A DNA stretch of 64,000 nucleotides, taken from NCBI GenBank assembly GCA_016931575.1, contig JAFGEO010000144.1, forward strand, positions 1-64,000, given 5' to 3'. Source of the stretch: Bacteroidales bacterium (lineage in GTDB: Bacteria > Bacteroidota > Bacteroidia > Bacteroidales > UBA10428). A program made the position numbers and the translations under genes. The notes beneath the pieces were generated by a model. That model made no database searches and was not told where the DNA came from. It worked only from the letters and a program-made list of their open reading frames with translations. Positions 1-64,000 of the stretch are shown piece by piece (the first letter of the stretch is position 1; each line of letters starts with the position of its first letter).

Positions 1-504
1 GATGCGCTACCAGCTTACTTGCCGATAGGCGTGTCCAAATCCGCTCTGCCCACCCTGCAGGGGTAGCTCATCGCAGCCCAACATACCATGTTGGGTGACG
101 GTACGGATGTACCCGTTGTGCACGTTCCAACCCTCAATAACTCGTTGCGTTTCCCTGCACCCTGATGGAGATATATATTGAAAATTATCCGAAACAGGAA
201 ATAGTATGTTCAGCCCATCTTTGGTAAGCCTGCCAAAAACATTAAATTTGGATACCAAGAAATTTTTTTATAGACCGATACATTGTTGGCAGTCAACACT
301 GGTTAATGAATTCGACCGACATGAAGCTATCTGAATCCAGTCCGAAATCAATTCGAACACTTCTGATCCTCTGTCGGGGATGTACGCACAAAGATCGGCA
401 AGGTAGCTGAATGGTGAATATCCGGAGAAAATTACCGGATTTTAGTCTGCATCCGCTTAAATTATTCTTTGGTATAAAAGAACTTATTTACTAAACACAA
501 AACA
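1..504. other. Left-edge region without a confident gene
   Basis: No gene is recognised in the first 504 bases. The longest open frame is on the minus strand (258 down to 7, 83 codons). Its product matches no family I know, and it has no signal peptide, repeat or conserved motif I can name. It could be a small orphan or the remnant of a larger gene, so I do not annotate it as a CDS. No tRNA or repeat was recognised. The stretch just before 505 is AT-rich and probably holds the promoter of the next gene, but I cannot place a convincing TAnnTTTG box. Confidence 0.35.
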
Positions 505-822
505 ATGGATAAACTTCTTATTGCTGCCGGAATCGGCATCGTAGCCGGAACTATTGATGTAGTGCCCATGATCATTATGAAGCTGGAAAAAAGGGCCAAC
601 TTTTCCGCTTTCATTCATTACTTTGTTCTGGGGCTGGTCATTCCTTTTGTTGATTGGGGGATACCGGCCTGGCTGACCGGTATGATCGTCGCAACCCTGG
701 TGGCAATACCTACCATGATCATCGTTTATCCCACAGATCATAAGTCGATCGTTCCTATGATAATTTTTGCGCTTGTGTTAGGGGCCGGGATTGGATTGGC
801 AGGTGATGCATTCATTATATAA
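505..822 (+). CDS. Small integral membrane protein, unknown function
   Basis: The 105-residue product is almost entirely hydrophobic, with about four predicted membrane spans broken by short polar turns (residues ~4-24, ~36-50, ~55-75 and ~84-104). The first span contains Gly and Asp and may be a re-entrant or packed helix. No family is recognised with certainty; similar short membrane proteins of unknown role are common in anaerobes. The ATG start follows an AT-rich leader without a clear ribosome binding site, as is usual in Bacteroidota. The GNAT gene begins 12 bases downstream, so the two may be cotranscribed. I do not assign a substrate or role. Confidence 0.7.
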   Translation: MDKLLIAAGIGIVAGTIDVVPMIIMKLEKRANFSAFIHYFVLGLVIPFVDWGIPAWLTGMIVATLVAIPTMIIVYPTDHKSIVPMIIFALVLGAGIGLAGDAFII

Positions 823-834
823 TATTCTTCGGGC

Positions 835-1365
835 ATGGGTAGAAGGATTATTGGTAAAAACGGAGACGTTCTTATTCGCGAATTCAACTCGGAAGATGCT
901 GCACAGATTGCGGCCCTGGCGAACAACAGAAAAATCAGCCGGAATCTGACCGATGCATTTCCGAATCCCTATACCATTGAGGAGGCCCGAAAGTTCCTGG
1001 CACGCATGGAGAAGCAAGATCCAAAGACCTGGTTTGCCATAGAATACCAGGGAAAGTATGCCGGAAATATCAGCCTCGCACCGGGTAAAGATATTTATCG
1101 TAAAAGTGCTGAAATAGGCTACTTTATTGGGGAACCCTTCTGGAATAAAGGAATTGCCACGCAGGCAATAAACCTGATCGTTGATTTCGGGTTTTATACA
1201 CTGGATCTGGTCAGGATTCATTGCGGCATATTTTCCTTTAATGCCGCTTCGGCCAGGGTTCTGGAAAAGAACGGGTTCAACCAGGAGGGTGTATTCCGGA
1301 AGGCCATGATGAAGGAGGGTACAGTTTATGATGAAATACGTTTTGCCATAGTGAAGGAGGATTAG
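835..1365 (+). CDS. GNAT family N-acetyltransferase (RimJ/RimL type)
   Basis: The 176-residue protein has the layout of the RimJ/RimL-like GNAT group, which transfers an acetyl group from acetyl-CoA to an amine of a protein or small molecule. Visible features are an N-terminal 'LIREFNSEDAAQIAAL' beta1-alpha1 segment, the central 'AEIGYFIGEPFWNKGIATQA' stretch (the acetyl-CoA pyrophosphate-binding turn, Q/R-x-x-G-x-G/A in other members), and the C-terminal 'NAASARVLEKNGF' motif typical of this subgroup. The length is normal for a single-domain GNAT. The substrate cannot be read from sequence. It lies 12 bases after the small membrane protein gene and may share its transcript. Confidence 0.88.
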   Translation: MGRRIIGKNGDVLIREFNSEDAAQIAALANNRKISRNLTDAFPNPYTIEEARKFLARMEKQDPKTWFAIEYQGKYAGNISLAPGKDIYRKSAEIGYFIGEPFWNKGIATQAINLIVDFGFYTLDLVRIHCGIFSFNAASARVLEKNGFNQEGVFRKAMMKEGTVYDEIRFAIVKED

Positions 1366-1382
1366 AGCGCTTCATTTTTTTG

Positions 1383-1390
1383 TATCTTTC
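1383..1390 (+). promoter_or_regulatory. Possible Bacteroidota -7 box (TATCTTTC)
   Basis: TATCTTTC matches the Bacteroidota -7 consensus TAnnTTTG at seven of eight positions and lies 20 bases before the ATG of the beta-helix protein gene at 1411. No clear -33 TTTG at proper spacing was seen, so this is only a candidate. Confidence 0.35.
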
Positions 1391-1410
1391 ACTTCTCTAA
1401 AATCTATAAA

Positions 1411-2505
1411 ATGATACTATATACCCGATTTGTACCCCGGGCGGCAAGCTGCCTGAAAACATTTTCTGTTCTTGCGGGCCTGCTTGCAGTCACTTCTGTC
1501 GCCGCTCAGAAACTCAGAGATTACCCAATCCTGAAGGAGCTGAATAAGCAGGGCTTTGAAATAAAGCAAATCAGGGAAGTAAGTACCATTAAAGAGTTTA
1601 TTGAGGCACTGGATAACAATACGGCCATTATTCTTAATCCCGGCGACTACTATTTTACGGACTCGGATATTCTCGGCGATGAAGAAGAGCAGAATCAACT
1701 GGATAATTTTGAAGAGCTGTCAACGCATTATACAGACAACTATATTCATGAACTTCACGACCTGGCTATCATTGCCAAAGGAGAAGAAAGACCTCGCTTT
1801 CTTCAACCTGATGGATATAACCATGTGATGAAATTCAGGGATGTGGAAAATCTCTTTATGCAAAACCTGTTCCTGGGCCATGAAACAGCCGGCTATTGTA
1901 TGGGAGGTGTGCTGCTGATCTATAATGGTGAAAACATTCTGCTTGACCAGATGGTGCTTTCCGGTAGCGGAACTGAAGGATTGTCGATGATCGATATCAC
2001 GGACCTTAAGATCACCAACTCTTTGATCACCGAGAGCTCTGAACAGCTGGCTACTTTCAGCAATGTGCACGATGCAGTGCTTGAGGAGTGCAACTTTTTG
2101 GAAAATAATGTTTCCCTCCGCGGTTTTGCTGTTTACCATAGCAACCTGACTTTCACCGATTGTACCATCAGGGAGATCTATGATTTTTATTATAATCCAT
2201 GGGATTACTATGGTAGCAGCTATGATGTAATGTTCGTGATTGATGATTATGATTTTGGGGAGTGGTATATTGACAGAGAGGCAGATCCGGTTCCGGAGGA
2301 CTATACCCATAGCCTTATCGGGTTTGAAAATACCACCATCAATGATGAACTGGTGAACCATACGTATGATTTGAGTCCGGATGTGGAATATGAGGAGTAT
2401 GAGGAGTATTATGAGGAATACGAAGAAGAGGAAGACTGGAATGAAGGAGATTATGAAGAAGAGGAGTATGAGGATCCGGATCATTCCGATACAGTGTACG
2501 ACTGA
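1411..2505 (+). CDS. Secreted parallel beta-helix-like protein with acidic Tyr/Glu tail
   Basis: This 364-residue protein starts with a signal-peptide-like segment (residues ~10-32, ending near 'SVAAQ'). The middle (~95-270) has successive short strands of the kind seen in pectate-lyase-like right-handed beta-helices, for example 'FRDVENLFMQNLFLG' and 'ITDLKITNSLITESS'. Such folds occur in polysaccharide-binding or surface proteins and need not be enzymatic. No catalytic residues are recognisable. The last ~40 residues are an almost pure run of Glu, Tyr and Asp, encoded by an impure GAG/TAT repeat at about 2386-2500. This tail is strongly negative and might bind cations or a surface partner. 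Function is unknown; the fold call is an inference from repeat texture. Confidence 0.7.
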   Translation: MILYTRFVPRAASCLKTFSVLAGLLAVTSVAAQKLRDYPILKELNKQGFEIKQIREVSTIKEFIEALDNNTAIILNPGDYYFTDSDILGDEEEQNQLDNFEELSTHYTDNYIHELHDLAIIAKGEERPRFLQPDGYNHVMKFRDVENLFMQNLFLGHETAGYCMGGVLLIYNGENILLDQMVLSGSGTEGLSMIDITDLKITNSLITESSEQLATFSNVHDAVLEECNFLENNVSLRGFAVYHSNLTFTDCTIREIYDFYYNPWDYYGSSYDVMFVIDDYDFGEWYIDREADPVPEDYTHSLIGFENTTINDELVNHTYDLSPDVEYEEYEEYYEEYEEEEDWNEGDYEEEEYEDPDHSDTVYD

Positions 2506-3011
2506 AACAGAGGCAAAGGGTTAGTTCAGTAAATACCGCAGTGAAATTCGAAATTTGGAATCTCAATACGCGACGTTTGGATGCGGAGATTCATCAATAG
2601 AACAAGTAACTTAACCAGACCAAATTCCAGCCTGAATCATGATGAAAAAACATCTACTGCAAGCATTGCCTGGCTTCTGGTATAGTCTGGCAGCAGGAAA
2701 CATCATTGACCCCCAGAAATCCATCTGAACCGGGAGTTTGCTATTTCAACCTCACCTTCGGCGGGGTGAAGACGACAAATACTTATTCCCTGATCCTGTC
2801 GCAAGCCTTCCAGGTTTAAGTTTGCCGGTTTATCTGCCTTCCTGAGTATGTAAAAGATTTTGGCGGTATCAGTTATATTGGAATAATCCCTTCATGGATA
2901 TACCGGTGAACGCTTAACAATCTCCTTTTTTTTACCATTCCAGGAGTAAAAATTTATATTTCTGCCGAGATCTTTCCGGCAAGGCAATTTTCTTTTGAAT
3001 TCATTTTTAAA
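2506..3011. other. Intergenic region without recognised gene
   Basis: About 500 bases between the beta-helix gene and the DUF134 operon hold no frame that resembles a protein. The minus-strand frame at 2892-3116 overlaps the DUF134 start and its operators and looks like chance. A short GC-rich imperfect hairpin lies around 2750-2770 (CACC / GGGGTG arms). No terminator with a clear T-tract was seen. Confidence 0.4.
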
Positions 3012-3050
3012 TGAGAATATTCTCACTATATTTGTATCGGGAATATTCTC
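3012..3050 (+). promoter_or_regulatory. Double palindromic operator flanking a promoter box
   Basis: A perfect 14-bp palindrome TGAGAATATTCTCA lies at 3012-3025. A second copy of its core, GGGAATATTCTC, lies at 3039-3050 with centres 26 bases apart. Between them is TATATTTG (3027-3034), an exact match to the Bacteroidota -7 consensus TAnnTTTG, and the DUF134 start codon follows at 3068. Two operator copies bracketing a promoter box 30-50 bases before a gene for an HTH protein strongly suggest autoregulation. The identity of the binding protein is inferred, DUF134 being the obvious candidate. Confidence 0.7.
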
Positions 3051-3067
3051 ATTATTGAAAATAAACG

Positions 3068-3478
3068 ATGGATATGCCGAGGCGCAGAAGATTAAGGAAG
3101 GTTGTTGCTCCGCCAAATTTTAAAGGTTATCGTCCCTATGGTAGCGGAAGAAATGCAGTGGATTATGTGGAACTCTTCTATGAGGAGTATGAGGCGATTA
3201 AGCTGGCTGATTATAATCTGATGAATCATGAGGAAGCATCCAGCTTAATGGGGATTTCACGAGCTACTTTTGCAAGGATTTATGAATCGGCCAGGCGAAA
3301 AATTGCCCAGGCACTTGTTGGTTCGCTCGAAATCAGGGCTGTTTATGGAAATGCTGTGCTGGACAAAAGCTGGTATTCCTGTTTAAAATGTCATGTCAGG
3401 TTTACCATTCCCCGTTCCCTGAACCAAGAGGAATGCCCTGTATGTGCATCAAAAGAAATCGAATTACTAAATAAATAA
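3068..3478 (+). CDS. DUF134 family DNA-binding protein
   Basis: The 136-residue protein begins with the typical DUF134 opening 'MPRRRRLRKV' (preceded here by Met-Asp) and has a sigma-70 region-4-like helix-turn-helix at about residues 45-80 ('EEASSLMGISRATFARIYES'). Two CxxC pairs follow ('CLKC' and 'CPVC', ~100-128), so the C-terminal part probably binds zinc or an Fe-S cluster. The family is found beside NifX/NifB-type and MinD-type ATPase genes, as here, and is presumed to regulate them. It is the first gene of the 3.0-7.2 kb cluster and follows a double palindrome that is a likely autoregulatory site. ATG at 3068 and ATG at 3074 are both possible starts; the second gives the more usual N-terminus. 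Confidence 0.92.
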   Translation: MDMPRRRRLRKVVAPPNFKGYRPYGSGRNAVDYVELFYEEYEAIKLADYNLMNHEEASSLMGISRATFARIYESARRKIAQALVGSLEIRAVYGNAVLDKSWYSCLKCHVRFTIPRSLNQEECPVCASKEIELLNK

Positions 3479-3532
3479 ACAGAATAAAGAAAACCCGGAT
3501 ACAATATGGTTTTCTTAAAAAGAGGAAAGCAA

Positions 3533-3850
3533 ATGAAAACAGTAATTACAGCAACAGGAAATAATTTTGAGTCTCCATTCGACAGAAGGTTTGGCAGGGC
3601 AGCCTGGTTTTGTGTATATGATGATCAGAATCAGGAGGTCACATTCCATGAGAACGGATTTGCGGATGCAGGAAACGGAGCAGGAACAAAAGCAGCTGAA
3701 AAAATGGTTGAGCTGAAAATTGGAAAAGTAATATCCGGAGATTTTGGTCCTAAAGCAAAAGATCTGCTGGATAAATTTGAGATCCAGATGGTCATCCTTC
3801 AGGAAGATGATATAGCGGTGGGTGATATTATCAAAAGAATGCAAAAATAG
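3533..3850 (+). CDS. NifX/NifB-domain cofactor-binding protein (first copy)
   Basis: The 105-residue product is a single dinitrogenase iron-molybdenum cofactor (NifX/NifB C-terminal) domain, a ribonuclease-H-like fold that in relatives carries FeMo-co precursors or, in the 'orange protein', a Mo-Cu sulfide cluster. The diagnostic start is 'ITATGNNFESPFDRRFGRA', with the 'D-x-x-FGR' turn near residue 20. I chose ATG 3533 over the upstream ATG at 3506 because it has a ribosome-binding-like AAGAGGAAAG just before it and gives the usual family N-terminus. Nitrogenase genes are absent, so nitrogen fixation is not implied. It probably acts with the downstream DUF5320, second NifX-like and MinD-like proteins as a metal-cluster carrier or scaffold. 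Confidence 0.9.
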   Translation: MKTVITATGNNFESPFDRRFGRAAWFCVYDDQNQEVTFHENGFADAGNGAGTKAAEKMVELKIGKVISGDFGPKAKDLLDKFEIQMVILQEDDIAVGDIIKRMQK

Positions 3851-3869
3851 ATAGTTTAAACTAAAAACT

Positions 3870-4085
3870 ATGCCAGGATTTGACAGAACAGGACCGGAGG
3901 GACAAGGTTCACAGACCGGTCGCAGACTCGGAAAATGCAATCCGAATGCAAGGAAAACTGAAAATCAGCAGAATGCTGATGAATTCTCAATGGGATTAGG
4001 CCTGAGAAGAGGTCGCGGTGCTTCCCGTGGTTCCGGAATGGGCAATGGCAGAAAGCAGGGGAGAGGCTTTGGAAGACAAGCATAG
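3870..4085 (+). CDS. DUF5320 family small basic protein
   Basis: The 71-residue protein opens with 'MPGFDRTGPEGQGSQTGRRL', the hallmark of DUF5320 (family N-terminus MPGFDGTGPxGxGPxTG). It is rich in Gly, Arg and polar residues and probably largely disordered. The gene is wedged between the two NifX-like genes, its usual neighbourhood in anaerobic bacteria and archaea. Its role is unknown. Association with NifX-like proteins and MinD-type ATPases suggests help in metal-cluster assembly or delivery. A short hairpin (4117-4136, 6-bp stem ATCGTG/CACGAT) lies in the gap before the next gene. Confidence 0.88.
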   Translation: MPGFDRTGPEGQGSQTGRRLGKCNPNARKTENQQNADEFSMGLGLRRGRGASRGSGMGNGRKQGRGFGRQA

Positions 4086-4213
4086 GCCTGCCCTGTTTCC
4101 GGAAAAATAAAGCATTATCGTGTTTTTTAGCACGATTGAATAGGGATATGCTCAGAAATGGAGAGCCGATCCAAAGATAAGAGGGTAATAACTGATGATA
4201 ATAATTTAAAGGT

Positions 4214-4555
4214 ATGAGTAAAAAAATTGCAATTCCTGTCGACGAATCAGGAGTATTGGATGCACATTTTGGTCATTGCAAGTATTTTCTGATTCTGACT
4301 ATAGAGAAGGATGAGATTGTGGAACAGAAGAAAGTGGTTCCGCCACCCCATGAGCCTGGATTGTTGCCGGGTTGGGTCGCCAACCAGGGTGCCACAGACA
4401 TCATCGCAGGAGGAATGGGACAACGTGCTATCCAGCTGTTTAATCAGAGTGGGGTAAATGTTTTTGTCGGTGCTCCAAAGATGACCGCCGAAGAACTGGT
4501 TGCAGGATTCCTGAAGGGTACATTGCAATTTACGGCTAACTATTGTGACCACTAG
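4214..4555 (+). CDS. NifX/NifB-domain cofactor-binding protein (second copy)
   Basis: This 113-residue NifX-type domain protein has the family opening 'IAIPVDESGVLDAHFGHC', with the 'D-x-HFGHC' turn instead of the FGR turn of the first copy, and the characteristic 'GGMGQRAIQLFNQ' segment around residue 70. The His and Cys of the HFGHC turn are candidate metal ligands; the C-terminus also carries Cys and His ('NYCDH'). Relatives include the orange-protein subunit and the TM1816-type small proteins. The gene overlaps by a few bases the possible GTG start of the next gene, so translation may be coupled. The two different NifX copies suggest separate carrier and scaffold roles; this is inference. 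Confidence 0.9.
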   Translation: MSKKIAIPVDESGVLDAHFGHCKYFLILTIEKDEIVEQKKVVPPPHEPGLLPGWVANQGATDIIAGGMGQRAIQLFNQSGVNVFVGAPKMTAEELVAGFLKGTLQFTANYCDH

Positions 4556-4562
4556 GAAAGCT

Positions 4563-5423
4563 ATGCGTCCGGAATGCTATTTCTGTCATATTAAAACCAT
4601 TCAGAATCTGATTGAGAAATTCAATCCGGATGACAATAAGGCTTCAGAACTTATTTTTTCAATCCATGAAATACTGGGTGAAAATAAGGATCTCCGGAAT
4701 CCGGAATTGGCAACGTTGATACACCGTCAGGCAAAGGCAATTCTGAAAAACGAAGACCTGTACAACAGCGAGAAGAGGATGGTAAACCAGACACTCCTGA
4801 AATGGTCTGACTACTGGAATGGCTTTATCAGGGAGAGTAAAGATTCTTTTGCAACAGCTGCGAAACTGGCGGTAGTAGGTAATATTATTGATTATGGCGC
4901 ACACAGTTTGAGAGACAATCTCCTGGAGCAGATCCATGCGCTGAATGAGGTGCCGCTTAAGATCGATGAGACGAAGGAACTACGTGAAGCTCTAAACAAG
5001 GCTAAGTTGGTCCTTTACCTGGGGGATAATGCCGGGGAAGTCTTCTTCGACCGTTTATTCATTGAGCAGATGCAGCACCCGAACATATTTTTTGCTACCC
5101 GGGGAAAGCCGGTGATCAATGATGTTATCAAATACGATGCCCTGGAGGTGGGCATCGATCAGGTTTCCACCCTCATCTCAAATGGCTATGATGCGCCGTC
5201 AACTCTTCTCGAATATTGTTCCGTTGAGTTTAGGGAGATATACAGCAAGGCAGACCTGATTATATCCAAAGGGCAGGGAAATTTTGAAGGACTGATGAAT
5301 GAAGGTCATCCTGATACGTATTTTATGCTCATTGCCAAATGTAAGCCGATGGCTGATATGTTGGAGGTAGAGGCAAATGACATGGTAATAAGAAAGTTAA
5401 AGTATGGAGAGAAAGCTTTGTAA
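4563..5423 (+). CDS. DUF89 / ARMT1-like damage-control phosphatase
   Basis: The 286-residue protein belongs to the DUF89 metal-dependent phosphatase family, which hydrolyses phosphate esters of damaged or over-reactive metabolites. Visible signatures are the N-terminal 'PECYFCHIKT' (Cys5, Cys8, a CxxC found in the archaeal/bacterial subfamily), the catalytic 'YLGDNAGEVFFDRLF' near residue 158, and 'SKGQGNFEGL' near residue 240. I chose ATG 4563, which has AGGAAAG just upstream; a GTG at 4545 would overlap the NifX gene. Its end overlaps the next ATPase gene by 20 bases, so the two are translationally coupled. Its presence in a metal-cluster operon is notable, since its substrate there is unknown. 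Confidence 0.87.
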   Translation: MRPECYFCHIKTIQNLIEKFNPDDNKASELIFSIHEILGENKDLRNPELATLIHRQAKAILKNEDLYNSEKRMVNQTLLKWSDYWNGFIRESKDSFATAAKLAVVGNIIDYGAHSLRDNLLEQIHALNEVPLKIDETKELREALNKAKLVLYLGDNAGEVFFDRLFIEQMQHPNIFFATRGKPVINDVIKYDALEVGIDQVSTLISNGYDAPSTLLEYCSVEFREIYSKADLIISKGQGNFEGLMNEGHPDTYFMLIAKCKPMADMLEVEANDMVIRKLKYGEKAL

Positions 5424-6303
5424 GATAGCGATTGCCAGTGGGAAAGGAGGAACCGGGAAAACGACACTCTCGGTCAGCCTCTATCAGCAGTTGAAAGATC
5501 GCTTTGAAGGAAAAATTCAACTGGTTGACTGTGATGTGGAAGAACCTAATGATCTGCTGTTTTTCTCCTCAGCTAAGCTGATTTCTTCCAGGCCTGTTTA
5601 TCAGTTGATTCCGGAAATAGATACGGGTAAGTGTAACTTTTGTAGAAAATGTGCGGACTATTGCGAATTCAACGCCATTGTTGTTATTCCCCCTGCCGGG
5701 TTTGCGGAAGTGAATTCCAGCCTGTGTCATTCCTGTGGTGCCTGCCTGATCGCGTGTGATCAGGGAGCTATCACTGAGCATCCTGTAAGCATCGGAGATA
5801 TCAGTACCTACCAGAGTGAGGCCGGGGATAATTTGGCAGAGGGAAAGCTGAAAATCGGTTCAGCCATGCAAACCATGCTGATCAAAGAACTTAAGAAGGA
5901 AGATACAGCCGGGCTTGACATGGTGATCTATGATGCTCCTCCCGGAACAAGTTGCCCGGTTGTTGCTACGGTCAGCGATGCGGACTATGTGGTCCTCGTG
6001 ACGGAGCCTACGCTTTTTGGCCTACACGATTTTAAACTTATGGTTGAACTGATGCGGGAACTGAAAATTCCTTTTGGAACAGTAGTAAACAAAGCCGGAT
6101 TGGGTGATGAGGAGGTTTATAACTATATCCGCAAAGAAAAGATCGAATTACTGGGGAAGATACCTTTTAACCGGGACTTCGCTTCGAAGTATGCAAAGGC
6201 AAATCTTTTTAGTGATATTCCCGGGAACATCCTGGAAAATTTAAAGAAAGTGGCTGACAGGATCGTCGACGTAATCTGCAACGAAATAGAAATACCGGCC
6301 TGA
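5404..6303 (+). CDS. MinD/Mrp-type P-loop ATPase with inserted ferredoxin domain (copy 1)
   Basis: This 299-residue ATPase has a deviant Walker A 'SGKGGTGKTTLS' near residue 12, a 'DCDVEEPN' switch, and the 'YDAPPGTSCPV' switch II around residue 180. A two-cluster ferredoxin insertion (~75-125) carries 'CNFCRKCADYC' and 'CHSCGACLIAC', enough cysteines for two 4Fe-4S clusters. Such proteins (COG1149) occur in pairs next to NifX-like genes, as in the Desulfovibrio orange-protein operon. They are thought to use ATP and Fe-S clusters to assemble or transfer a metal cofactor in the cytoplasm. The start overlaps the DUF89 gene by 20 bases, and the paralogue follows 33 bases downstream. Confidence 0.92.
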   Translation: MERKLCKIAIASGKGGTGKTTLSVSLYQQLKDRFEGKIQLVDCDVEEPNDLLFFSSAKLISSRPVYQLIPEIDTGKCNFCRKCADYCEFNAIVVIPPAGFAEVNSSLCHSCGACLIACDQGAITEHPVSIGDISTYQSEAGDNLAEGKLKIGSAMQTMLIKELKKEDTAGLDMVIYDAPPGTSCPVVATVSDADYVVLVTEPTLFGLHDFKLMVELMRELKIPFGTVVNKAGLGDEEVYNYIRKEKIELLGKIPFNRDFASKYAKANLFSDIPGNILENLKKVADRIVDVICNEIEIPA

Positions 6304-6336
6304 GGAAGATTTTCCTGTAGCAGGTAAGAGCGCAAA

Positions 6337-7218
6337 ATGAAGGAAATAACGATATTGAGCGGGAAAGGTGGTACCGGGAAAACCTCGGTAACCGGAGCAC
6401 TGGCAGCATTGGCTGAGAGCTGTGTTTTTTGTGATAACGATGTGGACGCAGCGGATCTTCATCTATTATTCCAACCAGAAGTACGTGAAGAGCACAGCTT
6501 CGCCAGTGGATTGAAATCTTTTATTGATATTTCAGCATGTACGCAGTGCGGCATATGTGCTGATCATTGCCGGTTTGAGGCTATTCATGTCATGGAGAAC
6601 GGGGAATATGTCATCAATCCTTTTCAGTGTGAAGGCTGTCGTCTTTGTGAACGGGTTTGTCCTGCTGAGGCGATACGTTCCGAAAAGAGTACGAATAATG
6701 CATGGTATGTTTCAGATTCCAGATTCGGGCAGCTGGTGCACGCCCGTATGGCACCGGGAGAGGAAAATTCAGGAAAGCTGGTAACCCGGGTAAGGAAAAA
6801 GGCCAAAGAGCTGGCAAAAGCTGAAGGAGCAGATTATATTATCAATGATGGTCCTCCCGGAATCGGATGCTCCACAATTGCCTCATTGTCGGGGACGGAT
6901 ATTGTCTTGGTAATCATCGAACCGACCATGTCGGGATTACATGATGCCAAGCGATTGGTGGATTTGGCCAGGACCTTTCAGGTTTTAATATTCGCTGTAA
7001 TTAATAAATTTGATATTAATTTAGATATTACAACTGTGATTGAGGAATATCTAAAGATTGAGAAGATCTCTTTGTTGGCGAAAATTCCTTTTGATGAAAA
7101 CATGGTAAAGGCAATGACTGTAGGGAAAACCATTTTTGAATATAGGACGGACTCTGAAGCAGGGAATCAGCTGAAATTAGTCTGGAACGCATTGAAAGAA
7201 GCTTCATTAACCACCTAG
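6337..7218 (+). CDS. MinD/Mrp-type P-loop ATPase with inserted ferredoxin domain (copy 2)
   Basis: This is the second of the twin ATPases: 293 residues, with Walker A 'SGKGGTGKTSVT', the 'DNDVDAADLHLL' switch, and ferredoxin insertion motifs 'CTQCGICADHC' and 'CEGCRLCERVCP' (~65-115), predicted to hold two 4Fe-4S clusters. 'NDGPPGIGCSTIASLSGTD' is the switch II/ATPase core. It probably forms a heterodimer with copy 1, as paired MinD-like ATPases do; this is inferred from pairing in the operon. It is the last clear gene of the DUF134-NifX unit. The next gene starts 10 bases later but encodes an unrelated surface lipoprotein. Confidence 0.92.
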   Translation: MKEITILSGKGGTGKTSVTGALAALAESCVFCDNDVDAADLHLLFQPEVREEHSFASGLKSFIDISACTQCGICADHCRFEAIHVMENGEYVINPFQCEGCRLCERVCPAEAIRSEKSTNNAWYVSDSRFGQLVHARMAPGEENSGKLVTRVRKKAKELAKAEGADYIINDGPPGIGCSTIASLSGTDIVLVIIEPTMSGLHDAKRLVDLARTFQVLIFAVINKFDINLDITTVIEEYLKIEKISLLAKIPFDENMVKAMTVGKTIFEYRTDSEAGNQLKLVWNALKEASLTT

Positions 7219-7228
7219 GACCCGAGCG

Positions 7229-8644
7229 ATGTACTACCCTCGATCCATAAAAAAAATCAATACTGCAAAGCCTGGCAAGCAGATTGTTTTCTTATGCAGG
7301 GCTTGGCGTTTGAATGTATACATTGGTCTGCAAACCGGAATATGGATCCTGATGACAGCTTTTTTGTTTTCCTGTCGCGAGGAAGAGCTGGTTTTACTGA
7401 TTTCCCTTGAAGCCGGACTGATTCATGTCTCGGAGTATGGTGGCAACGATGGGTCTATTGACCTGCAAATCAGCGGAGGCAGCCCACCCTTTTCCTTTTT
7501 GTGGTCGAATGGGAGTACTGAAGAAGATCTTGACAGTCTTGCTGCTGGTACCTATTCTGTAATTGTTTGCGACCAGGCAGAGCAAACACAGCTTGATACA
7601 TTCATTATTGATCAGCCGGATCCTGATAGTCTGAAGCTCTCCCTGGTAGTTCATGACGTCAGCCGCTATGGTGCCGGCGATGGTGAGATTCTCACCACCG
7701 TGACCGGGGGCTTTCCTCCTTATGCATACCTGTGGTCGGATGGCTCCCAGCTTCCTGTACTCACCAGTCTGGATGGCGGCACGTATTTCGTCACGGTAAC
7801 AGATCAGACAGGAACCGGCATCACCGATACTGCTATCGTAAATGAACCGGGTCCCGATGATATTATTATGGAGGCGAACATCAGTGATCCTGCTTTCACC
7901 GGTGCTGCCAATGGGGCGATCGATCTGACCATCTCCGGGGGCTATCCTCCCTATTCCCTGTCTTGGTCAACAGGAGCAACATCAGAAGATATCTGTGATC
8001 TGCCCGCAGGAGATTACGCTGTAACAGTTACTGACAGTGAATCGCAAGTGGTAACCCGTGAATACAGTCTGAGCGATTCGTTGGTGGATATCGACGGGAA
8101 TGCTTATAGCATTATGAAAATCGGAGATCAGTACTGGATGGGGGAAAATCTTCGTGTGAAGCATAGTGCTGAGGGATATTTCGTGAATAGCTATGTTTTT
8201 AATAATCAGGAATCCAATGCAGCTATTTACGGAAGATTGTACTCCTGGGATGCTGCCATGGTTGGTTCAACAGAATCCGGAGCCCAGGGCGCCTGTCCCT
8301 GCAACTGGCATATTCCGACAGATGATGAGTTTAAGGAGCTGGAAATTTTCCTGGGGATGACCCCGGAGGAAGCGGATCTGGAAAATACCTGGAGGGGAGC
8401 CGGTGTCGGAACAAAACTGAAATCTGGCGGTACCTCCGGATACAATGCTTTGTTATCGGGTAGGAGAACATCATCCGGCGACTTCAGTCTGCTGAATCAA
8501 TTTGAGTATATGTGGTCCTCCGATGAGTACGGTTCTTCCTATGCCTGGAGGCGATGCCTCGACATCAACTCTACAGGAGTGGGCAGGTGGAATACCTTTC
8601 CAAAGACTTACGCCTTCTCGGTACGTTGTATTAAGAATGAATAA
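7229..8644 (+). CDS. SprB-repeat and FISUMP-domain lipoprotein
   Basis: The 471-residue protein has a hydrophobic N-terminal segment ending in a lipobox-like 'AFLFSC' (Cys at about residue 49), so it is probably an exported lipoprotein. The real start may lie nearer the hydrophobic stretch, for example a TTG near 7305. Three SprB-type repeats follow ('GSIDLQISGGSPPFSFLWSN' and two similar units, about 90 residues apart). The C-terminal ~190 residues are a Fibrobacter succinogenes major paralogous (FISUMP) domain, starting at 'DIDGNAYSIMKIGDQYWM' and ending 'FSVRCIKNE'. Both modules are typical of surface proteins of Bacteroidota and Fibrobacteres. No enzymatic activity is evident. Confidence 0.85.
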   Translation: MYYPRSIKKINTAKPGKQIVFLCRAWRLNVYIGLQTGIWILMTAFLFSCREEELVLLISLEAGLIHVSEYGGNDGSIDLQISGGSPPFSFLWSNGSTEEDLDSLAAGTYSVIVCDQAEQTQLDTFIIDQPDPDSLKLSLVVHDVSRYGAGDGEILTTVTGGFPPYAYLWSDGSQLPVLTSLDGGTYFVTVTDQTGTGITDTAIVNEPGPDDIIMEANISDPAFTGAANGAIDLTISGGYPPYSLSWSTGATSEDICDLPAGDYAVTVTDSESQVVTREYSLSDSLVDIDGNAYSIMKIGDQYWMGENLRVKHSAEGYFVNSYVFNNQESNAAIYGRLYSWDAAMVGSTESGAQGACPCNWHIPTDDEFKELEIFLGMTPEEADLENTWRGAGVGTKLKSGGTSGYNALLSGRRTSSGDFSLLNQFEYMWSSDEYGSSYAWRRCLDINSTGVGRWNTFPKTYAFSVRCIKNE

Positions 8645-8661
8645 TTGCTAAACTGTTCAAG

Positions 8662-9006
8662 ATGAAAAAACTTATCAGAATGGGCTTTTTACTTGTGTTA
8701 CTGTTTACTGCATGCGGAGAAAAGGATCCGGATGAAGGCGACCCGTCACAAGTATTGATTTTTGAGTCTCTGGTGGCGGAAGAAGAAACAATAAGTCCGG
8801 GCGACGCTACCGAGATTAAGGCTACCGCCTCCGGGTACTCGCTGGAATATCACTGGTCGGCAAGTCTGGGGGATATCCTGGGATCGGGGGCTACGGTCCA
8901 GTACGCTACCTCTCCATGCCATGTAGGCACCAACCAGGTAAGCTGCAAGGTTCAGGACGGAAACGGAAAATCTGAAACTAAAACCATCTCCATTGTTGTT
9001 GAATAG
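8662..9006 (+). CDS. Small lipoprotein with PKD/Ig-like domain
   Basis: The 114-residue product has a lipoprotein signal peptide ('LLVLLFTACG', Cys19) and one immunoglobulin/PKD-like domain. 'ATEIKATASGYSLEYHWSAS' and 'NQVSCKVQDGNGKSETKTIS' are the typical strands of such a domain. It is likely periplasmic or surface exposed. The next gene, an outer-membrane protein, starts inside its last codons, so the two are translationally coupled. Along with the upstream lipoprotein and the downstream TonB receptor it seems to belong to one surface locus. Confidence 0.8.
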   Translation: MKKLIRMGFLLVLLFTACGEKDPDEGDPSQVLIFESLVAEEETISPGDATEIKATASGYSLEYHWSASLGDILGSGATVQYATSPCHVGTNQVSCKVQDGNGKSETKTISIVVE

Positions 9007-9958
9007 GATATACAGTATACTTATTCTGGCCTGCTGCCTTTCGCTGACAGGTCGTTCACAATGTTTGTCCTCTGTTAATCCGGTCGGGGGGACAGAGAAC
9101 CTTCTGGCCATGGAACGTAAATCAATTCGTGTAAATGGCTTTTATAAATATGGACAGGGAAACCAGTATTATGAAGGATCTCAGGCATCTGAATTCGACC
9201 TTATTGACCGGGCATGGTACAATTATCTGTCCCTGGACCTGGCTTATGGTCTGAGCCGCAGATTAACCCTTGAAGCCGGAACCGGCTTCTTCCTGAATAA
9301 AACCCAGCAATACAATGTCCAGTCCGGATATAAGCTCAAGGGTTGGGGATTTAATTACCTTACCCTGTTAGCGAGGTACAGTATGATTAATGATTTTTTC
9401 GGTCGAAACTTTCTGTCGCTTACCGGAGGAGTGAAAATACCCTGTCGAAGAGAAATGCAGACTGTAGACTACGTGCAGTTGCCCATAGAGATTCAGCCCT
9501 CTTCCGGAGCTTTTGCCCTGGTACTGGGAGCTTCATATGTCAAAGAGATTTCCAAACGCGGACTGCGTTTCTTCCTGACCAACCGAACAGAACTCTTCAG
9601 TACAAACATTCACGGGTATCGGCTTGGCCCTTCTGTTTTTTCTTCCATCTATGTATCCAAACACCTGATGATGCCCTGGCTTAAAGGTGATTGGACCACC
9701 ATACTTCAAGTTCGGAACGAGATCCGGGGAAGGGACAAACTGGTGGATCTTGAAAAAGAATCTTCAGGGAGTATCCTGTTCTTTGTTGCCCCACAGGTTA
9801 ATTATGTTCTCCCGCATGAATGGAACCTCTCACTGATTGTGGATGTTCCGGTCTATCAAAATTTTAACGGCACACAGCTTGGTGCCGGTCCAGGGTTTAC
9901 AATTAGTATATCCAGGACTGTCAGCTATGTTCAATACTCAAAAATTAATCCATCCTAG
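8993..9958 (+). CDS. Outer-membrane beta-barrel-type protein, unknown substrate
   Basis: This ~321-residue protein has a short hydrophobic signal segment ('ILILACCLSLTGRSQ') and then alternating amphipathic strands with aromatic girdles ('WYNYLSLDLAYGLSRRLTLE', 'FNYLTLLARYS'), as in 10-14-stranded outer-membrane barrels. The family is not recognised. The start is ambiguous: three consecutive TTG codons at 8993, 8996 and 8999 fit, with no ATG before the signal peptide. The TTG start and the 14-base overlap with the lipoprotein gene suggest translational coupling. The TonB receptor gene begins 1 base after its stop, so these proteins likely work together at the outer membrane. Confidence 0.72.
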   Translation: MLLNRIYSILILACCLSLTGRSQCLSSVNPVGGTENLLAMERKSIRVNGFYKYGQGNQYYEGSQASEFDLIDRAWYNYLSLDLAYGLSRRLTLEAGTGFFLNKTQQYNVQSGYKLKGWGFNYLTLLARYSMINDFFGRNFLSLTGGVKIPCRREMQTVDYVQLPIEIQPSSGAFALVLGASYVKEISKRGLRFFLTNRTELFSTNIHGYRLGPSVFSSIYVSKHLMMPWLKGDWTTILQVRNEIRGRDKLVDLEKESSGSILFFVAPQVNYVLPHEWNLSLIVDVPVYQNFNGTQLGAGPGFTISISRTVSYVQYSKINPS

Positions 9959-9959
9959 T

Positions 9960-12230
9960 ATGAAGTTCAGAAGCAGAGCATACGTAGTTACCATCCTGTT
10001 AGTTTGGCTGACAGGAGGTCAATATATGCTGTCTCAGCCTGTGTTGCAGGGCACTGTTACTGATAAGGAATCAAACGAAAGCCTGATAGGGGTTAATGTC
10101 TATATTCCGGAATTGCAAAAGGGGACAGTATCAAACCAGGAGGGTTTTTATACCCTTAAAGATATTCCGAAAGGACGGTTTAAAATCCAGTATTCCTACC
10201 TGGGTTATGAAACATATGTCAGGGAAATCAATTTTAATAATGGTGGAACGCAGACTCTCGATATTCAGCTTCATGAATCGGCCATTAAAGCACAGGAAGT
10301 TATCGTTACCAGCGGCAGAATCAGTACCCAGCATGAGAATGCCATAAAAATTGAACTGGTGAAACTTTCTTCCCTTGATCATTCGGGATCAGGGAACCTC
10401 ATGGATAAACTGAGTAATATTCCCGGTATCGATGTGATTTCCGGAAGTAAGGGGATTGCAACACCCGTGATCAGGGGATTGTCGACGACAAATGTCGTTT
10501 TATTAAGTAATGGGATTAAAATGGAGAACTTTCAGTTCTCAGTGGACCATCCCTATGTGGTTGATGAAACGGATATCAGTTGTATTGAAATTATTAAGGG
10601 ACCTGCATCCCTGCTTTATGGTTCGGACGCAATTGGAGGAGTCCTGAACCTGATTAAAGCTCCTCCTGCCCCGGTGAATACCATGGAAGGAAGTCTTCGT
10701 TCTGAGTTTCAGTCCAATTATCAGGGGGTAACCAACCGGCTGGTAATTAAAGGGAGCAGGGAAAATATTTTCGGAGGATTTTCTGCCTACCAATCCATGG
10801 CAAAAGATTTTACCACCGGAGCGGGCAGGGCTGTTCCCAATTCAAGGTTTTCCGGCTATGGATTTAGTACCAATGGCGGGCTGCGTTCAAAGAATGGATT
10901 ATTCAAGCTTAGCTGGGATTATGGAAAGATGACACCGGGACTTACCCTGCCACAGTCTATTAACCTGGTGGACGAAAACAGCTATAAGAATGAGCTGTGG
11001 TACCAAAACCTGGATAACCACCTTATCACGTTGAATAATACGCTCTTCTATAGTAGAATGAAAGTGAACCTTGATCTCAGCTACCAGGGAAACCACCGGC
11101 GCCTGCAGGGTTCAGACTTCACACCCGCATTTACTATGGTCGATATGTATCTGCAGAGTATAACCTGGCAGGCTAAGACAAAATATTATGTTTCGGAAAA
11201 GAGTAATTTGATCTTCGCGTATCAGGGCATGTTTCAATCCAATAGAAACGGAGATGCCCCTGAACATGTTCTTCCGGATTATTCGATTTTCAATCATTCC
11301 ATGGTTGGACTTTGGCAGCAAAATTTTAAGGAAAGTACTTTTTACCAGTTCGGAATTCGTTTCGATCATAAATCGCTTGATGTGCCCGATCAGCTGAAAG
11401 AAGGTGATGGGGAGGAAATGCTTAACGGACTGGGGCGTTCCTACAATAACTTCAGTCTTTCTACCGGCATGACACAGAAATTGACCTCCTCCGTCCTGTT
11501 AAGAGGAAATCTAGCTTCCGCCTATCGTACGCCTTCCGTAGCAGAACTGATGCAGGATGGAGTTCATGCCGACACCTATGAACGGGGGAACCGGGACCTT
11601 AGATCGCAGCGAAATATTGAAGGGGACCTAAGTCTTCATTATCATGCTGAAACTTTAAAAGTGGAGGTAGCTGTCTTCTGTAATCGAATTTTTGATTATA
11701 TCTTTTTATCACCCGGTTCAGACACTACCGTGGAAGGGCTGCTGGTCTATCAGTATGCTCAGAGCGATGCTCTGCTTTACGGCCTGGAATCTGAATTTGA
11801 ATGGAGTCCCTTATCTTTTCTTACTCTTTCCGGCAGTTATTCACATACTATCGCAAGGCAGGATGACGGAGACTATCTGCCATTTATACCTCAGGATAAA
11901 TTGTCTGGCCAGGCAGAAATTATGATACCCGGGAAAGGTGTGATGAAAAAGCTGGAGATTGTGTTTAGTCCAGTGTATGCTCTTTCGCAGGTTCATCCAC
12001 ATCATCATGAAAGTGAGACAGATGCGTATTTTTTACTGAATGGATCCATAAGGATTATGCTTGCTCTTAAATCCCAAACCATGGAAGCTGGCCTCTATTT
12101 TCAAAATCTGTTGGATACTGCTTATTACGACCACCTTTCCACCTTAAAAGAATTGGGATATTACAATCTGGGCAGGAATGTGAGTTTTAAGCTCCTGATC
12201 CCATTCAGTTATGAAAACAAAGTAAGATAA
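9960..12230 (+). CDS. TonB-dependent outer-membrane receptor
   Basis: The 756-residue protein has a signal peptide (~1-22), a carboxypeptidase-regulatory-like beta-sandwich (~26-105, 'GTVTDKESNESLIGVNVYIP'), a TonB plug (~115-235, with 'PGIDVISGSKGIATPVIRGL' and 'GPASLLYGSDAIGGVLN') and a long beta-barrel. I chose ATG 9960, directly after the preceding stop, because it gives a clean signal peptide; an earlier in-frame ATG lies inside the upstream gene. A His-rich stretch 'HPHHHESETDAY' near residue 679 is probably in an extracellular loop and hints at a metal or metal-complex ligand, as in several cation-related TonB receptors. The substrate is otherwise unknown. Confidence 0.92.
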   Translation: MKFRSRAYVVTILLVWLTGGQYMLSQPVLQGTVTDKESNESLIGVNVYIPELQKGTVSNQEGFYTLKDIPKGRFKIQYSYLGYETYVREINFNNGGTQTLDIQLHESAIKAQEVIVTSGRISTQHENAIKIELVKLSSLDHSGSGNLMDKLSNIPGIDVISGSKGIATPVIRGLSTTNVVLLSNGIKMENFQFSVDHPYVVDETDISCIEIIKGPASLLYGSDAIGGVLNLIKAPPAPVNTMEGSLRSEFQSNYQGVTNRLVIKGSRENIFGGFSAYQSMAKDFTTGAGRAVPNSRFSGYGFSTNGGLRSKNGLFKLSWDYGKMTPGLTLPQSINLVDENSYKNELWYQNLDNHLITLNNTLFYSRMKVNLDLSYQGNHRRLQGSDFTPAFTMVDMYLQSITWQAKTKYYVSEKSNLIFAYQGMFQSNRNGDAPEHVLPDYSIFNHSMVGLWQQNFKESTFYQFGIRFDHKSLDVPDQLKEGDGEEMLNGLGRSYNNFSLSTGMTQKLTSSVLLRGNLASAYRTPSVAELMQDGVHADTYERGNRDLRSQRNIEGDLSLHYHAETLKVEVAVFCNRIFDYIFLSPGSDTTVEGLLVYQYAQSDALLYGLESEFEWSPLSFLTLSGSYSHTIARQDDGDYLPFIPQDKLSGQAEIMIPGKGVMKKLEIVFSPVYALSQVHPHHHESETDAYFLLNGSIRIMLALKSQTMEAGLYFQNLLDTAYYDHLSTLKELGYYNLGRNVSFKLLIPFSYENKVR

Positions 12231-12263
12231 TTCTCATCATGACAATTTAAACTAGTTTGAAAT

Positions 12264-12449
12264 ATGCGCAGAATAGATACTTCATTACTCACATCCGATG
12301 AGTGCTGGGCAGTGCAGATCAGCGGACTTCAACACTGTGAATCCTGCAAGTTTGTCGGACTGACTGCCTGTATGGGCCAGAACATAAGAAAGACCGGTAA
12401 GAACAATAAGGGAGTGGTTGTAGGTATTAAAGGCATTGCCGTGCAATGA
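12264..12449 (+). CDS. 61-aa cysteine-containing small protein
   Basis: The 61-residue protein has four cysteines, of which 'CESCKF' forms a CxxC pair and 'DECWAVQ' and 'TACMGQ' supply two more; their spacing could bind zinc or an Fe-S cluster. The C-terminus is basic. It has a good ATG start 33 bases after the TonB receptor stop and ends 72 bases before the flavoprotein gene. The composition does not look like random sequence and the reading frame matches its neighbours in codon use. I do not recognise a family. It could be cytosolic and linked to whatever the TonB receptor imports, or to the redox enzyme downstream. Confidence 0.6.
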   Translation: MRRIDTSLLTSDECWAVQISGLQHCESCKFVGLTACMGQNIRKTGKNNKGVVVGIKGIAVQ

Positions 12450-12521
12450 TGACCTGCCAAACTTTTACTTAGATACGATATTTGAGATTTCTATTTAAAT
12501 ACACATTCAAAAAACAATACT

Positions 12522-14210
12522 ATGAGTAAAAAGATTATCATTATCGGCGGGTCTGCTGCAGGACCAAAAGCTGCAGCCAGAGCCCGAAGAATGGACGAGT
12601 TTGCTGAAATAACTATGTTTCAGAAAGCACCGGATCTTTCCATGGCATCCTGTGGCTTTCCCTATTTTGTGGGTGGATTCTTTGATGATCGTAACAAACT
12701 ATTATGTACTCCGACAGGTGTGGTTCGTGATCCAAAATTTTACTGGAATGCGAAGGGCATTGTCGCAAAGGTAAACACAGAGGTTACGAATATCGACCCT
12801 AAAAATAAAAAGATTGAATATACTGATCTCACGACCGGGGAAAAAGGAACCCAGGAATATGATAAGTTGGTGATTGCTACCGGTGCCAAGGCAAATATGC
12901 CTCCGCTTCCCGGGGTCGGACTGGAAGGCATAACTACCTTGCAGTCTATGTCGGATGCCGATTATCTGAGGAAGATCCGCGATGAGGGGAAGATAAAAAA
13001 GGCAGTGGTAATCGGCGGTGGGCTGATTGGTATAGAGACCCTTGAGGCACTCCACCTGGCAGGTATCGAACTGACCATGATCGAGCTACTGCCCCAGCTG
13101 CTTACCTTCCTCGACTGGAAAATGGCAAAGCTTGTGCAGAATTACCTGAAGACAAAAGCTAATGTTATTACTCAAAATGGGGTTGCAGAATTCCTGGGAG
13201 AGAATGGCAAACTGACTGGCGTGAAACTGCAGAACGGAACTGAAATACCCTGCGAGCTGGCAGTGGTGGCAATAGGGGTGAAACCTAACATTAAACTGGC
13301 CCAGGATGCTGGTCTTGATATCGGAAGTCTTGGCGGGATTACAGTGAATGAACATATGCAGACTTCTGATCCGGATATTTATGCCGTGGGAGACTGTTGT
13401 GAGATAACCAATATTATTACAGGTAAGAAGGTGCTGGCACCCTATGGCGATCTTGCAAACCTTGAAGGCCGGGTTGCCGGTGAAAATGTTATCAGGGGAA
13501 ATAAAGCAAGTTTTCCGGGGACTATCCAGACAGGTATATGCAAGTTGTTCGATTACGGAGTCGGAATTACCGGTTTGTCTGAAGTTAAGGCAAAAGAGAG
13601 TGGTATGGATTATGTAAAAGTACTCAATGCAAGCCCGGATAAACCCGGATTTATGGAAGGCAAACTCCTGATCACTAAATTAGTAGCAGAAAGGAAAACC
13701 GGAAAGATCCTGGGCGCACAGGTGATAGGTCCCGGTGATGTCAGTAAACAACTCGCCATCTGGGCAACAGCGATAAAGGGAAATCTCACAGTTGATGATA
13801 TGGTCAACGGAGACTTGCCTTACGCGCCCCCCTTCTCTCTGGCAATTGATCACAGCATAGCTACAGCACATATTCTCCAGAATAAAATGCACGGATTGTT
13901 TGACGGACTCTCAGCTCCTGAACTGAAAGCTAAACTGGATCAGGGAGACAAGATGTTCCTGCTGGATTGCAGAGGGGCAGATGAATATGAACAAACCCGG
14001 CTGGGTATCGGGGAAACCCTGATTCCTGTAGGGCTCCTGCGGAAAAGGCTTCATGAACTACCTGAGGATAAGAATGCAGAGATTATTGCCTACTGTAAAA
14101 TTTCTCTTCGTGGTTATGAGGCGTCGGTATTGCTAAGAGCTCACGGCTATACGAATGTTAAGGTACTGGAAGGCGGTATTATGGCCTGGCCTTATGAGAA
14201 AGAGAAATAG
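12522..14210 (+). CDS. CoA-disulfide reductase-like flavoprotein with C-terminal rhodanese domain
   Basis: The 562-residue fusion joins a pyridine-nucleotide-disulfide oxidoreductase of the CoA-disulfide reductase/NADH oxidase/persulfide reductase group with a rhodanese domain. It has an FAD-binding 'IIIIGGSAAGPKAAARAR' start, the redox Cys44 in 'MASCGFPYFVGG', an NAD(P)H motif 'AVVIGGGLIGIE' (~residue 165) and 'YAVGDCCE' in the FAD domain. The rhodanese (~460-562) has its catalytic Cys525 in 'IIAYCKISLRG'. CoADR-Rhd enzymes reduce CoA-persulfide, polysulfide or CoA-disulfide. Together with the PerR-like regulator and peroxiredoxin just downstream this points to sulfane-sulfur or oxidative stress handling in an anaerobe; the exact substrate is inferred. 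Confidence 0.9.
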   Translation: MSKKIIIIGGSAAGPKAAARARRMDEFAEITMFQKAPDLSMASCGFPYFVGGFFDDRNKLLCTPTGVVRDPKFYWNAKGIVAKVNTEVTNIDPKNKKIEYTDLTTGEKGTQEYDKLVIATGAKANMPPLPGVGLEGITTLQSMSDADYLRKIRDEGKIKKAVVIGGGLIGIETLEALHLAGIELTMIELLPQLLTFLDWKMAKLVQNYLKTKANVITQNGVAEFLGENGKLTGVKLQNGTEIPCELAVVAIGVKPNIKLAQDAGLDIGSLGGITVNEHMQTSDPDIYAVGDCCEITNIITGKKVLAPYGDLANLEGRVAGENVIRGNKASFPGTIQTGICKLFDYGVGITGLSEVKAKESGMDYVKVLNASPDKPGFMEGKLLITKLVAERKTGKILGAQVIGPGDVSKQLAIWATAIKGNLTVDDMVNGDLPYAPPFSLAIDHSIATAHILQNKMHGLFDGLSAPELKAKLDQGDKMFLLDCRGADEYEQTRLGIGETLIPVGLLRKRLHELPEDKNAEIIAYCKISLRGYEASVLLRAHGYTNVKVLEGGIMAWPYEKEK

Positions 14211-14226
14211 TGTTGAAAATAAATTG

Positions 14227-14268
14227 GCAGGGGTGTGCATGCTACGCCCCTGCATTTTTCATTTTTTT
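14227..14268 (+). terminator. Rho-independent terminator after the flavoprotein gene
   Basis: Arms GCAGGGGTGT (14227-14236) and ACGCCCCTGC (14244-14253) pair over 10 bp with one G-U, a 7-base loop, and two T-runs follow. It lies just after the CoADR-like gene stop and separates it from the Fur/PerR gene. Confidence 0.85.
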
Positions 14269-14310
14269 CAGAATTTAATGAACATTTCCTAAACCAAAAC
14301 TGTTCCTATA

Positions 14311-14325
14311 TAAGAATGATTCATA
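14311..14325 (+). promoter_or_regulatory. Possible Fur/PerR-type operator (7-1-7)
   Basis: TAAGAATGATTCATA is an imperfect 7-1-7 inverted repeat (six of seven positions pair, central G), of the Per/Fur-box shape TTATAATnATTATAA. It lies 17-31 bases before the start of the Fur/PerR gene, a normal place for autoregulation. The match to the B. subtilis consensus is partial, so the assignment is tentative. Confidence 0.4.
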
Positions 14326-14341
14326 AACAGGTTTAATTCTG

Positions 14342-14767
14342 ATGGATATGGAGGCTGATATGATACGCGGGAAGCTTACTCAAAAGGGTCTGAAAGTGAC
14401 CCCTCAAAGGATGGCTATACTGGAGGCAGTTTTTTCTCTGAATAATCACCCTACAGCCGAAAATATCCTTGATTTTGTCAGAAACCGGATACCTTCAGTG
14501 GCAACCGGTACGGTCTATAATATTCTTGAAACCCTGGTGACGAAGAAAATCATCTCGAGAGTTAAAACAGACCATGATGTTATGCGGTACGACGGTGTCT
14601 CAGAGCAGCACCACCATCTGTATTGTTCGGAATGTGACCTGATCGAAGACTACTTTGATGATGAATTGGACCGGATACTGAAGAATTATTTCAAAGATAA
14701 AGACATTCCGGGTTTTAACCTGGATAACATAGTGCTTCAGATCCGGGGTACTTTTAATAAATGTTAA
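14342..14767 (+). CDS. Fur/PerR family transcriptional regulator
   Basis: The 141-residue protein has a winged-helix N-terminal domain ('LKVTPQRMAILEAVF', 'VATGTVYNILETLV') and a C-terminal metal/dimerisation domain with 'HHHLYCSECDLIEDYFDDEL'. Only one CxxC pair is present besides a single C-terminal Cys, so the structural zinc site of canonical Fur is incomplete. The combination of His, Asp and the peroxiredoxin gene 42 bases downstream favours a PerR-like peroxide sensor over an iron regulator. A 7-1-7 repeat upstream could be its own operator. ATG at 14342, 14348 and 14360 are all possible starts. Confidence 0.88.
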   Translation: MDMEADMIRGKLTQKGLKVTPQRMAILEAVFSLNNHPTAENILDFVRNRIPSVATGTVYNILETLVTKKIISRVKTDHDVMRYDGVSEQHHHLYCSECDLIEDYFDDELDRILKNYFKDKDIPGFNLDNIVLQIRGTFNKC

Positions 14768-14809
14768 ATCTGAAATTTCAATTAAATAACAAATCTAAAA
14801 ACTTATAAA

Positions 14810-15532
14810 ATGGAACAAGTACAAGAACAACAAGTGTTTAGCATGCCACGGATTGGTGATCCAGCACCCGAATTTAAAGCTGTAACTACCCAGGGACCCA
14901 TTAATTTCCCGGCTGATTATAAGGGAAGTTGGGTAATCCTTTTTAGTCACCCGGCAGATTTTACCCCGGTTTGTACCTCTGAGTTTATGACTTTCGCCAC
15001 AATGGAAGATAAATTTGCCCAGGCAAACACCAAACTCGTTGGCCTTTCTGTTGATGGCCTTTACAGCCATATCGCCTGGCTGCGCACCATTAAAGAAAAG
15101 ATTGAGTACAAGGGCATGAAGGATGTTGAGGTTAACTTTCCCCTGATCGAGGATATTTCAATGGAAGTAGCCAAGAAATATGGCATGATCCAGCCGAGCG
15201 AAGCAACTACAAAAGCTGTCCGTGCTGTGTTTTTTATAGACCCCAAAGGGGTTATCCGTGCAATCATCTATTATCCGCTGAGCCTTGGAAGGAACTTTGA
15301 TGAACTTTATCGGGTAACTATTGCTCTCCAGGCAGCTGATGAGTTTGATATTGCCACTCCGGCCGACTGGCGTCCAGGTGATGACGTGATCATTAGCCCC
15401 GCAGGATCCTGTGGAACAGCAAAAGACCGTATGGAAGGTAAAGACAGCAAGGTGGATGACTGCAAAGACTGGTTCTTCTGTACCAGAAAGCTGGATAAGG
15501 ATAAGGTATTAAATGCCATTCTGAAGAAATAA
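14810..15532 (+). CDS. Peroxiredoxin (Prx6 type)
   Basis: The 240-residue enzyme reduces peroxides in the cytoplasm. It carries the Prx motif 'DFTPVCTSE' with peroxidatic Cys55 and the Prx6 family C-terminal extension. Extra cysteines at about 201, 218 and 224 ('DDCKDWFFC') match the archaeal and anaerobe Prx6 subgroup, where C-terminal cysteines resolve the sulfenic acid. The length fits Prx6 (about 215-240). It sits 42 bases after the PerR-like gene, so both probably respond to peroxide together. Two hairpin terminators follow its stop. Confidence 0.95.
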   Translation: MEQVQEQQVFSMPRIGDPAPEFKAVTTQGPINFPADYKGSWVILFSHPADFTPVCTSEFMTFATMEDKFAQANTKLVGLSVDGLYSHIAWLRTIKEKIEYKGMKDVEVNFPLIEDISMEVAKKYGMIQPSEATTKAVRAVFFIDPKGVIRAIIYYPLSLGRNFDELYRVTIALQAADEFDIATPADWRPGDDVIISPAGSCGTAKDRMEGKDSKVDDCKDWFFCTRKLDKDKVLNAILKK

Positions 15533-15545
15533 GCTGGTGAGCAGA

Positions 15546-15570
15546 GAGCTTGCAGGCAAGCTCCCTTTTT
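15546..15570 (+). terminator. First hairpin after peroxiredoxin
   Basis: Arms GAGCTTGC (15546-15553) and GCAAGCTC (15556-15563) are perfectly complementary with almost no loop, followed by CCTTTTT. The innermost pairs would open to make the loop. Confidence 0.65.
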
Positions 15571-15581
15571 CAGTAAAAAAG

Positions 15582-15605
15582 AGGGCCCTTTCGGGTCCTT
15601 TTTTT
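15582..15605 (+). terminator. Second hairpin terminator after peroxiredoxin
   Basis: Stem AGGGCCC / GGGTCCT (15582-15588 with 15593-15599, one G-U pair), a 4-base loop and a run of seven T residues form a standard Rho-independent terminator. Confidence 0.85.
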
Positions 15606-15777
15606 GCGTTTACAGGAATCCTGACCGGCATTGACCAGTTCCGGATTCCGGGGGGTGAATATTATCAGATCAGTTCATAAGCAAGGATATTGATAATGGG
15701 TAAAATCAATTATATTTATTCCCTTTATCAAAACAACTCATTTTTTGTGCTTTTTACGCTTTTCAAGTATGTGACCT

Positions 15778-16323
15778 ATGCCTGCTCCAATTACCACCCC
15801 ACGTCTGAGGCTTCGTGAAATAACGCTTGCGGATCTGAATGATATCCACCGGTTGCACGCTATTCCGGAGGTCGATGAATTTAACACCCTGGGCCTTCCG
15901 AAAGATATCAGCGAGACCCGTAAACTGGTAAAGCGTTTGCTGGATTCCGGTTCCCGGATACCAAGGGAATCCTATACCTGGAAAATCATGCTTTGCGATT
16001 GTGATGTATTGATCGGCATGGCTGGTTTAACGCCTTCGAACGACAAATTTCGTCTGGGTGAGATCTACTATAAATTTCATCCCGAATTCTGGGGAATGGG
16101 ATTTGCTACTGAAGTGGCAAAAGCGCTAATACGCTTTGGCTTCAACAGGCTAAAGCTTCATAAGGTGGAAGCGGGAGTGGCAACAGGCAACAAACGTTCG
16201 ATCCGTGTGCTTGAGAAATGCGGAATGACACGCGAAGGACTTAGAAGAAAAATCCTGCCCATCCGCGGAGAATGGGTCGATAATTACCATTATGCCATTG
16301 TGGAGGATGATCCGCGGCCTTAA
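15778..16323 (+). CDS. GNAT family N-acetyltransferase (RimJ/RimL type)
   Basis: The 181-residue protein is another RimJ/RimL-like acetyltransferase: N-terminal 'TPRLRLREITLADLNDIHRL', the acetyl-CoA-binding 'FWGMGFATEVAKALIRFGF' and the C-terminal 'NKRSIRVLEKCGM' motif. It differs from the one at 835 in most positions and is not a recent duplicate. The substrate is not predictable. It is preceded by a ~170-base intergenic region after the tandem terminators and appears to be monocistronic. Confidence 0.9.
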   Translation: MPAPITTPRLRLREITLADLNDIHRLHAIPEVDEFNTLGLPKDISETRKLVKRLLDSGSRIPRESYTWKIMLCDCDVLIGMAGLTPSNDKFRLGEIYYKFHPEFWGMGFATEVAKALIRFGFNRLKLHKVEAGVATGNKRSIRVLEKCGMTREGLRRKILPIRGEWVDNYHYAIVEDDPRP

Positions 16324-16525
16324 TTGTAAATCTGATCCGGCAAAAACATCGCTGGAGAGCAGATCTTAACCATTGATACTCTTTCGGGAACGGAATAGCA
16401 TATGCACTTTCCCGCACGGGCACAACAAGGTTTTGATATAATAACATACCTGATTCCGGCAGAAATATGTACTTTTACTCCAATACACCATGAATCTTAC
16501 GTGCAACCTTTCAAACCTTAAAAAA

Positions 16526-17380
16526 ATGAAAAAATTATCCATTACAATTTTAAGTTTCTTTACACTTGCCCTCTCGGCTCAGGTTGAACATAATGCCCTG
16601 CTGTGGAAAATCTCAGGCAACGGACTAAAAGATACTTCTTACCTGTTCGGTACCATCCACGCCCTGCCAAAAGCGGAACTGCTCATAAGTGATTCGCTTA
16701 TTAAATATCTCGACCGGGCTGCAGTATTGGTTCTTGAACTGGATCTGGACCTTAGTATGAAGGACCAGGTGGCCCTTGCTAAACGGATGATGTTGCCCGA
16801 AGGTAAAACCGTAAAAGATTATATGGACAGTACCGATTACCAGATGATATATTGCTATTTAACAGATAGCATTGGTATCAGCGAGAAAAAGCTCCGGCAA
16901 TACACTCTTATGAAACCCTTCTTTTTTGAATCGATGATCATGTTTGAAATAATAGAGGATCCTGTGGCGCTCGAGACTGAGCTAACTGACAGGTCCAAAG
17001 ACAAAACCTTTATTCCTCTGGAGACGCTTATGGAGCAAATGGATATTATCGACAGCATCCCACTCGAAGCACAGCTGCAGATACATGGCGATTCTTATAA
17101 GTCGGACAAGGAGTACGAAAAGTTAAAAAGTTTTTATTTGAGTCAGGATTTGAAAGGGATTGAAGCCATGGTGTTTGGAGATGCCGAACTGATGAGTTAT
17201 GAGACCGAATTTCTGTCCAACAGGAATCTGAAGTGGGAGCCAAAAATTAAGGAAATCATTGTCGGGGCACCTTCCTTCATTGCTGTGGGAGCTGCTCACC
17301 TGGTTGGTGAAAACGGTCTGATCAACTTGCTGGAAGAGGATGGCTATGCGCTCACACCTGTATTTTTTAACCCGGAATAG
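16526..17380 (+). CDS. TraB/GumN family protein
   Basis: The 284-residue protein has a signal peptide ('MKKLSITILSFFTLALSAQ') and the TraB/GumN fold, recognised by 'ALLWKISGNGLKDTSYLFGT' with 'FGTIHALP' near residue 42 and the C-terminal 'VGAAHLVGENGLINLLEEDG' motif. Members contain two conserved GxxH-type motifs and are proposed metalloproteases of the Tiki-related clan; bacterial forms are mostly uncharacterised. It is probably periplasmic. I chose ATG 16526, which begins the signal peptide; ATG 16490 would add twelve polar residues before it. A TACTTTTA at 16470-16477 is a weak candidate -7 box. Confidence 0.88.
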   Translation: MKKLSITILSFFTLALSAQVEHNALLWKISGNGLKDTSYLFGTIHALPKAELLISDSLIKYLDRAAVLVLELDLDLSMKDQVALAKRMMLPEGKTVKDYMDSTDYQMIYCYLTDSIGISEKKLRQYTLMKPFFFESMIMFEIIEDPVALETELTDRSKDKTFIPLETLMEQMDIIDSIPLEAQLQIHGDSYKSDKEYEKLKSFYLSQDLKGIEAMVFGDAELMSYETEFLSNRNLKWEPKIKEIIVGAPSFIAVGAAHLVGENGLINLLEEDGYALTPVFFNPE

Positions 17381-17382
17381 TC

Positions 17383-17401
17383 CCGGAAATGCATTTTCCG
17401 G
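17383..17401. terminator. Hairpin after the TraB/GumN gene
   Basis: Arms CCGGAAA and TTTCCGG pair perfectly over 7 bp around a TGCAT loop, 2 bases after the stop codon at 17380. No T-run follows, so it may only protect the mRNA end. Confidence 0.4.
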
Positions 17402-17451
17402 AATCATGAAGTGACAGTATATCAGCTATTCAGTATAAAATTCAATAAGCC

Positions 17452-17895
17452 ATGTATAAACTTTTTCTTTCTGCAACCGTCTTAATCATACTGCTTTCCT
17501 GTTCAACGGATACCGTTAAGAAAAAAGTGAATAAAGCGGGTCAGATTGCGGGCTCGGTAACCGGAGAATTTGTTGAAGGTGCGTCAAAAAGTATTGAAGA
17601 TGCGTTTAACGTTCAACTGGAAATCAATGGAAATTTAAAAGCAAAAGGACTTGAGTTTGGTAAGTGTATGGTCAGCGATGATTCAACGGGTGAGGATAAC
17701 TTGTTAACGGCCTATGTTATTTTCAACAAAGATTTTAATGACACCCTGATTGCCAAAGCATTTGATGATCATTCTCTGGAGATGGGAAGAGCATTTCTGC
17801 CTGTGAAAGGTACAGAAAATGAAACACGGTACCTGGAATTTCACTTTGACAAGCACACCAATATTGATAGTGATAGCAGACTGACGATTGAATGA
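17452..17895 (+). CDS. Lipoprotein of unknown function
   Basis: The 147-residue product has a lipoprotein signal ('LIILLSCST', Cys17) followed by a charged helical stretch ('VKKKVNKAGQIAGSVTGEF') and a beta-rich C-terminal domain (~60-147). I recognise no family. It is preceded by the TraB/GumN gene and followed by a small unlinked gene. It is likely anchored to the periplasmic side of a membrane. Confidence 0.72.
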   Translation: MYKLFLSATVLIILLSCSTDTVKKKVNKAGQIAGSVTGEFVEGASKSIEDAFNVQLEINGNLKAKGLEFGKCMVSDDSTGEDNLLTAYVIFNKDFNDTLIAKAFDDHSLEMGRAFLPVKGTENETRYLEFHFDKHTNIDSDSRLTIE

Positions 17896-18070
17896 TGTTC
17901 TGCATAGAGCTGTGTTGCTTGTCCTGTTCTGGGATCTGGCGCTTTTTCGTCCACAACCTGAGAAAAAGTAATACAAAAAACCACTGAAAGCATTAAGCAC
18001 TAGCATACGGGCACATTCAGGAATGAGATGCCTTATGCCCGCATTGCTGGTTTAAAAAGAAATTCTTTTC

Positions 18071-18078
18071 TATTTTTG
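18071..18078 (+). promoter_or_regulatory. Bacteroidota -7 box (TATTTTTG) deciding the next start
   Basis: TATTTTTG matches TAnnTTTG exactly. Transcription would begin about 18084-18086, which excludes the GTG at 18081 as start and favours ATG 18105 for the following gene. No good -33 TTTG was seen. Confidence 0.5.
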
Positions 18079-18104
18079 AAGTGTCGCTGCATGCTAATCA
18101 AACT

Positions 18105-18515
18105 ATGATCATAAAATCAGGACATATCATTTTTGTGTTACTGGCATGCCTTTTACTGGGAATTCCAATGGAACCTGCAGACGCCCAGGCCTGGCGCTGG
18201 ATCATGCTGGCACAGCGAGAGGTGGACTACTCTCTTGGCAGCGACGTAATCGAATTTGGATCCCGGGAATCAAGGTATGCAGTTTTACAGTTGCGTCTGG
18301 TCGATGGTACCATGAACCTGTATGACATCGAAATCGAATATAAAGACGGGTATCGTGAAGAAATCCCGGTAACGCATAGTTTTCGTCCGGGCAATGACAT
18401 AGTGGTCATTCCCATACCCGACCGCCTGCGGATCATCAAATCCATCACGATTTATTATGATACGGATAACTATTCTCAGAATGCTGCAAACCTCCTGGTT
18501 TTCGGGAGTCGATAG
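18105..18515 (+). CDS. Exported DUF2541-like protein
   Basis: The 136-residue protein has a signal peptide ('IIFVLLACLLLGIPMEPADA') and a compact beta-rich domain with 'VDYSLGSDVIEFGSRESRYA' and 'RLRIIKSITIYYDTDNY', resembling DUF2541 proteins such as E. coli YaaI. The function of the family is unknown. I chose ATG 18105 because the GTG at 18081 lies at or before the likely transcription start given the TATTTTTG box at 18071. Confidence 0.7.
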   Translation: MIIKSGHIIFVLLACLLLGIPMEPADAQAWRWIMLAQREVDYSLGSDVIEFGSRESRYAVLQLRLVDGTMNLYDIEIEYKDGYREEIPVTHSFRPGNDIVVIPIPDRLRIIKSITIYYDTDNYSQNAANLLVFGSR

Positions 18516-18595
18516 AGTGGGTTGTTTGTCAGCCTGAAAGTGCAGAAAACCAGTTTGTGGCTTTCAAACGACAATACTAAACCAAACCACACATC

Positions 18596-19246
18596 ATGAA
18601 ACTACTGCGAAATGTGAAGGAATATGCCAATGTCTCAGACTATGCAATTTCTTATCTCAAAATGCGAAAGGCTATCGGATTTCTCGGATTAGCCCTTCCA
18701 CTGATCCTTATAGCAGGCTCCTTTGTCCCGGGCGGCATTAAAACCATCCAGCCATCCATCAGTGAATATTATGACACCTACATGCGCGACATTTTTGTCG
18801 GGATACTCTGCGCTGTGGCCCTCTTCCTTTTTTCGTACCGGGGGTTCAATGTCATGGATAATGCAGCGGCCAACTTTGCGGCTTTTTTTGCCCTTGGGGT
18901 GGCTTTCTTTCCCACCAGTAGTGAGAAGGAGTTTGTCCATTACATTCACCTGATTTCGGCTGCACTTTTCTTTATTACCCTGTCGCTGATCTCGATCTTT
19001 CTGTTTACACTGACAACAAAAGGAGGGAAGGCAGCGGGAAATAAACTTATCCGGAACCGGATATACCGGAGCTGCGGCTATATCATGTTTGGATCCATCC
19101 TGATAATGTTTGTCTATGTGATGTTCCTTGAGGAGCACCTGGTTCAGCTCGAAAATTACAAGCCGATCTTTGTGCTGGAAAGTATTGCGCTGTTTGCATT
19201 TGGTACTTCCTGGCTGATCAAGGGACGCACTTTGTGGGCGGATTAA
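18596..19246 (+). CDS. Six-helix membrane protein, unknown function
   Basis: The 216-residue protein has about six transmembrane helices (~27-45, ~63-85, ~92-105, ~118-140, ~160-178 and ~190-208), with the stretch 'IQPSISEYYDTYMRDIFVG' between the first two. The general layout resembles DUF998 or similar bacterial membrane proteins, but I cannot assign it. It converges with the GH26 gene, whose stop lies 9 bases beyond its own; a weak AAGCC/GGCTT hairpin followed by T6 overlaps the stops around 19243-19271. Confidence 0.7.
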   Translation: MKLLRNVKEYANVSDYAISYLKMRKAIGFLGLALPLILIAGSFVPGGIKTIQPSISEYYDTYMRDIFVGILCAVALFLFSYRGFNVMDNAAANFAAFFALGVAFFPTSSEKEFVHYIHLISAALFFITLSLISIFLFTLTTKGGKAAGNKLIRNRIYRSCGYIMFGSILIMFVYVMFLEEHLVQLENYKPIFVLESIALFAFGTSWLIKGRTLWAD

Positions 19247-19255
19247 GCCGGGATA

Positions 19256-20773
19256 TTACCAGGCTTTTTTATAGATGAGCATTACCACATGCTTTCCCCA
19301 GGGGGAATCTGTATTCATGTGGATTTGCAGAAGGTTGCCGTTTTGAAGCAAGGTCCATTCTTCCGTTTCGCTCAGCTCTTCAGCCCTGCCACCCCGGTTC
19401 AAGCGGGTATGGGATTCAATCTTCAGGCTGTCACCGCTTTCACTAAGTTTTACCGTGGTTTCCCGCGGTGAATCCCAAAAAGTCGATTTATAGACTTCCC
19501 CATTGAGACTGTAGGTTGTTTCTTCCGTCCGGGTGGAGGCATATTCATAAAGAAATTGCCGGGTGATATGGATTTTATCCTCAGATTGTTCTACTACTAT
19601 GCTTGGCGGAACCTGGCTGGTGCCGCGGTCTCCTGTCTGACTTTCTTCTTCGCTGAAATGCCAGGTTCCGTTGAAGTCGGTGCCGGATTTTTCCTTTTCA
19701 GGAAGAGGGTTCAGTCCGCACGCCAGCCGGTAGGAGCTGATCAGGGGAAGGAAGATGCTGTCCTCCTTATTCACAAAGCGAGGGTCCGGGAACAGGACGT
19801 CGTATTGCTTCTTCAGGGTATTGCGCACCATATCGGCCCAGATTACATAGAATGCCCAGTCGGGTTGCTCATCAAGGATCTCCAGGGCGGGTGGATTCCC
19901 AACTTCTGCCAGCGCAATCGGTTTACCGTCAGCAAGTACTTTCAGGCTGTCATAATAGGTCTTCTTAAAATCATTCCCGTAAACATCGAGGGATAGAATG
20001 TCGACGTACTCTTTCCCAGGATAGTACTGCTCATAGTACATCGCGGGATTGTCAAAACGGTCGACGCTCCACACCCAGACCAGGTTGTTGAGTTTATGAT
20101 GTTTAACCAGGCGGTCGAACAGCTGAATGTATAATCTTCTGGTACTGTATTCACCTGTGCGGGCTCCCCACCAGAACCAGTTTCCGTTCATCTCATGATA
20201 AGGGCGCCAGAGAACCGGCACATGGGCATCCTGCAGTTGCTTCAGGTAGACAACTACAGAGTCTACCTGTTTGCACCACTGCTTGTACAGCGCTGTCCCC
20301 GGGGTCAGTACATCCCGGAATTGTCTGTCGGTCAGTTTCCCCTGGACGCTTTGTATCGAGTCCGGATCACTGTCGGGCAGAGCCCTGAAGGTTATTGGTT
20401 CTTCGGCAGTTGGCGGCACAGCATGCCAGCAGATGGTGATCAGGGAGCCCAGGCTATGCTGCCTGATACATTCCTTTACAATATCCGGCCGGGCAAGGTA
20501 CGAATCGCTGTCCCCTTCCCGGGCATGTCCCCAGTCGATGCTGTAGACTACCGGGGTCTTTCCGGTATAGTAAGCAGCAAACTGTGTGTTTCGGTCCTTC
20601 GTATTCGGGTAATTATGTTGTCCGGTAAGCATATACTTTCCGGATATGGAGCTGATGAAATCCAGGAGTGCACTGGCTTCAGCTGATGCATTCGGGGAAA
20701 CCGGTTCAAACTGGTATGCAGATGCAGGCAGGATAAGAAGAAGACAGGTCAGGACAAAGCTGGTTCTGATCAT
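19256..20773 (-). CDS. GH26 beta-mannanase with C-terminal beta-rich domain
   Basis: The 505-residue protein has a signal peptide (~1-20) and a glycoside hydrolase family 26 catalytic domain (~35-355). 'VLWRPYHEMNGNWFWWG' contains the acid/base Glu194, and 'PIALAEVGN' contains the nucleophile Glu290, both as in GH26 endo-beta-1,4-mannanases. The enzyme cuts mannan or glucomannan backbones outside the cytoplasm. Residues ~365-505 form a separate beta-rich domain ('GTWHFSEEESQ', 'HITRQFLYEYASTRTEETTY') resembling lipocalin-like modules; this is unusual for GH26 and its role is unknown. The gene is divergent from a secreted acetylesterase, so the pair may act on acetylated mannans. Confidence 0.9.
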   Translation of the reverse strand: MIRTSFVLTCLLLILPASAYQFEPVSPNASAEASALLDFISSISGKYMLTGQHNYPNTKDRNTQFAAYYTGKTPVVYSIDWGHAREGDSDSYLARPDIVKECIRQHSLGSLITICWHAVPPTAEEPITFRALPDSDPDSIQSVQGKLTDRQFRDVLTPGTALYKQWCKQVDSVVVYLKQLQDAHVPVLWRPYHEMNGNWFWWGARTGEYSTRRLYIQLFDRLVKHHKLNNLVWVWSVDRFDNPAMYYEQYYPGKEYVDILSLDVYGNDFKKTYYDSLKVLADGKPIALAEVGNPPALEILDEQPDWAFYVIWADMVRNTLKKQYDVLFPDPRFVNKEDSIFLPLISSYRLACGLNPLPEKEKSGTDFNGTWHFSEEESQTGDRGTSQVPPSIVVEQSEDKIHITRQFLYEYASTRTEETTYSLNGEVYKSTFWDSPRETTVKLSESGDSLKIESHTRLNRGGRAEELSETEEWTLLQNGNLLQIHMNTDSPWGKHVVMLIYKKAW

Positions 20774-20871
20774 AGTTGTGGTTTTTGTATTTATCCGGGG
20801 AAATTAGAAAAAATATAGATTATTTGTGAGGAATCCTGAGCGCTTTTGCATATGGGCTTATCTATTAAAAA

Positions 20872-20881
20872 TGTTATAACA
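20872..20881. repeat. Short perfect palindrome in the mannanase/esterase divergent promoter
   Basis: TGTTATAACA is a perfect 10-bp palindrome in the 185-base region between the two divergent genes. It shares TGTTA and TAACA half-sites with the motif at the hydrogenase promoters but has no spacer, so I do not equate them. Confidence 0.3.
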
Positions 20882-20958
20882 GGTATGATGAATAATATTT
20901 TCAGTGTATTTTTATACTTCTGCCCGGAAGGGAAAGAAGTGAGTTGTTTTACTAAGCG

Positions 20959-23619
20959 ATGTCTATGAAAAATCTACCTATGAAACGCAGGGGGTACACC
21001 AGAGTTCTCTGCCTGATGTTAGGGGTATGGATGCTACTACCCGCCCTGACTTTCGCACAATTGTCGACCTCCAGGATCTTCACGAATGGAATGGTGCTGC
21101 AACGCGATGCCAATATTCCTGTGTGGGGTTCATGTGATCCCTTTGATACCATCAGTGTTACAGTTAATGCCTCTTCAGCCACCACGCTGGCTGATCAGGA
21201 GGGTAACTGGTTAGTTACGCTGGACCCTATGTCTGCCGGTGGTCCCTACCAGATGATTATTACCAGCGGTGAACAGACTTTCACCCGAAGCGATGTTTAT
21301 ATCGGAGATGTTTACATGGCTTCCGGTCAGTCGAATATGGAAATGGCCCTGAGCAGCGCCGATGGCGGTGCAGCTGAAGCTGCTGCCGCCAATTACCCCT
21401 CCATCCGACAGTTTAAAGTTCCCAAAACCGTTGCAACTGAGCCTTCTGATGTGATACCCACCAGCAGTTCCTGGACACCTGCAACCTCAAGCTATGCTGG
21501 TAATTTTTCGGCACTGGCATACTATTTTGCCCGAGACCTGCAGGCAGAAATCGATGTGCCTATCGGAATTATCAATACTGCTTATGGCGGCGCACGCATC
21601 GAAGCTTTTATGAGCGATGGGATGCTGGGTTTCGATGAAACCTGGGTAACCCTGGCCAATGGAGAAAACGAACGTCAGCCCACCCTGATCTACAATGCCA
21701 TGATTCACCCTTTCCTTCGGGTACCCATAAAAGGGATTATCTGGTACCAGGGCGAATCCAATGCCGATTCACGTGAAGATGCCCTGGCTTACGGAGAGCT
21801 GTTTCAACGGATGATCAATGCCTACCGCCAACTGTGGGATATGCCCGGGATGCCTTTCCTCTGGGTGCAGCTGCCTAACTTCAGCGATCCGGCTGATGAG
21901 CTTGCACCGGGTACCTGGGATGCCTGGCCACAACTGCGGGCAGGACAAAGCAGGGCCCTGGCACTGCCAAATACCGGCGAGGTGATTACCATCGATGTTG
22001 GCGATGTGGATATTCATCCCACCAACAAGGAGCCTGTCGGTGCCCGCCTGGCCCTTCTGGCCAGGGCTGAGATCTATGCCGGACTTTTTGACCCGTCATC
22101 ACCTCGCTATAAAACCCACGAATTGCTGGCTGATGGCAAAGTGAAAATCGAATTTGACCACGTGGCCGGTGGACTCGTGGCCACCGGCGATCAGGGGGAT
22201 AGCCTTCGTTGGTTCTCCATTGCTGATGCCAACGGGAACCTTTATCCGGCAAAAGCAGTGTTGGACGGCGACAGCGTGATCGTCTGGAATGATGCAGTTG
22301 CCGAACCTGCCGTGGTACGCTATGCCTGGGAGTATAACCCTGAAGGGGTGAACCTGTATAATGACAGCCTGCTGCCGGCAGCTCCCTTTATGATCGATGT
22401 GGTTTACCCGGGCTTCAGCATCAGTGAATTCAATGCCACAGACACCCTTCTGGAAAGGGGTTCCAGCGCCATACTGACCTGGAAGGTATACGGGGCAAAC
22501 GATATTACCCTCAATGGCGAACCCGTCGACTCCATCGGAGGCATGGAAGTCTGGCCCCTGGATACTACTGAATACATGCTGATCGCAACTAGCAGGCTTA
22601 ATCCGGAAGACAAGGATACCGTGAGCATCAGGATTGACGTGATCGATCCCCTGCCCACCATCTTTATCGAAAGCCGGCAGGGCGACCTTGTGGAACCTGA
22701 AGTTGAGGTAACAATCACCGCCGGGGCCAATGCCCCCGGAGGAGGAAGCGTGACGCAGGTAGAGTTCTTTGTGGATGAAGTCAGCATTGGGGTGGATGCC
22801 GAATATCCTTACGAGGTGAACTGGTTGCCGCCCGATACAGGAGATTACGCGATTACGGCTGTGGTTACCAACGATATGGGTGTATCTGCAACTTCCAATA
22901 CCATTCACCTGACCGTGTCATACATCATTTTGATTATCTATGAGGCGGAAGAGGCCACCCTTGTAGGCGGTTCTATCCAGAACAGCTCGCAGTGCAGCGG
23001 CAATAAGTATGTTGACCTGCAGGATGCTTTTGTACTGACCTTCAACGGAGTGCTGGCTGATTCAGCCGGTGAATATATGATGCACATCCGCTACAGGCTG
23101 AACTATGAGTCGCCCAAATCGCAGGACTTGTATGTCAATGAAGAATTCATTGAGCAGATTGCCTTTACGGCACCCAATACCAGCAGTTGGCAGACCTACA
23201 AGATCAATGTAAACCTGCCCGAAGGCGAAAATGAAGTGAAGATCGTGGGGGTTTGGAACTGGATGAGCTTCGATTATATTGCCCTGGCGGTTCCGGGAGT
23301 TCCGGAGGATACTACAAGCGATACCACCGCACTTGTGGAACATCGGATTTCCGGTGAAGCAACCCACATGAAGATCACGCCCAACCCCACATCCGGCCTG
23401 GCTATCCTTAAGTTTACCCTGCCTGAGGAAGGTGATATCTGCCTTGACATTCTCGATATGGCCGGAAAGCAGGTAGCACACCTCAGCGAGGCCCGGATAT
23501 CTGCAGGGGAGAACAGTATGAGCATAAATATCTCAGATTTGAATGAGGGGATCTACCTCCTGAAGATGAGTCAACGGAATGTTCCGATAGCGATGGAACA
23601 GATCGTGATCCGAAGATAG
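20959..23619 (+). CDS. Secreted sialate O-acetylesterase-like enzyme with Ig and CBM domains and T9SS tail
   Basis: The 886-residue protein has a signal peptide (~12-34). The SGNH-type sialate O-acetylesterase domain (~35-490) has nucleophile Ser125 in 'MASGQSNMEM' and the block 'GIIWYQGESNAD'. Two immunoglobulin-like modules follow (~490-560 and ~570-655), then a CBM6-like carbohydrate-binding domain (~660-775, 'YEAEEATLVGGSIQNSS'). It ends in a type IX secretion sorting domain ('ITPNPTSGLAILKFTLP', 'GIYLLKM'), so it is exported and probably surface attached. These esterases remove acetyl groups from sialic acid, xylan or mannan. The divergent GH26 mannanase favours acetylated mannan; this substrate is inferred. 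Confidence 0.92.
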   Translation: MSMKNLPMKRRGYTRVLCLMLGVWMLLPALTFAQLSTSRIFTNGMVLQRDANIPVWGSCDPFDTISVTVNASSATTLADQEGNWLVTLDPMSAGGPYQMIITSGEQTFTRSDVYIGDVYMASGQSNMEMALSSADGGAAEAAAANYPSIRQFKVPKTVATEPSDVIPTSSSWTPATSSYAGNFSALAYYFARDLQAEIDVPIGIINTAYGGARIEAFMSDGMLGFDETWVTLANGENERQPTLIYNAMIHPFLRVPIKGIIWYQGESNADSREDALAYGELFQRMINAYRQLWDMPGMPFLWVQLPNFSDPADELAPGTWDAWPQLRAGQSRALALPNTGEVITIDVGDVDIHPTNKEPVGARLALLARAEIYAGLFDPSSPRYKTHELLADGKVKIEFDHVAGGLVATGDQGDSLRWFSIADANGNLYPAKAVLDGDSVIVWNDAVAEPAVVRYAWEYNPEGVNLYNDSLLPAAPFMIDVVYPGFSISEFNATDTLLERGSSAILTWKVYGANDITLNGEPVDSIGGMEVWPLDTTEYMLIATSRLNPEDKDTVSIRIDVIDPLPTIFIESRQGDLVEPEVEVTITAGANAPGGGSVTQVEFFVDEVSIGVDAEYPYEVNWLPPDTGDYAITAVVTNDMGVSATSNTIHLTVSYIILIIYEAEEATLVGGSIQNSSQCSGNKYVDLQDAFVLTFNGVLADSAGEYMMHIRYRLNYESPKSQDLYVNEEFIEQIAFTAPNTSSWQTYKINVNLPEGENEVKIVGVWNWMSFDYIALAVPGVPEDTTSDTTALVEHRISGEATHMKITPNPTSGLAILKFTLPEEGDICLDILDMAGKQVAHLSEARISAGENSMSINISDLNEGIYLLKMSQRNVPIAMEQIVIRR

Positions 23620-23647
23620 GATCCTGAGGCATTTTTACTAAATTGAA

Positions 23648-23680
23648 AACGGGGGCTCAGTTTGGGTCTCCGTTTTTTTC
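23648..23680 (+). terminator. Terminator after the acetylesterase gene
   Basis: Arms AACGGGGGCTC (23648-23658) and GGGTCTCCGTT (23664-23674) pair with G-U wobbles around a short loop and continue into a T-run, ~28 bases after the stop. Confidence 0.75.
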
Positions 23681-23848
23681 TAATGAGATGTGTTAACTGG
23701 CAAGTGACAAGACTGGATTAACCACATGCTGGTTATAAACATCACCGCTAAATAGCTAACCATATTCAGGCTTTTTAAAACCATGACTAGTTTATAATGA
23801 ATCAAATTGGGGAAAAAGTTAAAAACCGGTCGGTCGCCATTCAGTTTA

Positions 23849-26362
23849 TTATGTCTGAGGGATACAAACAGAAAAGGTACTTCCTTTATTTATTTCACTT
23901 TCAATCTTCAGACTGCCCTTATGAAGATGAATGAATTCCTGACATAATTTTATTCCTAATCCTGAACCCTGTTCACTGTTGGTCCCGTTCTTTGTGATGA
24001 ATTCAGAAGGATTGTACAACTTTTCAATATCAGTTTTGCTCATTCCGACTCCATTGTCTGAAATGCTAATACTATCATATCCCTTCTCTGTATTGGCTTG
24101 TATTTCTATCCTCCCACTTTGTGGTGTAAATTTTATGGCATTTGATATCAGGTTTCTGAATACGGTTTGTATCATTTTTTCATCAACCTTCAGCATGTGA
24201 TCTTTCGGGATGGAATTAATAAAAGAGATGTTTTTATTAATTAAGGTCGGCTGATACATTGCCGAAATTTCTTCGATAATAGCATGTATATTATGTTCCG
24301 CGATATCAAGTGATATACTGCCAATGCTAATTCTTGACCAGTCCAGCAGGTTATTGAGCAGCTCAAGACTTTTCTCGCTGGAACTTTTGATCATTTTTAT
24401 GTATTGCGCCAGGGTGTCTGGCGGAATATCTGCAGTTTTATCTATTAATAAATCCGTTAGCTGTATTAAATTCCCCAGTGGATTTCTCAGATCATGCCCG
24501 ATAATCGAAAAGAGTTTGTCTTTTGTTGCATTCAGTTCCTTTAATTTATTCTCAGTTAAAATATGTTCGGAGATATCTACAACAACACCGATAATTCCCT
24601 GTACTTGTTGGTTCTTGTCAAAAACCGGTTTAGTAATGGTTCTGATCCATTTTTTAGATCCTTTTTTTGAAGTAAACCGGCATGTCAGCGTATAGGCTTT
24701 TCCCTTGGTTATGCAGTCTGAAAATGCTTTTTCTATTTTTATGCGGTCCTCATCGCTATAGCATTTTAAACTTTCCTTTATGTGGTTCACTTCTTTACTT
24801 TTATCAAAATCATGAATATTGTACAAACCGTCGGACCAAAAAATTTCTTTGGTTTCCACATTATATTCCCAGGCGCCTACATCGAATAAACGTTCGTTTT
24901 CAGCCAACAACTCTTTGATTCGCTGGATTTCTTCAACGTTTTTCTTACGTTCTGTTATATCAATAAATGTAATAATGCGCAAATCTCCGATATCCTCATA
25001 ATTTAATTGAATATGTTTTTTGCCGCCATCCCTGGCAGTTATCTGTACTTCGAAACCTGAACCTTCCTGGTTATTTTTTTTATCACACTTATACTGTTCC
25101 CATCTTGATTTTATGGTTGCTCTTAAATCAGGCGAAGGGAAGGCTTTATTGTACCATTCATCGAGAGTAGGTATTTCATCAATTGTGTAGCCAAATAGTG
25201 AAATAACTTTTTTATTAATTAAAAGTACTTTACCATCTGAATCCAGTAAGGCTTTCCCAATTGGTGAGGATTCGAAAACCAGCTTGAATTTGTCCTGGCT
25301 TTGTTTTAGTTCGTTCTCCTTATTCCTGATATCGGTTAAATCCCAGATGAGAGCAATAACATGTGAAACCTGGTGGTTCTTATCGAAAATAGGGAACACA
25401 ATTTCCTGTAGAATACGTTTATCCTTTCTGGTATTAAAGCCATTTTCTGTAAGACCAAAATCAATTGTTAAAACATGATTTATGCTTTCTCCGGCAAACA
25501 CCTTTTGATAGCGCTTATCGGTTCCGTTTGCTTTACTAAACGGGTCAGTTAGAATATTGAACTTTCCAACAACATTTTCAGTTTTTGGCAATCCTAAAAT
25601 ATCCTGCATGGATTTGTTTATGTCTGAACAGAATCCATCAACATCAAACATTTCAAGTCCTATAGGAAGATTATCAATTATGTTGGTTAGAAGTTCACTG
25701 TTGTTTAATAAAGACTGGACATCTTCTTCTTTTTTTAGAAAGACAAAACTTATTGTTAAAACAAAGGTGGTAACGAAATAAACGATGAACACTAAAACTT
25801 TGGCAAAATCCGGCAAAAAAAGGGCTTCAGTATAATGCGATATTAAAGCATCTGCTGAACGGAACAGCATCACAAAAGAGAAACATATCAGCATAATGCC
25901 GGTGGCGCCTTTTATTTTGCTTTTGGGTCTTATGGTTATAAGATTGATTCCTGCAATCAATCCCATGAACGTGAAAATAATGAATGAAATAAAAATCCTT
26001 ATGTTAAAGGTTTGGTGGACATTTAATGCGAAGACAACCGAAGATATGGATGCAAGAACCAGGAATAGCCGAAGTTTCTTAATAAATTGTTTACTGCCAA
26101 AGGCTGAGAATGAAAAGAATTCAAGGGAGAAACCAAAATACAGAAAGATATTGGTTAAAATGATGAACAATGCTCCGGGTAGCTCTTCCCGGAATAATAA
26201 AAATGACAAACCTGCAGCCTGCAGAAATTTTCCCAAAGCATAGATTAAATACAATCCTGAAGGCTTTATACTTATGAGCGATTTATAGAAAATAAGTATA
26301 ATGGCAATAACAATGTTGATAATAATGATGAGTGTATAAATCGTCTCTATATCAAATGCCAT
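23849..26362 (-). CDS. Membrane-bound multi-PAS sensor histidine kinase
   Basis: The 837-residue kinase has an N-terminal membrane domain of about seven helices (~1-225), three PAS domains (approximately 235-355, 360-480 and 490-610), a HisKA dimerisation domain with the phospho-acceptor in 'FSIIGHDLRNPLGNL' (~625) and a HATPase_c domain with N box 'NLISNAIKFTP', G1 'DNGVGM' and G2 'GSGLGIKL' (~730-830). It autophosphorylates and passes phosphate to a response regulator; none is adjacent. The PAS domains may bind small ligands or haem, but no diagnostic residue was identified. It is transcribed away from the esterase gene and seems monocistronic. Confidence 0.93.
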   Translation of the reverse strand: MAFDIETIYTLIIIINIVIAIILIFYKSLISIKPSGLYLIYALGKFLQAAGLSFLLFREELPGALFIILTNIFLYFGFSLEFFSFSAFGSKQFIKKLRLFLVLASISSVVFALNVHQTFNIRIFISFIIFTFMGLIAGINLITIRPKSKIKGATGIMLICFSFVMLFRSADALISHYTEALFLPDFAKVLVFIVYFVTTFVLTISFVFLKKEEDVQSLLNNSELLTNIIDNLPIGLEMFDVDGFCSDINKSMQDILGLPKTENVVGKFNILTDPFSKANGTDKRYQKVFAGESINHVLTIDFGLTENGFNTRKDKRILQEIVFPIFDKNHQVSHVIALIWDLTDIRNKENELKQSQDKFKLVFESSPIGKALLDSDGKVLLINKKVISLFGYTIDEIPTLDEWYNKAFPSPDLRATIKSRWEQYKCDKKNNQEGSGFEVQITARDGGKKHIQLNYEDIGDLRIITFIDITERKKNVEEIQRIKELLAENERLFDVGAWEYNVETKEIFWSDGLYNIHDFDKSKEVNHIKESLKCYSDEDRIKIEKAFSDCITKGKAYTLTCRFTSKKGSKKWIRTITKPVFDKNQQVQGIIGVVVDISEHILTENKLKELNATKDKLFSIIGHDLRNPLGNLIQLTDLLIDKTADIPPDTLAQYIKMIKSSSEKSLELLNNLLDWSRISIGSISLDIAEHNIHAIIEEISAMYQPTLINKNISFINSIPKDHMLKVDEKMIQTVFRNLISNAIKFTPQSGRIEIQANTEKGYDSISISDNGVGMSKTDIEKLYNPSEFITKNGTNSEQGSGLGIKLCQEFIHLHKGSLKIESEINKGSTFSVCIPQT

Positions 26363-26455
26363 ATAAATAAGGTTTCTCTATTACAAGTTACTCATTTAAC
26401 TGCAATTGTAAAATACTTTCAAAGGACTAATTCTTATGCCTTTTAATAACGCAGG

Positions 26456-26767
26456 CTATTGAGTGTTTAAGGGGTGGGGCGGGCTCATGGTCTCACTAAT
26501 ACGGATCAGCTTTTTTAGTCTGTCCACTGTAATAATCCTGAACGTCATCGCATTGATGGTGATTCTGATGTTGTTGTTGCTGTTCGTCACATAAAAATTC
26601 TTACCTGTTCTGCAATAGAATGCTTCATCAGTATCTTTCAAAATCTGATGAATGAATAGTTCAATTTGTTGTTTGGAATAATCAGCGTTTAATTTTTTAT
26701 TGATCCTCTGGTAAACAAGTTCTGTGTAGCAGATATTTTGGAGAATTTTTTGTTTGGTTACTGTCAT
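26456..26767 (-). CDS. DUF3781 family protein
   Basis: The 103-residue protein matches my recollection of DUF3781: 'NICYTELVYQRINKKLNADY' near the N-terminus and 'KNFYVTNSNNNIRITINAMT' and 'FRIITVDRL' in the second half. No signal peptide or membrane segment is present, so it is probably cytoplasmic. Its function is unknown. The gene is upstream of the histidine kinase gene on the same strand with 93 bases between them, but no link is evident. Confidence 0.82.
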   Translation of the reverse strand: MTVTKQKILQNICYTELVYQRINKKLNADYSKQQIELFIHQILKDTDEAFYCRTGKNFYVTNSNNNIRITINAMTFRIITVDRLKKLIRISETMSPPHPLNTQ

Positions 26768-27097
26768 GTCAGGTGCTTTAGCGAAGAGGTATTTATGAGG
26801 TCTGGTCTAAATTTTAACGGGTTGATTTTCATGAGATGTTTTAGTTGTTTATGGATTATGATGAACCTCAGGATCGGATGTGAAATATAGGCATGTCAGT
26901 GAGGTATAGGGCAGACTGCTATTGATAAAGTCGTTCGTGTCCAATGGAAGTACTATACTGATTTTCATTTGTTCATAGCGTATTGTTGTTATTCCATTCG
27001 CCGCATCGCGGAATGGGTTTTGATGATCTTTCCTCCATGCCGGTTCAATATTGCCTCCTTCTCAATTCCGGATATCCCTTTTTGTAAGCCGTCGTGT
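26768..27097. other. Intergenic region, nothing recognised
   Basis: About 330 bases separate the DUF3781 gene from the chemoreceptor gene. A GC-rich hairpin around 26993-27015 (CCATT/AATGG with an inner CGC/GCG) lacks a T-run on the strand that would terminate the chemoreceptor transcript. No gene was seen. Confidence 0.4.
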
Positions 27098-29044
27098 TTA
27101 GTCAACCTGGAAGAAATTGAGCAGTTCATTCAATACTTCAGTTCTCCTGGCTAATTCCTGGGCATTTTTTGAGATTTCATTAGAAATCATCAGATTGTCA
27201 GAAGTGATTTCCTGCAATTTTGAAATGTTGGAGTGGCCATTTTGCGATTTCAGGTCACTTTCCGGACTGGTTAAAGTTTTAATGAGATCCGAGGTTTTTT
27301 GAATGTCATCAATAATCCTCCTTAGGTTCCTGATCGAATCCTGGGCTTTCCCAATACTCTGATTGGAGATGTCGTCAATATCGTCGGCGGCAAGCTTGCT
27401 TTGTTCTGCCAAGCTTTGTATTTCCTTTGCTACAATGGCAAAGCCCCTTCCATATTCCCCTGCACGGGCTGCCTCAACGGCTGCATTTATCGCTATGAAG
27501 TTTGTTCTGGAATAGATACTTTCAATAATTTTCGTTTTACCTACCACATCCTTCATGGAATCCACTGTCCCATTTACATGATCGGCTCCTGCAATGATAT
27601 TCCGGGTGGCATTGGCAGAAATTTCTTCGATTTTAATCATTGACTGGCTTAAATCATCCGTGAATTTTTCCTGTTGACTTGCTCCCTGGTTTATCTTTTC
27701 TGCATTGACGATAAGGTTTTCCGAAACCTTCATAATCCCCGCTGTGCTGGATTTGATGTTTTCCGTTATTTGTTTAAGCTGCATGACCATCACTTTCAGG
27801 GAATGAATCAGGTCTCCCTCCTTGCTATCCAGCGATCGTATTACCTCATTTGACAAATTCCCTTTGGATATCTGGTTCGCCAGGTCTATGACTTCCCTGA
27901 AATAATTTGTTGATACTTTGAGAGCATTCGCCATCTCACCAATCTCATCTTCTCTGACAATGCCAATCTCGGCATCCAGTTTTCCCTGGCTGCACGATTT
28001 TGCATATTTCACAACATGTTGCAGGGGCCTGGTAATGCTGTACGCTATGAACCAGACAAGGATAAGTATAAGGAGCAAACCAATAGAACCGATGATCAGC
28101 GTGAAGCTTATGCTGCTATTGGCTTCCGATAAAATAACATCCAGAGGTACCGCAATTCCGATCGACCAGGGGGTAGGGGTATTACCGACAATTATGGGCG
28201 CAAATGATACATAGGATTTGGTTTTATCCTTGTTTTCATAAATGAATGAGAAGGATTTCCCTGCTTTAATTTTCGAAATAATTCGTTTATCATTTAGTAT
28301 TTCTGTGACCGGTTTATTAATGTAGGCGGTATCCGGATGGGTTATTAAAATTCCCTGGTTCGAGATTAAAAAGGCAATACTGTTTTCGAAGGGGTGAATG
28401 CTGTTGATTTCTTCCTGAAAACGGTCAAGGGTTATGTCTGTTCCGACTACGCCTGTAAAAATACTGTCAACCAGTATGGGGCAAATAAAACTCGTCATTA
28501 AAATTTCATCCTCCTTATTTCCTGTATAGGAGTAGTAATAGGGTTCCTCGATACTTTCCAGTTTTTCCCTTTTCAGGCGGCCATAATCGGTGTTGTCCCC
28601 ATCAAGGCTTTTGAGGGTATTGTTATTGTGTATTGAATCTCCTTCACGCCAGAATTCTTCAACATACCTCCCGGTCGGCAATTTCCATTCAGGATCAAGT
28701 ACTGACAGCTCCCAGCTATCCCATATCCCATAAAACTGAGGGTTATTAATAAAGACATACTCATACATGTCACGGTGGATGTCAGCCCGTTTTTCTGCAG
28801 GAAGATTCTTATAATTTGCAAAGGCTTGTGTTAAGGTGCGGATAACATCCATATCGCTGTTGAATTCAGCCATGGCACGGCTTGCATGCTCCCGGGCATT
28901 GGCATCGATATAATCTTTTGCATCCTTAAATGCCTTGGTTCTGAATTCATACGAAATATACCCGATACTGATACTTGAGATTATAATTACAGTGCTCATA
29001 ATCGATAGTAGCATCTTCGAGCGGATGTTGAGCTTTATGGACAT
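27098..29044 (-). CDS. Methyl-accepting chemotaxis-type transducer with dCache sensor
   Basis: The 648-residue protein has two transmembrane helices (~12-32 and ~310-332) around a periplasmic double-Cache (dCache_1-like) sensor domain ('GIWDSWELSVLDPEWKLPTG', 'GVVGTDITLDRFQEEINSI'). A HAMP domain (~335-385) and a cytoplasmic signalling domain follow, with the hairpin tip 'NAAVEAARAGEYGRGFAIVA' (~550). dCache domains usually bind small organic ligands such as amino or carboxylic acids. No che genes lie nearby. The signalling domain is short, so it may act in a non-flagellar system such as gliding or type IV pilus control. Confidence 0.92.
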   Translation of the reverse strand: MSIKLNIRSKMLLSIMSTVIIISSISIGYISYEFRTKAFKDAKDYIDANAREHASRAMAEFNSDMDVIRTLTQAFANYKNLPAEKRADIHRDMYEYVFINNPQFYGIWDSWELSVLDPEWKLPTGRYVEEFWREGDSIHNNNTLKSLDGDNTDYGRLKREKLESIEEPYYYSYTGNKEDEILMTSFICPILVDSIFTGVVGTDITLDRFQEEINSIHPFENSIAFLISNQGILITHPDTAYINKPVTEILNDKRIISKIKAGKSFSFIYENKDKTKSYVSFAPIIVGNTPTPWSIGIAVPLDVILSEANSSISFTLIIGSIGLLLILILVWFIAYSITRPLQHVVKYAKSCSQGKLDAEIGIVREDEIGEMANALKVSTNYFREVIDLANQISKGNLSNEVIRSLDSKEGDLIHSLKVMVMQLKQITENIKSSTAGIMKVSENLIVNAEKINQGASQQEKFTDDLSQSMIKIEEISANATRNIIAGADHVNGTVDSMKDVVGKTKIIESIYSRTNFIAINAAVEAARAGEYGRGFAIVAKEIQSLAEQSKLAADDIDDISNQSIGKAQDSIRNLRRIIDDIQKTSDLIKTLTSPESDLKSQNGHSNISKLQEITSDNLMISNEISKNAQELARRTEVLNELLNFFQVD

Positions 29045-29652
29045 ATAGGCGGTTTTTACGGTGGCTCAGGAAATTTACAAAAATTGTGACTGGAATATGA
29101 TACCGCAAAATAGAAGTTATCATACCTTAAGCTCTAACCTACAGACAGACAGAGTGATGAAAGAATATCCAGCTTGTTATCCTGTTGATTAATTGTGTTA
29201 GGGATGGTAGATCCGGGTGGGATTTCCTTAAGCAAGCTGTGATTTTTTTAGTATCGAAAGGTAAAAACAAATAAACAAGCTTCTACGTCATGACGTGCTT
29301 ACTTTCGAAAAATAGCTCGTGCTTCGTCAATCCTGTTTGAATGGTTTGCAGGGGATGGAAATGGTTAAGCTTTGGCGGCCTGTAATGCCGGAATGAATCC
29401 AGAGTAATAACATACTGTATAACAGTCATATACAAATTATTCACGGAAATTAAAACTAACTTCATAGAACTTATAAAATGAGAAATCTACTAGTAAAAAA
29501 ACTATAAAATGAAATATAATCCTATGAATACCTGTGCCTGAATTTCATTTTCAAACTGGATCAATCCGATATGCCTATCCTTCTACCGTTGAAATGATTT
29601 TTTGCTTCCACCATAATTATTGATTAATTTCAGGTTCAATAAACATAAAACT
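29045..29652. other. Intergenic region with a 12-bp palindrome
   Basis: This ~600-base gap has no believable gene; the minus-strand 60-codon frame at 29283-29465 lacks protein-like texture. It contains a perfect 12-bp palindrome ACGTCATGACGT at 29285-29296, flanked by AAGC and GCTT, which could be an operator. Two TATAAAATGA copies lie near 29475 and 29505, before the YbjQ-like gene. Confidence 0.4.
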
Positions 29653-29967
29653 ATGATTATCACAACTACAGATCAGATTCCCGGCAGGGAAATCACTGAA
29701 ATCCTGGGCATTGCCCGGGGAAGCACGGTCCGTGCGCGAAGCATAGGGCGTGATATTTTTGCAGGTCTTAAAAACATTGTTGGCGGCGAAATCGAAGAGT
29801 ATACCAAACTCCAGGCGGAGTCGCGCGAACAGGCTATGCTGCGCATGATCGAAGACGCGAAGAAACTGAATGCTGATGCCATCGTCAATGTACGGCTTGC
29901 TACTTCTATGGTCATGCAGGGTGCGGCTGAGATCCTGGCATACGGAACTGCTGTAAAACTAAAGTAA
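29653..29967 (+). CDS. YbjQ/UPF0145 family protein
   Basis: The 104-residue protein belongs to the YbjQ (UPF0145, heavy-metal-binding-like) family: 'GREITEILGIARGSTVRARS' at the N-terminus, 'RMIEDAKKLNADAIVNVRL' and 'EILAYGTAVKL' at the end. The family forms oligomeric beta-alpha rings of unknown function. I chose ATG 29653, which begins the canonical 'MIITTTDQIPG'; an upstream TTG would add eleven unrelated residues. A tiny membrane protein gene follows 1 base after its stop. Confidence 0.9.
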   Translation: MIITTTDQIPGREITEILGIARGSTVRARSIGRDIFAGLKNIVGGEIEEYTKLQAESREQAMLRMIEDAKKLNADAIVNVRLATSMVMQGAAEILAYGTAVKLK

Positions 29968-29968
29968 G

Positions 29969-30103
29969 ATGTCACAGGAAGGTATCATTGTACTTGCCAT
30001 TGAGGGCACTGCTTTTGTCATAGCACTCATTCTGGTCATATTTCTGATATTCAGGAGGATCAGGATCAAAAAGCAGGAGAACTTTGAAAAAAGGGACAAT
30101 TAA
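29969..30103 (+). CDS. 44-aa single-pass membrane protein
   Basis: This short frame encodes 44 residues: an N-terminal 'MSQEGIIVLAIEGTAFVIAL' leading into one hydrophobic helix (~5-28), then a strongly basic tail ('RRIRIKKQ') that fits the positive-inside rule with the C-terminus in the cytoplasm. Its ATG lies 1 base after the YbjQ stop, so it is surely cotranscribed, and the terminator at 30127 follows 23 bases after its stop. The function is unknown; it may anchor the YbjQ-family protein to the membrane. Confidence 0.7.
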   Translation: MSQEGIIVLAIEGTAFVIALILVIFLIFRRIRIKKQENFEKRDN

Positions 30104-30126
30104 AAAATCTGTCCCCTGAAGAAGGT

Positions 30127-30160
30127 AAATGATCCTGTCTGATTCGCGACAGGATCATTT
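30127..30160. terminator. Bidirectional terminator between converging operons
   Basis: Arms AAATGATCCTGTC (30127-30139) and GACAGGATCATTT (30148-30160) are perfectly complementary over 13 bp with an 8-base loop; A-rich and T-rich flanks serve both strands. It ends the YbjQ unit on the plus strand and the hydrogenase operon on the minus strand. Confidence 0.9.
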
Positions 30161-30185
30161 TTACACCCTGACAATTAATGGCTGT

Positions 30186-30674
30186 TTACTGATCAGCATA
30201 TTCAGCAATGATGCCCTTGATCATTTCAGGGGCAACACGGCCATAGGTTTTTTCACCTACCATAACAACCGGTGCAAGTCCGCAGGCACCAACGCACCGC
30301 AGGCAGCTGATCGAGAATTTTCCATCGGCGGTGGTTTCTCCAACTTCAATTTTCAGCACTTTCTTGATTTCATCAAGCACCTTTTCTGCACCGCGCACAT
30401 AGCAGGCAGTTCCCGTGCAAATGGAAATGGGGTGTTTCCCTTTTGGCAGCATGGTGAAGAAGCTGTAAAAGGTTACCACTCCATAAACTTTGGCAATCGG
30501 GATGGTAAGCTCCTGTGCCACCACTTCCTGGATCTCGGCAGGAAGGTACCCGAAAGTACCCTGTACCTTATGAAGAACATTGATTAATTCTCCTTCTGCA
30601 TTATCAAATGCTTTGCAGATTTCTTTAATCTTATCTACTTGATCTTTTTTGAGTTCTACTTTTATTCTTGACAT
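30186..30674 (-). CDS. hydC: HydC: NuoE-like 2Fe-2S subunit of bifurcating [FeFe] hydrogenase
   Basis: The 162-residue protein is the thioredoxin-like 2Fe-2S subunit (NuoE/HydC), with ligands Cys86 and Cys91 ('ICTGTACYVRG') and Cys127 and Cys131 ('CVGACGLAP'). In the trimeric HydABC enzyme it passes electrons between the flavin subunit HydB and HydA. I prefer ATG 30674 ('MSRIKVELKKD') over the TTG at 30701; the latter adds nine atypical residues. It is the last gene of the operon, 46 bases after hydA, and the bidirectional terminator follows. Confidence 0.93.
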   Translation of the reverse strand: MSRIKVELKKDQVDKIKEICKAFDNAEGELINVLHKVQGTFGYLPAEIQEVVAQELTIPIAKVYGVVTFYSFFTMLPKGKHPISICTGTACYVRGAEKVLDEIKKVLKIEVGETTADGKFSISCLRCVGACGLAPVVMVGEKTYGRVAPEMIKGIIAEYADQ

Positions 30675-30720
30675 TTTCGTCTGCTTTAATGTGTTTAACA
30701 AATTCCCTGTCGTGGCGGAT

Positions 30721-32499
30721 TTACTTCATGTAAATGATTTTCTTCCGCTTGTCGGAGTAATGGGTGTGCAGCAGGTGATGTGCCTTTTCACTCATGGGTT
30801 TACCAAGGAATTCTTCATACAGCTTGATAATGTAGGGATTTTCATGCGATTTGCGGATGGGTTTATTAGCGTCCTCGCGATAGATAGCCTCAGTACGCTT
30901 CTTGATGATCTCCAGATTTCCGTGGTGCAAGGGTTGTCCACCACCTCCAACACATCCGCCGGGACAGGCCATGATCTCGATGGCGTGGAATTCACTTTTT
31001 CCTGCCCTGACATCTTCAAGCAGCTTGCGGGCATTTCCTAATCCATGGGCAATCCCGATCTTAATCGTTGTACCGTCAAAATCGACTTCAGCCTGCCGGA
31101 TGCCCTCCATGCCACGGAGTTGTTTGAAATCCACTTTATCAAGGGATTTCTTCGTGAAGATCTCATAGGCAGTGCGGGTGGCAGCTTCGATAACACCCCC
31201 GGTTGCTCCAAAGATCACCCCGGCTCCTGTTGATTCACCCAGGGGTTTGTCAAAATCTTCTTCCTGCATATTGTTCAGGTCCATGTTGGCCCGTTTGATA
31301 AGGTTGGCTAACTCGCGGGTAGATATTGAATAGTCAACGTCAGGATTGCCGTCAACAGCAAACTCGTCACGCTGGCATTCGTATTTTTTAGCCAGGCATG
31401 GCATGATAGAAACAACTACCAGGTTTTCACGTTTCACCTCGATCTTATCGGCGAAGTAAGTTTTAGCTATCGCTCCGAACATCTGCTGCGGGGAGCGTGC
31501 TGTGGAAGGAATATCCAGCATATCAGTGAATTGCTGTTCGAAGAAGTTAACCCAGCCGGGGCAGCAGGAGGTAAGGATGGGTAACTTGACGTCTTTATCC
31601 CCTTTCAGGTGGCGGCTGATCCTGTCGAGGAACTCGGTACCTTCTTCCATGATGGTGAGGTCAGCAGCGAAATCGGTATCAAAGACATAGTTAAATCCCA
31701 ACTGGCGAAGCGCAGATACCATCTTTCCGGTAACTGAAGTTCCCGGAGCCATGCCGAATTCTTCTCCCAGGGCAGCACGAACTGCCGGAGCAGTCTGAAC
31801 GATCACTGTCTTCTCCGGATTGGAAAGGTCCTCGATCAGCTTGTTGGTGTGATCAACCTCCGTAAGGGCACCGGTTGGACAGACTGCAACACACTGTCCA
31901 CAGTAAGTACACGGGGAATCTTCCAGGTCCATTTCGAAAGCCGGAGCAACGACGGAATAGAATCCGCGGTTGACGGCAGAGAGCGCACCTACAGTCTGGA
32001 ATTCGTTACACATGGTTTCGCACCGGCGGCACATGATACATTTGTCCATATCCCTGATGATGGAAGGGGAGAAGTCTTTCCGGTAGGTTGACATCTCTGC
32101 AATATCCTGATTCGGGATCTCCCGGATACCCAGTTTTATGGCCATATCCTGGAGGTCGCAATTACCTGATTTGGCGCATACCAGGCAGTCTTTGGGATGA
32201 TCGGAAAGGATCAGTTCCATGACGGTCTTCCGTGCATTCAGAACCCGCATGGTATGGGTTGTGACCACCATGCCTTCGAACACCTCGGTCGAGCAGGAGG
32301 GGGCCAGGTTTCGGCGGCCTTCCACCTCTACGGAACAAATCCGGCACCCGCCGGGTTTGTGTTCTATTTTCAGATCCGGCAGGTCCATATAACAGAGTAC
32401 AGGAATATCAATATCCAGTTGCCTGGCTGCCTTATATATTGTTGTTCCCTTAGGAACTTCAACTATTTTATTGTCGATTGTAATTTTAACAGTTTCCAT
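30721..32499 (-). CDS. hydA: HydA: catalytic subunit of electron-bifurcating [FeFe] hydrogenase
   Basis: The 592-residue protein reduces protons or oxidises H2 in the cytoplasm at an H-cluster. In order it has a 2Fe-2S domain (Cys36, 52, 55, 69), a His-Cys3 4Fe-4S site (His101, Cys105, 108, 114), two 4Fe-4S sites (Cys154-164 and Cys197-207) and the H-cluster domain. The latter has intact L1 'TSCCPGW' (~310), L2 'MPCLAKKYE' (~366) and L3 'MACPGGCVGGGGQP' (~510). A C-terminal small-subunit-like tail (~540-592) ends the chain. This is the group A bifurcating (M3) type that couples ferredoxin and NADH. ATG 32499 is 11 bases after hydB with a clear AGAAGGGAG; a longer upstream frame is not plausible. 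Confidence 0.97.
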   Translation of the reverse strand: METVKITIDNKIVEVPKGTTIYKAARQLDIDIPVLCYMDLPDLKIEHKPGGCRICSVEVEGRRNLAPSCSTEVFEGMVVTTHTMRVLNARKTVMELILSDHPKDCLVCAKSGNCDLQDMAIKLGIREIPNQDIAEMSTYRKDFSPSIIRDMDKCIMCRRCETMCNEFQTVGALSAVNRGFYSVVAPAFEMDLEDSPCTYCGQCVAVCPTGALTEVDHTNKLIEDLSNPEKTVIVQTAPAVRAALGEEFGMAPGTSVTGKMVSALRQLGFNYVFDTDFAADLTIMEEGTEFLDRISRHLKGDKDVKLPILTSCCPGWVNFFEQQFTDMLDIPSTARSPQQMFGAIAKTYFADKIEVKRENLVVVSIMPCLAKKYECQRDEFAVDGNPDVDYSISTRELANLIKRANMDLNNMQEEDFDKPLGESTGAGVIFGATGGVIEAATRTAYEIFTKKSLDKVDFKQLRGMEGIRQAEVDFDGTTIKIGIAHGLGNARKLLEDVRAGKSEFHAIEIMACPGGCVGGGGQPLHHGNLEIIKKRTEAIYREDANKPIRKSHENPYIIKLYEEFLGKPMSEKAHHLLHTHYSDKRKKIIYMK

Positions 32500-32510
32500 T
32501 TTCTCCCTTC

Positions 32511-34304
32511 TTATTTTACGATTACTGCATTGAATTTGCAACGGTCCTCGCAGGCTCCGCACTTGATACAGAGTGTAGGATCGATTTTGTGCACTTCTTT
32601 TCTTTCGCCCGTGATAGCTCCTACCGGACATGCCCTGGCGCAGGCTGTGCAACCCACACAGTTTTCTTCTACTATCTCATAGATCATTAGGGCTTTACAA
32701 ACGCCGGATGGGCATTTTTTATCAAAAATATGGGCTTCATACTCATGTCCGAAATTCCGGATAGTGGATAGAACAGGGTTTGGGGACGATTGTCCCAGGC
32801 CGCAGAGTGAGGTATCCTTGATAACATTACCAAGGTTGATCAGGCGGTCGATATCGGCTTGTTCGCCGTTCCCTTTAGTGATTTTGTCAAGCAACTCATA
32901 AAGCCGTTTGTTTCCAATGCGGCAGGGTGCACATTTACCGCATGATTCTTCAACTGTAAAGTCCAGGAAGTATTTCGCCACATCCACCATACAGTCGTCC
33001 TCGTCCATGATGATCATCCCGCCGGAGCCCATCATGGAGCCCGCAGCGATCAGGTTGTCATAGTCAATGGGTGTGTCGAGGTCTTTCTCAACCAGGCAAC
33101 CCCCTGAAGGGCCTCCGGTCTGTACTGCTTTAAATTTTTTCCCTTCCTTTATGCCTCCGCCAATCTCAAAGATCACTTCACGAAGGGTAATTCCCATTGG
33201 CACTTCGATAAGCCCTACGTTATTGACTTTTCCAGCCAGGGCGAATACTTTGGTCCCTTTTGATTTTTCAGTTCCGATGGCAGCAAACCATTCGGCTCCT
33301 TTATTAATGATCACCGGGATGTTTGCATAGGTTTCCACATTATTCACGTTGGTGGGCTTTTTCAGGTAGCCTTCAACGGATGGGAACGGAGGTTTCAGGG
33401 TGGGTTCACCACGATTTCCTTCCATCGAGTGGATGAGGGCAGTTTCTTCGCCACAGACAAAGGCGCCGGCACCGTAACGCATTTCTACATCGAAGCAGAA
33501 ATCTGTGCCGAAAATATTATCGCCCAGAAACCCGAATTCACGGGCCTGCTTAATGGCAATCTTCAGGCGTTCGATGGCCAGGGGATATTCTGCCCGGATA
33601 TAGATCAGGCCGTGCGAAGCACCCGTGCAATAGCCGTTTATAGCCATAGCTTCCAGAACTGTGTGGGGGTCTCCTTCCAAGATTGACCGGTCCATGAATG
33701 CTCCGGGGTCACCCTCGTCAGCATTGCAAACCACGTACTTTACATCACTTTCTACCTTGCGGGTCAGCTCCCATTTCAGTCCGGTCGGGAATCCTCCGCC
33801 TCCGCGTCCGCGCAAACCGGAATCCTTTATCAGTTTAATGGCACCTTCAGGGGTCATGCTGGTGATCACCTTCCCCAGGGCTTCATATCCGTCGCGGGCA
33901 ATGTACTCCCCGATGTCTTCCGGATTGATGATTCCACAGTTACGCAGTGCAATGCGAATCTGTTTTTTATAGAAATTCATGCTCTTGGAATCGCTCACTT
34001 TCTCATCGCTATCAGGGGCAGTGTAGAGCAAGCGTTCCACTTTCCTTCCCTTCACAATATGTTCCTCAACGATTTCACGTGCATCACCGGGTTTAACCTG
34101 CGTGTAGAAGGTGTTGTCCGGGATTAATTTGACAATGGGTCCCTTCTCACAGAAACCGAAACAGCCGGTCTTGATCACCTGTGCAAAATCGCTCAGACCC
34201 TGCTTTTGAATCTCGGTTTGCAGATTTTCAATGACTTTATCACTTTCTGATGCCCTGCATCCGGTACCGCCGCATACCAGGGCATGTATTTTGTATTCTG
34301 ACAT
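32511..34304 (-). CDS. hydB: HydB: NuoF-like flavin subunit of bifurcating [FeFe] hydrogenase
   Basis: The 597-residue protein is the NAD(H)-binding, flavin-containing subunit. The N-terminal 2Fe-2S domain has Cys11, 16, 48 and 52. The FMN site is 'GRGGGGFPTGLKW' (~166-178), the NAD site 'GAGAFVCGEETAL', and the NuoF cluster 'ESCGKCAPCRIGN' plus a later Cys. Two C-terminal 4Fe-4S motifs, 'CVGCTACARACP' and 'CIKCGACEDRC', are diagnostic of the bifurcating form and probably accept electrons from or to ferredoxin. Its ATG follows a strong AGGAGGAAA, rare among the genes here, which may give high translation. It lies between the 2Fe-2S gene and hydA. Confidence 0.97.
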   Translation of the reverse strand: MSEYKIHALVCGGTGCRASESDKVIENLQTEIQKQGLSDFAQVIKTGCFGFCEKGPIVKLIPDNTFYTQVKPGDAREIVEEHIVKGRKVERLLYTAPDSDEKVSDSKSMNFYKKQIRIALRNCGIINPEDIGEYIARDGYEALGKVITSMTPEGAIKLIKDSGLRGRGGGGFPTGLKWELTRKVESDVKYVVCNADEGDPGAFMDRSILEGDPHTVLEAMAINGYCTGASHGLIYIRAEYPLAIERLKIAIKQAREFGFLGDNIFGTDFCFDVEMRYGAGAFVCGEETALIHSMEGNRGEPTLKPPFPSVEGYLKKPTNVNNVETYANIPVIINKGAEWFAAIGTEKSKGTKVFALAGKVNNVGLIEVPMGITLREVIFEIGGGIKEGKKFKAVQTGGPSGGCLVEKDLDTPIDYDNLIAAGSMMGSGGMIIMDEDDCMVDVAKYFLDFTVEESCGKCAPCRIGNKRLYELLDKITKGNGEQADIDRLINLGNVIKDTSLCGLGQSSPNPVLSTIRNFGHEYEAHIFDKKCPSGVCKALMIYEIVEENCVGCTACARACPVGAITGERKEVHKIDPTLCIKCGACEDRCKFNAVIVK

Positions 34305-34323
34305 CTCGTTTCCTCCTGGTTAC

Positions 34324-34728
34324 TTATTTTGTAGTGTCTTCGATATTTTTGTAATTCATTGGAATGATTCCTTCAACCAACTCTCCGTTGCGGATATATT
34401 TTTCAATGATCTCATCAGCCTTCTTCTCATCGACGTATCCGAAAATGATGGGTTCTTTTCCCGGAAGGGTAACTTCAATGGTCGGCTCAGCATAGCAATA
34501 GCCCATGCAACCGGTCTGGGTAACCACTGCCTCAATATTTCTTTTTTCCAGCTCATCGGCAAGGTAGTTTATGGTTTCCCTCGAACCGGAGGCAATACAG
34601 CATGTTGCCATTGCTACTTTGATCTGAACCATGCTTTCGGGGTGTTCGCTTTTGTCGCGAAGTGAAGTCTTGGACTTCAATTCGTCTTTCAACTTGCGTA
34701 AATCATCCAGTGTTTTAACTTTTCCCAT
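34324..34728 (-). CDS. Thioredoxin-like 2Fe-2S ferredoxin
   Basis: The 134-residue protein is a thioredoxin-like 2Fe-2S ferredoxin of the type found with hydrogenase and NuoF-like genes. Candidate ligands are Cys43/Cys44 ('MATCCIASGS') and Cys74 and Cys78 ('QTGCMGYCYAEP'). The double Cys at 43-44 differs from the usual single Cys. It probably serves as an extra electron carrier of the HydABC complex or its regulation. It is preceded by the longest gap inside the operon (82 bases) with a perfect palindrome at 34777. Confidence 0.85.
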   Translation of the reverse strand: MGKVKTLDDLRKLKDELKSKTSLRDKSEHPESMVQIKVAMATCCIASGSRETINYLADELEKRNIEAVVTQTGCMGYCYAEPTIEVTLPGKEPIIFGYVDEKKADEIIEKYIRNGELVEGIIPMNYKNIEDTTK

Positions 34729-34776
34729 TTCTCAGTGTTTATTTAAATTTATCGATTTCTTCGCAGATTATCTATC

Positions 34777-34790
34777 TAATCAATTGATTA
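34777..34790. promoter_or_regulatory. Perfect 14-bp palindrome inside the hydrogenase operon
   Basis: TAATCAATTGATTA is perfectly self-complementary and lies in the 82-base gap before the 2Fe-2S-hydB-hydA-hydC genes. It could be an operator of an internal promoter that separates the sensory genes from the enzyme genes. No clear -7 box was found. Confidence 0.4.
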
Positions 34791-34810
34791 ACAGCTTATT
34801 TATATTTATT

Positions 34811-35350
34811 CTATTTTGACAATGCATCCATATTTTCCTGCAGCATATCCCGGATAAACCGGATCACCCGGGGATGGCTGACGGGGAGACCATCCAGTTC
34901 GGTTTTGATATCCCGGGTATTAAAGCTGTATTCCCTGTCATTCACCTGGTAGCTAAACAGCCATTCCCGTTCAGGATATGCCCTCAGCAGGCTGATCAGG
35001 GTGGAAAGTACATCACCCATAGGCTGCCGGTCGAGATGATCAAGTTCGAATTCAGCACGGATGAGTGTTCCCTTGTTGATTTCAGATTCAACGTGCAGAA
35101 TGCCCCCTGCTGCTTCGGCATGCTGACGAAGAAGTGGGATCCCCAGCCCGGTTTTTTTATTTCCTGTAGTGAAGAAGGGGTCGTTCAGTCTGTTCAGCGT
35201 CTCCAGGTCCATCCCCTTTCCATTATCCCTCACCCGGAAGCCTGTCCTGTTGTCTTTTTCGTTTTTCCATACTTCAATGGAAATTTCACCGGCTCCGGCA
35301 TTAACGGAGTTTTGTGCTATGTCCAGAATATGTAGGGCAATCTCTTTCAT
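34811..35350 (-). CDS. HATPase-type ATP-binding protein
   Basis: The 179-residue protein is a GHKL ATPase domain with N box 'ILDIAQNSVNAGAGEIS', G1 'RDNGKGM' (~43) and G2 'KTGLGIPLLRQHAEAA' (~66), followed by a beta-rich C-terminal part that I do not recognise. No HisKA domain is present, so it either phosphorylates a partner protein or senses ATP. It overlaps the PHP gene by 4 bases (ATGA), implying coupled translation. It belongs to the sensory module upstream of hydBAC and probably relays the output of the sensory hydrogenase. Confidence 0.85.
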   Translation of the reverse strand: MKEIALHILDIAQNSVNAGAGEISIEVWKNEKDNRTGFRVRDNGKGMDLETLNRLNDPFFTTGNKKTGLGIPLLRQHAEAAGGILHVESEINKGTLIRAEFELDHLDRQPMGDVLSTLISLLRAYPEREWLFSYQVNDREYSFNTRDIKTELDGLPVSHPRVIRFIRDMLQENMDALSK

Positions 35351-36090
35351 TCTGAAAGGATTTTTCGTCCATCCGTATTCCGCAGGGCCATTTTTAACTC
35401 GGAAAAGCTGGCTTCCTCCATCAGGTATTTCGTGACGGTCTGACCGATCATCGGAAGATCATGCGCATCCGAGTTTTGTATCAGCGACTTTCCCGTAAGC
35501 TCCGGATGAAGTCTGGTGAATTCCCCTGGATGGCTGCGTGCGGAGATCTCAAATGCATCCGCCTCCAGATCTTCGGGGATAAACCCCAGCTGACTGATCA
35601 GGGAGTTATACGGCCGGTCGATATGCGCAGGAATGAACAAGCCTCCCAACCGGGCCACCTGCTCACGGACTTCATAAATACTATGTCCCAGGGCACCAAT
35701 CAGTAAGGGTTCAACCTCATTCAGGATCCTTTCTTCACGGTCAACGACCAGTTGCTCCCCGAAGAGGGAAGGATCGTTTTTTACCGGTGCCAGACCGGCG
35801 GTAAGGATCTGCTGGAATTTCTCAGCATCATCAAGTGTTTCAAAGAGCGTCAGGCAATGTATTTCCTCGGCAGTGTTAACTTCAGCGCCGGGGATCACCA
35901 GGATACCTTCCTCGGAACCCAGCTCCATCATAAGCCTGCAGTGTTGCGTGGCGTTATGATCGGTCATTGCCAGTATGTCAATTTTTTTCCTCCGGGCCTC
36001 CCGGATAATATTTACCGGGCTCATATCCAGGCTTCCACACGGGGAGAGTACCGAATGAATATGCAGGTCGGCCCTGAATATTTTCATCAT
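35347..36090 (-). CDS. PHP domain metal-dependent phosphoesterase-like protein
   Basis: The 247-residue protein is a PHP (polymerase and histidinol phosphatase) domain. The metal-binding 'ADLHIHSVLSPCG' (HxH) at the N-terminus, 'AMTDHNATQHC' (~40) and 'NSDAHDLPMIG' near the C-terminus are the expected ligands. The nearest characterised relatives cleave phosphate esters or nucleotides (TrpH/YciV-like). In this operon it sits between DRTGG and HATPase genes, a context seen in other anaerobes. Its substrate may be a signalling nucleotide or phosphoprotein; this is inference. Four-base overlaps on both sides show tight coupling. Confidence 0.88.
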   Translation of the reverse strand: MMKIFRADLHIHSVLSPCGSLDMSPVNIIREARRKKIDILAMTDHNATQHCRLMMELGSEEGILVIPGAEVNTAEEIHCLTLFETLDDAEKFQQILTAGLAPVKNDPSLFGEQLVVDREERILNEVEPLLIGALGHSIYEVREQVARLGGLFIPAHIDRPYNSLISQLGFIPEDLEADAFEISARSHPGEFTRLHPELTGKSLIQNSDAHDLPMIGQTVTKYLMEEASFSELKMALRNTDGRKILSE

Positions 36091-36431
36091 GCCTCCAGAA
36101 GCTGGTACAAACGGCCTGCTATCTCAAAAGCAGATAAAGTAGTGCTCAGCACGGGAATACCCTCTTTCTCACTCAGGGAAAGAACTTCTGCTTCCGGAAC
36201 AAGTCCCTTGACAAGGATAATGGCTGCCAGGTCCTTGAGTGCCGCAACAGCCATGATATTTTTATGTGTCTGCAGGGTAATCCAGACCTGCCCTTCATCC
36301 GAGTGCCCCATGACATCACTCAGAAGGTCGGAGCAATAGGCACCGGTTACCTCTTTCTGTAAAAGAGCCTGGCCGGAAAGTGGCTTTAGCTCAAGTTGTT
36401 TTACGACATCTTCAAGAATCAGCGTTTTCAT
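36087..36431 (-). CDS. DRTGG domain protein (copy 2)
   Basis: The 114-residue single-domain protein belongs to the DRTGG family, a small domain also found beside CBS domains and in phosphotransacetylase-like proteins, thought to bind a nucleotide or ligand. Conserved features are 'VTGAYCSDLLSDVMGHSDEG' (~27-46), 'ALKDLAAIILVKGLVPE' and 'EKEGIPVLSTTLSAFEIAG'. It resembles the operon's first DRTGG protein in length and order of motifs, but it is clearly divergent. It overlaps the sensory hydrogenase and PHP genes by 4 bases each. Confidence 0.87.
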   Translation of the reverse strand: MKTLILEDVVKQLELKPLSGQALLQKEVTGAYCSDLLSDVMGHSDEGQVWITLQTHKNIMAVAALKDLAAIILVKGLVPEAEVLSLSEKEGIPVLSTTLSAFEIAGRLYQLLEA

Positions 36432-37777
36432 GGAACCAGTTTATCAAAGCGGTTTATACCCCATATCTTTTCAGCTTTATCGGGCTTTCCGGGAGCCACT
36501 GCGAGGGCATTTTGCACAAAGATACAGTCACTCGTTTTAGCCCTTTTCTGAACAATATCTTCAGCCAGCGTTTTGCACGACGGTGCTCCGCAGGCTCCAC
36601 AGTCTATTCCCGGCAGATATCCCAGGAGTTTTTGTATAGAATCCATTTTCTTCATGGCCGCTTCCATATCATCATCCAGCTTCATCATCGAACGGGGTTC
36701 AATGTTTTCGAGAGCAATATGATCGACAAGGTATTCAGTGTGCCTGTCGATGGATTTATTATCAATGATCTTACCTTCTTTGAAATCAGCATTGTATTTC
36801 AGGACACGCTCCTGCAAGCGCTCACTCACCAGGAAACGGTTTGCGGTGGTCAGGATACCTCCTGCGCAGCTCTCGTCACAGGCCCTCAGCTCAATGAACT
36901 CGAAATTGGAAACGGAACCATTTTCGATCTGCTCCAGAAATTCGATGGCATTGCTGATCCCATCGATGGCCAGGCACCTTCCGTTTATGTGGCGGGACTC
37001 ACCGCCTGTCAGGCTCCATCCCATCTCCTCGGCCCTTAGCTGCTCTTTCTCAGGAACGATACAGGTGGATTTTTCTTCCTTCTTGAAACTGGTATATACC
37101 TTATTGAAGATATCATCCTGTTTAATCACACCTGTAATGGGGGAGGATAGCTCTCCGACAGGACTCTTAATAGCGGCAATTTTTGCCGCACAGGGGGTAA
37201 CATAGAATATTCCGATCTCCTTTTCATCGTACCCGCGCTCCATCAGTTCTTTTTTAAATGAGATGGCAGCAATGTCGAGTGGGGCTTTCAGTAGAATAAT
37301 ATTTTCAACAAGACTTGGAAACCTGACCTGGATCAGGCGAACGATAGCGGGGCAAAAGGAGGAAATAACCGGCCGCGGATCCGCATGCTGTTCCAGGTAT
37401 TGATTGATCTGACGGATTAGCAGGGATGCGCCGTGTTCGGCTTCATAGACATGCGTAAATCCCTGCTCCAGGATGCCCGAATAAATTTTCCGGGCAGCAT
37501 AATGTCGTGGAAACTGACCTATAAGGACAGAGGGAACCAGCGCCACGCGCACGGCATATTTGAAAATATCTTCGAAATCGTCCTGCTCAATGCTGATGGC
37601 ACTGACAGGGCAAACCTCCATGCATCTGCCGCAATCAATGCAGCGGTCTTCCATAAGCTGGGCCTTACCCTGCCTGATGCGAAGCGCTTCAGTAGGGCAT
37701 GCTTTCATGCAGTGTGTACATCCGATGCACACTTCCTCCAGAATTTTTAATGCATGATGAAAGTTCCTGCCTGACAT
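36428..37777 (-). CDS. Sensory-type [FeFe] hydrogenase-like protein (HydS-like)
   Basis: The 449-residue protein has two N-terminal 4Fe-4S motifs (Cys17-27, Cys46-56), an H-cluster domain and a C-terminal 4Fe-4S motif (Cys393, 396, 401, 418). The H-cluster cysteines are kept (Cys142, 196, 300, 304), so it may carry the cofactor. L1, however, reads 'SSFCP' instead of TSCCP, replacing the proton-relay Cys with Phe141; L2 is 'TPCAAK' and L3 'RACDESCAGG'. Loss of the relay Cys is typical of the poorly active sensory groups C and D (for example Thermoanaerobacter HydS), and the absence of a PAS domain fits group D best. It is embedded among regulatory ATPase, DRTGG and PHP genes, so a role as H2 or redox sensor is likely. 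Confidence 0.88.
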   Translation of the reverse strand: MSGRNFHHALKILEEVCIGCTHCMKACPTEALRIRQGKAQLMEDRCIDCGRCMEVCPVSAISIEQDDFEDIFKYAVRVALVPSVLIGQFPRHYAARKIYSGILEQGFTHVYEAEHGASLLIRQINQYLEQHADPRPVISSFCPAIVRLIQVRFPSLVENIILLKAPLDIAAISFKKELMERGYDEKEIGIFYVTPCAAKIAAIKSPVGELSSPITGVIKQDDIFNKVYTSFKKEEKSTCIVPEKEQLRAEEMGWSLTGGESRHINGRCLAIDGISNAIEFLEQIENGSVSNFEFIELRACDESCAGGILTTANRFLVSERLQERVLKYNADFKEGKIIDNKSIDRHTEYLVDHIALENIEPRSMMKLDDDMEAAMKKMDSIQKLLGYLPGIDCGACGAPSCKTLAEDIVQKRAKTSDCIFVQNALAVAPGKPDKAEKIWGINRFDKLVP

Positions 37778-37779
37778 GC

Positions 37780-38196
37780 TTAGTTGTTAATATAGCTTGT
37801 AATCTCCACCGTTGTCCCCTTGCCAACCTCACTGCTTACCTTCAGGGAGTCTGAATTCTTTCTGATATTCGGAAGGCCCATTCCCGCTCCGAACCCCATT
37901 TGCCTCACTTCCTCACTTGCTGTGGAAAAGCCCTCCTGCATAGCTTTGTCCACATCCTCAATCCCCGGGCCCTCATCCCTGAACCGGAGAAATACCTTCT
38001 CTGCATCAATTTTGCCTTCCATTACCCCTTTGTAGGCATGGGCGACAATGTTGACTTCGGCTTCATACATGGCCACCGCTATCTTTTTTATCTTCTCAGG
38101 CGCAAGGTTCAGTTGCTTCAGGATCTTTTTTACCTCGCTGGAGGCCGATCCTGCCTTCGAAAAATCCCCTCCCTCTATGATATAGCTGAATTCCAT
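37780..38196 (-). CDS. RsbW/SpoIIAB-like anti-sigma-factor-type ATPase
   Basis: The 138-residue protein is a compact GHKL ATPase of the anti-sigma regulatory (serine kinase) group: 'AVAMYEAEVNIVAHAYKG' (N box), 'RFRDEGPGIEDVD' (G1) and 'GAGMGLPNIRKNSD' (G2). Such proteins bind or phosphorylate a partner such as an anti-anti-sigma factor; none is present in the window. It sits 2 bases before the sensory hydrogenase gene and is presumably its signal-transduction partner. Confidence 0.88.
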   Translation of the reverse strand: MEFSYIIEGGDFSKAGSASSEVKKILKQLNLAPEKIKKIAVAMYEAEVNIVAHAYKGVMEGKIDAEKVFLRFRDEGPGIEDVDKAMQEGFSTASEEVRQMGFGAGMGLPNIRKNSDSLKVSSEVGKGTTVEITSYINN

Positions 38197-38201
38197 TTCT
38201 C

Positions 38202-38546
38202 TTAATAAACAGGTTTTATTCCTTCCTGAAATAATAGCCCGCTTAGATGGAAAAGCGATTTTTCCGAAACCATCAGCACCATGCCTTCCTTTTCAGCCAA
38301 TGTGATCATCTCCATGGAAGGTTTTTTGTCCCGACCGAAAAGAATGCAGCGGATCTCAGCCATTTCTGCCGTACGAATGGTTTGCAGGTTATTCAGACCC
38401 GTGATGAGCACAAGCTTGCTGACATCTATCGTCAACACATCGCTCATCAGATCGGAGGTAAAGGCATAGCTGATATCAACCGACTCTGTCGTACCTTTAG
38501 TAAGTACTTTTGCCTGGGTTATTTTACTAATCGCGTCTGTCTGCAT
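38202..38546 (-). CDS. DRTGG domain protein (copy 1), first gene of the HydS-HydABC operon
   Basis: The 114-residue DRTGG-family protein has 'DISYAFTSDLMSDVLTIDVS' (~25-44), 'AEIRCILFGRDKKPSMEMI' and 'EKEGMVLMVSEKSLFHLSG'. I chose ATG 38546 over the TTG at 38573 because the -7 box TAATTTTG covers 38571-38578 on this strand, so the TTG would not be transcribed. Length and motif order match the second DRTGG gene in the operon, so the two may form a pair or a heterodimer. The family may bind nucleotide-like ligands. As first gene it defines the start of the sensory module. Confidence 0.87.
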   Translation of the reverse strand: MQTDAISKITQAKVLTKGTTESVDISYAFTSDLMSDVLTIDVSKLVLITGLNNLQTIRTAEMAEIRCILFGRDKKPSMEMITLAEKEGMVLMVSEKSLFHLSGLLFQEGIKPVY

Positions 38547-38570
38547 AATTTTCGTACGAGAATACCTTGA

Positions 38571-38604
38571 CAAAATTACTCTTTTTACTGTTATTCAAAT
38601 AACA
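38571..38604 (-). promoter_or_regulatory. Promoter and proximal operator of the HydS-HydABC operon
   Basis: On the minus strand TAATTTTG (38571-38578) matches the -7 consensus TAnnTTTG exactly, and TTTG (38596-38599) lies 17 bases further upstream as a -33 element. The -33 element lies inside the palindrome TGTTATTCAAATAACA at 38589-38604 (7-bp arms, 2-base centre). A protein bound there would cover the -33 box. Confidence 0.72.
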
Positions 38605-38647
38605 AGTTACACCAGAAACCTCAATCTGTAAAGGATCTAAATTGATA

Positions 38648-38663
38648 TGTTATTTGAATAACA
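38648..38663. promoter_or_regulatory. Distal operator of the HydS-HydABC operon
   Basis: TGTTATTTGAATAACA is the exact reverse complement of the proximal operator, with centres 59 bases apart. A variant, TGTTATTTTTGTAACA, lies before the hydG-hydE operon at 60997-61012. Confidence 0.72.
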
Positions 38664-38765
38664 GAGATAACGCATCATTCAGGGCTATTTAGAATTGGAA
38701 TAAATTACAGTGTAAGATAAATTTTCAGATAGTTGAAAATTTTGCCGGCATAATCAACAGAGACA

Positions 38766-38790
38766 GGGCAAAGTTTCGGCATGTTTGCCC
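38766..38790. terminator. Hairpin downstream of hypB
   Basis: Arms GGGCAAA and TTTGCCC (38766-38772, 38784-38790) with an 11-base loop lie 9 bases after the hypB stop. The long T-run is on the plus strand, so it would best stop plus-strand transcription. On the hypB strand it is only a hairpin after an A-tract. Confidence 0.45.
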
Positions 38791-38798
38791 CTTTTTTT

Positions 38799-39596
38799 TT
38801 ATAAAAGTTCTTCGATTTTTTCAATACCTTCTTCCGTTTTTGCTGAAATTTCCAGTAGCCTCATTCCGGGTTTTACTTTTTCAAGGTTTTTTCTGAAGAT
38901 TTCGGTATTAAAATCGAGGTAGGGCAGCAGATCTGTTTTGTTGAGTATGCAGATATCTGAAGTCTGAAACATATTGGGATATTTCAGGGGCTTATCTTCC
39001 CCCTCAGTAGTGCTGGCAATAACTATACGCATTTGTTCGCCGAGATCAAAGAGTGCCGGGCAAACCAGGTTCCCAACATTTTCAATGAATAGAACTGATC
39101 CTTCGTCCGGATCGAGGGCTTTCACCGCATGATTGATCATGTGGGCATCCAGGTGGCAGCCATTCCCGGTATTGATTTGGATGGCTTTTGCTCCGGCCGA
39201 TTCGATGCGCTGTGCGTCATTCGCGGTTTGCTGATCTCCTTCGATGACAAAGATTTTCCTGCTCCCGCTCATTCGGGATATTATCTTTTCAAGAAGAGTC
39301 GTTTTTCCGGACCCCGGGGAACTAACCAGGTTGATGGCCCTGATCCTCTTTGCTTCGAAATAGCCCCGGTTTCTTTCAGCCAGGAGATTGTTTTTTGACA
39401 GGACATCGGTTTCAATCGTAACAGACTTGCTGCTGACGCGATCATCCTGTTCATGATGGTGATCATGGGAATGGACGTGGTCATGTGGGTGTTCATGATC
39501 GTGTGAGTGACCGTGGGAATGATCATGGGAATGATCATGGGTGCCGGTGATGGTAAACTCTCCGTGTTCGGATCCGCAGCCGCAAGTGTCGCACAT
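38799..39596 (-). CDS. hypB: HypB: nickel-delivery GTPase for [NiFe] hydrogenase
   Basis: The 265-residue GTPase inserts nickel into the [NiFe] hydrogenase large subunit together with HypA. It starts at 'MCDTCGCGS', the classical N-terminal CxxCGC nickel site; ATG 39620 would add eight residues. A His-rich nickel-storage segment occupies residues ~20-48, and the GTPase domain begins with P-loop 'SSPGSGKTTLLE' (~92-103); 'NTGNGCHLDAHM' holds the metal-binding Cys and His. It is the last gene of the hyp cluster, 132 bases after hypA. Confidence 0.96.
   Translation of the reverse strand: MCDTCGCGSEHGEFTITGTHDHSHDHSHGHSHDHEHPHDHVHSHDHHHEQDDRVSSKSVTIETDVLSKNNLLAERNRGYFEAKRIRAINLVSSPGSGKTTLLEKIISRMSGSRKIFVIEGDQQTANDAQRIESAGAKAIQINTGNGCHLDAHMINHAVKALDPDEGSVLFIENVGNLVCPALFDLGEQMRIVIASTTEGEDKPLKYPNMFQTSDICILNKTDLLPYLDFNTEIFRKNLEKVKPGMRLLEISAKTEEGIEKIEELL
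39453..39539 (-). repeat. His-codon repeat in hypB
   Basis: This tract encodes the His-rich nickel-binding segment of HypB, largely alternating His with Asp, Ser or Gly. It contains imperfect tandem 12-base units around ATGATCATTCCC on the coding strand. It is a coding repeat, not a CRISPR array. Confidence 0.8.
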
Positions 39597-39728
39597 AATT
39601 ATACTGGTTTGGTGTTCCAAATTACTAAAAAAAGAAGTAGGTGCAATGATTATTTGACAGGATTCCCTTCGGCTTGCTCATCAAGCCCTTAAGGATACCG
39701 GGATTTCCGGAGGTTTTATTCTAAATGG

Positions 39729-40070
39729 CTACTCACCGCTGATCGACTTGATCCTCAACTCTTTACCCTGAAGTACCTCATGGCTGAAACTGCCGCAATG
39801 CGGGCAGGCACAATAGAAATCATCCGGAATGAATTCTTTCTGACACTCCAAGCACCGGGCGCTTGCCTCAACGATGTCCCTGATTATCGTAGCACCTTCA
39901 AGTACAGAACCCGGTTGCAGGCTCTCCAAAGCCATGTCGAGCGCCGTAACTTCAACACCGGAAAGTGTTCCGATCTCAAGGACCAGCTCTCCGATGGTTC
40001 TTAGCTTATTCTTTAAGGCTGTCTCGGTGACAATCTCAATAATATTCCGGGCCAGGGAGAATTCGTGCAT
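39729..40070 (-). CDS. hypA: HypA: nickel metallochaperone
   Basis: The 113-residue protein delivers nickel to the hydrogenase large subunit with HypB. It has the nickel-binding N-terminus 'MHEFSLARNI' (His2) and a zinc site with two CxxC pairs ('ARCLECQKEF' and 'CACPHCGSFS'). ATG 40070 gives this canonical start; an upstream in-frame codon at 40109 would hide the essential His2. It begins 10 bases after the hypE stop. Confidence 0.96.
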   Translation of the reverse strand: MHEFSLARNIIEIVTETALKNKLRTIGELVLEIGTLSGVEVTALDMALESLQPGSVLEGATIIRDIVEASARCLECQKEFIPDDFYCACPHCGSFSHEVLQGKELRIKSISGE

Positions 40071-40080
40071 GGTTTCAGGT

Positions 40081-41097
40081 TTAGCAAATTCTGGGAAGCA
40101 TTTCACCACTGAGCATGTCTATGTTTCGCATGCCCCCGATAAAGGATTGCATCACGACCCTTCCTGGGTAGTCACCGGTAACTTCCCCAATGATCACTGC
40201 ATCCTTCGAGAGCGGCTCCTCACGCAGGCGGGAGCAGAGGTGATCTTCCGTTCCTTTCTTTACGATCATCATAATTTTTCCTTCGTTGGCAAGGTAAAGG
40301 GGGTCAAAGCCATACAATTCACAAATCGATTTCACCGACTGCTTAACGGGGATTTTATCTTCATACAACTTTATCCCGAAGGATCTGTTTTCACAGGTTT
40401 CACAGAGGATGGTTGCCAGTCCGCCACGGGTAATATCGTGCATGGCGGCTATATCAGCAGGAGTTTGCAGTGCAAGTTCGGTTACCAGGTTTAAAGGGGC
40501 TGCATCCGAAAGGATCGCCTCATCCGGCTCCAGGTTTTCGCGTGCCGACAGAATGGCAATTGCATGATCCCCCAGGGTCCCCGTAAGCAGAATTTTATCC
40601 CCGGTTTCAATTCGTTCTCCGGATTGGATATGTCTTCGTTCCTCCGGGATATGGCCTATGCCGCTGGTATTGATAAAGAGTTTGTCGCACTGTCCTTTTT
40701 TTACAACTTTCGTATCTCCTGCAACGATGGATACCCCGGCGCGATTGGCTTCCTCTGCCATGGATTGTACAATGCGTTCCAGGTCATTGATGGATAATCC
40801 TTCTTCAATAATAAATCCGGCCGTCAGGTATTCAGGAATCGCACCTGCCACGGATAGGTCATTCACGGTTCCGCTGACCGCCAGCTGACCGATGTTTCCC
40901 CCGGGGAAAAAGATCGGATCAATCACATAGGAATCGGTAGTGAAAGCCAACTTACTGCCCCTGATACTTACCAGGGAGGCATCGCCCAGACCATCGAGGA
41001 ACGGATTTGAAAAGTATTTCACAAATAGGTTCCTGATCAGGTCCCTGCTGAGTCTGCCACCGCTTCCATGACCGATTAAAATATGCTTTGCCTCCAT
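40081..41097 (-). CDS. hypE: HypE: carbamoyl dehydratase for the CN ligands
   Basis: The 338-residue protein dehydrates the carbamoyl group on its C-terminal Cys to form the cyanide ligands of the [NiFe] site. It has the AIR-synthase-related fold with 'LIGHGSGGRLSRDLI' at the N-terminus, 'AFTTDSYVIDPIFFPGG' and the required C-terminus 'LPRIC'. I chose ATG 41097 ('MEAKHILIGHG') over a farther codon at 41142, which lies inside a terminator-like region. It follows a hairpin terminator and the lipoprotein gene, so it may have its own promoter or depend on read-through. Confidence 0.96.
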   Translation of the reverse strand: MEAKHILIGHGSGGRLSRDLIRNLFVKYFSNPFLDGLGDASLVSIRGSKLAFTTDSYVIDPIFFPGGNIGQLAVSGTVNDLSVAGAIPEYLTAGFIIEEGLSINDLERIVQSMAEEANRAGVSIVAGDTKVVKKGQCDKLFINTSGIGHIPEERRHIQSGERIETGDKILLTGTLGDHAIAILSARENLEPDEAILSDAAPLNLVTELALQTPADIAAMHDITRGGLATILCETCENRSFGIKLYEDKIPVKQSVKSICELYGFDPLYLANEGKIMMIVKKGTEDHLCSRLREEPLSKDAVIIGEVTGDYPGRVVMQSFIGGMRNIDMLSGEMLPRIC

Positions 41098-41150
41098 TTT
41101 CCCTGAAAAATTTATCCTCTTCTGAGGAATTCCAGTCTGCAAAATAAAAA

Positions 41151-41178
41151 CATCCCGGATAAGAAACTAACCGGGATG
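41151..41178. terminator. Terminator-like hairpin between the lipoprotein gene and hypE
   Basis: Arms CATCCCGG (41151-41158) and CCGGGATG (41171-41178) form an 8-bp stem with a 12-base loop. T-rich runs lie on both sides (TTTTTTT on the plus strand, TTTTTATTTT on the minus strand), so it could terminate either strand. It lies about 30 bases after the lipoprotein stop and 54 before the hypE start. Confidence 0.75.
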
Positions 41179-41208
41179 AGTTTTTTTGCAGCTTGAGTCT
41201 TATCGAAA

Positions 41209-41502
41209 TTACTTCGCGTAATCACTGCAATCCCATTCTGAGATGGCTTCCTCATAGCTGGCGTTATAAGCTGCATAAAGCCGGCAGGCATCTACATAAT
41301 CGGTAAGGGCATCTTTGTAATCCTCGCAGGTTGTCTCGGTCATATTGTTGATGAAAACGGTGGCTGCCTCTGAGACAGCTTCTCCTTTGGATTCGCACAC
41401 TGTCTGCAGATCCGGTTCTGTATTCCTGGGTCTAATGCAGGAAGTGGCGATCAATATGGCGGGAACTAACAGGAAGAATAGCTTATAGTAATTTTTTTTC
41501 AT
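41209..41502 (-). CDS. Cysteine-rich small lipoprotein inserted in the hyp cluster
   Basis: The 97-residue product has a lipoprotein signal ('FLLVPAILIATSCIRP', Cys22) and four further cysteines after it ('TVCESKGE', 'TTCEDYKD', 'DACRLYAA', 'EWDCSDYA'), probably forming two disulfides in the periplasm or at the outer membrane. I recognise no family. It lies between hypD and hypE on the same strand, 93 bases after hypD, with a terminator behind it. It may be a separately regulated insertion or a genuine accessory protein of this organism's hydrogenase system. Confidence 0.75.
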   Translation of the reverse strand: MKKNYYKLFFLLVPAILIATSCIRPRNTEPDLQTVCESKGEAVSEAATVFINNMTETTCEDYKDALTDYVDACRLYAAYNASYEEAISEWDCSDYAK

Positions 41503-41595
41503 AGGGATAGGTGTTTGTTTATTAATCTCTTGATCAAAGGTAATGATTCCCGGACCTAAAAGGAAGGATTTGTGAAAGCTTTTCGGAAATTTATC

Positions 41596-42675
41596 TCAGG
41601 AATTGTAATGGTAATATGCGCTGCAGGCACCCTCTGAGGAAACCATGCAGGCGCCAACCGGATAGGTCGGAGTACATTTTCTCTTAAATAGAGGGCAGTC
41701 TGTTGGTTTTTTCAGTCCTTTCAGGATCAGTCCGCAAATGCAGGCTTTTGGTTCCGGCCCCGATTTCACTTCGACGGGTATGTGTTTTTCGGCATCGAAA
41801 TCGCTGAATTCTTTCCTGAGCCTCAACCCGCTGCCCGGAATAGGGCCTATACCCCTCCAGTATTGGGTGCAGGGTTCAAATACTTCATCAACCATTTGCC
41901 GGGCCTTCAGGTTGCCTTCCCGGCTTACCAGTCGGCTGTACTGAATTTCAACCCCGTACCGTTTCTCTTCCAGCATTTTTATGAGCATCCAGATTGATTG
42001 CAGCAGGTCGACCGGTTCAAAGCCGGAAATTACAATCGGGATCCGGTACGTATCTGCAAGGGGGTTGAAAATCCTGCTTCCTGCAATAGTGCTAACATGG
42101 CCCGGACCGATGTATCCGTCAATGGGAATTCCCTCTTCGATCAGGGCCCCCATGGCTTCGGGCATGGTCTTATGGGCCGAGATGATGAAAAAATTCCTGA
42201 TGTCCGCTTTTCTGGCTTCCAGCACGGCGACAGCAGTTCCGGGTATCGTAGTTTCAAATCCGATTCCGGCAAAAATGATGTTCCTCCCCGGATTATCTTT
42301 GGCAATTTCCAGTGCCTGGAAGGTGGACTGTATGATTCGTACATCGGCACCACTGGCTTTTGCTTCATCAAGTGAACCGGCTGAACCCGGCACACGGATA
42401 AGGTCACCGTAAGTCAGCAAGATGGTCTCCGGAAGACAGGCATAGGCAACTGCGAGGTCGATGAAGCGCTGGTCTGTGACACAGACCGGGCACCCCGGGC
42501 CGGACAAGAGTTCTATCTCCCCGGGTAAAAGGGTCTGGATCCCGCTTTTCCGTATGGCCATGGTATGTCCCCCGCATACTTCCATGATGCGCACAGCATG
42601 TTTCGTGGTCCGCCGGATCTGTTCCAGCAGCTTTTTTGCAAGACCGATATCTCGAAAACCTTCTGTGAATATCAT
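41596..42675 (-). CDS. hypD: HypD: Fe-S scaffold for the Fe(CN)2CO moiety
   Basis: The 359-residue protein, with HypC, assembles the Fe(CN)2CO group. Motifs are 'VRIMEVCGGHTMAIRKSG' at the N-terminus, 'GPGCPVCVTD' (~67) and a C-terminal 4Fe-4S region with 'ACICGLILKG', 'CPLFKRKCTP' and 'GACMVSSEGAC'. Its start overlaps the hypC stop by 4 bases, so the two are translationally coupled, in line with the HypC-HypD complex. Confidence 0.96.
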   Translation of the reverse strand: MIFTEGFRDIGLAKKLLEQIRRTTKHAVRIMEVCGGHTMAIRKSGIQTLLPGEIELLSGPGCPVCVTDQRFIDLAVAYACLPETILLTYGDLIRVPGSAGSLDEAKASGADVRIIQSTFQALEIAKDNPGRNIIFAGIGFETTIPGTAVAVLEARKADIRNFFIISAHKTMPEAMGALIEEGIPIDGYIGPGHVSTIAGSRIFNPLADTYRIPIVISGFEPVDLLQSIWMLIKMLEEKRYGVEIQYSRLVSREGNLKARQMVDEVFEPCTQYWRGIGPIPGSGLRLRKEFSDFDAEKHIPVEVKSGPEPKACICGLILKGLKKPTDCPLFKRKCTPTYPVGACMVSSEGACSAYYHYNS

Positions 42676-42914
42676 TCCTCAGGATTGGGATTTTCAGGAT
42701 CGAATGCATCCAGCTGCCGAAGGGTTTCCAGTGTTTCCATTGCCTCCTCTTCACTGAGTTTCTCAAGGGCATAGCCGGTATGGACAAGTACATAATCACC
42801 GACCTGTACATCCTCCAGCAGCTGGAGACCGACACGTATGGTTGCGCCATTGATGTTGGCATCTGCATAGTCTCCGTCTGTTTTTAAAATTTTTGCCGGA
42901 ATACCTAAACACAT
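42672..42914 (-). CDS. hypC: HypC: maturation chaperone
   Basis: The 80-residue chaperone starts with 'MCLGIPAKIL', whose Cys2 binds the iron moiety and the large subunit, and continues with the OB-fold 'VGDYVLVHTGYALEKLSEEE'. The C-terminal acidic tail ends 'FDPENPNPEE'. It lies 4 bases after hypF and overlaps hypD by 4 bases. Confidence 0.96.
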   Translation of the reverse strand: MCLGIPAKILKTDGDYADANINGATIRVGLQLLEDVQVGDYVLVHTGYALEKLSEEEAMETLETLRQLDAFDPENPNPEE

Positions 42915-42918
42915 AGTT

Positions 42919-45198
42919 TTATTTCATTTTGTGGGCAGCGATAGCCAGCTGACCGAGTGCTATTCCTCCATCGTTACAGGATACTTCACCGGGAAGAAAA
43001 ACCGTGAAGCCATCCTGTTTTAGCAAATGTACTAATTTTTCAGTGAGGTACTTATTTTGAAAGCTGCCCCCGCTCAGAGCAACTTTGTTAATATCCTGCT
43101 TTTCCGCTGCAAGTTTTACCTGCAGCCTGGCAGCTTCCGCTATGGTCGTATGAAAGCGGGTGATGATGGATTCAAGGGGAAGGTGCCGCTGAAGGTCCAG
43201 GATGATCTCCCGGATCATCGGAGAAAAGGATACGGTTTTCCCTGGCAGGAAGCTATAGGGCAATACCGGACCATCATGCAGGTAGTTTTCCAGCAGTTGG
43301 GGTGCTTCAGCATGGTAATTGCTTTCGGTGCAGATTCCGGTAAGTGCGGCGATGGCATCAAACAGGCGGCCGGCACTGCAGCTCAGGGGGCTGTTGATGC
43401 CCTTCCGGACAGCCTCTTCCAGTTTCTTTGCCCTGCTTATATCCAGTTTTTGAAGAAGGGGTATATCCAGCTCGTCCCATTCGCCAACATAGCTGTGCAC
43501 CAGGTAGGAGAGGGCCGTCCTCCAGGGTTCATCTGTCACCCGGTCACCACCCGGCAGCGGAATATATTCGAAATGACTGATCCTCTGGAAATTCTTATAG
43601 TCGGCAAGCATTACCTCACTTCCCCAGGTATGCCCGTCGGTTCCATAGCCCGTCCCGTCATATGCCACGCCAATGACTGGTTCCTCCAGACCGTGTTCGG
43701 CCATGACCGCAGCTATGTGCGCATGGTGGTGCTGTATCCCGATACAGGGCTTCCCTGAGTCCAGGGCATATTTCGTTGAGAGGTAATCCGGGTGCATGTC
43801 GCAGGCATACCTCCTGGGTTTGAACCGGTATATTTCACTGAATTTGGCGATATTCTCCGTAAAAAAATCATACGTTTCGACATTCTTCAGATCGCCAATA
43901 TGCTGACTGAAGACTGCCTGATTTCCGCTGCCTATGCAAAAGGCATTTGAGAGTTCGGCCCCGGTGGCAAGGATTCCATCCACACTGAAATTCAGGTCAA
44001 CAGGAGCCGGGCAGTATCCTCTTGATCTCCTCATAAGCAGGGCGCTGTTGAGGATTACCCGCACCACAGAGTCATCCGCCCTTCGCGCGATTCTCCGGTT
44101 ATTGGTCAGGGTCCCCCCCGACAGTTCTTTAAAAAGGTGCAGAGCTTCCCGGTCATCATGCAGAATGGGGGTGTCCGATTCGTTTCCACTCGTCAGGACA
44201 ATGGCATCCGTGCTGAGCTTTTCAAATAAAAGGTGGTGTAGCGGAAGGTAGGGGAGGAAAGCACCCAGACTTTTGAGACCTGCCGTAATCCCTGATGCCA
44301 GGGTGCTTTTCGGCTGGCCGCTAAGGACCACAATGGGTTTTCGCCAGGAGGTAAGGATCTGTTCCTCCCGGATGCTGACCGGCATGATCTTCCTGAGTGC
44401 ATCAACCGACCGGAACATTACAGCCAGGGGTTTGCGTTCCCTTTTCTTAAAAGATCTGAGCTCAGCGACAGCTGCTTCATTAAAGGCACCACATGCGATA
44501 TGATATCCCCCCAGTCCCTTCAGCGCCACAACACGGCCCTCATCCAACTGGTCCCCTAGTTTTCGGATGATCGTGCTGAAGTCGGTTTCAGTCTGCCCGT
44601 TCTCATGAAAGACATAAGCTGGGCCACAGTCCGGGCAACTGGTTGGCTGTGCGTGAAAGCGCCTGTCCAGGGGATTTTCGAATTCTTTCCGGCAGGTTTT
44701 ACACATGCTGAATTCATTCATGGACGTATGCTTGCGGTCGTATGGAAAATCTTCGATGATTGTAAACCGGGGCCCGCAGTTGGTACAGTTGATAAAAGGA
44801 TATCCTGATCGGCGGGTATCGGCATTGAGCTCTTCCAGACAATCGTCACAAATACTGATATCAGGGCAGACTTCAGCAATCAGTTGATCGGATTCCCGGC
44901 TCGGCCGGATGCTGAATACCCTGTGATTTTCAGGGGGGCTTTCCTGTAAAACTATTTCCTTGATGACTGCTGCACCAGGTGCCTCCTCCCTTAAAGACCG
45001 GATGAATTTTTGGCAGTCCGTTTCTGTACCTTCAATAAAGATAGAAACGCCATCCGGCTGATTACAGACTTCGCCGGCAAGATGACAGTCATGTGCAAGC
45101 CTGAATACGAATGGCCTGAAACCTACACCCTGAACCCGGCCGCGTACCTTCAGCCGGAATGCCCGGTAGTTATTAGTATGAAATGGTGCGTCAGACAA
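42919..45198 (-). CDS. hypF: HypF: carbamoyltransferase
   Basis: The 759-residue protein makes thiocarbamate on HypE from carbamoyl phosphate. Its domains are acylphosphatase ('RVQGVGFRPFVFRLA', ~18-32), two zinc-finger-like segments ('CDDCLEE', 'CTNCGPRF', 'CKTCRKEF', 'CPDCGPAY', ~117-192), a YrdC-like domain (~205-385) and a Kae1-like C-terminal domain ('HHHAHIAAVMAEHG', 'VAYDGTGYGTDG'). No ATG precedes the acylphosphatase, so TTG 45198 is the most likely start. It is divergent from rex with 93 bases between them. Confidence 0.95.
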   Translation of the reverse strand: MSDAPFHTNNYRAFRLKVRGRVQGVGFRPFVFRLAHDCHLAGEVCNQPDGVSIFIEGTETDCQKFIRSLREEAPGAAVIKEIVLQESPPENHRVFSIRPSRESDQLIAEVCPDISICDDCLEELNADTRRSGYPFINCTNCGPRFTIIEDFPYDRKHTSMNEFSMCKTCRKEFENPLDRRFHAQPTSCPDCGPAYVFHENGQTETDFSTIIRKLGDQLDEGRVVALKGLGGYHIACGAFNEAAVAELRSFKKRERKPLAVMFRSVDALRKIMPVSIREEQILTSWRKPIVVLSGQPKSTLASGITAGLKSLGAFLPYLPLHHLLFEKLSTDAIVLTSGNESDTPILHDDREALHLFKELSGGTLTNNRRIARRADDSVVRVILNSALLMRRSRGYCPAPVDLNFSVDGILATGAELSNAFCIGSGNQAVFSQHIGDLKNVETYDFFTENIAKFSEIYRFKPRRYACDMHPDYLSTKYALDSGKPCIGIQHHHAHIAAVMAEHGLEEPVIGVAYDGTGYGTDGHTWGSEVMLADYKNFQRISHFEYIPLPGGDRVTDEPWRTALSYLVHSYVGEWDELDIPLLQKLDISRAKKLEEAVRKGINSPLSCSAGRLFDAIAALTGICTESNYHAEAPQLLENYLHDGPVLPYSFLPGKTVSFSPMIREIILDLQRHLPLESIITRFHTTIAEAARLQVKLAAEKQDINKVALSGGSFQNKYLTEKLVHLLKQDGFTVFLPGEVSCNDGGIALGQLAIAAHKMK

Positions 45199-45291
45199 AT
45201 TTGTAAATATTATGAATAGACTTAAATTAGCATTTCTATTTCCACCACTCCCTGCCGGAGTGCTAATCTAATTAATATCGGGACAAAATAC

Positions 45292-45915
45292 ATGAATCTT
45301 CCTCCGCGAACTATTGAACGTCTTAGCAAGTATCGTCGTTTGCTTAAGAAATACCCCAAGACTGAGGGCTTATATATTTTCTCACACCATCTGGCAAGAT
45401 TGCTTAACCTGACTCCTGTGCAGGTACGGCGTGATCTGATGCTGATAGGTTTGTCCGGCAACCACCGGAAGGGATACAACATTACAGAGTTACTGAAGGT
45501 GATCAGTCAGACCATTGATACTGAGCAGGGACACAACCTTGCCATTGTGGGTATGGGGAACCTCGGCCGCGCTGTCACCCGCTTTATCCGTAAGAATGAA
45601 ACACGTATGAACATTGTTGCCGGATTTGATATCGACCAGAGTAAACTGAATGAGACGATCGAGGGGGTGCCCTGTTATCACATTTCACAGATCGAAGAGT
45701 ACATTAAAGTCTTGTCGGTTGATATAGCCATACTGACCACTTCTCCCGAATCTGCCCAGGAAATTGCTGACCGGGTTATCCGTTCCGGTGTGACGGGGAT
45801 CCTGAACTTCACTTCAGTCCACCTGGATGTGCCGAAGGAGATTTATCTGAAAGATTATGATATTATCACTTCCCTGGAAGAAATTGGATTTTTCATTAAA
45901 AGCCCTTTACAATAA
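45292..45915 (+). CDS. rex: Rex: NADH/NAD+-sensing repressor
   Basis: The 207-residue protein has the Rex winged-helix DNA-binding domain ('RLSKYRRLLKKY', 'LTPVQVRRDLMLIG', ~1-75) and a Rossmann NAD(H)-binding domain with 'LAIVGMGNLGRAV' (~82-94) and the domain-swapped C-terminal helix. Rex leaves DNA when NADH rises. A perfect Rex operator lies before the hox hydrogenase operon 1.4 kb away, so this gene very probably controls it. It is divergent from hypF. The shared 93-base region has an ATTAGCA/TGCTAAT repeat and a CACTCC/GGAGTG hairpin but no convincing Rex site. Confidence 0.95.
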   Translation: MNLPPRTIERLSKYRRLLKKYPKTEGLYIFSHHLARLLNLTPVQVRRDLMLIGLSGNHRKGYNITELLKVISQTIDTEQGHNLAIVGMGNLGRAVTRFIRKNETRMNIVAGFDIDQSKLNETIEGVPCYHISQIEEYIKVLSVDIAILTTSPESAQEIADRVIRSGVTGILNFTSVHLDVPKEIYLKDYDIITSLEEIGFFIKSPLQ

Positions 45916-46014
45916 GACGAACGGTGAATATACAAGCAGAGACGCTCTGTCTGGCGCCTCCGCTTTATTCATCCTGATACGTTCGTGATAGTATATTGGA
46001 GAGTTAAGTGCACT

Positions 46015-47133
46015 TTAACTTTTCCGGAGCAGCGTATTCAGGGGAGTATAATTTATATCAAAGGCCTTTGCAACATTTTCATATACACAGTTACCTTTGT
46101 AAGTGTTGACTCCTTTATATATTTCCTGTGAATGCTGACATGCTTCCTCCAGTCCCATTTCAGCGATCATCAATCCATAGGGAAGTGTGGTGCTGGTGAG
46201 TGCCAGCGTTGAGCTCAGGGCAACAGCTCCTGGCATATTTGCTACACCATAATGAACAATGTCGTCAATGACATATACGGGATCATCGTGGGTGGTCGGA
46301 TGGATGGTCTCAATACACCCCCCCTGATCAACCGCAACGTCTACAATGACTGAGCCCGGCTTCATAAGCTTAAGTTGATCCCTTCTGACCAGGACAGGAG
46401 CCTTTGCGCCGGCCAGCAATACTGCTCCAATGATCACATCGCATTCCTGTAATACTTTCTCTATGTTGGCATCGGTACTATATAATGTGGTAATCCTGGA
46501 ACCGAAAATATCATCCAGGTAAGCCAGCCGGGATGCACTTACGTCCAGAATCGTAACATCGGCTCCCATTCCGGAGGCGATCTTACAGGCATTTGTTCCA
46601 ACAACACCGCCACCCAGAATACCTACTTTCCCCCGGGCAACACCGGGAACGCCCCCAAGCAGCACGCCTCTTCCGCCAAAGGTTTTTTCGAGGTATTTGG
46701 CCCCTTCCTGAACAGAGAGCCGCCCTGCTATCTCACTCATCGGCTTCAGGCATGGCAGACCTTCTTCATTTTCAATGGTCTCATAAGCTACACCTTTAAC
46801 TTTACGCTTTAGGAGCTCTTCCGTAAGTTCACGGTTTGCCGCCAGGTGAAGATATGTGTACAGGATCTGGTCCTCGCGGAAAAGATCGTATTCTTCAGGC
46901 AAAGGTTCTTTAACTTTGATAATCATTTCACTAAGCTGAAAAACTTCTTCAGGGGTATTACAGATCTTCGCGCCTGCCTCAATGTATAAATCATCGGAGA
47001 ACCCGGCCTGGGTTCCGGCATTAGTTTGAATTGCCACCTCATGCCCCCGTGTGATATAGGATTTGACGTCCGAAGGGGTCAGTCCTACCCGGTATTCATG
47101 CTTCTTTATTTCTTTGACACAACCTACTTTCAT
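46015..47133 (-). CDS. ald: Alanine dehydrogenase
   Basis: The 372-residue enzyme interconverts alanine with pyruvate, ammonia and NADH. The N-terminus '[20 protein letters not shown]' and the NAD-binding '[20 protein letters not shown]' (~170) are characteristic of the Ald family, along with '[14 protein letters not shown]' near the C-terminus. The length is standard. It converges with rex and diverges from the hox operon. Because it uses NADH, joint redox control with the hydrogenase would make sense, but the Rex operator lies 163 bases from its start. Confidence 0.95.
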
Positions 47134-47262
47134 ACTATGTTTTTTTAATCCATTTAAAGCTAACTATTTTTTTTTCAAAAGATTTATGATTTCTGTCAGG
47201 TTGACTGTCAGTGCTTTGTTGTGGTCGCTCATATTTATAATAAGTCTAAATATTTTGAAGGA

Positions 47263-47294
47263 TTTGCAGAAGTATTTAATAAAATCTATCTTTA
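47263..47294 (+). promoter_or_regulatory. Promoter of the hox operon
   Basis: TTTG (47263-47266), a 20-base spacer and TATCTTTA (47287-47294) fit the Bacteroidota -33/-7 architecture with one mismatch in the -7 box. Transcription would start about 47300, inside the Rex operator. Confidence 0.7.
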
Positions 47295-47295
47295 T

Positions 47296-47313
47296 TTGTG
47301 AATTTATTCACAA
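47296..47313. promoter_or_regulatory. Rex operator
   Basis: TTGTGAA-TTTA-TTCACAA is an exact match to the Rex consensus TTGTGAAnnnnTTCACAA. It is embedded in a larger perfect 12-bp inverted repeat, TTTATTTGTGAA / TTCACAAATAAA (47291-47318). It directly follows the -7 box, so Rex bound here should block the hox promoter when NADH is low. Confidence 0.92.
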
Positions 47314-47370
47314 ATAAAAAGCTCTTTCTCTAATCAACTACTTATAAATCAGTAAAATATCTTCTTGTTT

Positions 47371-49170
47371 ATGAAGAATTACACCCAAAAAATTGTAGAG
47401 AAATACCATCATGACAAAACCCGTCTGATGGATATTCTCATCGCTGTTCAGTCGGAGTATGGCTACATCTCATCAGAATCCATTGCTCTGATTGCTCATG
47501 AGCTGAAAATGTCTGATGTGGACGTCGAGCAAACGGTGTCCTTCTATCACTTTTTCTCTGCTCAACCGACTGGTAAATTTTCCATTTTTCTGAACAACAG
47601 TGCGGTAGCTAATATGATGGGGAGGGAAGAAGTTGCTACTGCACTTGAACAGGAGACAGGAATAAAGTTTGGTCAGGTTACCCCGGATGGATTAATCGGA
47701 CTTTTTGAGACTTCCTGCATAGGTATGAACGACCAGGAACCTGCCGCGATCATTAATAACCGGATTTTCACGAAGCTTACCTCTTTCAGGGTTAAGGAGA
47801 TCATCCGGGATATTAAGGATGGAAAAAAAATCGAGGAACTGTATTCCGCCAGCTTTGGTGACGGTGCCAATCGCGATGTCTCGGTACAATCGGTGGTTTC
47901 TAACAATATTCGGAAGATTGGTCCAATATTGGACCCCAACTATAAGATCGGTGAAGCGATCAGGAAGATCACGAAGATGACCCCCCTCGAGGTGATCGAT
48001 GAGGTGAAGAATTCCAGTGTCAGGGGAAGGGGAGGAGCTGGGTTCCCCACAGGTTTGAAATGGGAATTTTGCCGTAATGCCAAAGGTGAAAGAAAGTATA
48101 TTTTTTGTAATGCTGATGAAGGAGAACCCGGTACTTTCAAAGACAGGGTAATCCTGACAGAACTCCCCAGACTTTTATTTGAGGGGATGGTAATTGCCGG
48201 CTATGCAGTAGGGGCGACTGAAGGAATCCTCTATATCCGTTACGAATACAAATACCTCGAGACCTACCTTGAGAAGATCCTGGAAGCAGCCCGTAAGAAG
48301 AATTACCTGGGTAAAGATATCATGGGTAAAAAAGGATTCGATTTTGATATCCGGATACAGTTTGGTGCCGGAGCGTACGTTTGCGGGGAGGAATCCGCCC
48401 TGATCGAATCTGCGGAGGGAAAACGGGGAGAACCTCGTGACAGGCCGCCATTCCCTGTGGAAAAAGGATATCTCGAAATGCCAACTATCGTCAATAATGT
48501 TGAAACGCTCTGTTCAGTGGTGAAGGTTATACTAAATGGAGCGGAATGGTATCGTTCCTTCGGTACAGCTGAATCAACAGGGACCAAGCTGCTCAGTATT
48601 TCAGGAGACTGCAGGAACCCGGGTGTGTATGAAGTAGCCTGGGGCTTTTCGGTTAATGATATCCTGGCTATGGTTGGAAAAAGTGCCAATGTACAGGCAG
48701 TTCAGGTCGGAGGTCCGTCAGGTTCACTGATCGGCCCGGACGAGTTCAGCCGAAACCTTGGATATGAGGACCTGGCCACCGGGGGTTCCCTGATTATCTT
48801 CGGGGAACACAGAAATCTGCTGAAAGATGTTGTTCTGAATTTCATGGATTTCTTCATTGAAGAATCCTGTGGAAGCTGTTCCACCTGCCGGATACTACCC
48901 AGCGTGCTTCGGACAAAACTCCTGAAAATTATGAATGCCCGCGGCGTTCAACAGGATATCGAAGATATGGTTAACTGGAGCGGGTTCCTGAAGGCCAGTC
49001 GCTGTGGTCTGGGTCAGACTGCCGCTAATCCAATTATAACTTCCATTAAAAATTTCCGTCACCTATACGAAGCCAGGGTTCAGAGCCGTAAGGAGTATGA
49101 TACGGGCTTTGACCTGACTAAAGCAGTTATTGAAGCTTGCGAAGTAACCGGAAGAGTGCCAAATATCTAA
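47371..49170 (+). CDS. hoxF: HoxF-like NuoE/NuoF fusion subunit of the NAD-coupled [NiFe] hydrogenase
   Basis: The 599-residue subunit fuses a NuoE-like N-terminal domain (~1-150) to a NuoF-like NAD/FMN domain ('GRGGAGFPTGLKW', 'GAGAYVCGEESAL') and the 4Fe-4S site 'ESCGSCSTCR' plus a later Cys. In the NuoE-like domain only Cys116 ('ETSCIGMN') remains of the four 2Fe-2S ligands; the others are replaced around residues 75-80 and by Asn120, so this domain probably holds no cluster, as in other HoxF proteins. It is the site of NAD(H) reaction. ATG 47371 is preferred to a TTG two codons earlier. Confidence 0.93.
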   Translation: MKNYTQKIVEKYHHDKTRLMDILIAVQSEYGYISSESIALIAHELKMSDVDVEQTVSFYHFFSAQPTGKFSIFLNNSAVANMMGREEVATALEQETGIKFGQVTPDGLIGLFETSCIGMNDQEPAAIINNRIFTKLTSFRVKEIIRDIKDGKKIEELYSASFGDGANRDVSVQSVVSNNIRKIGPILDPNYKIGEAIRKITKMTPLEVIDEVKNSSVRGRGGAGFPTGLKWEFCRNAKGERKYIFCNADEGEPGTFKDRVILTELPRLLFEGMVIAGYAVGATEGILYIRYEYKYLETYLEKILEAARKKNYLGKDIMGKKGFDFDIRIQFGAGAYVCGEESALIESAEGKRGEPRDRPPFPVEKGYLEMPTIVNNVETLCSVVKVILNGAEWYRSFGTAESTGTKLLSISGDCRNPGVYEVAWGFSVNDILAMVGKSANVQAVQVGGPSGSLIGPDEFSRNLGYEDLATGGSLIIFGEHRNLLKDVVLNFMDFFIEESCGSCSTCRILPSVLRTKLLKIMNARGVQQDIEDMVNWSGFLKASRCGLGQTAANPIITSIKNFRHLYEARVQSRKEYDTGFDLTKAVIEACEVTGRVPNI

Positions 49171-49182
49171 ACCAGAAACACA

Positions 49183-49881
49183 ATGAGTCACGTAGTAAAA
49201 ATTACCATAGACGGTGTCGAGTGCATGGCAACCAGCGGTCAATATATCATTGATGTCGCCAAAGAGAACGGTATTTACATCCCTACACTTTGTAATTATC
49301 CGGGAGTGAAACCCAAGGGTAGTTGCCGGATTTGCACGGTTAAAGTTAATGGCAGGATGATGACAGCCTGCACAACCCCTGTTAGTGAGAATATGGAGAT
49401 CGATAACACCAGCGGGGATATAGTTGAACTTCGGAAAGCAATCATCGAATTGTTGTTCATTGAAGGGAACCATTTTTGTCCGGCATGTGAGAAGAGCGGT
49501 AACTGTGAATTGCAGGCCCTGGCTTACCGATATTCCATGATGGTTCCCCGTTTTCCATACACCTTTCCCCAAAGGCAGGTGGACGCTCAAAACCCAAAGC
49601 TTGTGAAAGACCAGAACCGGTGTATCCTTTGTAAACGTTGCATCCGGGCAATTCATGACGCGGATGGAAGAGCAATATTTGCCTACCACAAACGTGGAAA
49701 TAAGGTCGAAATCTGCCTCGACCCTAAAATCGGGAAGAATCTGTCAGATGAGCTGGCCCAGAAAGCCATGGATGTCTGCCCTGTCGGTGCCCTGCTCGTC
49801 AAAGAGAAAGGATTTGATCAACCTATAGGTGAACGCAAATACGATAAGGAACCTATCGGAAGTGATATTGAAAAATTATAA
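49183..49881 (+). CDS. hoxU: HoxU-like diaphorase subunit
   Basis: The 232-residue protein is the NuoG N-terminal-like subunit that links the flavin subunit to the hydrogenase. It has a 2Fe-2S site ('TLCNYPGVKPKGSCRICTV' and a later Cys), a His-Cys3 4Fe-4S site ('NHFCPACEKSGNCELQ'), and a 4Fe-4S set 'CILCKRCIRAIHD' with a further Cys in 'MDVCPVGAL'. The length is typical of HoxU. It is 12 bases after hoxF. Confidence 0.93.
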   Translation: MSHVVKITIDGVECMATSGQYIIDVAKENGIYIPTLCNYPGVKPKGSCRICTVKVNGRMMTACTTPVSENMEIDNTSGDIVELRKAIIELLFIEGNHFCPACEKSGNCELQALAYRYSMMVPRFPYTFPQRQVDAQNPKLVKDQNRCILCKRCIRAIHDADGRAIFAYHKRGNKVEICLDPKIGKNLSDELAQKAMDVCPVGALLVKEKGFDQPIGERKYDKEPIGSDIEKL

Positions 49882-49906
49882 TGGATATCATCTAAATTAA
49901 ATCATA

Positions 49907-50455
49907 ATGAGTAAACCAATTGTTGCCACTACTTCACTGGCAGGATGTTTCGGATGCCATATGTCCCTTCTGGATATCGACGAACGCATCCTGGACCTCA
50001 TTGAGCTTGTTGAGTTCAATAAATCTCCTATAAACGACATTAAAAAGTTTACCAAAAAATGTGATATCGGCTTAATCGAAGGGGGATGCTGTAACAGTGA
50101 AAATGTTCATGTTTTAAAGGATTTCAGGGAAAATTGCAAAATCCTTATCTCAGTCGGTGAGTGCGCCATTATGGGCGGATTACCTGCCATGAGGAATGGA
50201 ATACCCATCAGGGAATGCCTTGAAGAAGCCTACCTGAACGGTCCTTCGGTGAAAAACAATACGGAGAAGATTATTCCCAATGACCCGGAGATCCCAATTA
50301 TGCTTGACAGGGTATATCCTTGTCATGAGGTGGTCAAGATAGATTTTCACCTGCCGGGATGCCCCCCAAGGGCCGATCTGATCTGGGATGCGCTTGTGGC
50401 ACTTATCACGGGCAGTGAGCTAAAACTGCCTTATGAAGTTGTTAAATTTGATTAA
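49907..50455 (+). CDS. hoxY: HoxY: small subunit of the [NiFe] hydrogenase
   Basis: The 182-residue small subunit holds the proximal 4Fe-4S cluster. The ligands begin with 'SLAGCFGCHMS' (Cys14, Cys17) and continue with 'VGECAIMGG' and 'LPGCPPR'. It has no Tat signal, so the enzyme is cytoplasmic, as expected for group 3d. It lies between hoxU and hoxH in the normal order. Confidence 0.95.
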   Translation: MSKPIVATTSLAGCFGCHMSLLDIDERILDLIELVEFNKSPINDIKKFTKKCDIGLIEGGCCNSENVHVLKDFRENCKILISVGECAIMGGLPAMRNGIPIRECLEEAYLNGPSVKNNTEKIIPNDPEIPIMLDRVYPCHEVVKIDFHLPGCPPRADLIWDALVALITGSELKLPYEVVKFD

Positions 50456-50464
50456 TCCTGAACT

Positions 50465-51916
50465 ATGGGACAGAAAATTACTATAGAACCCGTAACCCGG
50501 GTCGAAGGACATGGAAAAGTTACCATTCACCTTGATAATGAAGGAAAGGTCACACAGACACGTCTGCATATTGTTGAATTCAGAGGATTTGAGCGTTTTG
50601 TGCAGGGACGCCCTTATTGGGAGGCCCCCGTACTGGTACAACGCTTATGCGGTATATGCCCGGTAAGCCACCATCTCGCTGCTGCAAAAGCACTCGACGT
50701 GATTGTTGGAGCCGGAACCGGAGATGGGCTGACTCCAACCGGAGAAAAAATGCGCAGGTTGATGCACTATGGACAAATATTCCAGTCACACTCCCTGCAC
50801 TTCTTCCACCTGGCTTCCCCGGATCTTCTATTCGGGTACGATGCTGATCCGCTGAAAAGGAACGTACTGGCCCTGGCTCTGGAAAACAAAGATCTGGCCG
50901 TTCAGGGTGTCATGATGAGAAAATTCGGACAGGAGATCATTGCCGCTACAGCTGGAAAGAAGATTCACGGTACGGGAGCCATTCCCGGGGGAATTAACAA
51001 GCATCTTTCAAAAGAGGATAAGGAACGGTTCCTTCATGGTGCCGATCCTCTGAATATTGATACCATGATCGAATGGTCGCAGGCAGCACTTGAATTTTTC
51101 CACGACTATCACGATAAGAATAAGGCTGTTATTGATGATTTTGTGGATTTCCCCTCCAGCTACCTGAGTCTTGTTGGAAAGGACGGCTCACTCGATCTGT
51201 ATCATGGTGTGCTTAGGGCAAAAGATAAGGACGGAAAGATCATTCTCCATGATGTGGATTACCAGGACTACCTGAGGTATATCGACGAAGAGGTCCGAAG
51301 CTGGAGCTATATGAAATTCCCCTATCTGAAAGATTTCGGTAAAGTGAATGGATGGTACTCGGTAGGTCCGCTGGCCCGTCTGAATAATGCAGATTTTATT
51401 GATACGCCTCTTGCCCAGGCTGAATTTGAAAAGTTCAGGGCATACTCCGGTGGCAGGATGAGCCATAAACCCATGCATGCCCACTGGGCCCGCCTGATCG
51501 AAATTCTTCACTCTGCTGAGAAAATCAGGGACCTTCTCCACGATCCTGACCTGATGGAAGGTGAACTCACCACCCGAGGCGAGAAAAAAATGGAGGGTGT
51601 CGGTCTTATCGAGGCTCCAAGGGGTACGCTCTTCCATCACTATAAGATCAATGACAGGGATCAGATAGAAATGTGTAACCTCATTGTTTCTACTACCAAT
51701 AATAACCAACCCATGAACAATGCGGTGAACCAGGTAGCCGTGAGAATGATGACCGGTCAGGAAGAGATTACTGAACCTATGATGAATGCAGTGGAAGTTG
51801 CCATCAGGGCATATGATCCCTGCCTGAGCTGTGCTACACATGCACTTGGACAAATGCCCCTGGAGATCTCACTCTTCAAGGGGGAGACACTGATTGACCT
51901 AAAGAGGAACCGATAA
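50465..51916 (+). CDS. hoxH: HoxH: large catalytic subunit of the [NiFe] hydrogenase
   Basis: The 483-residue catalytic subunit has both [NiFe]-binding motifs: N-terminal 'RLCGICPVSHH' (Cys62, Cys65) and C-terminal 'DPCLSCATH' (Cys453, Cys456). The 24 residues after His459 form the peptide removed by the endopeptidase after nickel insertion. It splits H2 and passes electrons through HoxY, HoxU and HoxF to NAD+. The protease gene follows after 2 bases. Confidence 0.96.
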   Translation: MGQKITIEPVTRVEGHGKVTIHLDNEGKVTQTRLHIVEFRGFERFVQGRPYWEAPVLVQRLCGICPVSHHLAAAKALDVIVGAGTGDGLTPTGEKMRRLMHYGQIFQSHSLHFFHLASPDLLFGYDADPLKRNVLALALENKDLAVQGVMMRKFGQEIIAATAGKKIHGTGAIPGGINKHLSKEDKERFLHGADPLNIDTMIEWSQAALEFFHDYHDKNKAVIDDFVDFPSSYLSLVGKDGSLDLYHGVLRAKDKDGKIILHDVDYQDYLRYIDEEVRSWSYMKFPYLKDFGKVNGWYSVGPLARLNNADFIDTPLAQAEFEKFRAYSGGRMSHKPMHAHWARLIEILHSAEKIRDLLHDPDLMEGELTTRGEKKMEGVGLIEAPRGTLFHHYKINDRDQIEMCNLIVSTTNNNQPMNNAVNQVAVRMMTGQEEITEPMMNAVEVAIRAYDPCLSCATHALGQMPLEISLFKGETLIDLKRNR

Positions 51917-51918
51917 GT

Positions 51919-52380
51919 TTGTCTGATCGAATTCTGATCTATGGTATCGGGAATCCCGGCAGACAGGATGATGCACTGGGAATCCTTCTTGTGGATAAGC
52001 TGGATGCCTGGCTGAAAGAAAATCCTCATGTCAGGGCGGAAACAGACCAGAATTATCAGCTAAATATCGAAGATGCTGATAGGATTGCAGATTTTGACAG
52101 AGTCGTTTTTGTTGATGCTTCTGTGCATGATATTGAGTCAACACTCCTTGAAAAAATCGTTCCCGATTTCAGGTCTGATTTCAGCATGCATTACGTGGAG
52201 CCATCCTTTGTTGTGGGTCTGTGTCACCAGGTCTTTGATCGTAAACCTGCCTGTTATCAGCTCCACATTAAAGCTTATGAATTCGAATTTATGAAGCCGC
52301 TTACCGAGGGCGGGAAAAAGAATCTGGAGATTGCGTTTAAGGAAATATTGGATTTTCTTCAACAAGCCCCCATGGTTTGA
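51919..52380 (+). CDS. hoxW: Hydrogenase maturation endopeptidase
   Basis: The 153-residue protease removes the C-terminal peptide of HoxH. It has the HyaD/HycI-family start 'ILIYGIGNPGRQDDALG', the second metal Asp in 'VVFVDASVHD' and the His in 'SMHYVEPSF'. It uses a TTG start 2 bases after the hoxH stop, with AGAGG about 10 bases upstream; no ATG is available before the conserved motif. Coupling to hoxH fits its dedicated role. Confidence 0.92.
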   Translation: MSDRILIYGIGNPGRQDDALGILLVDKLDAWLKENPHVRAETDQNYQLNIEDADRIADFDRVVFVDASVHDIESTLLEKIVPDFRSDFSMHYVEPSFVVGLCHQVFDRKPACYQLHIKAYEFEFMKPLTEGGKKNLEIAFKEILDFLQQAPMV

Positions 52381-52617
52381 TCATTGGAAGTGCCTTCTTT
52401 AACAATTTTTAATGCAGGTTAATAAAAATGTGCAAACCAAAACCTGGAATGTGCCGTTTACAAAGTTAAGCAGTTTTGAGAATTGATCTGATGAAGCTGA
52501 CAGGTCGACGGGATGTGCAATCATTTGTTTAGTAAATATTTTTGATTATCCCGGCGATATATACTAAATTGCCAGAAGAGATTGAATTTTTACTGCTAAG
52601 TTTAAATATGTGCCAAC

Positions 52618-52995
52618 ATGGAAGGAAATAAATGGGAAGGGAAAGTAATGCTTGTTGTGGAGGACGATGAAATAAGCCTCGAATTTCTTAAAGAATTATT
52701 TGAACCCTTTATGCTTGAATTGTTAACGGCATACAACGGTAAAGATGCAGTGGATATTTGCAGGGAAAATAAAAATATTGACCTCATTCTGATGGATGTG
52801 CAGCTCCCTGTGATGAACGGGCGGGAAGCCATGCTGGAAATAAAGAAGTTTCGACCCGAACTGCCTGTGATTGCCCAAACTGCTTTCGCAATGTCCGGCG
52901 ACCGGGAAAGATACCTTAATGAAGGCTTCGACTCATACATCTCAAAACCTATCAATGTTCAGGAATTACTTAACATCGTAGAAGCCTATTTTTAA
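52618..52995 (+). CDS. Single-domain response regulator (CheY-like receiver)
   Basis: The 125-residue receiver has the acidic pair 'VVEDDE', the phospho-acceptor Asp in 'DLILMDVQLPVMNG' (~60), the switch Thr in 'AQTAFAMSGD' and the Lys in 'YISKPINV'. It has no output domain. It probably works with a phosphorelay or hybrid kinase elsewhere; 237 bases separate it from the hoxW gene. A link to hydrogenase control is possible but unproven. Confidence 0.93.
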   Translation: MEGNKWEGKVMLVVEDDEISLEFLKELFEPFMLELLTAYNGKDAVDICRENKNIDLILMDVQLPVMNGREAMLEIKKFRPELPVIAQTAFAMSGDRERYLNEGFDSYISKPINVQELLNIVEAYF

Positions 52996-53020
52996 TTTTT
53001 CCCTGATGTGAAAACTCTTC

Positions 53021-53052
53021 TTTGGTTTTTGAGGGAAAACTTATTAGCTTTA
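53021..53052 (+). promoter_or_regulatory. Promoter of the 53081 lipoprotein gene
   Basis: TTTG (53021-53024), a 20-base spacer and TAGCTTTA (53045-53052) give the same -33/-7 layout as the hox promoter, 29 bases before the start codon. Confidence 0.5.
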
Positions 53053-53080
53053 AGCCATTAGTTTACTGAAACGGAAAATT

Positions 53081-54040
53081 ATGCGAAGAAACATTTTTCT
53101 TGCAGGAATTGTAATCATGGGTCTCCTGATTTTTTCCTGCACTTCTGGTGATAAATCAAAGGAAGATGCTAAAAGAGACCAGACAAAAGCAAAGAACCAG
53201 GCCTCTGCTGACGGTTCCATCGACCTGGAGAATTTTATTGGTGATGACTCCACCCTGGCCGCAGTAATGAGGGATATGCCAAATGCTGTTCTCGATGTTG
53301 ACGGACTGGGGCAGCCTATCTTTTACAACATGTACCTCGAGGTCGAATTGTCCAGCCTGTTTGATGCTGCAGGAGCCATCTTCAATCAGGAATTGCTTAA
53401 TTCGGTCAGTAAGGTGCCCGACTACCTGACTAGTTCGCAGCAGGCTGCAAACCTCGGAGTTTATGCCGTTGATCTTAGCTATGCCCGGGTTTTCAAACAG
53501 GTCCAGGTTGCCAGTAAATATTTTCATGGTATGAGAAAACTGGCTGAAGCACTGGAGATCCCTCTTGACTATTTTGAAAATACCATAAAGCGGTTTGAAG
53601 ATAATAATGAAAATATCGACTCGCTGATAGCTTTGGCAAATGAGGTGTATGTAACTACAGATGAATACCTGAAGGAAAACCGAAGGAACACAACCGCTGC
53701 CATTATAATTATGGGCGGATGGATTGAAGCCATGCACATTGCCCTGGACGTTGCCAGGGAAAGCCGTGATGCTGATATCATCGAGCGGTTGGTATACCAG
53801 AAAGCTTCACTCAGCAACCTGATCAAAATGCTTGAAGTGTATAAATCCCACAATGCTGTAGCCGGATACCTGCCAAAACTGGAAGAAATTAAGAAGGTAT
53901 TCGCAAATATTGACATTAAATTTGAAGCCGGCTTTAATTCTAACTCTGCAAAAGGGCAGAAAGCGATTGATCTGGCACTTCAGCAACTTGTTCCCCTGGA
54001 TAACGAGATTTCAGCCTTTAGGGCAGAATTAATACAATAA
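53081..54040 (+). CDS. Helical lipoprotein, unknown function
   Basis: The 319-residue protein has a lipoprotein signal ('IVIMGLLIFSCTSG', Cys20), a charged linker and a long, predominantly alpha-helical domain ('SSQQAANLGVYAVDLSYARV', 'RLVYQKASLSNLIKMLEVYK'). Similar lipoproteins of unknown role occur in other Bacteroidota; no enzyme motif is visible. It is monocistronic, with its own promoter and a strong terminator at 54067. Confidence 0.8.
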   Translation: MRRNIFLAGIVIMGLLIFSCTSGDKSKEDAKRDQTKAKNQASADGSIDLENFIGDDSTLAAVMRDMPNAVLDVDGLGQPIFYNMYLEVELSSLFDAAGAIFNQELLNSVSKVPDYLTSSQQAANLGVYAVDLSYARVFKQVQVASKYFHGMRKLAEALEIPLDYFENTIKRFEDNNENIDSLIALANEVYVTTDEYLKENRRNTTAAIIIMGGWIEAMHIALDVARESRDADIIERLVYQKASLSNLIKMLEVYKSHNAVAGYLPKLEEIKKVFANIDIKFEAGFNSNSAKGQKAIDLALQQLVPLDNEISAFRAELIQ

Positions 54041-54066
54041 CATTGACCTGATTGAATTGAAAACAG

Positions 54067-54092
54067 AGCCTGATTTTTCAGGCTTTTTTTTT
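54067..54092 (+). terminator. Terminator after the helical lipoprotein gene
   Basis: Stem AGCCTGA / TCAGGCT (54067-54073, 54078-54084), TTTT loop and nine T residues; a standard Rho-independent terminator. Confidence 0.92.
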
Positions 54093-54193
54093 ACCTGGGA
54101 TTATTCCTGGACTGAGGAGTTAATCCTTAAAAAAATCTGATATTTTTATGGAAACTTCGCAGTAGATGTATCCTTTCAGAAAACTATAGTCCA

Positions 54194-57100
54194 ATGAAAT
54201 CAATCCTAACCTCCCCTAAGGTACTTACACTTCTTGTATTTTCATTCTACTTCCTTCCGGCAAAGAGCCAGAAAATACTGGAAAGCAGGCATTCAAGCTA
54301 TTATACCTATATTTTCTCGATCACAGACATGGAGGCCCTGAAGGTGTACCGAAGGAGTGTATGGGAAGTCGATGAAAGTTTTTTTCACTCACTGGTGGAT
54401 TCTTTCCCAACTGATGAAAAATACTCAGGGAAACTGGCTCCCGGACACTACCTGAAGGTCCATGCCGAGGAAAACCGACAAAAAGTTGCGATCACAAGTA
54501 TTTCTGATTTTGAAGTTTTTATACTCGACAATGGTGTTGATCTGATTGTTCAGGTATACGATCTTCAGGGGAATATTATCCCTGATGCAGCGGTTAGCGT
54601 CCGGGGGAAAAACCTTCATTACAGGAAATCAACCCGCTCGTATACCGACAGTAAGTCAAACCAGAAAGGTATACTGAAAGTCTCGTACAACGGGCAAAGA
54701 GCCTATTTTGACCTGAATCGTCACTATAATAACTCCTGTTTTAAACGGGGACTCAGAAAGCTGGTGTATGGGACACCGGTTAAGTATGTCTGGATCCCGG
54801 TCAATTTTATCGTCAGGATACCGGTTGACGGGGTGAGATCTGTGATCAGGCTATGGCCGGTTGGGACAATCTCAAGGATAACGACTTTCTTCAGACAAAG
54901 TTTTGAACGTATTGCCTGCCGGTTCAATGAGTATTATTGTGAGAACTACATCCTGAATAAATTCACCAACCGTTATTCCGGGTACATGGTCTTCAACCAA
55001 CCCAAATACCGCCCTGGCGATACGGTTAGGTTCAAAGCCTATATTATCGATAAAAAAGGAAAGCCACTGAATAAACCCGTGGATGTTATGCTGGAAGGGT
55101 ATCGTACGGAAATCAAACTGAATCACCTGTCCCCTTATTGTAAGGGAGGGTACAGCTATGAATTTCTTTTGCATGACTCCCTGGATCTCAAACTTGACAG
55201 TCGGTACAGCGTTGAATTGAGAAAAAACAACCGGAAAATCTATTTCAGCAAAGACTTCAGCTACGAGGATTATGAGCTGGGGAAAAATAAGCTGGAGCTT
55301 CGTCTCGGGCAAGCTGACCACTATCGGGACCAGGAAATGATGCTTTATGTAAAAGGCACTGATGAGAACGATCTGAACCTGCCTGATGCAAGGCTTGAAG
55401 TTTTGCTGACCCCCGGTTCCATTAACAATATAATTGGCGCGAATGTTTTTATTCCGGATACCATCTTTTATACGGAAATCCCACTGGACCCAGGCGATGA
55501 AACCAGGATCCCGATTTCAGATTCCCTTTTTCCCGAAGTGAACATCGACTATTCGATTGATGTCCGATTACTGACCAGCGACAACGAGGTGATCGCCGGG
55601 AGCGAAAAGCTGACTTACTATTATGAAAGGGAGAACTTCACCATGGATCTGAAAATGGATTCCATAAAGTTTGAATATGAGAAAAACGGTGTTTCTGAGA
55701 ATCGGGAAGTTTCCATTCATGCTCTTGATAACTATGGAAATGAAACACTGATGTTCGAGGGAAAGGTTCCCTGTATGCTTGAACTGGATCCATTCTATGC
55801 ATCGTATCGCATCAAAACCGATAGTATGGTGCAAACTTTCCTGATCGCCCAACAGCCTTCCTTGTTGAAATGTTTTTCGGACCGTACAGCTGATTCGATC
55901 AATATTGTCGTTGATAATCCCAGGAAGCTGCCTTTTAACTATACCCTTTATCGCCGGAATACTAAGATCAGAAGTGACTATACCGACTCTCTGGATCTGA
56001 CGGATAAAACTGCCGGGAAGCAGCACTATTTCATCAGCATTCAGTATTTGTGGGGCGGGAAAATGCAAAGGGATGAATACCGTATCCCGCTGGTTGAGAA
56101 TCACCTGAATGTTTCTGTTAAACAACCAAAACTGGTTTATCCGGGTCAAACCTCTACCATTGAGGTTCAGGTGACGGATGCAGAAGGAAAGCCTGTTGAA
56201 GGAGTGGACCTGACAGCCTATTCTCTTACCAGTAAATTCAAGTATTCTCCGCCTGAACTACCCGCACTCGAAAAATCCCGGAGCAACCGGACGGTTATCA
56301 ACAGTTTCACTCTGGGTGAGTTCCCAGCAGGGGGGCAATATGGGAGACGGCTGAATTATGATACCTGGAAAGTGATGGCTGGTTTGGATTCGATAGAATA
56401 TTACCGTTTCCTCTATCCGGGAGATTCTATTTACCAAACCTCCTATAAAACCAAGAGGGGTATTACCCAGTTTGCTCCTTTTGCAGTATTTAAGGGCGAG
56501 ATTGAGCCGGTATATGTGGTATATTTTGATAATCATCCCGTATACCTTGGATGGGCTACCAACAATTCCCCATATTCCTTCATGGCTTTTAGCGGTTATC
56601 ACAGGGTGAAGATCCGGACTCTCAACAAAATTATAACTGTAGACAGCGTTTGGGTTGAGCGCGGTATGAAGACCATAATGAGTGTCGACCTGGAATCAAA
56701 ACATCCACTTGTTCGCATGGAAAAGGCGGAGAATAAGCTAAGTGATGCTGAGAAACGTGCCTTATACCCCTATTTCTTCCCCTACAGGAATAACTTTGGA
56801 GAAAATTTGGCCTATATAGAACAATTTGGTAAAATTCAGTTGCTTAATCCCTCCCTGAAGTCATACCCCCGGGATATGATCGGAGGGCCTGTTTCGGGGC
56901 AGTGGACCTTTCACCTCCTGGATAGTTTTTCTACAACTTTTAATCATGACCCCAATTACGAATATGAATTTTCTAAGGGTTTACTGAAAATGACGAGCTA
57001 TGATGATTGGAAGTATCCGAAGTACATATACTCTCATCCAAGGATCCCCTTACTCAATGAAGAAGTACTGACAAAATCTTCGGTCGATCTGCTATGGGAA

Positions 57101-60100
57101 GAGTACGTAAATTCAAAGCGGTATACCAAAGCAAGGTACCTTTACCCGACAAAAACATCTCCGGGGGCTGGACGGCTTGAATTCCACTTTACGAATGAAG
57201 AAGTAAACACAGACAGAGTTCCACTGAATATGCTTGTCTTTCGGTACGATAACCATGAGTTTCTTAGGATTTATCCTGGAAATGCCAGGATGGTCCATGA
57301 GCTTGGGGAGGGTTCATACAGACTGATTTTCTTCTACCCCGGTTCGAAATATCACATAGAGGATTCTGTTTTCGTTAAGGCAAATGGCCTGAATTATTAC
57401 CAGTTTAAACAACCGGACGAATTCTCAAAGGATACTTTTAGTATCTATGTGAATGATCTGATCGGGAAAACTGTTTTCAAATCCACTCCCCTTCCGGGAG
57501 TGGAGGCCCGTGAGCTTCAGAAGGTTTACCGGCAGTATCAGCAACAGTATCAGTTCAACGGAGAGGGTACGACGATCCAGGGTTATGTAGTTGAAGCTGA
57601 AACAGGGGAGTCACTTCCCGGGGTCACGGTTGTGGTGAAGGGCACAACATTCGGGACGATCACCAATATTGACGGATACTATTCCATAAAAGTTCCCTGG
57701 GGAAATCCGGTCCTGGAATTTTCATATGTGGGCTATGTCACCCAGGAAAAAGCTGTGGGAGAAAATGATATCGTAAATATGGAACTCCCCTCCGACTTGT
57801 TATCACTCGAGGAGGTGGTCGTGGTAGGGTATGGGGTAACAAAAAAATCTTCTGTTACCGGAGCCGTAATGTCAGTAAAAACAGGGGACCTGTTACAGGG
57901 AATACCAGGTGTCAGCGGGAACCTGGTAGAATCCCTGCAGGGTAGGGCGGCTGGTGTATCAATTATTGAAAACAGCGGCGTTCCGGGGGAAGCGGTCTCC
58001 ATACAGATACGCGGAATCTCAAGCTATCAGTTTGCTTCACGACCTCTCTATATCATTAATGGAAATGTATATTCCGGAGATATTTCAATCCTTAACCCAG
58101 ACCTGATCACTGCTATAAATATCCTGCAGGATTCGACGGCTACAGCAATGTATGGAACCAGGGGGGCTGCCGGGGTAGTGGTTATTGAAACAGAGGATGA
58201 GGCATTTAAGCCTGCCCTGAAGGGTGCCAACTACGATGCGGCTTTCTTTGAGGCTGTATCGAAAGCCAGCTCGATACGTGAGGACTTCTCCGATTATGCT
58301 TTCTGGGAACCCCGTTTGCTCACGGATGGTGAGGGCCGGGTCCGGTTTGATGTCAGTTTTCCGGATGATGTCACCAGCTGGGAGACCTACTACCTGGCAA
58401 TGAATGGAAAAAAACAAACCGGTCAGGCTGAAGGACTCGTAAAATCCTATAAACCCATCATGGCACAGCTGGCAGTTCCCAGGTTCCTGATCCCTGATGA
58501 TACAACTTATGTGATCGGGAAAGTACTGAACTATACTTCTGACTCGCTTCAGACCAGGATGAAATTTGAAGTGGATGGTCAGCATACTGACAGCCGCCGC
58601 CGCTATTGTGCAAACGCACTGGTGGATAGCCTGCAGGTCGTTGCTCCTCAAGATTCTGTGGTCCTGACGTATTCTGTTGAACTGAATGATGGCTATTTTG
58701 ACGGGGAACGAAGGGAAATTCCTGTATTTAGGGCCGGACTTGAAGAGAGCAGGGGTAATTTCTATGTACTCGATGAGGATACTTCGGTGCAGCTGTCATT
58801 TGATGCAGGTCTTGGGGAAGTTAGTTTATATGCCAGGGCCGATGTTTTTGATGTGCTCCAGGATGAAATGAGCCGGCTGATCAACTATCGGTATGGCTGC
58901 AATGAACAAATCGCGTCCAAACTGAAGGCCCTGTTGAGCGAACAAACCCTGGCGAAATACAGGGGCAGAGATTTCACAAGAGAAGAGCAGATCCGAAAGA
59001 TGATCCGGTTGCTGCAACGGAATCAGAAAGAAAGCGGGCTCTGGGGCTGGTGGAAAAATTCTACGGAAAATGAATGGATCAGTCTGCATGTCCTGGAAGC
59101 CTTACTCCAGGCTGGTCAACAGGGATTTTCAGTGAAGCTGGATAAGGATGAACTTGCCGGGAAACTCATTTGGGACCTTGAAAATAGCTCCGATTTCTAT
59201 GTACGGCTCAGGATTCTCCGAATGCTGAAGCTGATGCAAATGCCCTATGATTATGAACTATATATCAGGGACCTGGAGCGGATGCCGGACCGGTCACCTG
59301 ATAAGTCCCTGCAGCTAATCCGTCTGAAGCAACTCTGCGGACTGGAATATTCGCTTGATGTTCTTCCTTCATTCCAGGATACCACACATTTTGGAAATCT
59401 GTATTTTTCAGCAAAAGAGGGCAGGGACCTGCTGATAAATGATGTTCAGAATACCGTTTTGGCATACCGTATCCTGGAGGCCGATACCCTTGATCATCAG
59501 GAGGAATTAAAAAAAATCCGGAATTACTTCTTTGAGATTCGTAGCGAGGGATACTGGAGCAATACCTATGAATCTATCCGCATCATCGAGACCATACTTC
59601 CCGGGATGCTGGAAAATTCAGGAACAGTCGCAGAGCCTGTATTGTACCTGACTGGCGACCTGGATACTACGATCACCGGGTTTCCCTTCGAAATGAAGGT
59701 CGATCCACACTTGCAGGTGAAAGTTTCCAGGACTGGGTCCTTCCCGGTGTATTTCACCAACTATCAGCACTTCTGGAATCCGGCCCCGATCGCCACCAGG
59801 GATGGGTTTGCAGTGAGCACTGAATTTGTAGGGATAGAAAGGAACGAACTTAAAGCAGGGCAGGAGGCTACCTTGAGGGCTACGGTGAAAGTCATGGATG
59901 ATGCACGTTATGTGATGGTCAACATTCCGATTCCGGCCGGATGTAGCTATGCTGAAAAGAAAAACGGGAGCCGATACGAGGCCCACCGGGAATACTTCAG
60001 ACATGAAACGGCAATTTTTTGTGAATACCTCCCTAAAGGTGAATATTCCTTTGAGCTAAAGCTTATGCCCCGGTACTCGGGGAGTTATACCCTGAACCCG

Positions 60101-60172
60101 GCAAAGGCGGAACTCATGTATTTCCCTCTGATAAAGGGAAATAATGAGATTAGGAGGGTGAAGGTCAGATAG
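54194..60172 (+). CDS. Giant alpha-2-macroglobulin-like protein with inserted SusC-type CarboxypepD-reg/TonB-plug segment
   Basis: The 1992-residue exported protein has a signal peptide (~1-25), an MG2-type macroglobulin domain near 258-355 ('FNQPKYRPGDTVRFKAYIID') and further MG-like domains. An inserted module at ~1127-1335 joins a carboxypeptidase-regulatory-like domain ('IQGYVVEAETGESLPGVTVV') to a TonB plug ('VVVGYGVTKKSSVTGAV', 'LQDSTATAMYGTRGAAGVVV') but lacks the beta-barrel. The A2M core follows (~1355-1450), then a thioester-like 'YGCNEQ' (Cys1569, Gln1572) with helical repeats, and a C-terminal receptor-binding-like domain. A2M proteins trap proteases. The SusC-like insert suggests a transport-coupled or surface-docking variant. 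The gene is monocistronic. Confidence 0.88.
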   Translation: MKSILTSPKVLTLLVFSFYFLPAKSQKILESRHSSYYTYIFSITDMEALKVYRRSVWEVDESFFHSLVDSFPTDEKYSGKLAPGHYLKVHAEENRQKVAITSISDFEVFILDNGVDLIVQVYDLQGNIIPDAAVSVRGKNLHYRKSTRSYTDSKSNQKGILKVSYNGQRAYFDLNRHYNNSCFKRGLRKLVYGTPVKYVWIPVNFIVRIPVDGVRSVIRLWPVGTISRITTFFRQSFERIACRFNEYYCENYILNKFTNRYSGYMVFNQPKYRPGDTVRFKAYIIDKKGKPLNKPVDVMLEGYRTEIKLNHLSPYCKGGYSYEFLLHDSLDLKLDSRYSVELRKNNRKIYFSKDFSYEDYELGKNKLELRLGQADHYRDQEMMLYVKGTDENDLNLPDARLEVLLTPGSINNIIGANVFIPDTIFYTEIPLDPGDETRIPISDSLFPEVNIDYSIDVRLLTSDNEVIAGSEKLTYYYERENFTMDLKMDSIKFEYEKNGVSENREVSIHALDNYGNETLMFEGKVPCMLELDPFYASYRIKTDSMVQTFLIAQQPSLLKCFSDRTADSINIVVDNPRKLPFNYTLYRRNTKIRSDYTDSLDLTDKTAGKQHYFISIQYLWGGKMQRDEYRIPLVENHLNVSVKQPKLVYPGQTSTIEVQVTDAEGKPVEGVDLTAYSLTSKFKYSPPELPALEKSRSNRTVINSFTLGEFPAGGQYGRRLNYDTWKVMAGLDSIEYYRFLYPGDSIYQTSYKTKRGITQFAPFAVFKGEIEPVYVVYFDNHPVYLGWATNNSPYSFMAFSGYHRVKIRTLNKIITVDSVWVERGMKTIMSVDLESKHPLVRMEKAENKLSDAEKRALYPYFFPYRNNFGENLAYIEQFGKIQLLNPSLKSYPRDMIGGPVSGQWTFHLLDSFSTTFNHDPNYEYEFSKGLLKMTSYDDWKYPKYIYSHPRIPLLNEEVLTKSSVDLLWEEYVNSKRYTKARYLYPTKTSPGAGRLEFHFTNEEVNTDRVPLNMLVFRYDNHEFLRIYPGNARMVHELGEGSYRLIFFYPGSKYHIEDSVFVKANGLNYYQFKQPDEFSKDTFSIYVNDLIGKTVFKSTPLPGVEARELQKVYRQYQQQYQFNGEGTTIQGYVVEAETGESLPGVTVVVKGTTFGTITNIDGYYSIKVPWGNPVLEFSYVGYVTQEKAVGENDIVNMELPSDLLSLEEVVVVGYGVTKKSSVTGAVMSVKTGDLLQGIPGVSGNLVESLQGRAAGVSIIENSGVPGEAVSIQIRGISSYQFASRPLYIINGNVYSGDISILNPDLITAINILQDSTATAMYGTRGAAGVVVIETEDEAFKPALKGANYDAAFFEAVSKASSIREDFSDYAFWEPRLLTDGEGRVRFDVSFPDDVTSWETYYLAMNGKKQTGQAEGLVKSYKPIMAQLAVPRFLIPDDTTYVIGKVLNYTSDSLQTRMKFEVDGQHTDSRRRYCANALVDSLQVVAPQDSVVLTYSVELNDGYFDGERREIPVFRAGLEESRGNFYVLDEDTSVQLSFDAGLGEVSLYARADVFDVLQDEMSRLINYRYGCNEQIASKLKALLSEQTLAKYRGRDFTREEQIRKMIRLLQRNQKESGLWGWWKNSTENEWISLHVLEALLQAGQQGFSVKLDKDELAGKLIWDLENSSDFYVRLRILRMLKLMQMPYDYELYIRDLERMPDRSPDKSLQLIRLKQLCGLEYSLDVLPSFQDTTHFGNLYFSAKEGRDLLINDVQNTVLAYRILEADTLDHQEELKKIRNYFFEIRSEGYWSNTYESIRIIETILPGMLENSGTVAEPVLYLTGDLDTTITGFPFEMKVDPHLQVKVSRTGSFPVYFTNYQHFWNPAPIATRDGFAVSTEFVGIERNELKAGQEATLRATVKVMDDARYVMVNIPIPAGCSYAEKKNGSRYEAHREYFRHETAIFCEYLPKGEYSFELKLMPRYSGSYTLNPAKAELMYFPLIKGNNEIRRVKVR

Positions 60173-60369
60173 GGCGCCAGGAAAATATTTGCCGGGTTGG
60201 AGAACCTTTTTTATGGGCTGTCCCGTTGTCTGCAGTATCAGTCTTGTTCGGGTGCAGAGGGGAATAGCTGTTAAAAAATAAATGTAAGTGATATGCTGAC
60301 AGTATTGAATAAAATAACTAACTTTCTGCTACTGCGATTAAAAAAGGATGAAAACCGAATTCAGCGTTG

Positions 60370-60927
60370 ATGGATAAAGACCTCTTATTTATTCAGACGA
60401 TCTTGTCGGATGGGATGATCTCCCAGGGATTTCCACTGGTATATAAAGGTGCATTAACGCATGAGACCATGAAGTTTTTTACTAAAATGGCCGAAGATAA
60501 AATCTCGGTGAGGTGTAAAGATGCTTCTGTCAGGAGAAAAGTTTTCCATGTGATGGTGGAAATGCTTCAGAATATTACCCGGCATTCTGCCGATGCAGAC
60601 GAAGGTGGTAGCGGTAACGGCCTTTTTGTGGTGGGGGAACGGGCCGAATATTATTACATCATTACAGGCAATGTCGTGCGATCGTCCGTTGTCCGTGACC
60701 TGGAGGATAATATTGAAATGCTTAACGAGATGAACAGAGATGCACTCGACAAGTTGCACAAAAAGCAAATCCAGGCTGGAGAGCTGAGCATGAAAGGCGG
60801 GGCAGGGCTTGGACTCATCGATATTATCCGGAAAACCGGTGAAAAATATGCCTACCAGTTCCTTCGTCTTGACGAAAATTACCATTTTTTTGTCCTGAAA
60901 GCTACCGTTAGTGTTACGCCTGACTAA
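60370..60927 (+). CDS. SiaB family protein kinase-like
   Basis: The 185-residue protein belongs to the SiaB family (DUF6272), GHKL-type serine kinases/phosphoprotein regulators: 'VFHVMVEMLQNITRHSADAD' forms the N box, and 'MKGGAGLGLIDIIRKTGEKY' the G2 region. In Pseudomonas SiaB acts with SiaA and SiaC in c-di-GMP control; no partners are recognised here. I prefer ATG 60370 to the TTG directly before it. It lies upstream of the hydG-hydE unit but has its own strand-parallel gap of 154 bases. Confidence 0.85.
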   Translation: MDKDLLFIQTILSDGMISQGFPLVYKGALTHETMKFFTKMAEDKISVRCKDASVRRKVFHVMVEMLQNITRHSADADEGGSGNGLFVVGERAEYYYIITGNVVRSSVVRDLEDNIEMLNEMNRDALDKLHKKQIQAGELSMKGGAGLGLIDIIRKTGEKYAYQFLRLDENYHFFVLKATVSVTPD

Positions 60928-60996
60928 TTATAATCATTCTAAATAACGAAACATTAATCGATATTACCGACAAAAGGGTGATAGCTAATTTCTTAT

Positions 60997-61012
60997 TGTT
61001 ATTTTTGTAACA
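60997..61012 (+). promoter_or_regulatory. Operator overlapping the hydG-hydE promoter
   Basis: TGTTATTTTTGTAACA (TGTTA-N6-TAACA) shares its left half TGTTATT and right half TAACA with the two operators at the HydS-HydABC promoter. It overlaps TATTTTTG (61000-61007), an exact TAnnTTTG match, so a bound protein should block transcription. No -33 TTTG was seen. Confidence 0.65.
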
Positions 61013-61081
61013 GTATTTCTGAGAGCTTGATTTATCGGTCTCAAAGAATTCCTTGTAAAGTCTGACCCAAAAGAAAATCTG

Positions 61082-61330
61082 ATGGAGAAGAGAATCGGCG
61101 CAGCCATTATTCTAATTGAAAAAAAAGAATCGGTAGAGGATATCAATCATATCCTTAGTCATCATTCAGCTATTATTCTTGGGCGGCAGGGTATGCCACT
61201 CCGGGATAAAGGGATAAGCATCATTAATCTTATCCTGGAAGGCGCTCCGGAGCAGATCAGTTCATTAACAGGAAAGATAGGCAGGCTTGAGGGTGTACAG
61301 GTCAAATCGGTTTTGACCCGATACGAATAG
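61082..61330 (+). CDS. TM1266-type putative iron-only hydrogenase system regulator
   Basis: The 82-residue protein belongs to the TM1266 family: 'RIGAAIILIEKKESVEDINH' at the N-terminus and 'GISIINLILEGAPEQISSLT' and 'GVQVKSVLTRYE' towards the end. It has an ACT-like ferredoxin fold and is almost always encoded with the HydE/HydG maturases, hence the name 'iron-only hydrogenase system regulator', although its action is not proven. It is the first gene of the maturation unit, 26 bases before hydG. Confidence 0.9.
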   Translation: MEKRIGAAIILIEKKESVEDINHILSHHSAIILGRQGMPLRDKGISIINLILEGAPEQISSLTGKIGRLEGVQVKSVLTRYE

Positions 61331-61356
61331 ATGTTGAATGAACAAACTTACTGCAC

Positions 61357-62784
61357 ATGAAATTTAAACCGGAACAATACCGGATTGAAGACAAACCCGG
61401 CGTACCATTTATTGACACTGAGGAAATTCAGCAAATGCTGAGCGAGGCGAACTCTGATACGGAAACGGTACGCAAAATAATTGCGAAGTCGCTCGAAAAG
61501 AACCGCCTCTCCCTTCCTGAAGTTGCCAGTCTGATAAATGCTGAAGATCAGGAATCAATAGACCTGATCAAACAGGGTGCACGCCAGCTTAAAGAGAAAG
61601 TCTACGGCAACAGGATTGTCCTTTTTGCCCCACTCTACGTGGGGAATGAATGCACAAATGATTGTCAATATTGCGGATTCAGGACGTCCAATGCCTCAGC
61701 TGATCGCAATACACTTTCCAATCCCCAATTGGTAAAGGAAGTCGAAGCGCTTGAGGATAGCGGTCAGAAAAGGCTGATCCTGGTTTTTGGTGAGCATCCC
61801 CGGTACAATGCTAAATTTATTGCGGATGCTGCCCGGACGGTCTATAGTGTAAAAAAGGGGAACGGAGCGATTCGGCGTGTGAATATCAATGCAGCTCCCT
61901 TAAGTGTGGAAGGATTCAGGGAAGTGACTGAGGCAGGTATCGGCACCTATCAGATTTTTCAGGAAACATACCATCCTGAGATGTATAAGCGGTATCATCC
62001 GAGCGGCAAAAAATCTGATTACGCAAACCGACTGGTTTCACTTGACCGTGCTCAGGATGCCGGTCTGGATGATGTGGGCATTGGCGCTCTGTTTGGTTTG
62101 TACGACTGGCGCTTTGAAGTGATGGCACTGGTACGGCACACCAACCACCTGGAGGCCTGCTATAATGTTGGGCCACATACCATCTCTTTCCCCAGGCTGC
62201 AGGATGCCTCAGAGGTGAACTTTGATACCCGGTATTTTGTCAATGACCAGGAATTCGCCCGTATTATAGCCATTCTCAGGCTCGCGGTTCCCTATACCGG
62301 GCTTATTCTTACGGCAAGGGAAAATGCAAGCCTGCGTAAAGAGGTCATGTCCTTCGGTGTTTCCCAGATCGATGGGGGTACCAAAATCGAAATAGCAGCA
62401 TATTCCGATACTTCGCGCAAGGAACAGAACCTGGATAAGGAGCAGTTCAGGATCAATGACGACCGTTCTCTGGGCGAAATTATTGAAGAGCTTCTCGAGG
62501 AGGATTATCTGCCTTCGTTCTGTACTGCCTGCTACAGGCTGGGCCGCACCGGGGAGCACTTTATGGAATTTTCGGTTCCGGGTTTTATCAAGCGGTTTTG
62601 CTCCCCCAATGCCATACTCACCCTGGCGGAATACCTGGAGGACTATGCCAAACCTCACCTGGTGGACAAGGGATGGAAGATGATCGAAAAAAACCTGGAC
62701 AGCCTGAACGGCAGCACCAATGTTCCCGAAATCAGGGCCAGGCTTGAACGGATCAGACAGGGTGAACGTGATCTTTATTTTTAA
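61357..62784 (+). CDS. hydG: HydG: radical-SAM tyrosine lyase
   Basis: The 475-residue enzyme cleaves tyrosine to make the CO and CN ligands of the H-cluster. It has the radical-SAM CxxxCxxC (Cys99, 103, 106 in 'CTNDCQYCGF') and the C-terminal auxiliary cluster CxxC-x22-C (Cys389, 392, 415). The length is typical. It lies 3 bases before hydE. Confidence 0.97.
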   Translation: MKFKPEQYRIEDKPGVPFIDTEEIQQMLSEANSDTETVRKIIAKSLEKNRLSLPEVASLINAEDQESIDLIKQGARQLKEKVYGNRIVLFAPLYVGNECTNDCQYCGFRTSNASADRNTLSNPQLVKEVEALEDSGQKRLILVFGEHPRYNAKFIADAARTVYSVKKGNGAIRRVNINAAPLSVEGFREVTEAGIGTYQIFQETYHPEMYKRYHPSGKKSDYANRLVSLDRAQDAGLDDVGIGALFGLYDWRFEVMALVRHTNHLEACYNVGPHTISFPRLQDASEVNFDTRYFVNDQEFARIIAILRLAVPYTGLILTARENASLRKEVMSFGVSQIDGGTKIEIAAYSDTSRKEQNLDKEQFRINDDRSLGEIIEELLEEDYLPSFCTACYRLGRTGEHFMEFSVPGFIKRFCSPNAILTLAEYLEDYAKPHLVDKGWKMIEKNLDSLNGSTNVPEIRARLERIRQGERDLYF

Positions 62785-62787
62785 ACC

Positions 62788-63873
62788 ATGAGGAAGCAGG
62801 AGGAATTATTTACCAAAGATACGCTTGGTAAGGAGGACCTGATATCCCTGTTGGGATTGGATGCTGCCGGTCAGAAAGAACTTTTTTACCATTCCGGGAA
62901 TATTAAGGAGGCACATGTTGGTAAAAAAGTCTATTTCCGCGGACTAATTGAATTTTCAAATATTTGCTCCAAGAATTGCTTTTATTGTGGCATCCGGAAG
63001 GGAAATAGCCACACAAAACGCTATAACCTGAGCGATGAAGAGATCCTGGCAGCTTCCCGTTTTGCACATCAGGAGAAGTATGCATCGCTGGTGTTACAAT
63101 CCGGCGAACTGGCATCCCCGGTTTTTACCCAAAGAGTTACCAGGCTGCTCCAAAAAATTCATCAGGAAACCAATAACGAACTGAGAGTTACACTTTCCCT
63201 TGGAGAACAGAGCAGAGAAACTTACCGGGAGTGGTTCGATGCCGGTGCTCACCGCTACCTTCTTCGCATTGAGACTTCCGATCCGGAATTTTACAGGAAA
63301 TTACATCCCTCAGATGACCTGCATTGTTTTGATAAACGCCTTGAGGCCCTGCACAATTTGAGGGATACCGGCTATCAGACTGGGACAGGTGTTATGATCG
63401 GCTTGCCTTTCCAAACCATTGAACAGCTTGCGGATGATCTGCTTTTCATGCGCGATTTTGGGATCGATATGGTGGGGATGGGGCCTTATATTGAACATGA
63501 AGAAACGCCTCTCTACGAAGTTCGCCATCATCTTTGGCCAATTATGGACCGCTTCAATATGGCCCTAAAAATGATTGCCTGTCTCCGTATGCTTATGCCA
63601 AAAATTAATATCGCTGCAGCTACCGCCCTCCAGGCAATCGATCCCATGGGTAGGGAGAAAGCCCTGAAGATCGGGGCCAACGTGATCATGCCCAACATCA
63701 CACCAGGCATTTATCGTGATAATTACGATCTGTATAACAATAAGCCCTGCACGGATGAAAATTCAGATGATTGTACACACTGCCTCAAAGCCAGAGTTGG
63801 AATGACAGGGAATGAGATTGGTTTTGGGGAATGGGGAGATTCTTCCTTCTTCCGCGAACGAACCAGGAAATAG
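62788..63873 (+). CDS. hydE: HydE: radical-SAM maturase
   Basis: The 361-residue enzyme takes part in forming the dithiomethylamine-bridged diiron site. It has the radical-SAM motif 'CSKNCFYCGI' (Cys60, 64, 67). A pair of C-terminal cysteines in 'DDCTHCLKARVG' could be an auxiliary site. It starts 3 bases after hydG. The third maturase, HydF, is not encoded in the remaining 127 bases on this strand. Confidence 0.96.
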   Translation: MRKQEELFTKDTLGKEDLISLLGLDAAGQKELFYHSGNIKEAHVGKKVYFRGLIEFSNICSKNCFYCGIRKGNSHTKRYNLSDEEILAASRFAHQEKYASLVLQSGELASPVFTQRVTRLLQKIHQETNNELRVTLSLGEQSRETYREWFDAGAHRYLLRIETSDPEFYRKLHPSDDLHCFDKRLEALHNLRDTGYQTGTGVMIGLPFQTIEQLADDLLFMRDFGIDMVGMGPYIEHEETPLYEVRHHLWPIMDRFNMALKMIACLRMLMPKINIAAATALQAIDPMGREKALKIGANVIMPNITPGIYRDNYDLYNNKPCTDENSDDCTHCLKARVGMTGNEIGFGEWGDSSFFRERTRK

Positions 63874-63930
63874 GTATTCCCGGTTTCCCTGCTGTCCGGT
63901 TTCAGAAAGCTCCACTAAGTCCTGGCCGGA

Positions 63931-63999
63931 TCAGATGATCTCATCATGTTTGTTTAGTATGCCCAGAAAGGGCTCTACTGCCCGGTTGAAAATTCCGTG
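63931..63999 (-). CDS. Partial C-terminal end of a minus-strand gene
   Basis: On the minus strand an open frame enters from the right edge and ends at the TGA at 63931; its last residues read 'VEPFLGILNKHDEII'. The texture looks coding and the gap to the hydE stop is normal for converging genes, but only 22 codons are visible, so no family can be named. Confidence 0.35.
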   Translation of the reverse strand, partial: HGIFNRAVEPFLGILNKHDEII

Positions 64000-64000
64000 A

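Follow-up and report, generated by a model that had tools for sequence, protein, structure and literature searches.

Group D HydS proteins, among them those of Caldicellulosiruptor (Athe_1292 / Athe_1297-1299), C. thermocellum (Cthe_0335) and Thermoanaerobacter (TamHydS), are encoded upstream of trimeric bifurcating hydrogenases (PMC3561251, PMC6984386, PMC8163306). How signal transduction works without a PAS domain is asked in PMC8163306, and identifying the interaction partners of group D sensory hydrogenases has been called critical (PMC13104023, 2026). The original prediction spoke of partial versions of the arrangement that we describe here as known in Thermotoga and clostridia. Group D HydS adjoining HydABC and kinase-like genes is already published (PMC3561251; PMC8163306). 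The accessible sections of PMC3561251, PMC6984386 and PMC8163306 do not describe the accompanying DRTGG, RsbW-like and PHP genes, and a literature search that covered few subscription journals found no description of this set among the papers listed.

Here we analyse such a locus in the window, by which we mean the whole 64,000-nucleotide stretch of Bacteroidales DNA. We propose that six of its genes make up a modular regulatory unit, fed by a sensor, that serves enzymes with the HydBC (BfuBC) bifurcating core, a reading to which we give about an even chance (roughly 0.5).

The gene block and its proteins

Ten genes follow one another on the minus strand, six of the cassette and four of the hydrogenase operon:

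38202..38546, minus: DRTGG1, 114 aa, cassette gene 1, sensor arm
37780..38196, minus: SpoIIAB/RsbW-like GHKL ATPase (RsbW), 138 aa, sensor arm
36428..37777, minus: HydS, 449 aa, putative group D/M2e-type [FeFe] protein without PAS
36087..36431, minus: DRTGG2, 114 aa, second arm
35347..36090, minus: PHP-domain protein, 247 aa, second arm
34811..35350, minus: HATPase, 179 aa, CA domain without DHp plus a C-terminal alpha/beta part, second arm
34324..34728, minus: 2Fe-2S thioredoxin-like protein, 134 aa, in the interval between cassette and hydB; PF01257 26.6 bits (cut-off 24.8)
32511..34304, minus: HydB (BfuB / NuoF-like), 597 aa; TIGR01959 474 bits, below the NuoF equivalog cut-off of 558.65
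30721..32502, minus: HydA, [FeFe] hydrogenase group A6; NF040763 906 bits (cut-off 765)
30186..30659, minus: HydC (BfuC / NuoE-like), 157 aa; PF01257 172 bits

Because the genes are so tightly packed (5 nt between DRTGG1 and RsbW, 2 nt between RsbW and HydS, 4-nt overlaps at the remaining three cassette junctions and 82 nt between the end of HATPase and the 2Fe-2S gene), cassette and hydrogenase are probably expressed as a single transcript. With HydA over its cut-off and HydB and HydC present, the enzyme is a predicted group A6 bifurcating [FeFe] hydrogenase. The hyp genes are linked to this cluster and hydF lies nearby.

SpoIIAB and RsbW are of the Ser/Thr kinase type. The cassette RsbW matches HATPase_c_2 (47.3 bits, cut-off 27.4) and aligns to the SpoIIAB structure 1til; E45, N49, D74, G76, G78, T92, G103, G105 and G107 are conserved in 101/101 sequences, and E45 and N49 align with the SpoIIAB N-box, as in a GHKL ATP site. 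The GHKL fold and the N-box Glu/Asn pair are therefore common to the cassette and to SpoIIAB/RsbW partner switching, from which the cassette differs in having DRTGG genes instead of a STAS or sigma gene and in scores that lie below the equivalog cut-offs (TIGR01925 spIIAB 69.1 against 135, NF003144 33.9 against 145 and TIGR01924 29.2 against 155.05). The second ATPase (HATPase_c, 58.1 bits, cut-off 26.4) matched only HATPase_c and HATPase_c_3 across its 179 aa. Pfam found no HisKA/DHp domain in it, which sets it apart from classical sensor histidine kinases, and its AF2 model (pLDDT 81.1, pTM 0.79) has helices and strands at 110-178, beyond the GHKL part. Its D10 and N14 occur in 83/84 sequences.

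DRTGG2 gives the sole DRTGG match found in the genome (PF07085, 34.8 bits, cut-off 25.2). DRTGG1 scores 18.2 bits, under the cut-off, and its ortholog in locus L141 scores 28.7, over it; hhalign gives 98.7% between the profiles of DRTGG1 and DRTGG2. Conservation is near complete in both, with D32, S35, T49 and Q55 of DRTGG1 in 99/99 sequences, N58 and T52 of DRTGG2 in 90/90 and H56 in 89/90. A search of solved structures with DRTGG2 returned a single match, at chance level. In the PHP protein (PF02811, 30.0 bits, cut-off 26.4), nine positions that we take to be metal ligands (H10, H12, D44, H45, E70, H78, H156, D208 and H210) are kept in 88-89 of 89 sequences.

HydS matches Fe_hyd_lg_C (84.6 bits), Fer4 (two stretches) and FeS; a PAS domain is absent from the 15 Pfam families found, and the protein ends at 449 aa. 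The H-cluster cysteines C142 and C196 occur in 93/93 sequences and C300 and C304 in 92/93, the exception (L174) being cut by a contig end. Also kept in 92/93 is a C-terminal Cx2Cx4Cx16C (C393, C396, C401 and C418), a mark of group D (PMC6984386). By these features (H-cluster cysteines, C-terminal motif and no PAS) HydS is probably of the group D (M2e) sensory type; the Pfam result on PAS argues against the PAS-type group C (M2f).

Much of the original prediction, made from the window alone, stands up to this comparison. All the open reading frames have the predicted place, strand and order, with six tightly packed regulatory genes running into 2Fe-2S-HydB-HydA-HydC. The two kinase-like ATPases are GHKL proteins whose ATP-site residues are conserved and which lack a DHp domain, the candidate phosphoesterase retains a full set of residues of the metal-ligand type, and the candidate [FeFe] sensor is of group D type with all four H-cluster cysteines.

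Two arms, an exchangeable candidate sensor and several enzymes

Co-occurrence of the six genes, also in support of the prediction, is found beyond the window. The exact six-gene order recurs in 54/76 other RsbW-ortholog-bearing genomes of the order and the ten-gene order, hydrogenase included, in 40/76, which argues against a chance arrangement. The set is also carried by a Bacillota locus, divided between two strands, in a thin cross-phylum sample that covered other phyla through plasmid records. Counts exclude L001, which is on the same contig as L104, and the tree holds 90 of 101 rows, 11 near-identical rumen rows being omitted. A contig scan with one protein gave 17 loci. Sixteen were close relatives; the other, L017, matched query residues 4-61 at 30% identity and was left unused.

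The cassette consists of two look-alike arms, DRTGG1-RsbW-HydS and DRTGG2-PHP-HATPase, which are often permuted, separated or fused. This make-up is new relative to the published HydS–HydABC–kinase link. Arm 1 is found alone in several loci, L166, L180 and rumen loci have the two arms in reverse order, and the fusions between cassette genes are intra-arm (DRTGG1-RsbW in L139 and L140, PHP-HATPase in L161). In a partial distance correlation over 41 loci including the window, the natural split ranks first among the 10 possible 3+3 splits, weakly (0.087, next 0.049), with cross-arm values of 0.23 for PHP-HydS and 0.20 for DRTGG1-DRTGG2. The arms are not always kept: in L139 and L140, DRTGG2 stands beside arm 1 with PHP or HATPase not recognised nearby, and the HATPase gene of the Bacillota locus is inside a hydC-hydA operon, away from DRTGG2-PHP.

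HydS is lost or swapped in some loci. It is missing from 8/100 loci, and seven of these eight genomes have no recognisable group D HydS elsewhere. RsbW bears a CBS pair in three HydS-less loci (L145-L147), two of whose genomes (G433 and G228) gave no PF02906 match. In two further genomes, G172 and G917, HydS is the sole PF02906 match. Elsewhere HydS is gone beside an intact [FeFe] HydABC (L143 and L150), so the hydrogenase does not need the sensor. In the HydS-less unfused cases, mean RsbW identity to near relatives is down by 0.040 to 0.223 in 4/4, a drop exceeding that of DRTGG1, DRTGG2 or PHP within the same genomes; the effect comes from three or four losses picked post hoc and from hand-chosen relatives. 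L150 is divergent in every protein compared. Both the loss or swap of the sensor and the greater divergence of RsbW after loss are new observations.

The enzyme beside the cassette varies as well. A model for NADH-[FeFe] hydrogenase (1e-150) hits 75/77 RsbW-bearing and 81/170 RsbW-less genomes (Fisher; ancestry uncorrected). The set also stands beside related enzymes that lack an H-cluster subunit (HdrA/MvhA, FdhA and NuoG-like), an association that is new, and at 36/100 loci there is neither a typed enzyme nor BfuB within ~11 kb, some of these being cut by contig ends. The cultured gut species Parabacteroides distasonis has a stand-alone six-gene copy (L185), which offers a place for genetics.

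The idea that the cassette is inherently an H2 circuit is therefore not supported as stated: seven genomes hold the remaining genes without a recognisable group D HydS, two of these seven have no PF02906 match at all, and the set accompanies non-[FeFe] enzymes.

Possible control of the operon and of its enzyme

Upstream of DRTGG1 lie two copies of an inverted repeat, and a candidate repressor gene is found at the other end of the cluster:

38589..38604, no strand: inverted repeat TGTTATT-CA-AATAACA, Rex-type operator candidate, 43-58 nt before the DRTGG1 start
38648..38663, no strand: second copy, Rex-type operator candidate, 59 nt further upstream
45292..45915, plus: Rex-like repressor gene, divergent from the hypF end of the cluster; 72 bits to the annotated Rex of R. 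albus (L187)

The motif was spotted by eye in the window and tested afterwards, and hence chosen post hoc. Its three window matches at ≤2 mismatches were reached in 0/100 shuffles, and of 97 regions upstream of related loci 27 contain exact TGTTA-N6-TAACA (0.25 in shuffles). The same-genus locus L104 has two copies at identical spacing. The operator candidate precedes 22/50 enzyme-linked cassettes compared with 2/31 unlinked ones; both of the latter follow immediately after another hydrogenase operon. A 20-bp Rex pattern with a different spacer gave nothing beyond chance, and a sigma-70 promoter scan showed no excess (21 found, shuffle mean 22.5). These putative operators are new for this operon; the C. 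bescii bifurcating hydrogenase has been reported as a Rex target (PMC8579813).

In the mechanism that we favour, HydS, a sensing-tuned group D protein, would report H2 or redox state to RsbW and DRTGG1. These two are the most likely direct partners of HydS, as judged from gene order, domain fusion, the replaced sensor and the divergence that RsbW shows once HydS is gone. In the second arm, HATPase and the PHP phosphoesterase would switch the paralogous DRTGG2 between states, perhaps at His56, which is almost invariant. Both DRTGG proteins would then act as switches and, according to their state, set how active the bifurcating enzyme is. Direct contact or modification would be a more probable route than transcription, which already has a candidate Rex-type operator of its own. 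HydS would be an exchangeable input: the core can do without it, and in some loci RsbW is fused to a CBS pair instead.

The most serious alternative is that HydS and the GHKL proteins adjust operon transcription to H2, in a partner-switching or two-component-like manner that ends at an unlinked STAS protein, sigma factor, response regulator or Rex. The resemblance of RsbW to SpoIIAB (69 bits), the six STAS matches in the genome, the long HydS-like proteins adjoining SpoIIE-type phosphatases in seven loci and the AraC-type regulator beside TamHydS (PMC8163306) are in keeping with such a circuit. We nevertheless consider it unlikely, as none of the six genes codes for a DNA-binding protein, a STAS protein or a sigma factor, the genome's STAS matches all lie on contigs other than the window's (C27), RsbW scores below the SpoIIAB and RsbW equivalog cut-offs, and the Rex-type candidates mark enzyme-linked over unlinked cassettes. 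By offering a simpler route, these operators also leave the original claim that operon transcription is the cassette's output unsupported as stated.

DRTGG domains bind ligands, and the cassette could instead be a nucleotide-signal module, in which DRTGG binds a (di)nucleotide, PHP degrades it, the GHKL proteins are ATPase switches and HydS gives redox input, with no protein phosphorylation. PHP resembles nucleases and 3',5'-nucleoside bisphosphate phosphatases, with all scores below family cut-offs, and a CBS pair takes the place of HydS in L145-L147. The conserved genes include no signal-nucleotide synthase, however, and the DRTGG1-RsbW and PHP-HATPase fusions suggest protein-protein work, so we regard this as improbable.

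A role of the ATPases and PHP in maturing or repairing the H-cluster or the hydrogenase, to which the tight hydABC linkage and the neighbouring hyp and hydF genes might point, is very improbable: the set accompanies FdhA, HdrA/MvhA and NuoG-like enzymes, it is present in the two genomes without any PF02906 match, and 81/170 RsbW-less genomes have the NADH-[FeFe] hydrogenase. H-cluster assembly was dropped as a main reading on the first two counts. We give least credence of all to HydS as a slow catalytic subunit that uses HydBC as electron partner and is adjusted by the other genes, which the L159 operon might suggest (HydB-HydC without HydA between, HydS intact), since its proton-relay position is Phe in 87/93 sequences and Cys in 0/93, HydABC is retained without HydS in L143 and L150, and the related TamHydS produces H2 200-fold below CrHydA1 (PMC6984386).

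More tentatively, at somewhat less than even odds, we hypothesize that a hitherto unnamed, modular two-arm GHKL/DRTGG/PHP unit regulates BfuBC-type enzymes as a class, meaning [FeFe] and [NiFe] hydrogenases, formate dehydrogenase and Nfn/NuoG types. Its sensor would dock on the RsbW-like ATPase and would have been exchanged in evolution, being a group D H-cluster protein in most loci and a CBS pair in others. On this reading RsbW/DRTGG1 would be the interaction partner of group D HydS, and electron bifurcation would have its own regulatory system. The occurrence of one core next to HdrA/MvhA, formate dehydrogenase and NuoG-like complexes suggests a control unit specific to enzymes that operate between NADH and ferredoxin.

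Relation to described systems

Published group D HydS and the window HydS have in common the lack of PAS, two N-terminal 4Fe-4S sites, the H-domain, the C-terminal Cx2Cx4Cx16C and a position before hydABC, often with kinase genes in between (PMC3561251, PMC6984386, PMC8163306). They differ at the proton-relay position, which is Phe here (87/93) and Ala in published group D HydS, and at the Met353 and Met497 positions, mostly Thr and Arg respectively here as against Ser/Leu in TamHydS and Gly/Ser in TmHydS.

Ruminococcus albus HydS-SpoIIE-HydA2 (L187) and Thermoanaerobacterium hfsABCD, with group C, PAS-type HydS (PMC11837493), likewise pair a hydrogenase and a phosphorylation-type regulator with a neighbouring sensor-type [FeFe] protein; there, a PAS domain (as published) and a SpoIIE-type phosphatase replace DRTGG/RsbW/PHP/HATPase. 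The BfuABC family of bifurcating enzymes combines a HydB-HydC core with varied BfuA partners, as here. Whereas the accessible part of that account does not analyse regulators (PMC9304861), we see one cassette beside several enzyme types of this core.

Layout and conservation of the six-gene set

Reading the open reading frames of the window confirmed the six genes of the original prediction in position, all on the minus strand: DRTGG1, RsbW (a SpoIIAB/RsbW-like GHKL ATPase), HydS, DRTGG2, PHP and HATPase. They are separated by gaps of 5 and 2 nt, then by three 4-nt overlaps, and are followed by genes for a 2Fe-2S protein, HydB, HydA and HydC; because the genes are so tightly packed, the cassette and the downstream hydrogenase genes are likely to be carried on a single transcript. 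Upstream, on the same strand, hypB, hypA, hypE, a small lipoprotein gene, hypD, hypC and hypF were recognized by eye from the sequence, with a divergent Rex-like gene beyond them. A second, [NiFe] hydrogenase would explain the hyp genes beside an [FeFe] operon. Because the gene for the maturase HydF reaches the window edge, this contig of the Bacteroidota genome (4.82 Mb, 168 contigs, completeness 98.29, contamination 4.35) resembles a hydrogen-metabolism island.

Further features of the window

23849-29044, minus strand: chemotaxis-transducer-like protein and PAS-containing sensor histidine kinase, downstream of hydC
41209-41502, minus strand: lipoprotein-like ORF within the hyp genes (97 aa, five cysteines; no Pfam match at 0.01)
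47365-52380, plus strand: second hydrogenase, [NiFe], with fused NuoE-NuoF, HoxU-like, VhuG-like small and VhuA-like large subunits
63976-64000, minus strand: HydF maturase gene at the window edge (G000:C27:63976-65148 in the whole contig; 487.7 bits, cut-off 325.55)

RsbW orthologues were found in 77 of the 247 genomes of the order and 6 of 395 in a class draw (both E <= 1e-15), and in 7 of 395 in a phylum draw (E <= 1e-12); each count includes the window genome, and the draws overlap. We examined the surroundings in all 76 other RsbW-bearing genomes of the order, chaining recognized genes on the same strand with <1000 nt between them. These chains contain RsbW (76), DRTGG1 (75), HydS (71), DRTGG2 (67), PHP (65) and HATPase (60). 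The six genes co-occur well beyond the window, as had been proposed: all six are present in 56 of the 76, in the exact order in 54, and in the ten-gene order that includes the hydrogenase genes in 40. Contig ends account for several incomplete chains (L112, L118, L130 and L174 among them). Others are real splits: L132, L134, L141, L173 and L183 have DRTGG1-RsbW-HydS only, with >8 kb of sequence behind, and arm 1 (DRTGG1-RsbW-HydS) and arm 2 (DRTGG2-PHP-HATPase) stand in reversed order in L166, in L180 and in rumen loci. A gene for an AAA_14/DUF4143 ATPase lies between the arms in a rumen Bacteroidales genome (L002:7476-8936, plus strand).

The NADH-[FeFe] hydrogenase model matched, at 1e-150 anywhere in the genome, in 75 of 77 RsbW-bearing versus 81 of 170 RsbW-less genomes (Fisher p 1.5e-16, with genomes counted as independent and ancestry ignored). 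Parabacteroides distasonis has the six-gene set without HydABC beside it; because the set is near gyrA, the ‘plasmid’ record is probably chromosomal. In Subdoligranulum (Bacillota), the genes are divided between the strands: one encodes DRTGG1, RsbW, a 239-aa DUF3592 protein, HydS, DRTGG2 and PHP, the other HydC, HATPase, 2Fe-2S, HydB and HydA. In C. bescii, four tags lie between HydS (Athe_1292) and HydABC (Athe_1297-1299) (PMC3561251), which, judged from locus-tag numbers alone, would fit the same layout as the cassette.

HydS, the neighbouring proteins and the two arms

HydS has two 4Fe-4S motifs at its N terminus, four ligand cysteines in its H-domain and the C-terminal Cx2Cx4Cx16C motif as defined in PMC6984386; a Pfam search found no PAS domain. 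By all sequence features tested, it appears to be of group D (M2e) type. In 93 such sequences, the window's among them, the H-cluster ligands are kept and three second-sphere residues differ from the prototypes. At the proton-relay cysteine position (C299 in CpI), 87 sequences have Phe, 5 have Tyr and the Bacillota sequence has Ala; at the M353 position, 90 have Thr and 3 have Ser; and at the M497 position, 87 have Arg. Because TamHydS (the Thermoanaerobacter group D HydS) and TmHydS differ at these positions, with Ala at C299 (PMC12326359) and Ser/Leu (TamHydS) or Gly/Ser (TmHydS) at the Met positions (PMC8163306), most Bacteroidota HydS proteins have an F-T-R variant of their own. The cluster ligand C20 in the N-terminal Fe-S motif is replaced by His, Arg or Asp in five sequences (L053, L054, L139, L140 and L144), all of which adjoin non-[FeFe] enzymes (HdrA or NuoG-like); the other 88 keep it. 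Longer HydS-like proteins (564-644 aa) adjoin SpoIIE-type phosphatases at L060, L062 (in the window's own genome), L115, L124, L131, L159 and L187; they may be the counterpart, on the phosphatase side, of the short HydS linked to RsbW.

All 101 RsbW sequences retain the glycine boxes and the Glu and Asn of the N-box; HATPase keeps D10 and N14 in 83 of 84 and its glycine boxes in all 84; and nine His, Asp and Glu positions of PHP are kept in 88 or 89 of 89. DRTGG2 has H56 in 89 of 90, the equivalent DRTGG1 position being Asn in 90 of 99; by their hhalign match (98.7%), the two are paralogs. In the predicted HATPase model (pLDDT 81.1, pTM 0.79), helices and strands continue past the GHKL part as far as residue 178.

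Fusions occur within arms: DRTGG1-RsbW (L139 and L140) and PHP-HATPase (L161, one MAG in which an assembly fault is possible). In an exploratory partial distance correlation over the 41 loci (the window among them) that have all ten genes, arm 1 versus arm 2 was the best of the 10 possible 3+3 splits by a small margin (0.087, next 0.049). HydS correlated with DRTGG1 (0.27), RsbW (0.24) and, across arms, PHP (0.23), DRTGG1 with DRTGG2 (0.20), and HydB with RsbW (0.24) and HATPase (0.25). Two observations speak against strict arms: DRTGG2 adjoins arm 1 in L139 and L140, with no PHP or HATPase recognized near the cassette, and HATPase is parted from DRTGG2-PHP in the Bacillota locus.

Enzyme contexts and loss of HydS

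The cassette is not tied to an [FeFe] enzyme. Among 100 loci (76 of the order and 24 others, excluding the window and L001, which duplicates L104), eight have another catalytic subunit on the bifurcating HydBC (BfuBC) core, seven typed by family search and L054 by homology. HydS accompanies HdrA in L053, L054 and L144 (with MvhA beside the first two) and NuoG-like and NfnA-like proteins in L139 and L140; it is absent beside double HdrA and MvhA (L145 and L147) and beside FdhA (L151; TIGR01591 901.5 bits versus 666.25). L146 shares the layout of L145 and L147 and ends at the contig end. In 36 of the 100 loci, no typed enzyme and no BfuB were seen nearby. In genomes G172 and G917, the sole PF02906 ([FeFe] hydrogenase domain) match is HydS itself. 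At L159:3643-5971 (genome G686), HydC directly follows HydB with no HydA between and the cassette is intact; this genome has three PF02906 matches and no match to the HydA group A6 model NF040763 at 1e-150, reflecting either a real loss or a MAG fault.

HydS is absent from eight of the 100 loci (L108, L143, L150, L151, L172, L145, L146 and L147). A group-D-like piece elsewhere in the genome exists only for L108 (56% identity across 186 residues); in the other seven genomes, the best match to HydS is <=93.4 bits. In four of these (G778, G781, G723 and G668), such weaker matches fall mostly within frames 568-691 aa long; G433, G228 and G047 have none at 1e-10. The latter three are the genomes with a CBS pair on RsbW (PF00571, 93 bits in L145; assigned by homology in the other two loci); G433 and G228 have no PF02906 match at all, and G047 has one.

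In a weakly resolved RsbW tree (90 of 101 rows, bootstrap not settled), the CBS-fused rows are united in a single supported group, HydS-bearing L112 is joined by L172 and L143 of its genus, and L151 is paired (91/75) with L159, which has HydS. Measured as mean identity to 68 reference RsbWs against one near relative per locus, picked by us, RsbW fell by 0.052 in L143, 0.040 in L172, 0.063 in L151 and 0.223 in L150, which is divergent in every protein compared. In the same comparison DRTGG1 fell by 0.003-0.038 and DRTGG2 by 0.002-0.064, PHP ranged from a fall of 0.022 to a rise of 0.010, and HATPase, comparable in two loci, fell by 0.092 in L150 and rose by 0.023 in L151. L108, with its HydS piece kept in the genome, had no RsbW fall (+0.021). 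Both N-box residues (Glu and Asn) and the glycine boxes are retained in the RsbWs of HydS-less loci. This pattern, found post hoc over three or four losses, fits an RsbW that may have been freed from HydS contact.

Candidate operators and known systems

The DRTGG1 start is preceded, at 43-58 and 102-117 nt, by two copies of the inverted repeat TGTTATT-NN-AATAACA. The exact motif TGTTA-N6-TAACA occurs in 27 of 97 upstream regions, versus 0.25 per set in mononucleotide shuffles, and is missing from 70; random 350-base stretches from the same loci have it in 58 of 5650. It is present in 22 of 50 cassettes linked downstream to HydB, 2 of 31 unlinked and 3 of 16 undecided; the two unlinked cassettes (L125 and L160) are both directly behind another hydrogenase operon. 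We infer Rex as the candidate regulator by analogy: Rex is reported to target the bifurcating hydrogenase of C. bescii (PMC8579813), and the S. aureus Rex operator TGTGA-N6-TCACA (PMC8376106) has equal spacing but different half-site letters.

Our literature searches, which left most subscription journals outside, found nothing on HydS with DRTGG and hydrogenase, DRTGG with bifurcation, PHP with HydABC, or anti-sigma with PHP, hydrogenase and bifurcation, and only an off-subject match for DRTGG with hydrogenase; a broader search gave no title on the set among the matches listed. We found no description in this literature of how the set is composed, of its arm-wise design, of the replacement of its sensor or of its range of enzyme contexts. 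Group D HydS is described ahead of HydABC, in many cases with a histidine/serine kinase separating them (PMC3561251), TamHydS is flanked by a histidine-kinase-like ATPase (PMC8163306), hisK and hydD are named in hydrogenase operons (PMC9304861), and PMC13104023 regards the partners of group D HydS as yet to be identified. The cassette is a conserved regulatory set, of inferred mechanism, whose putative sensor is of a known kind.
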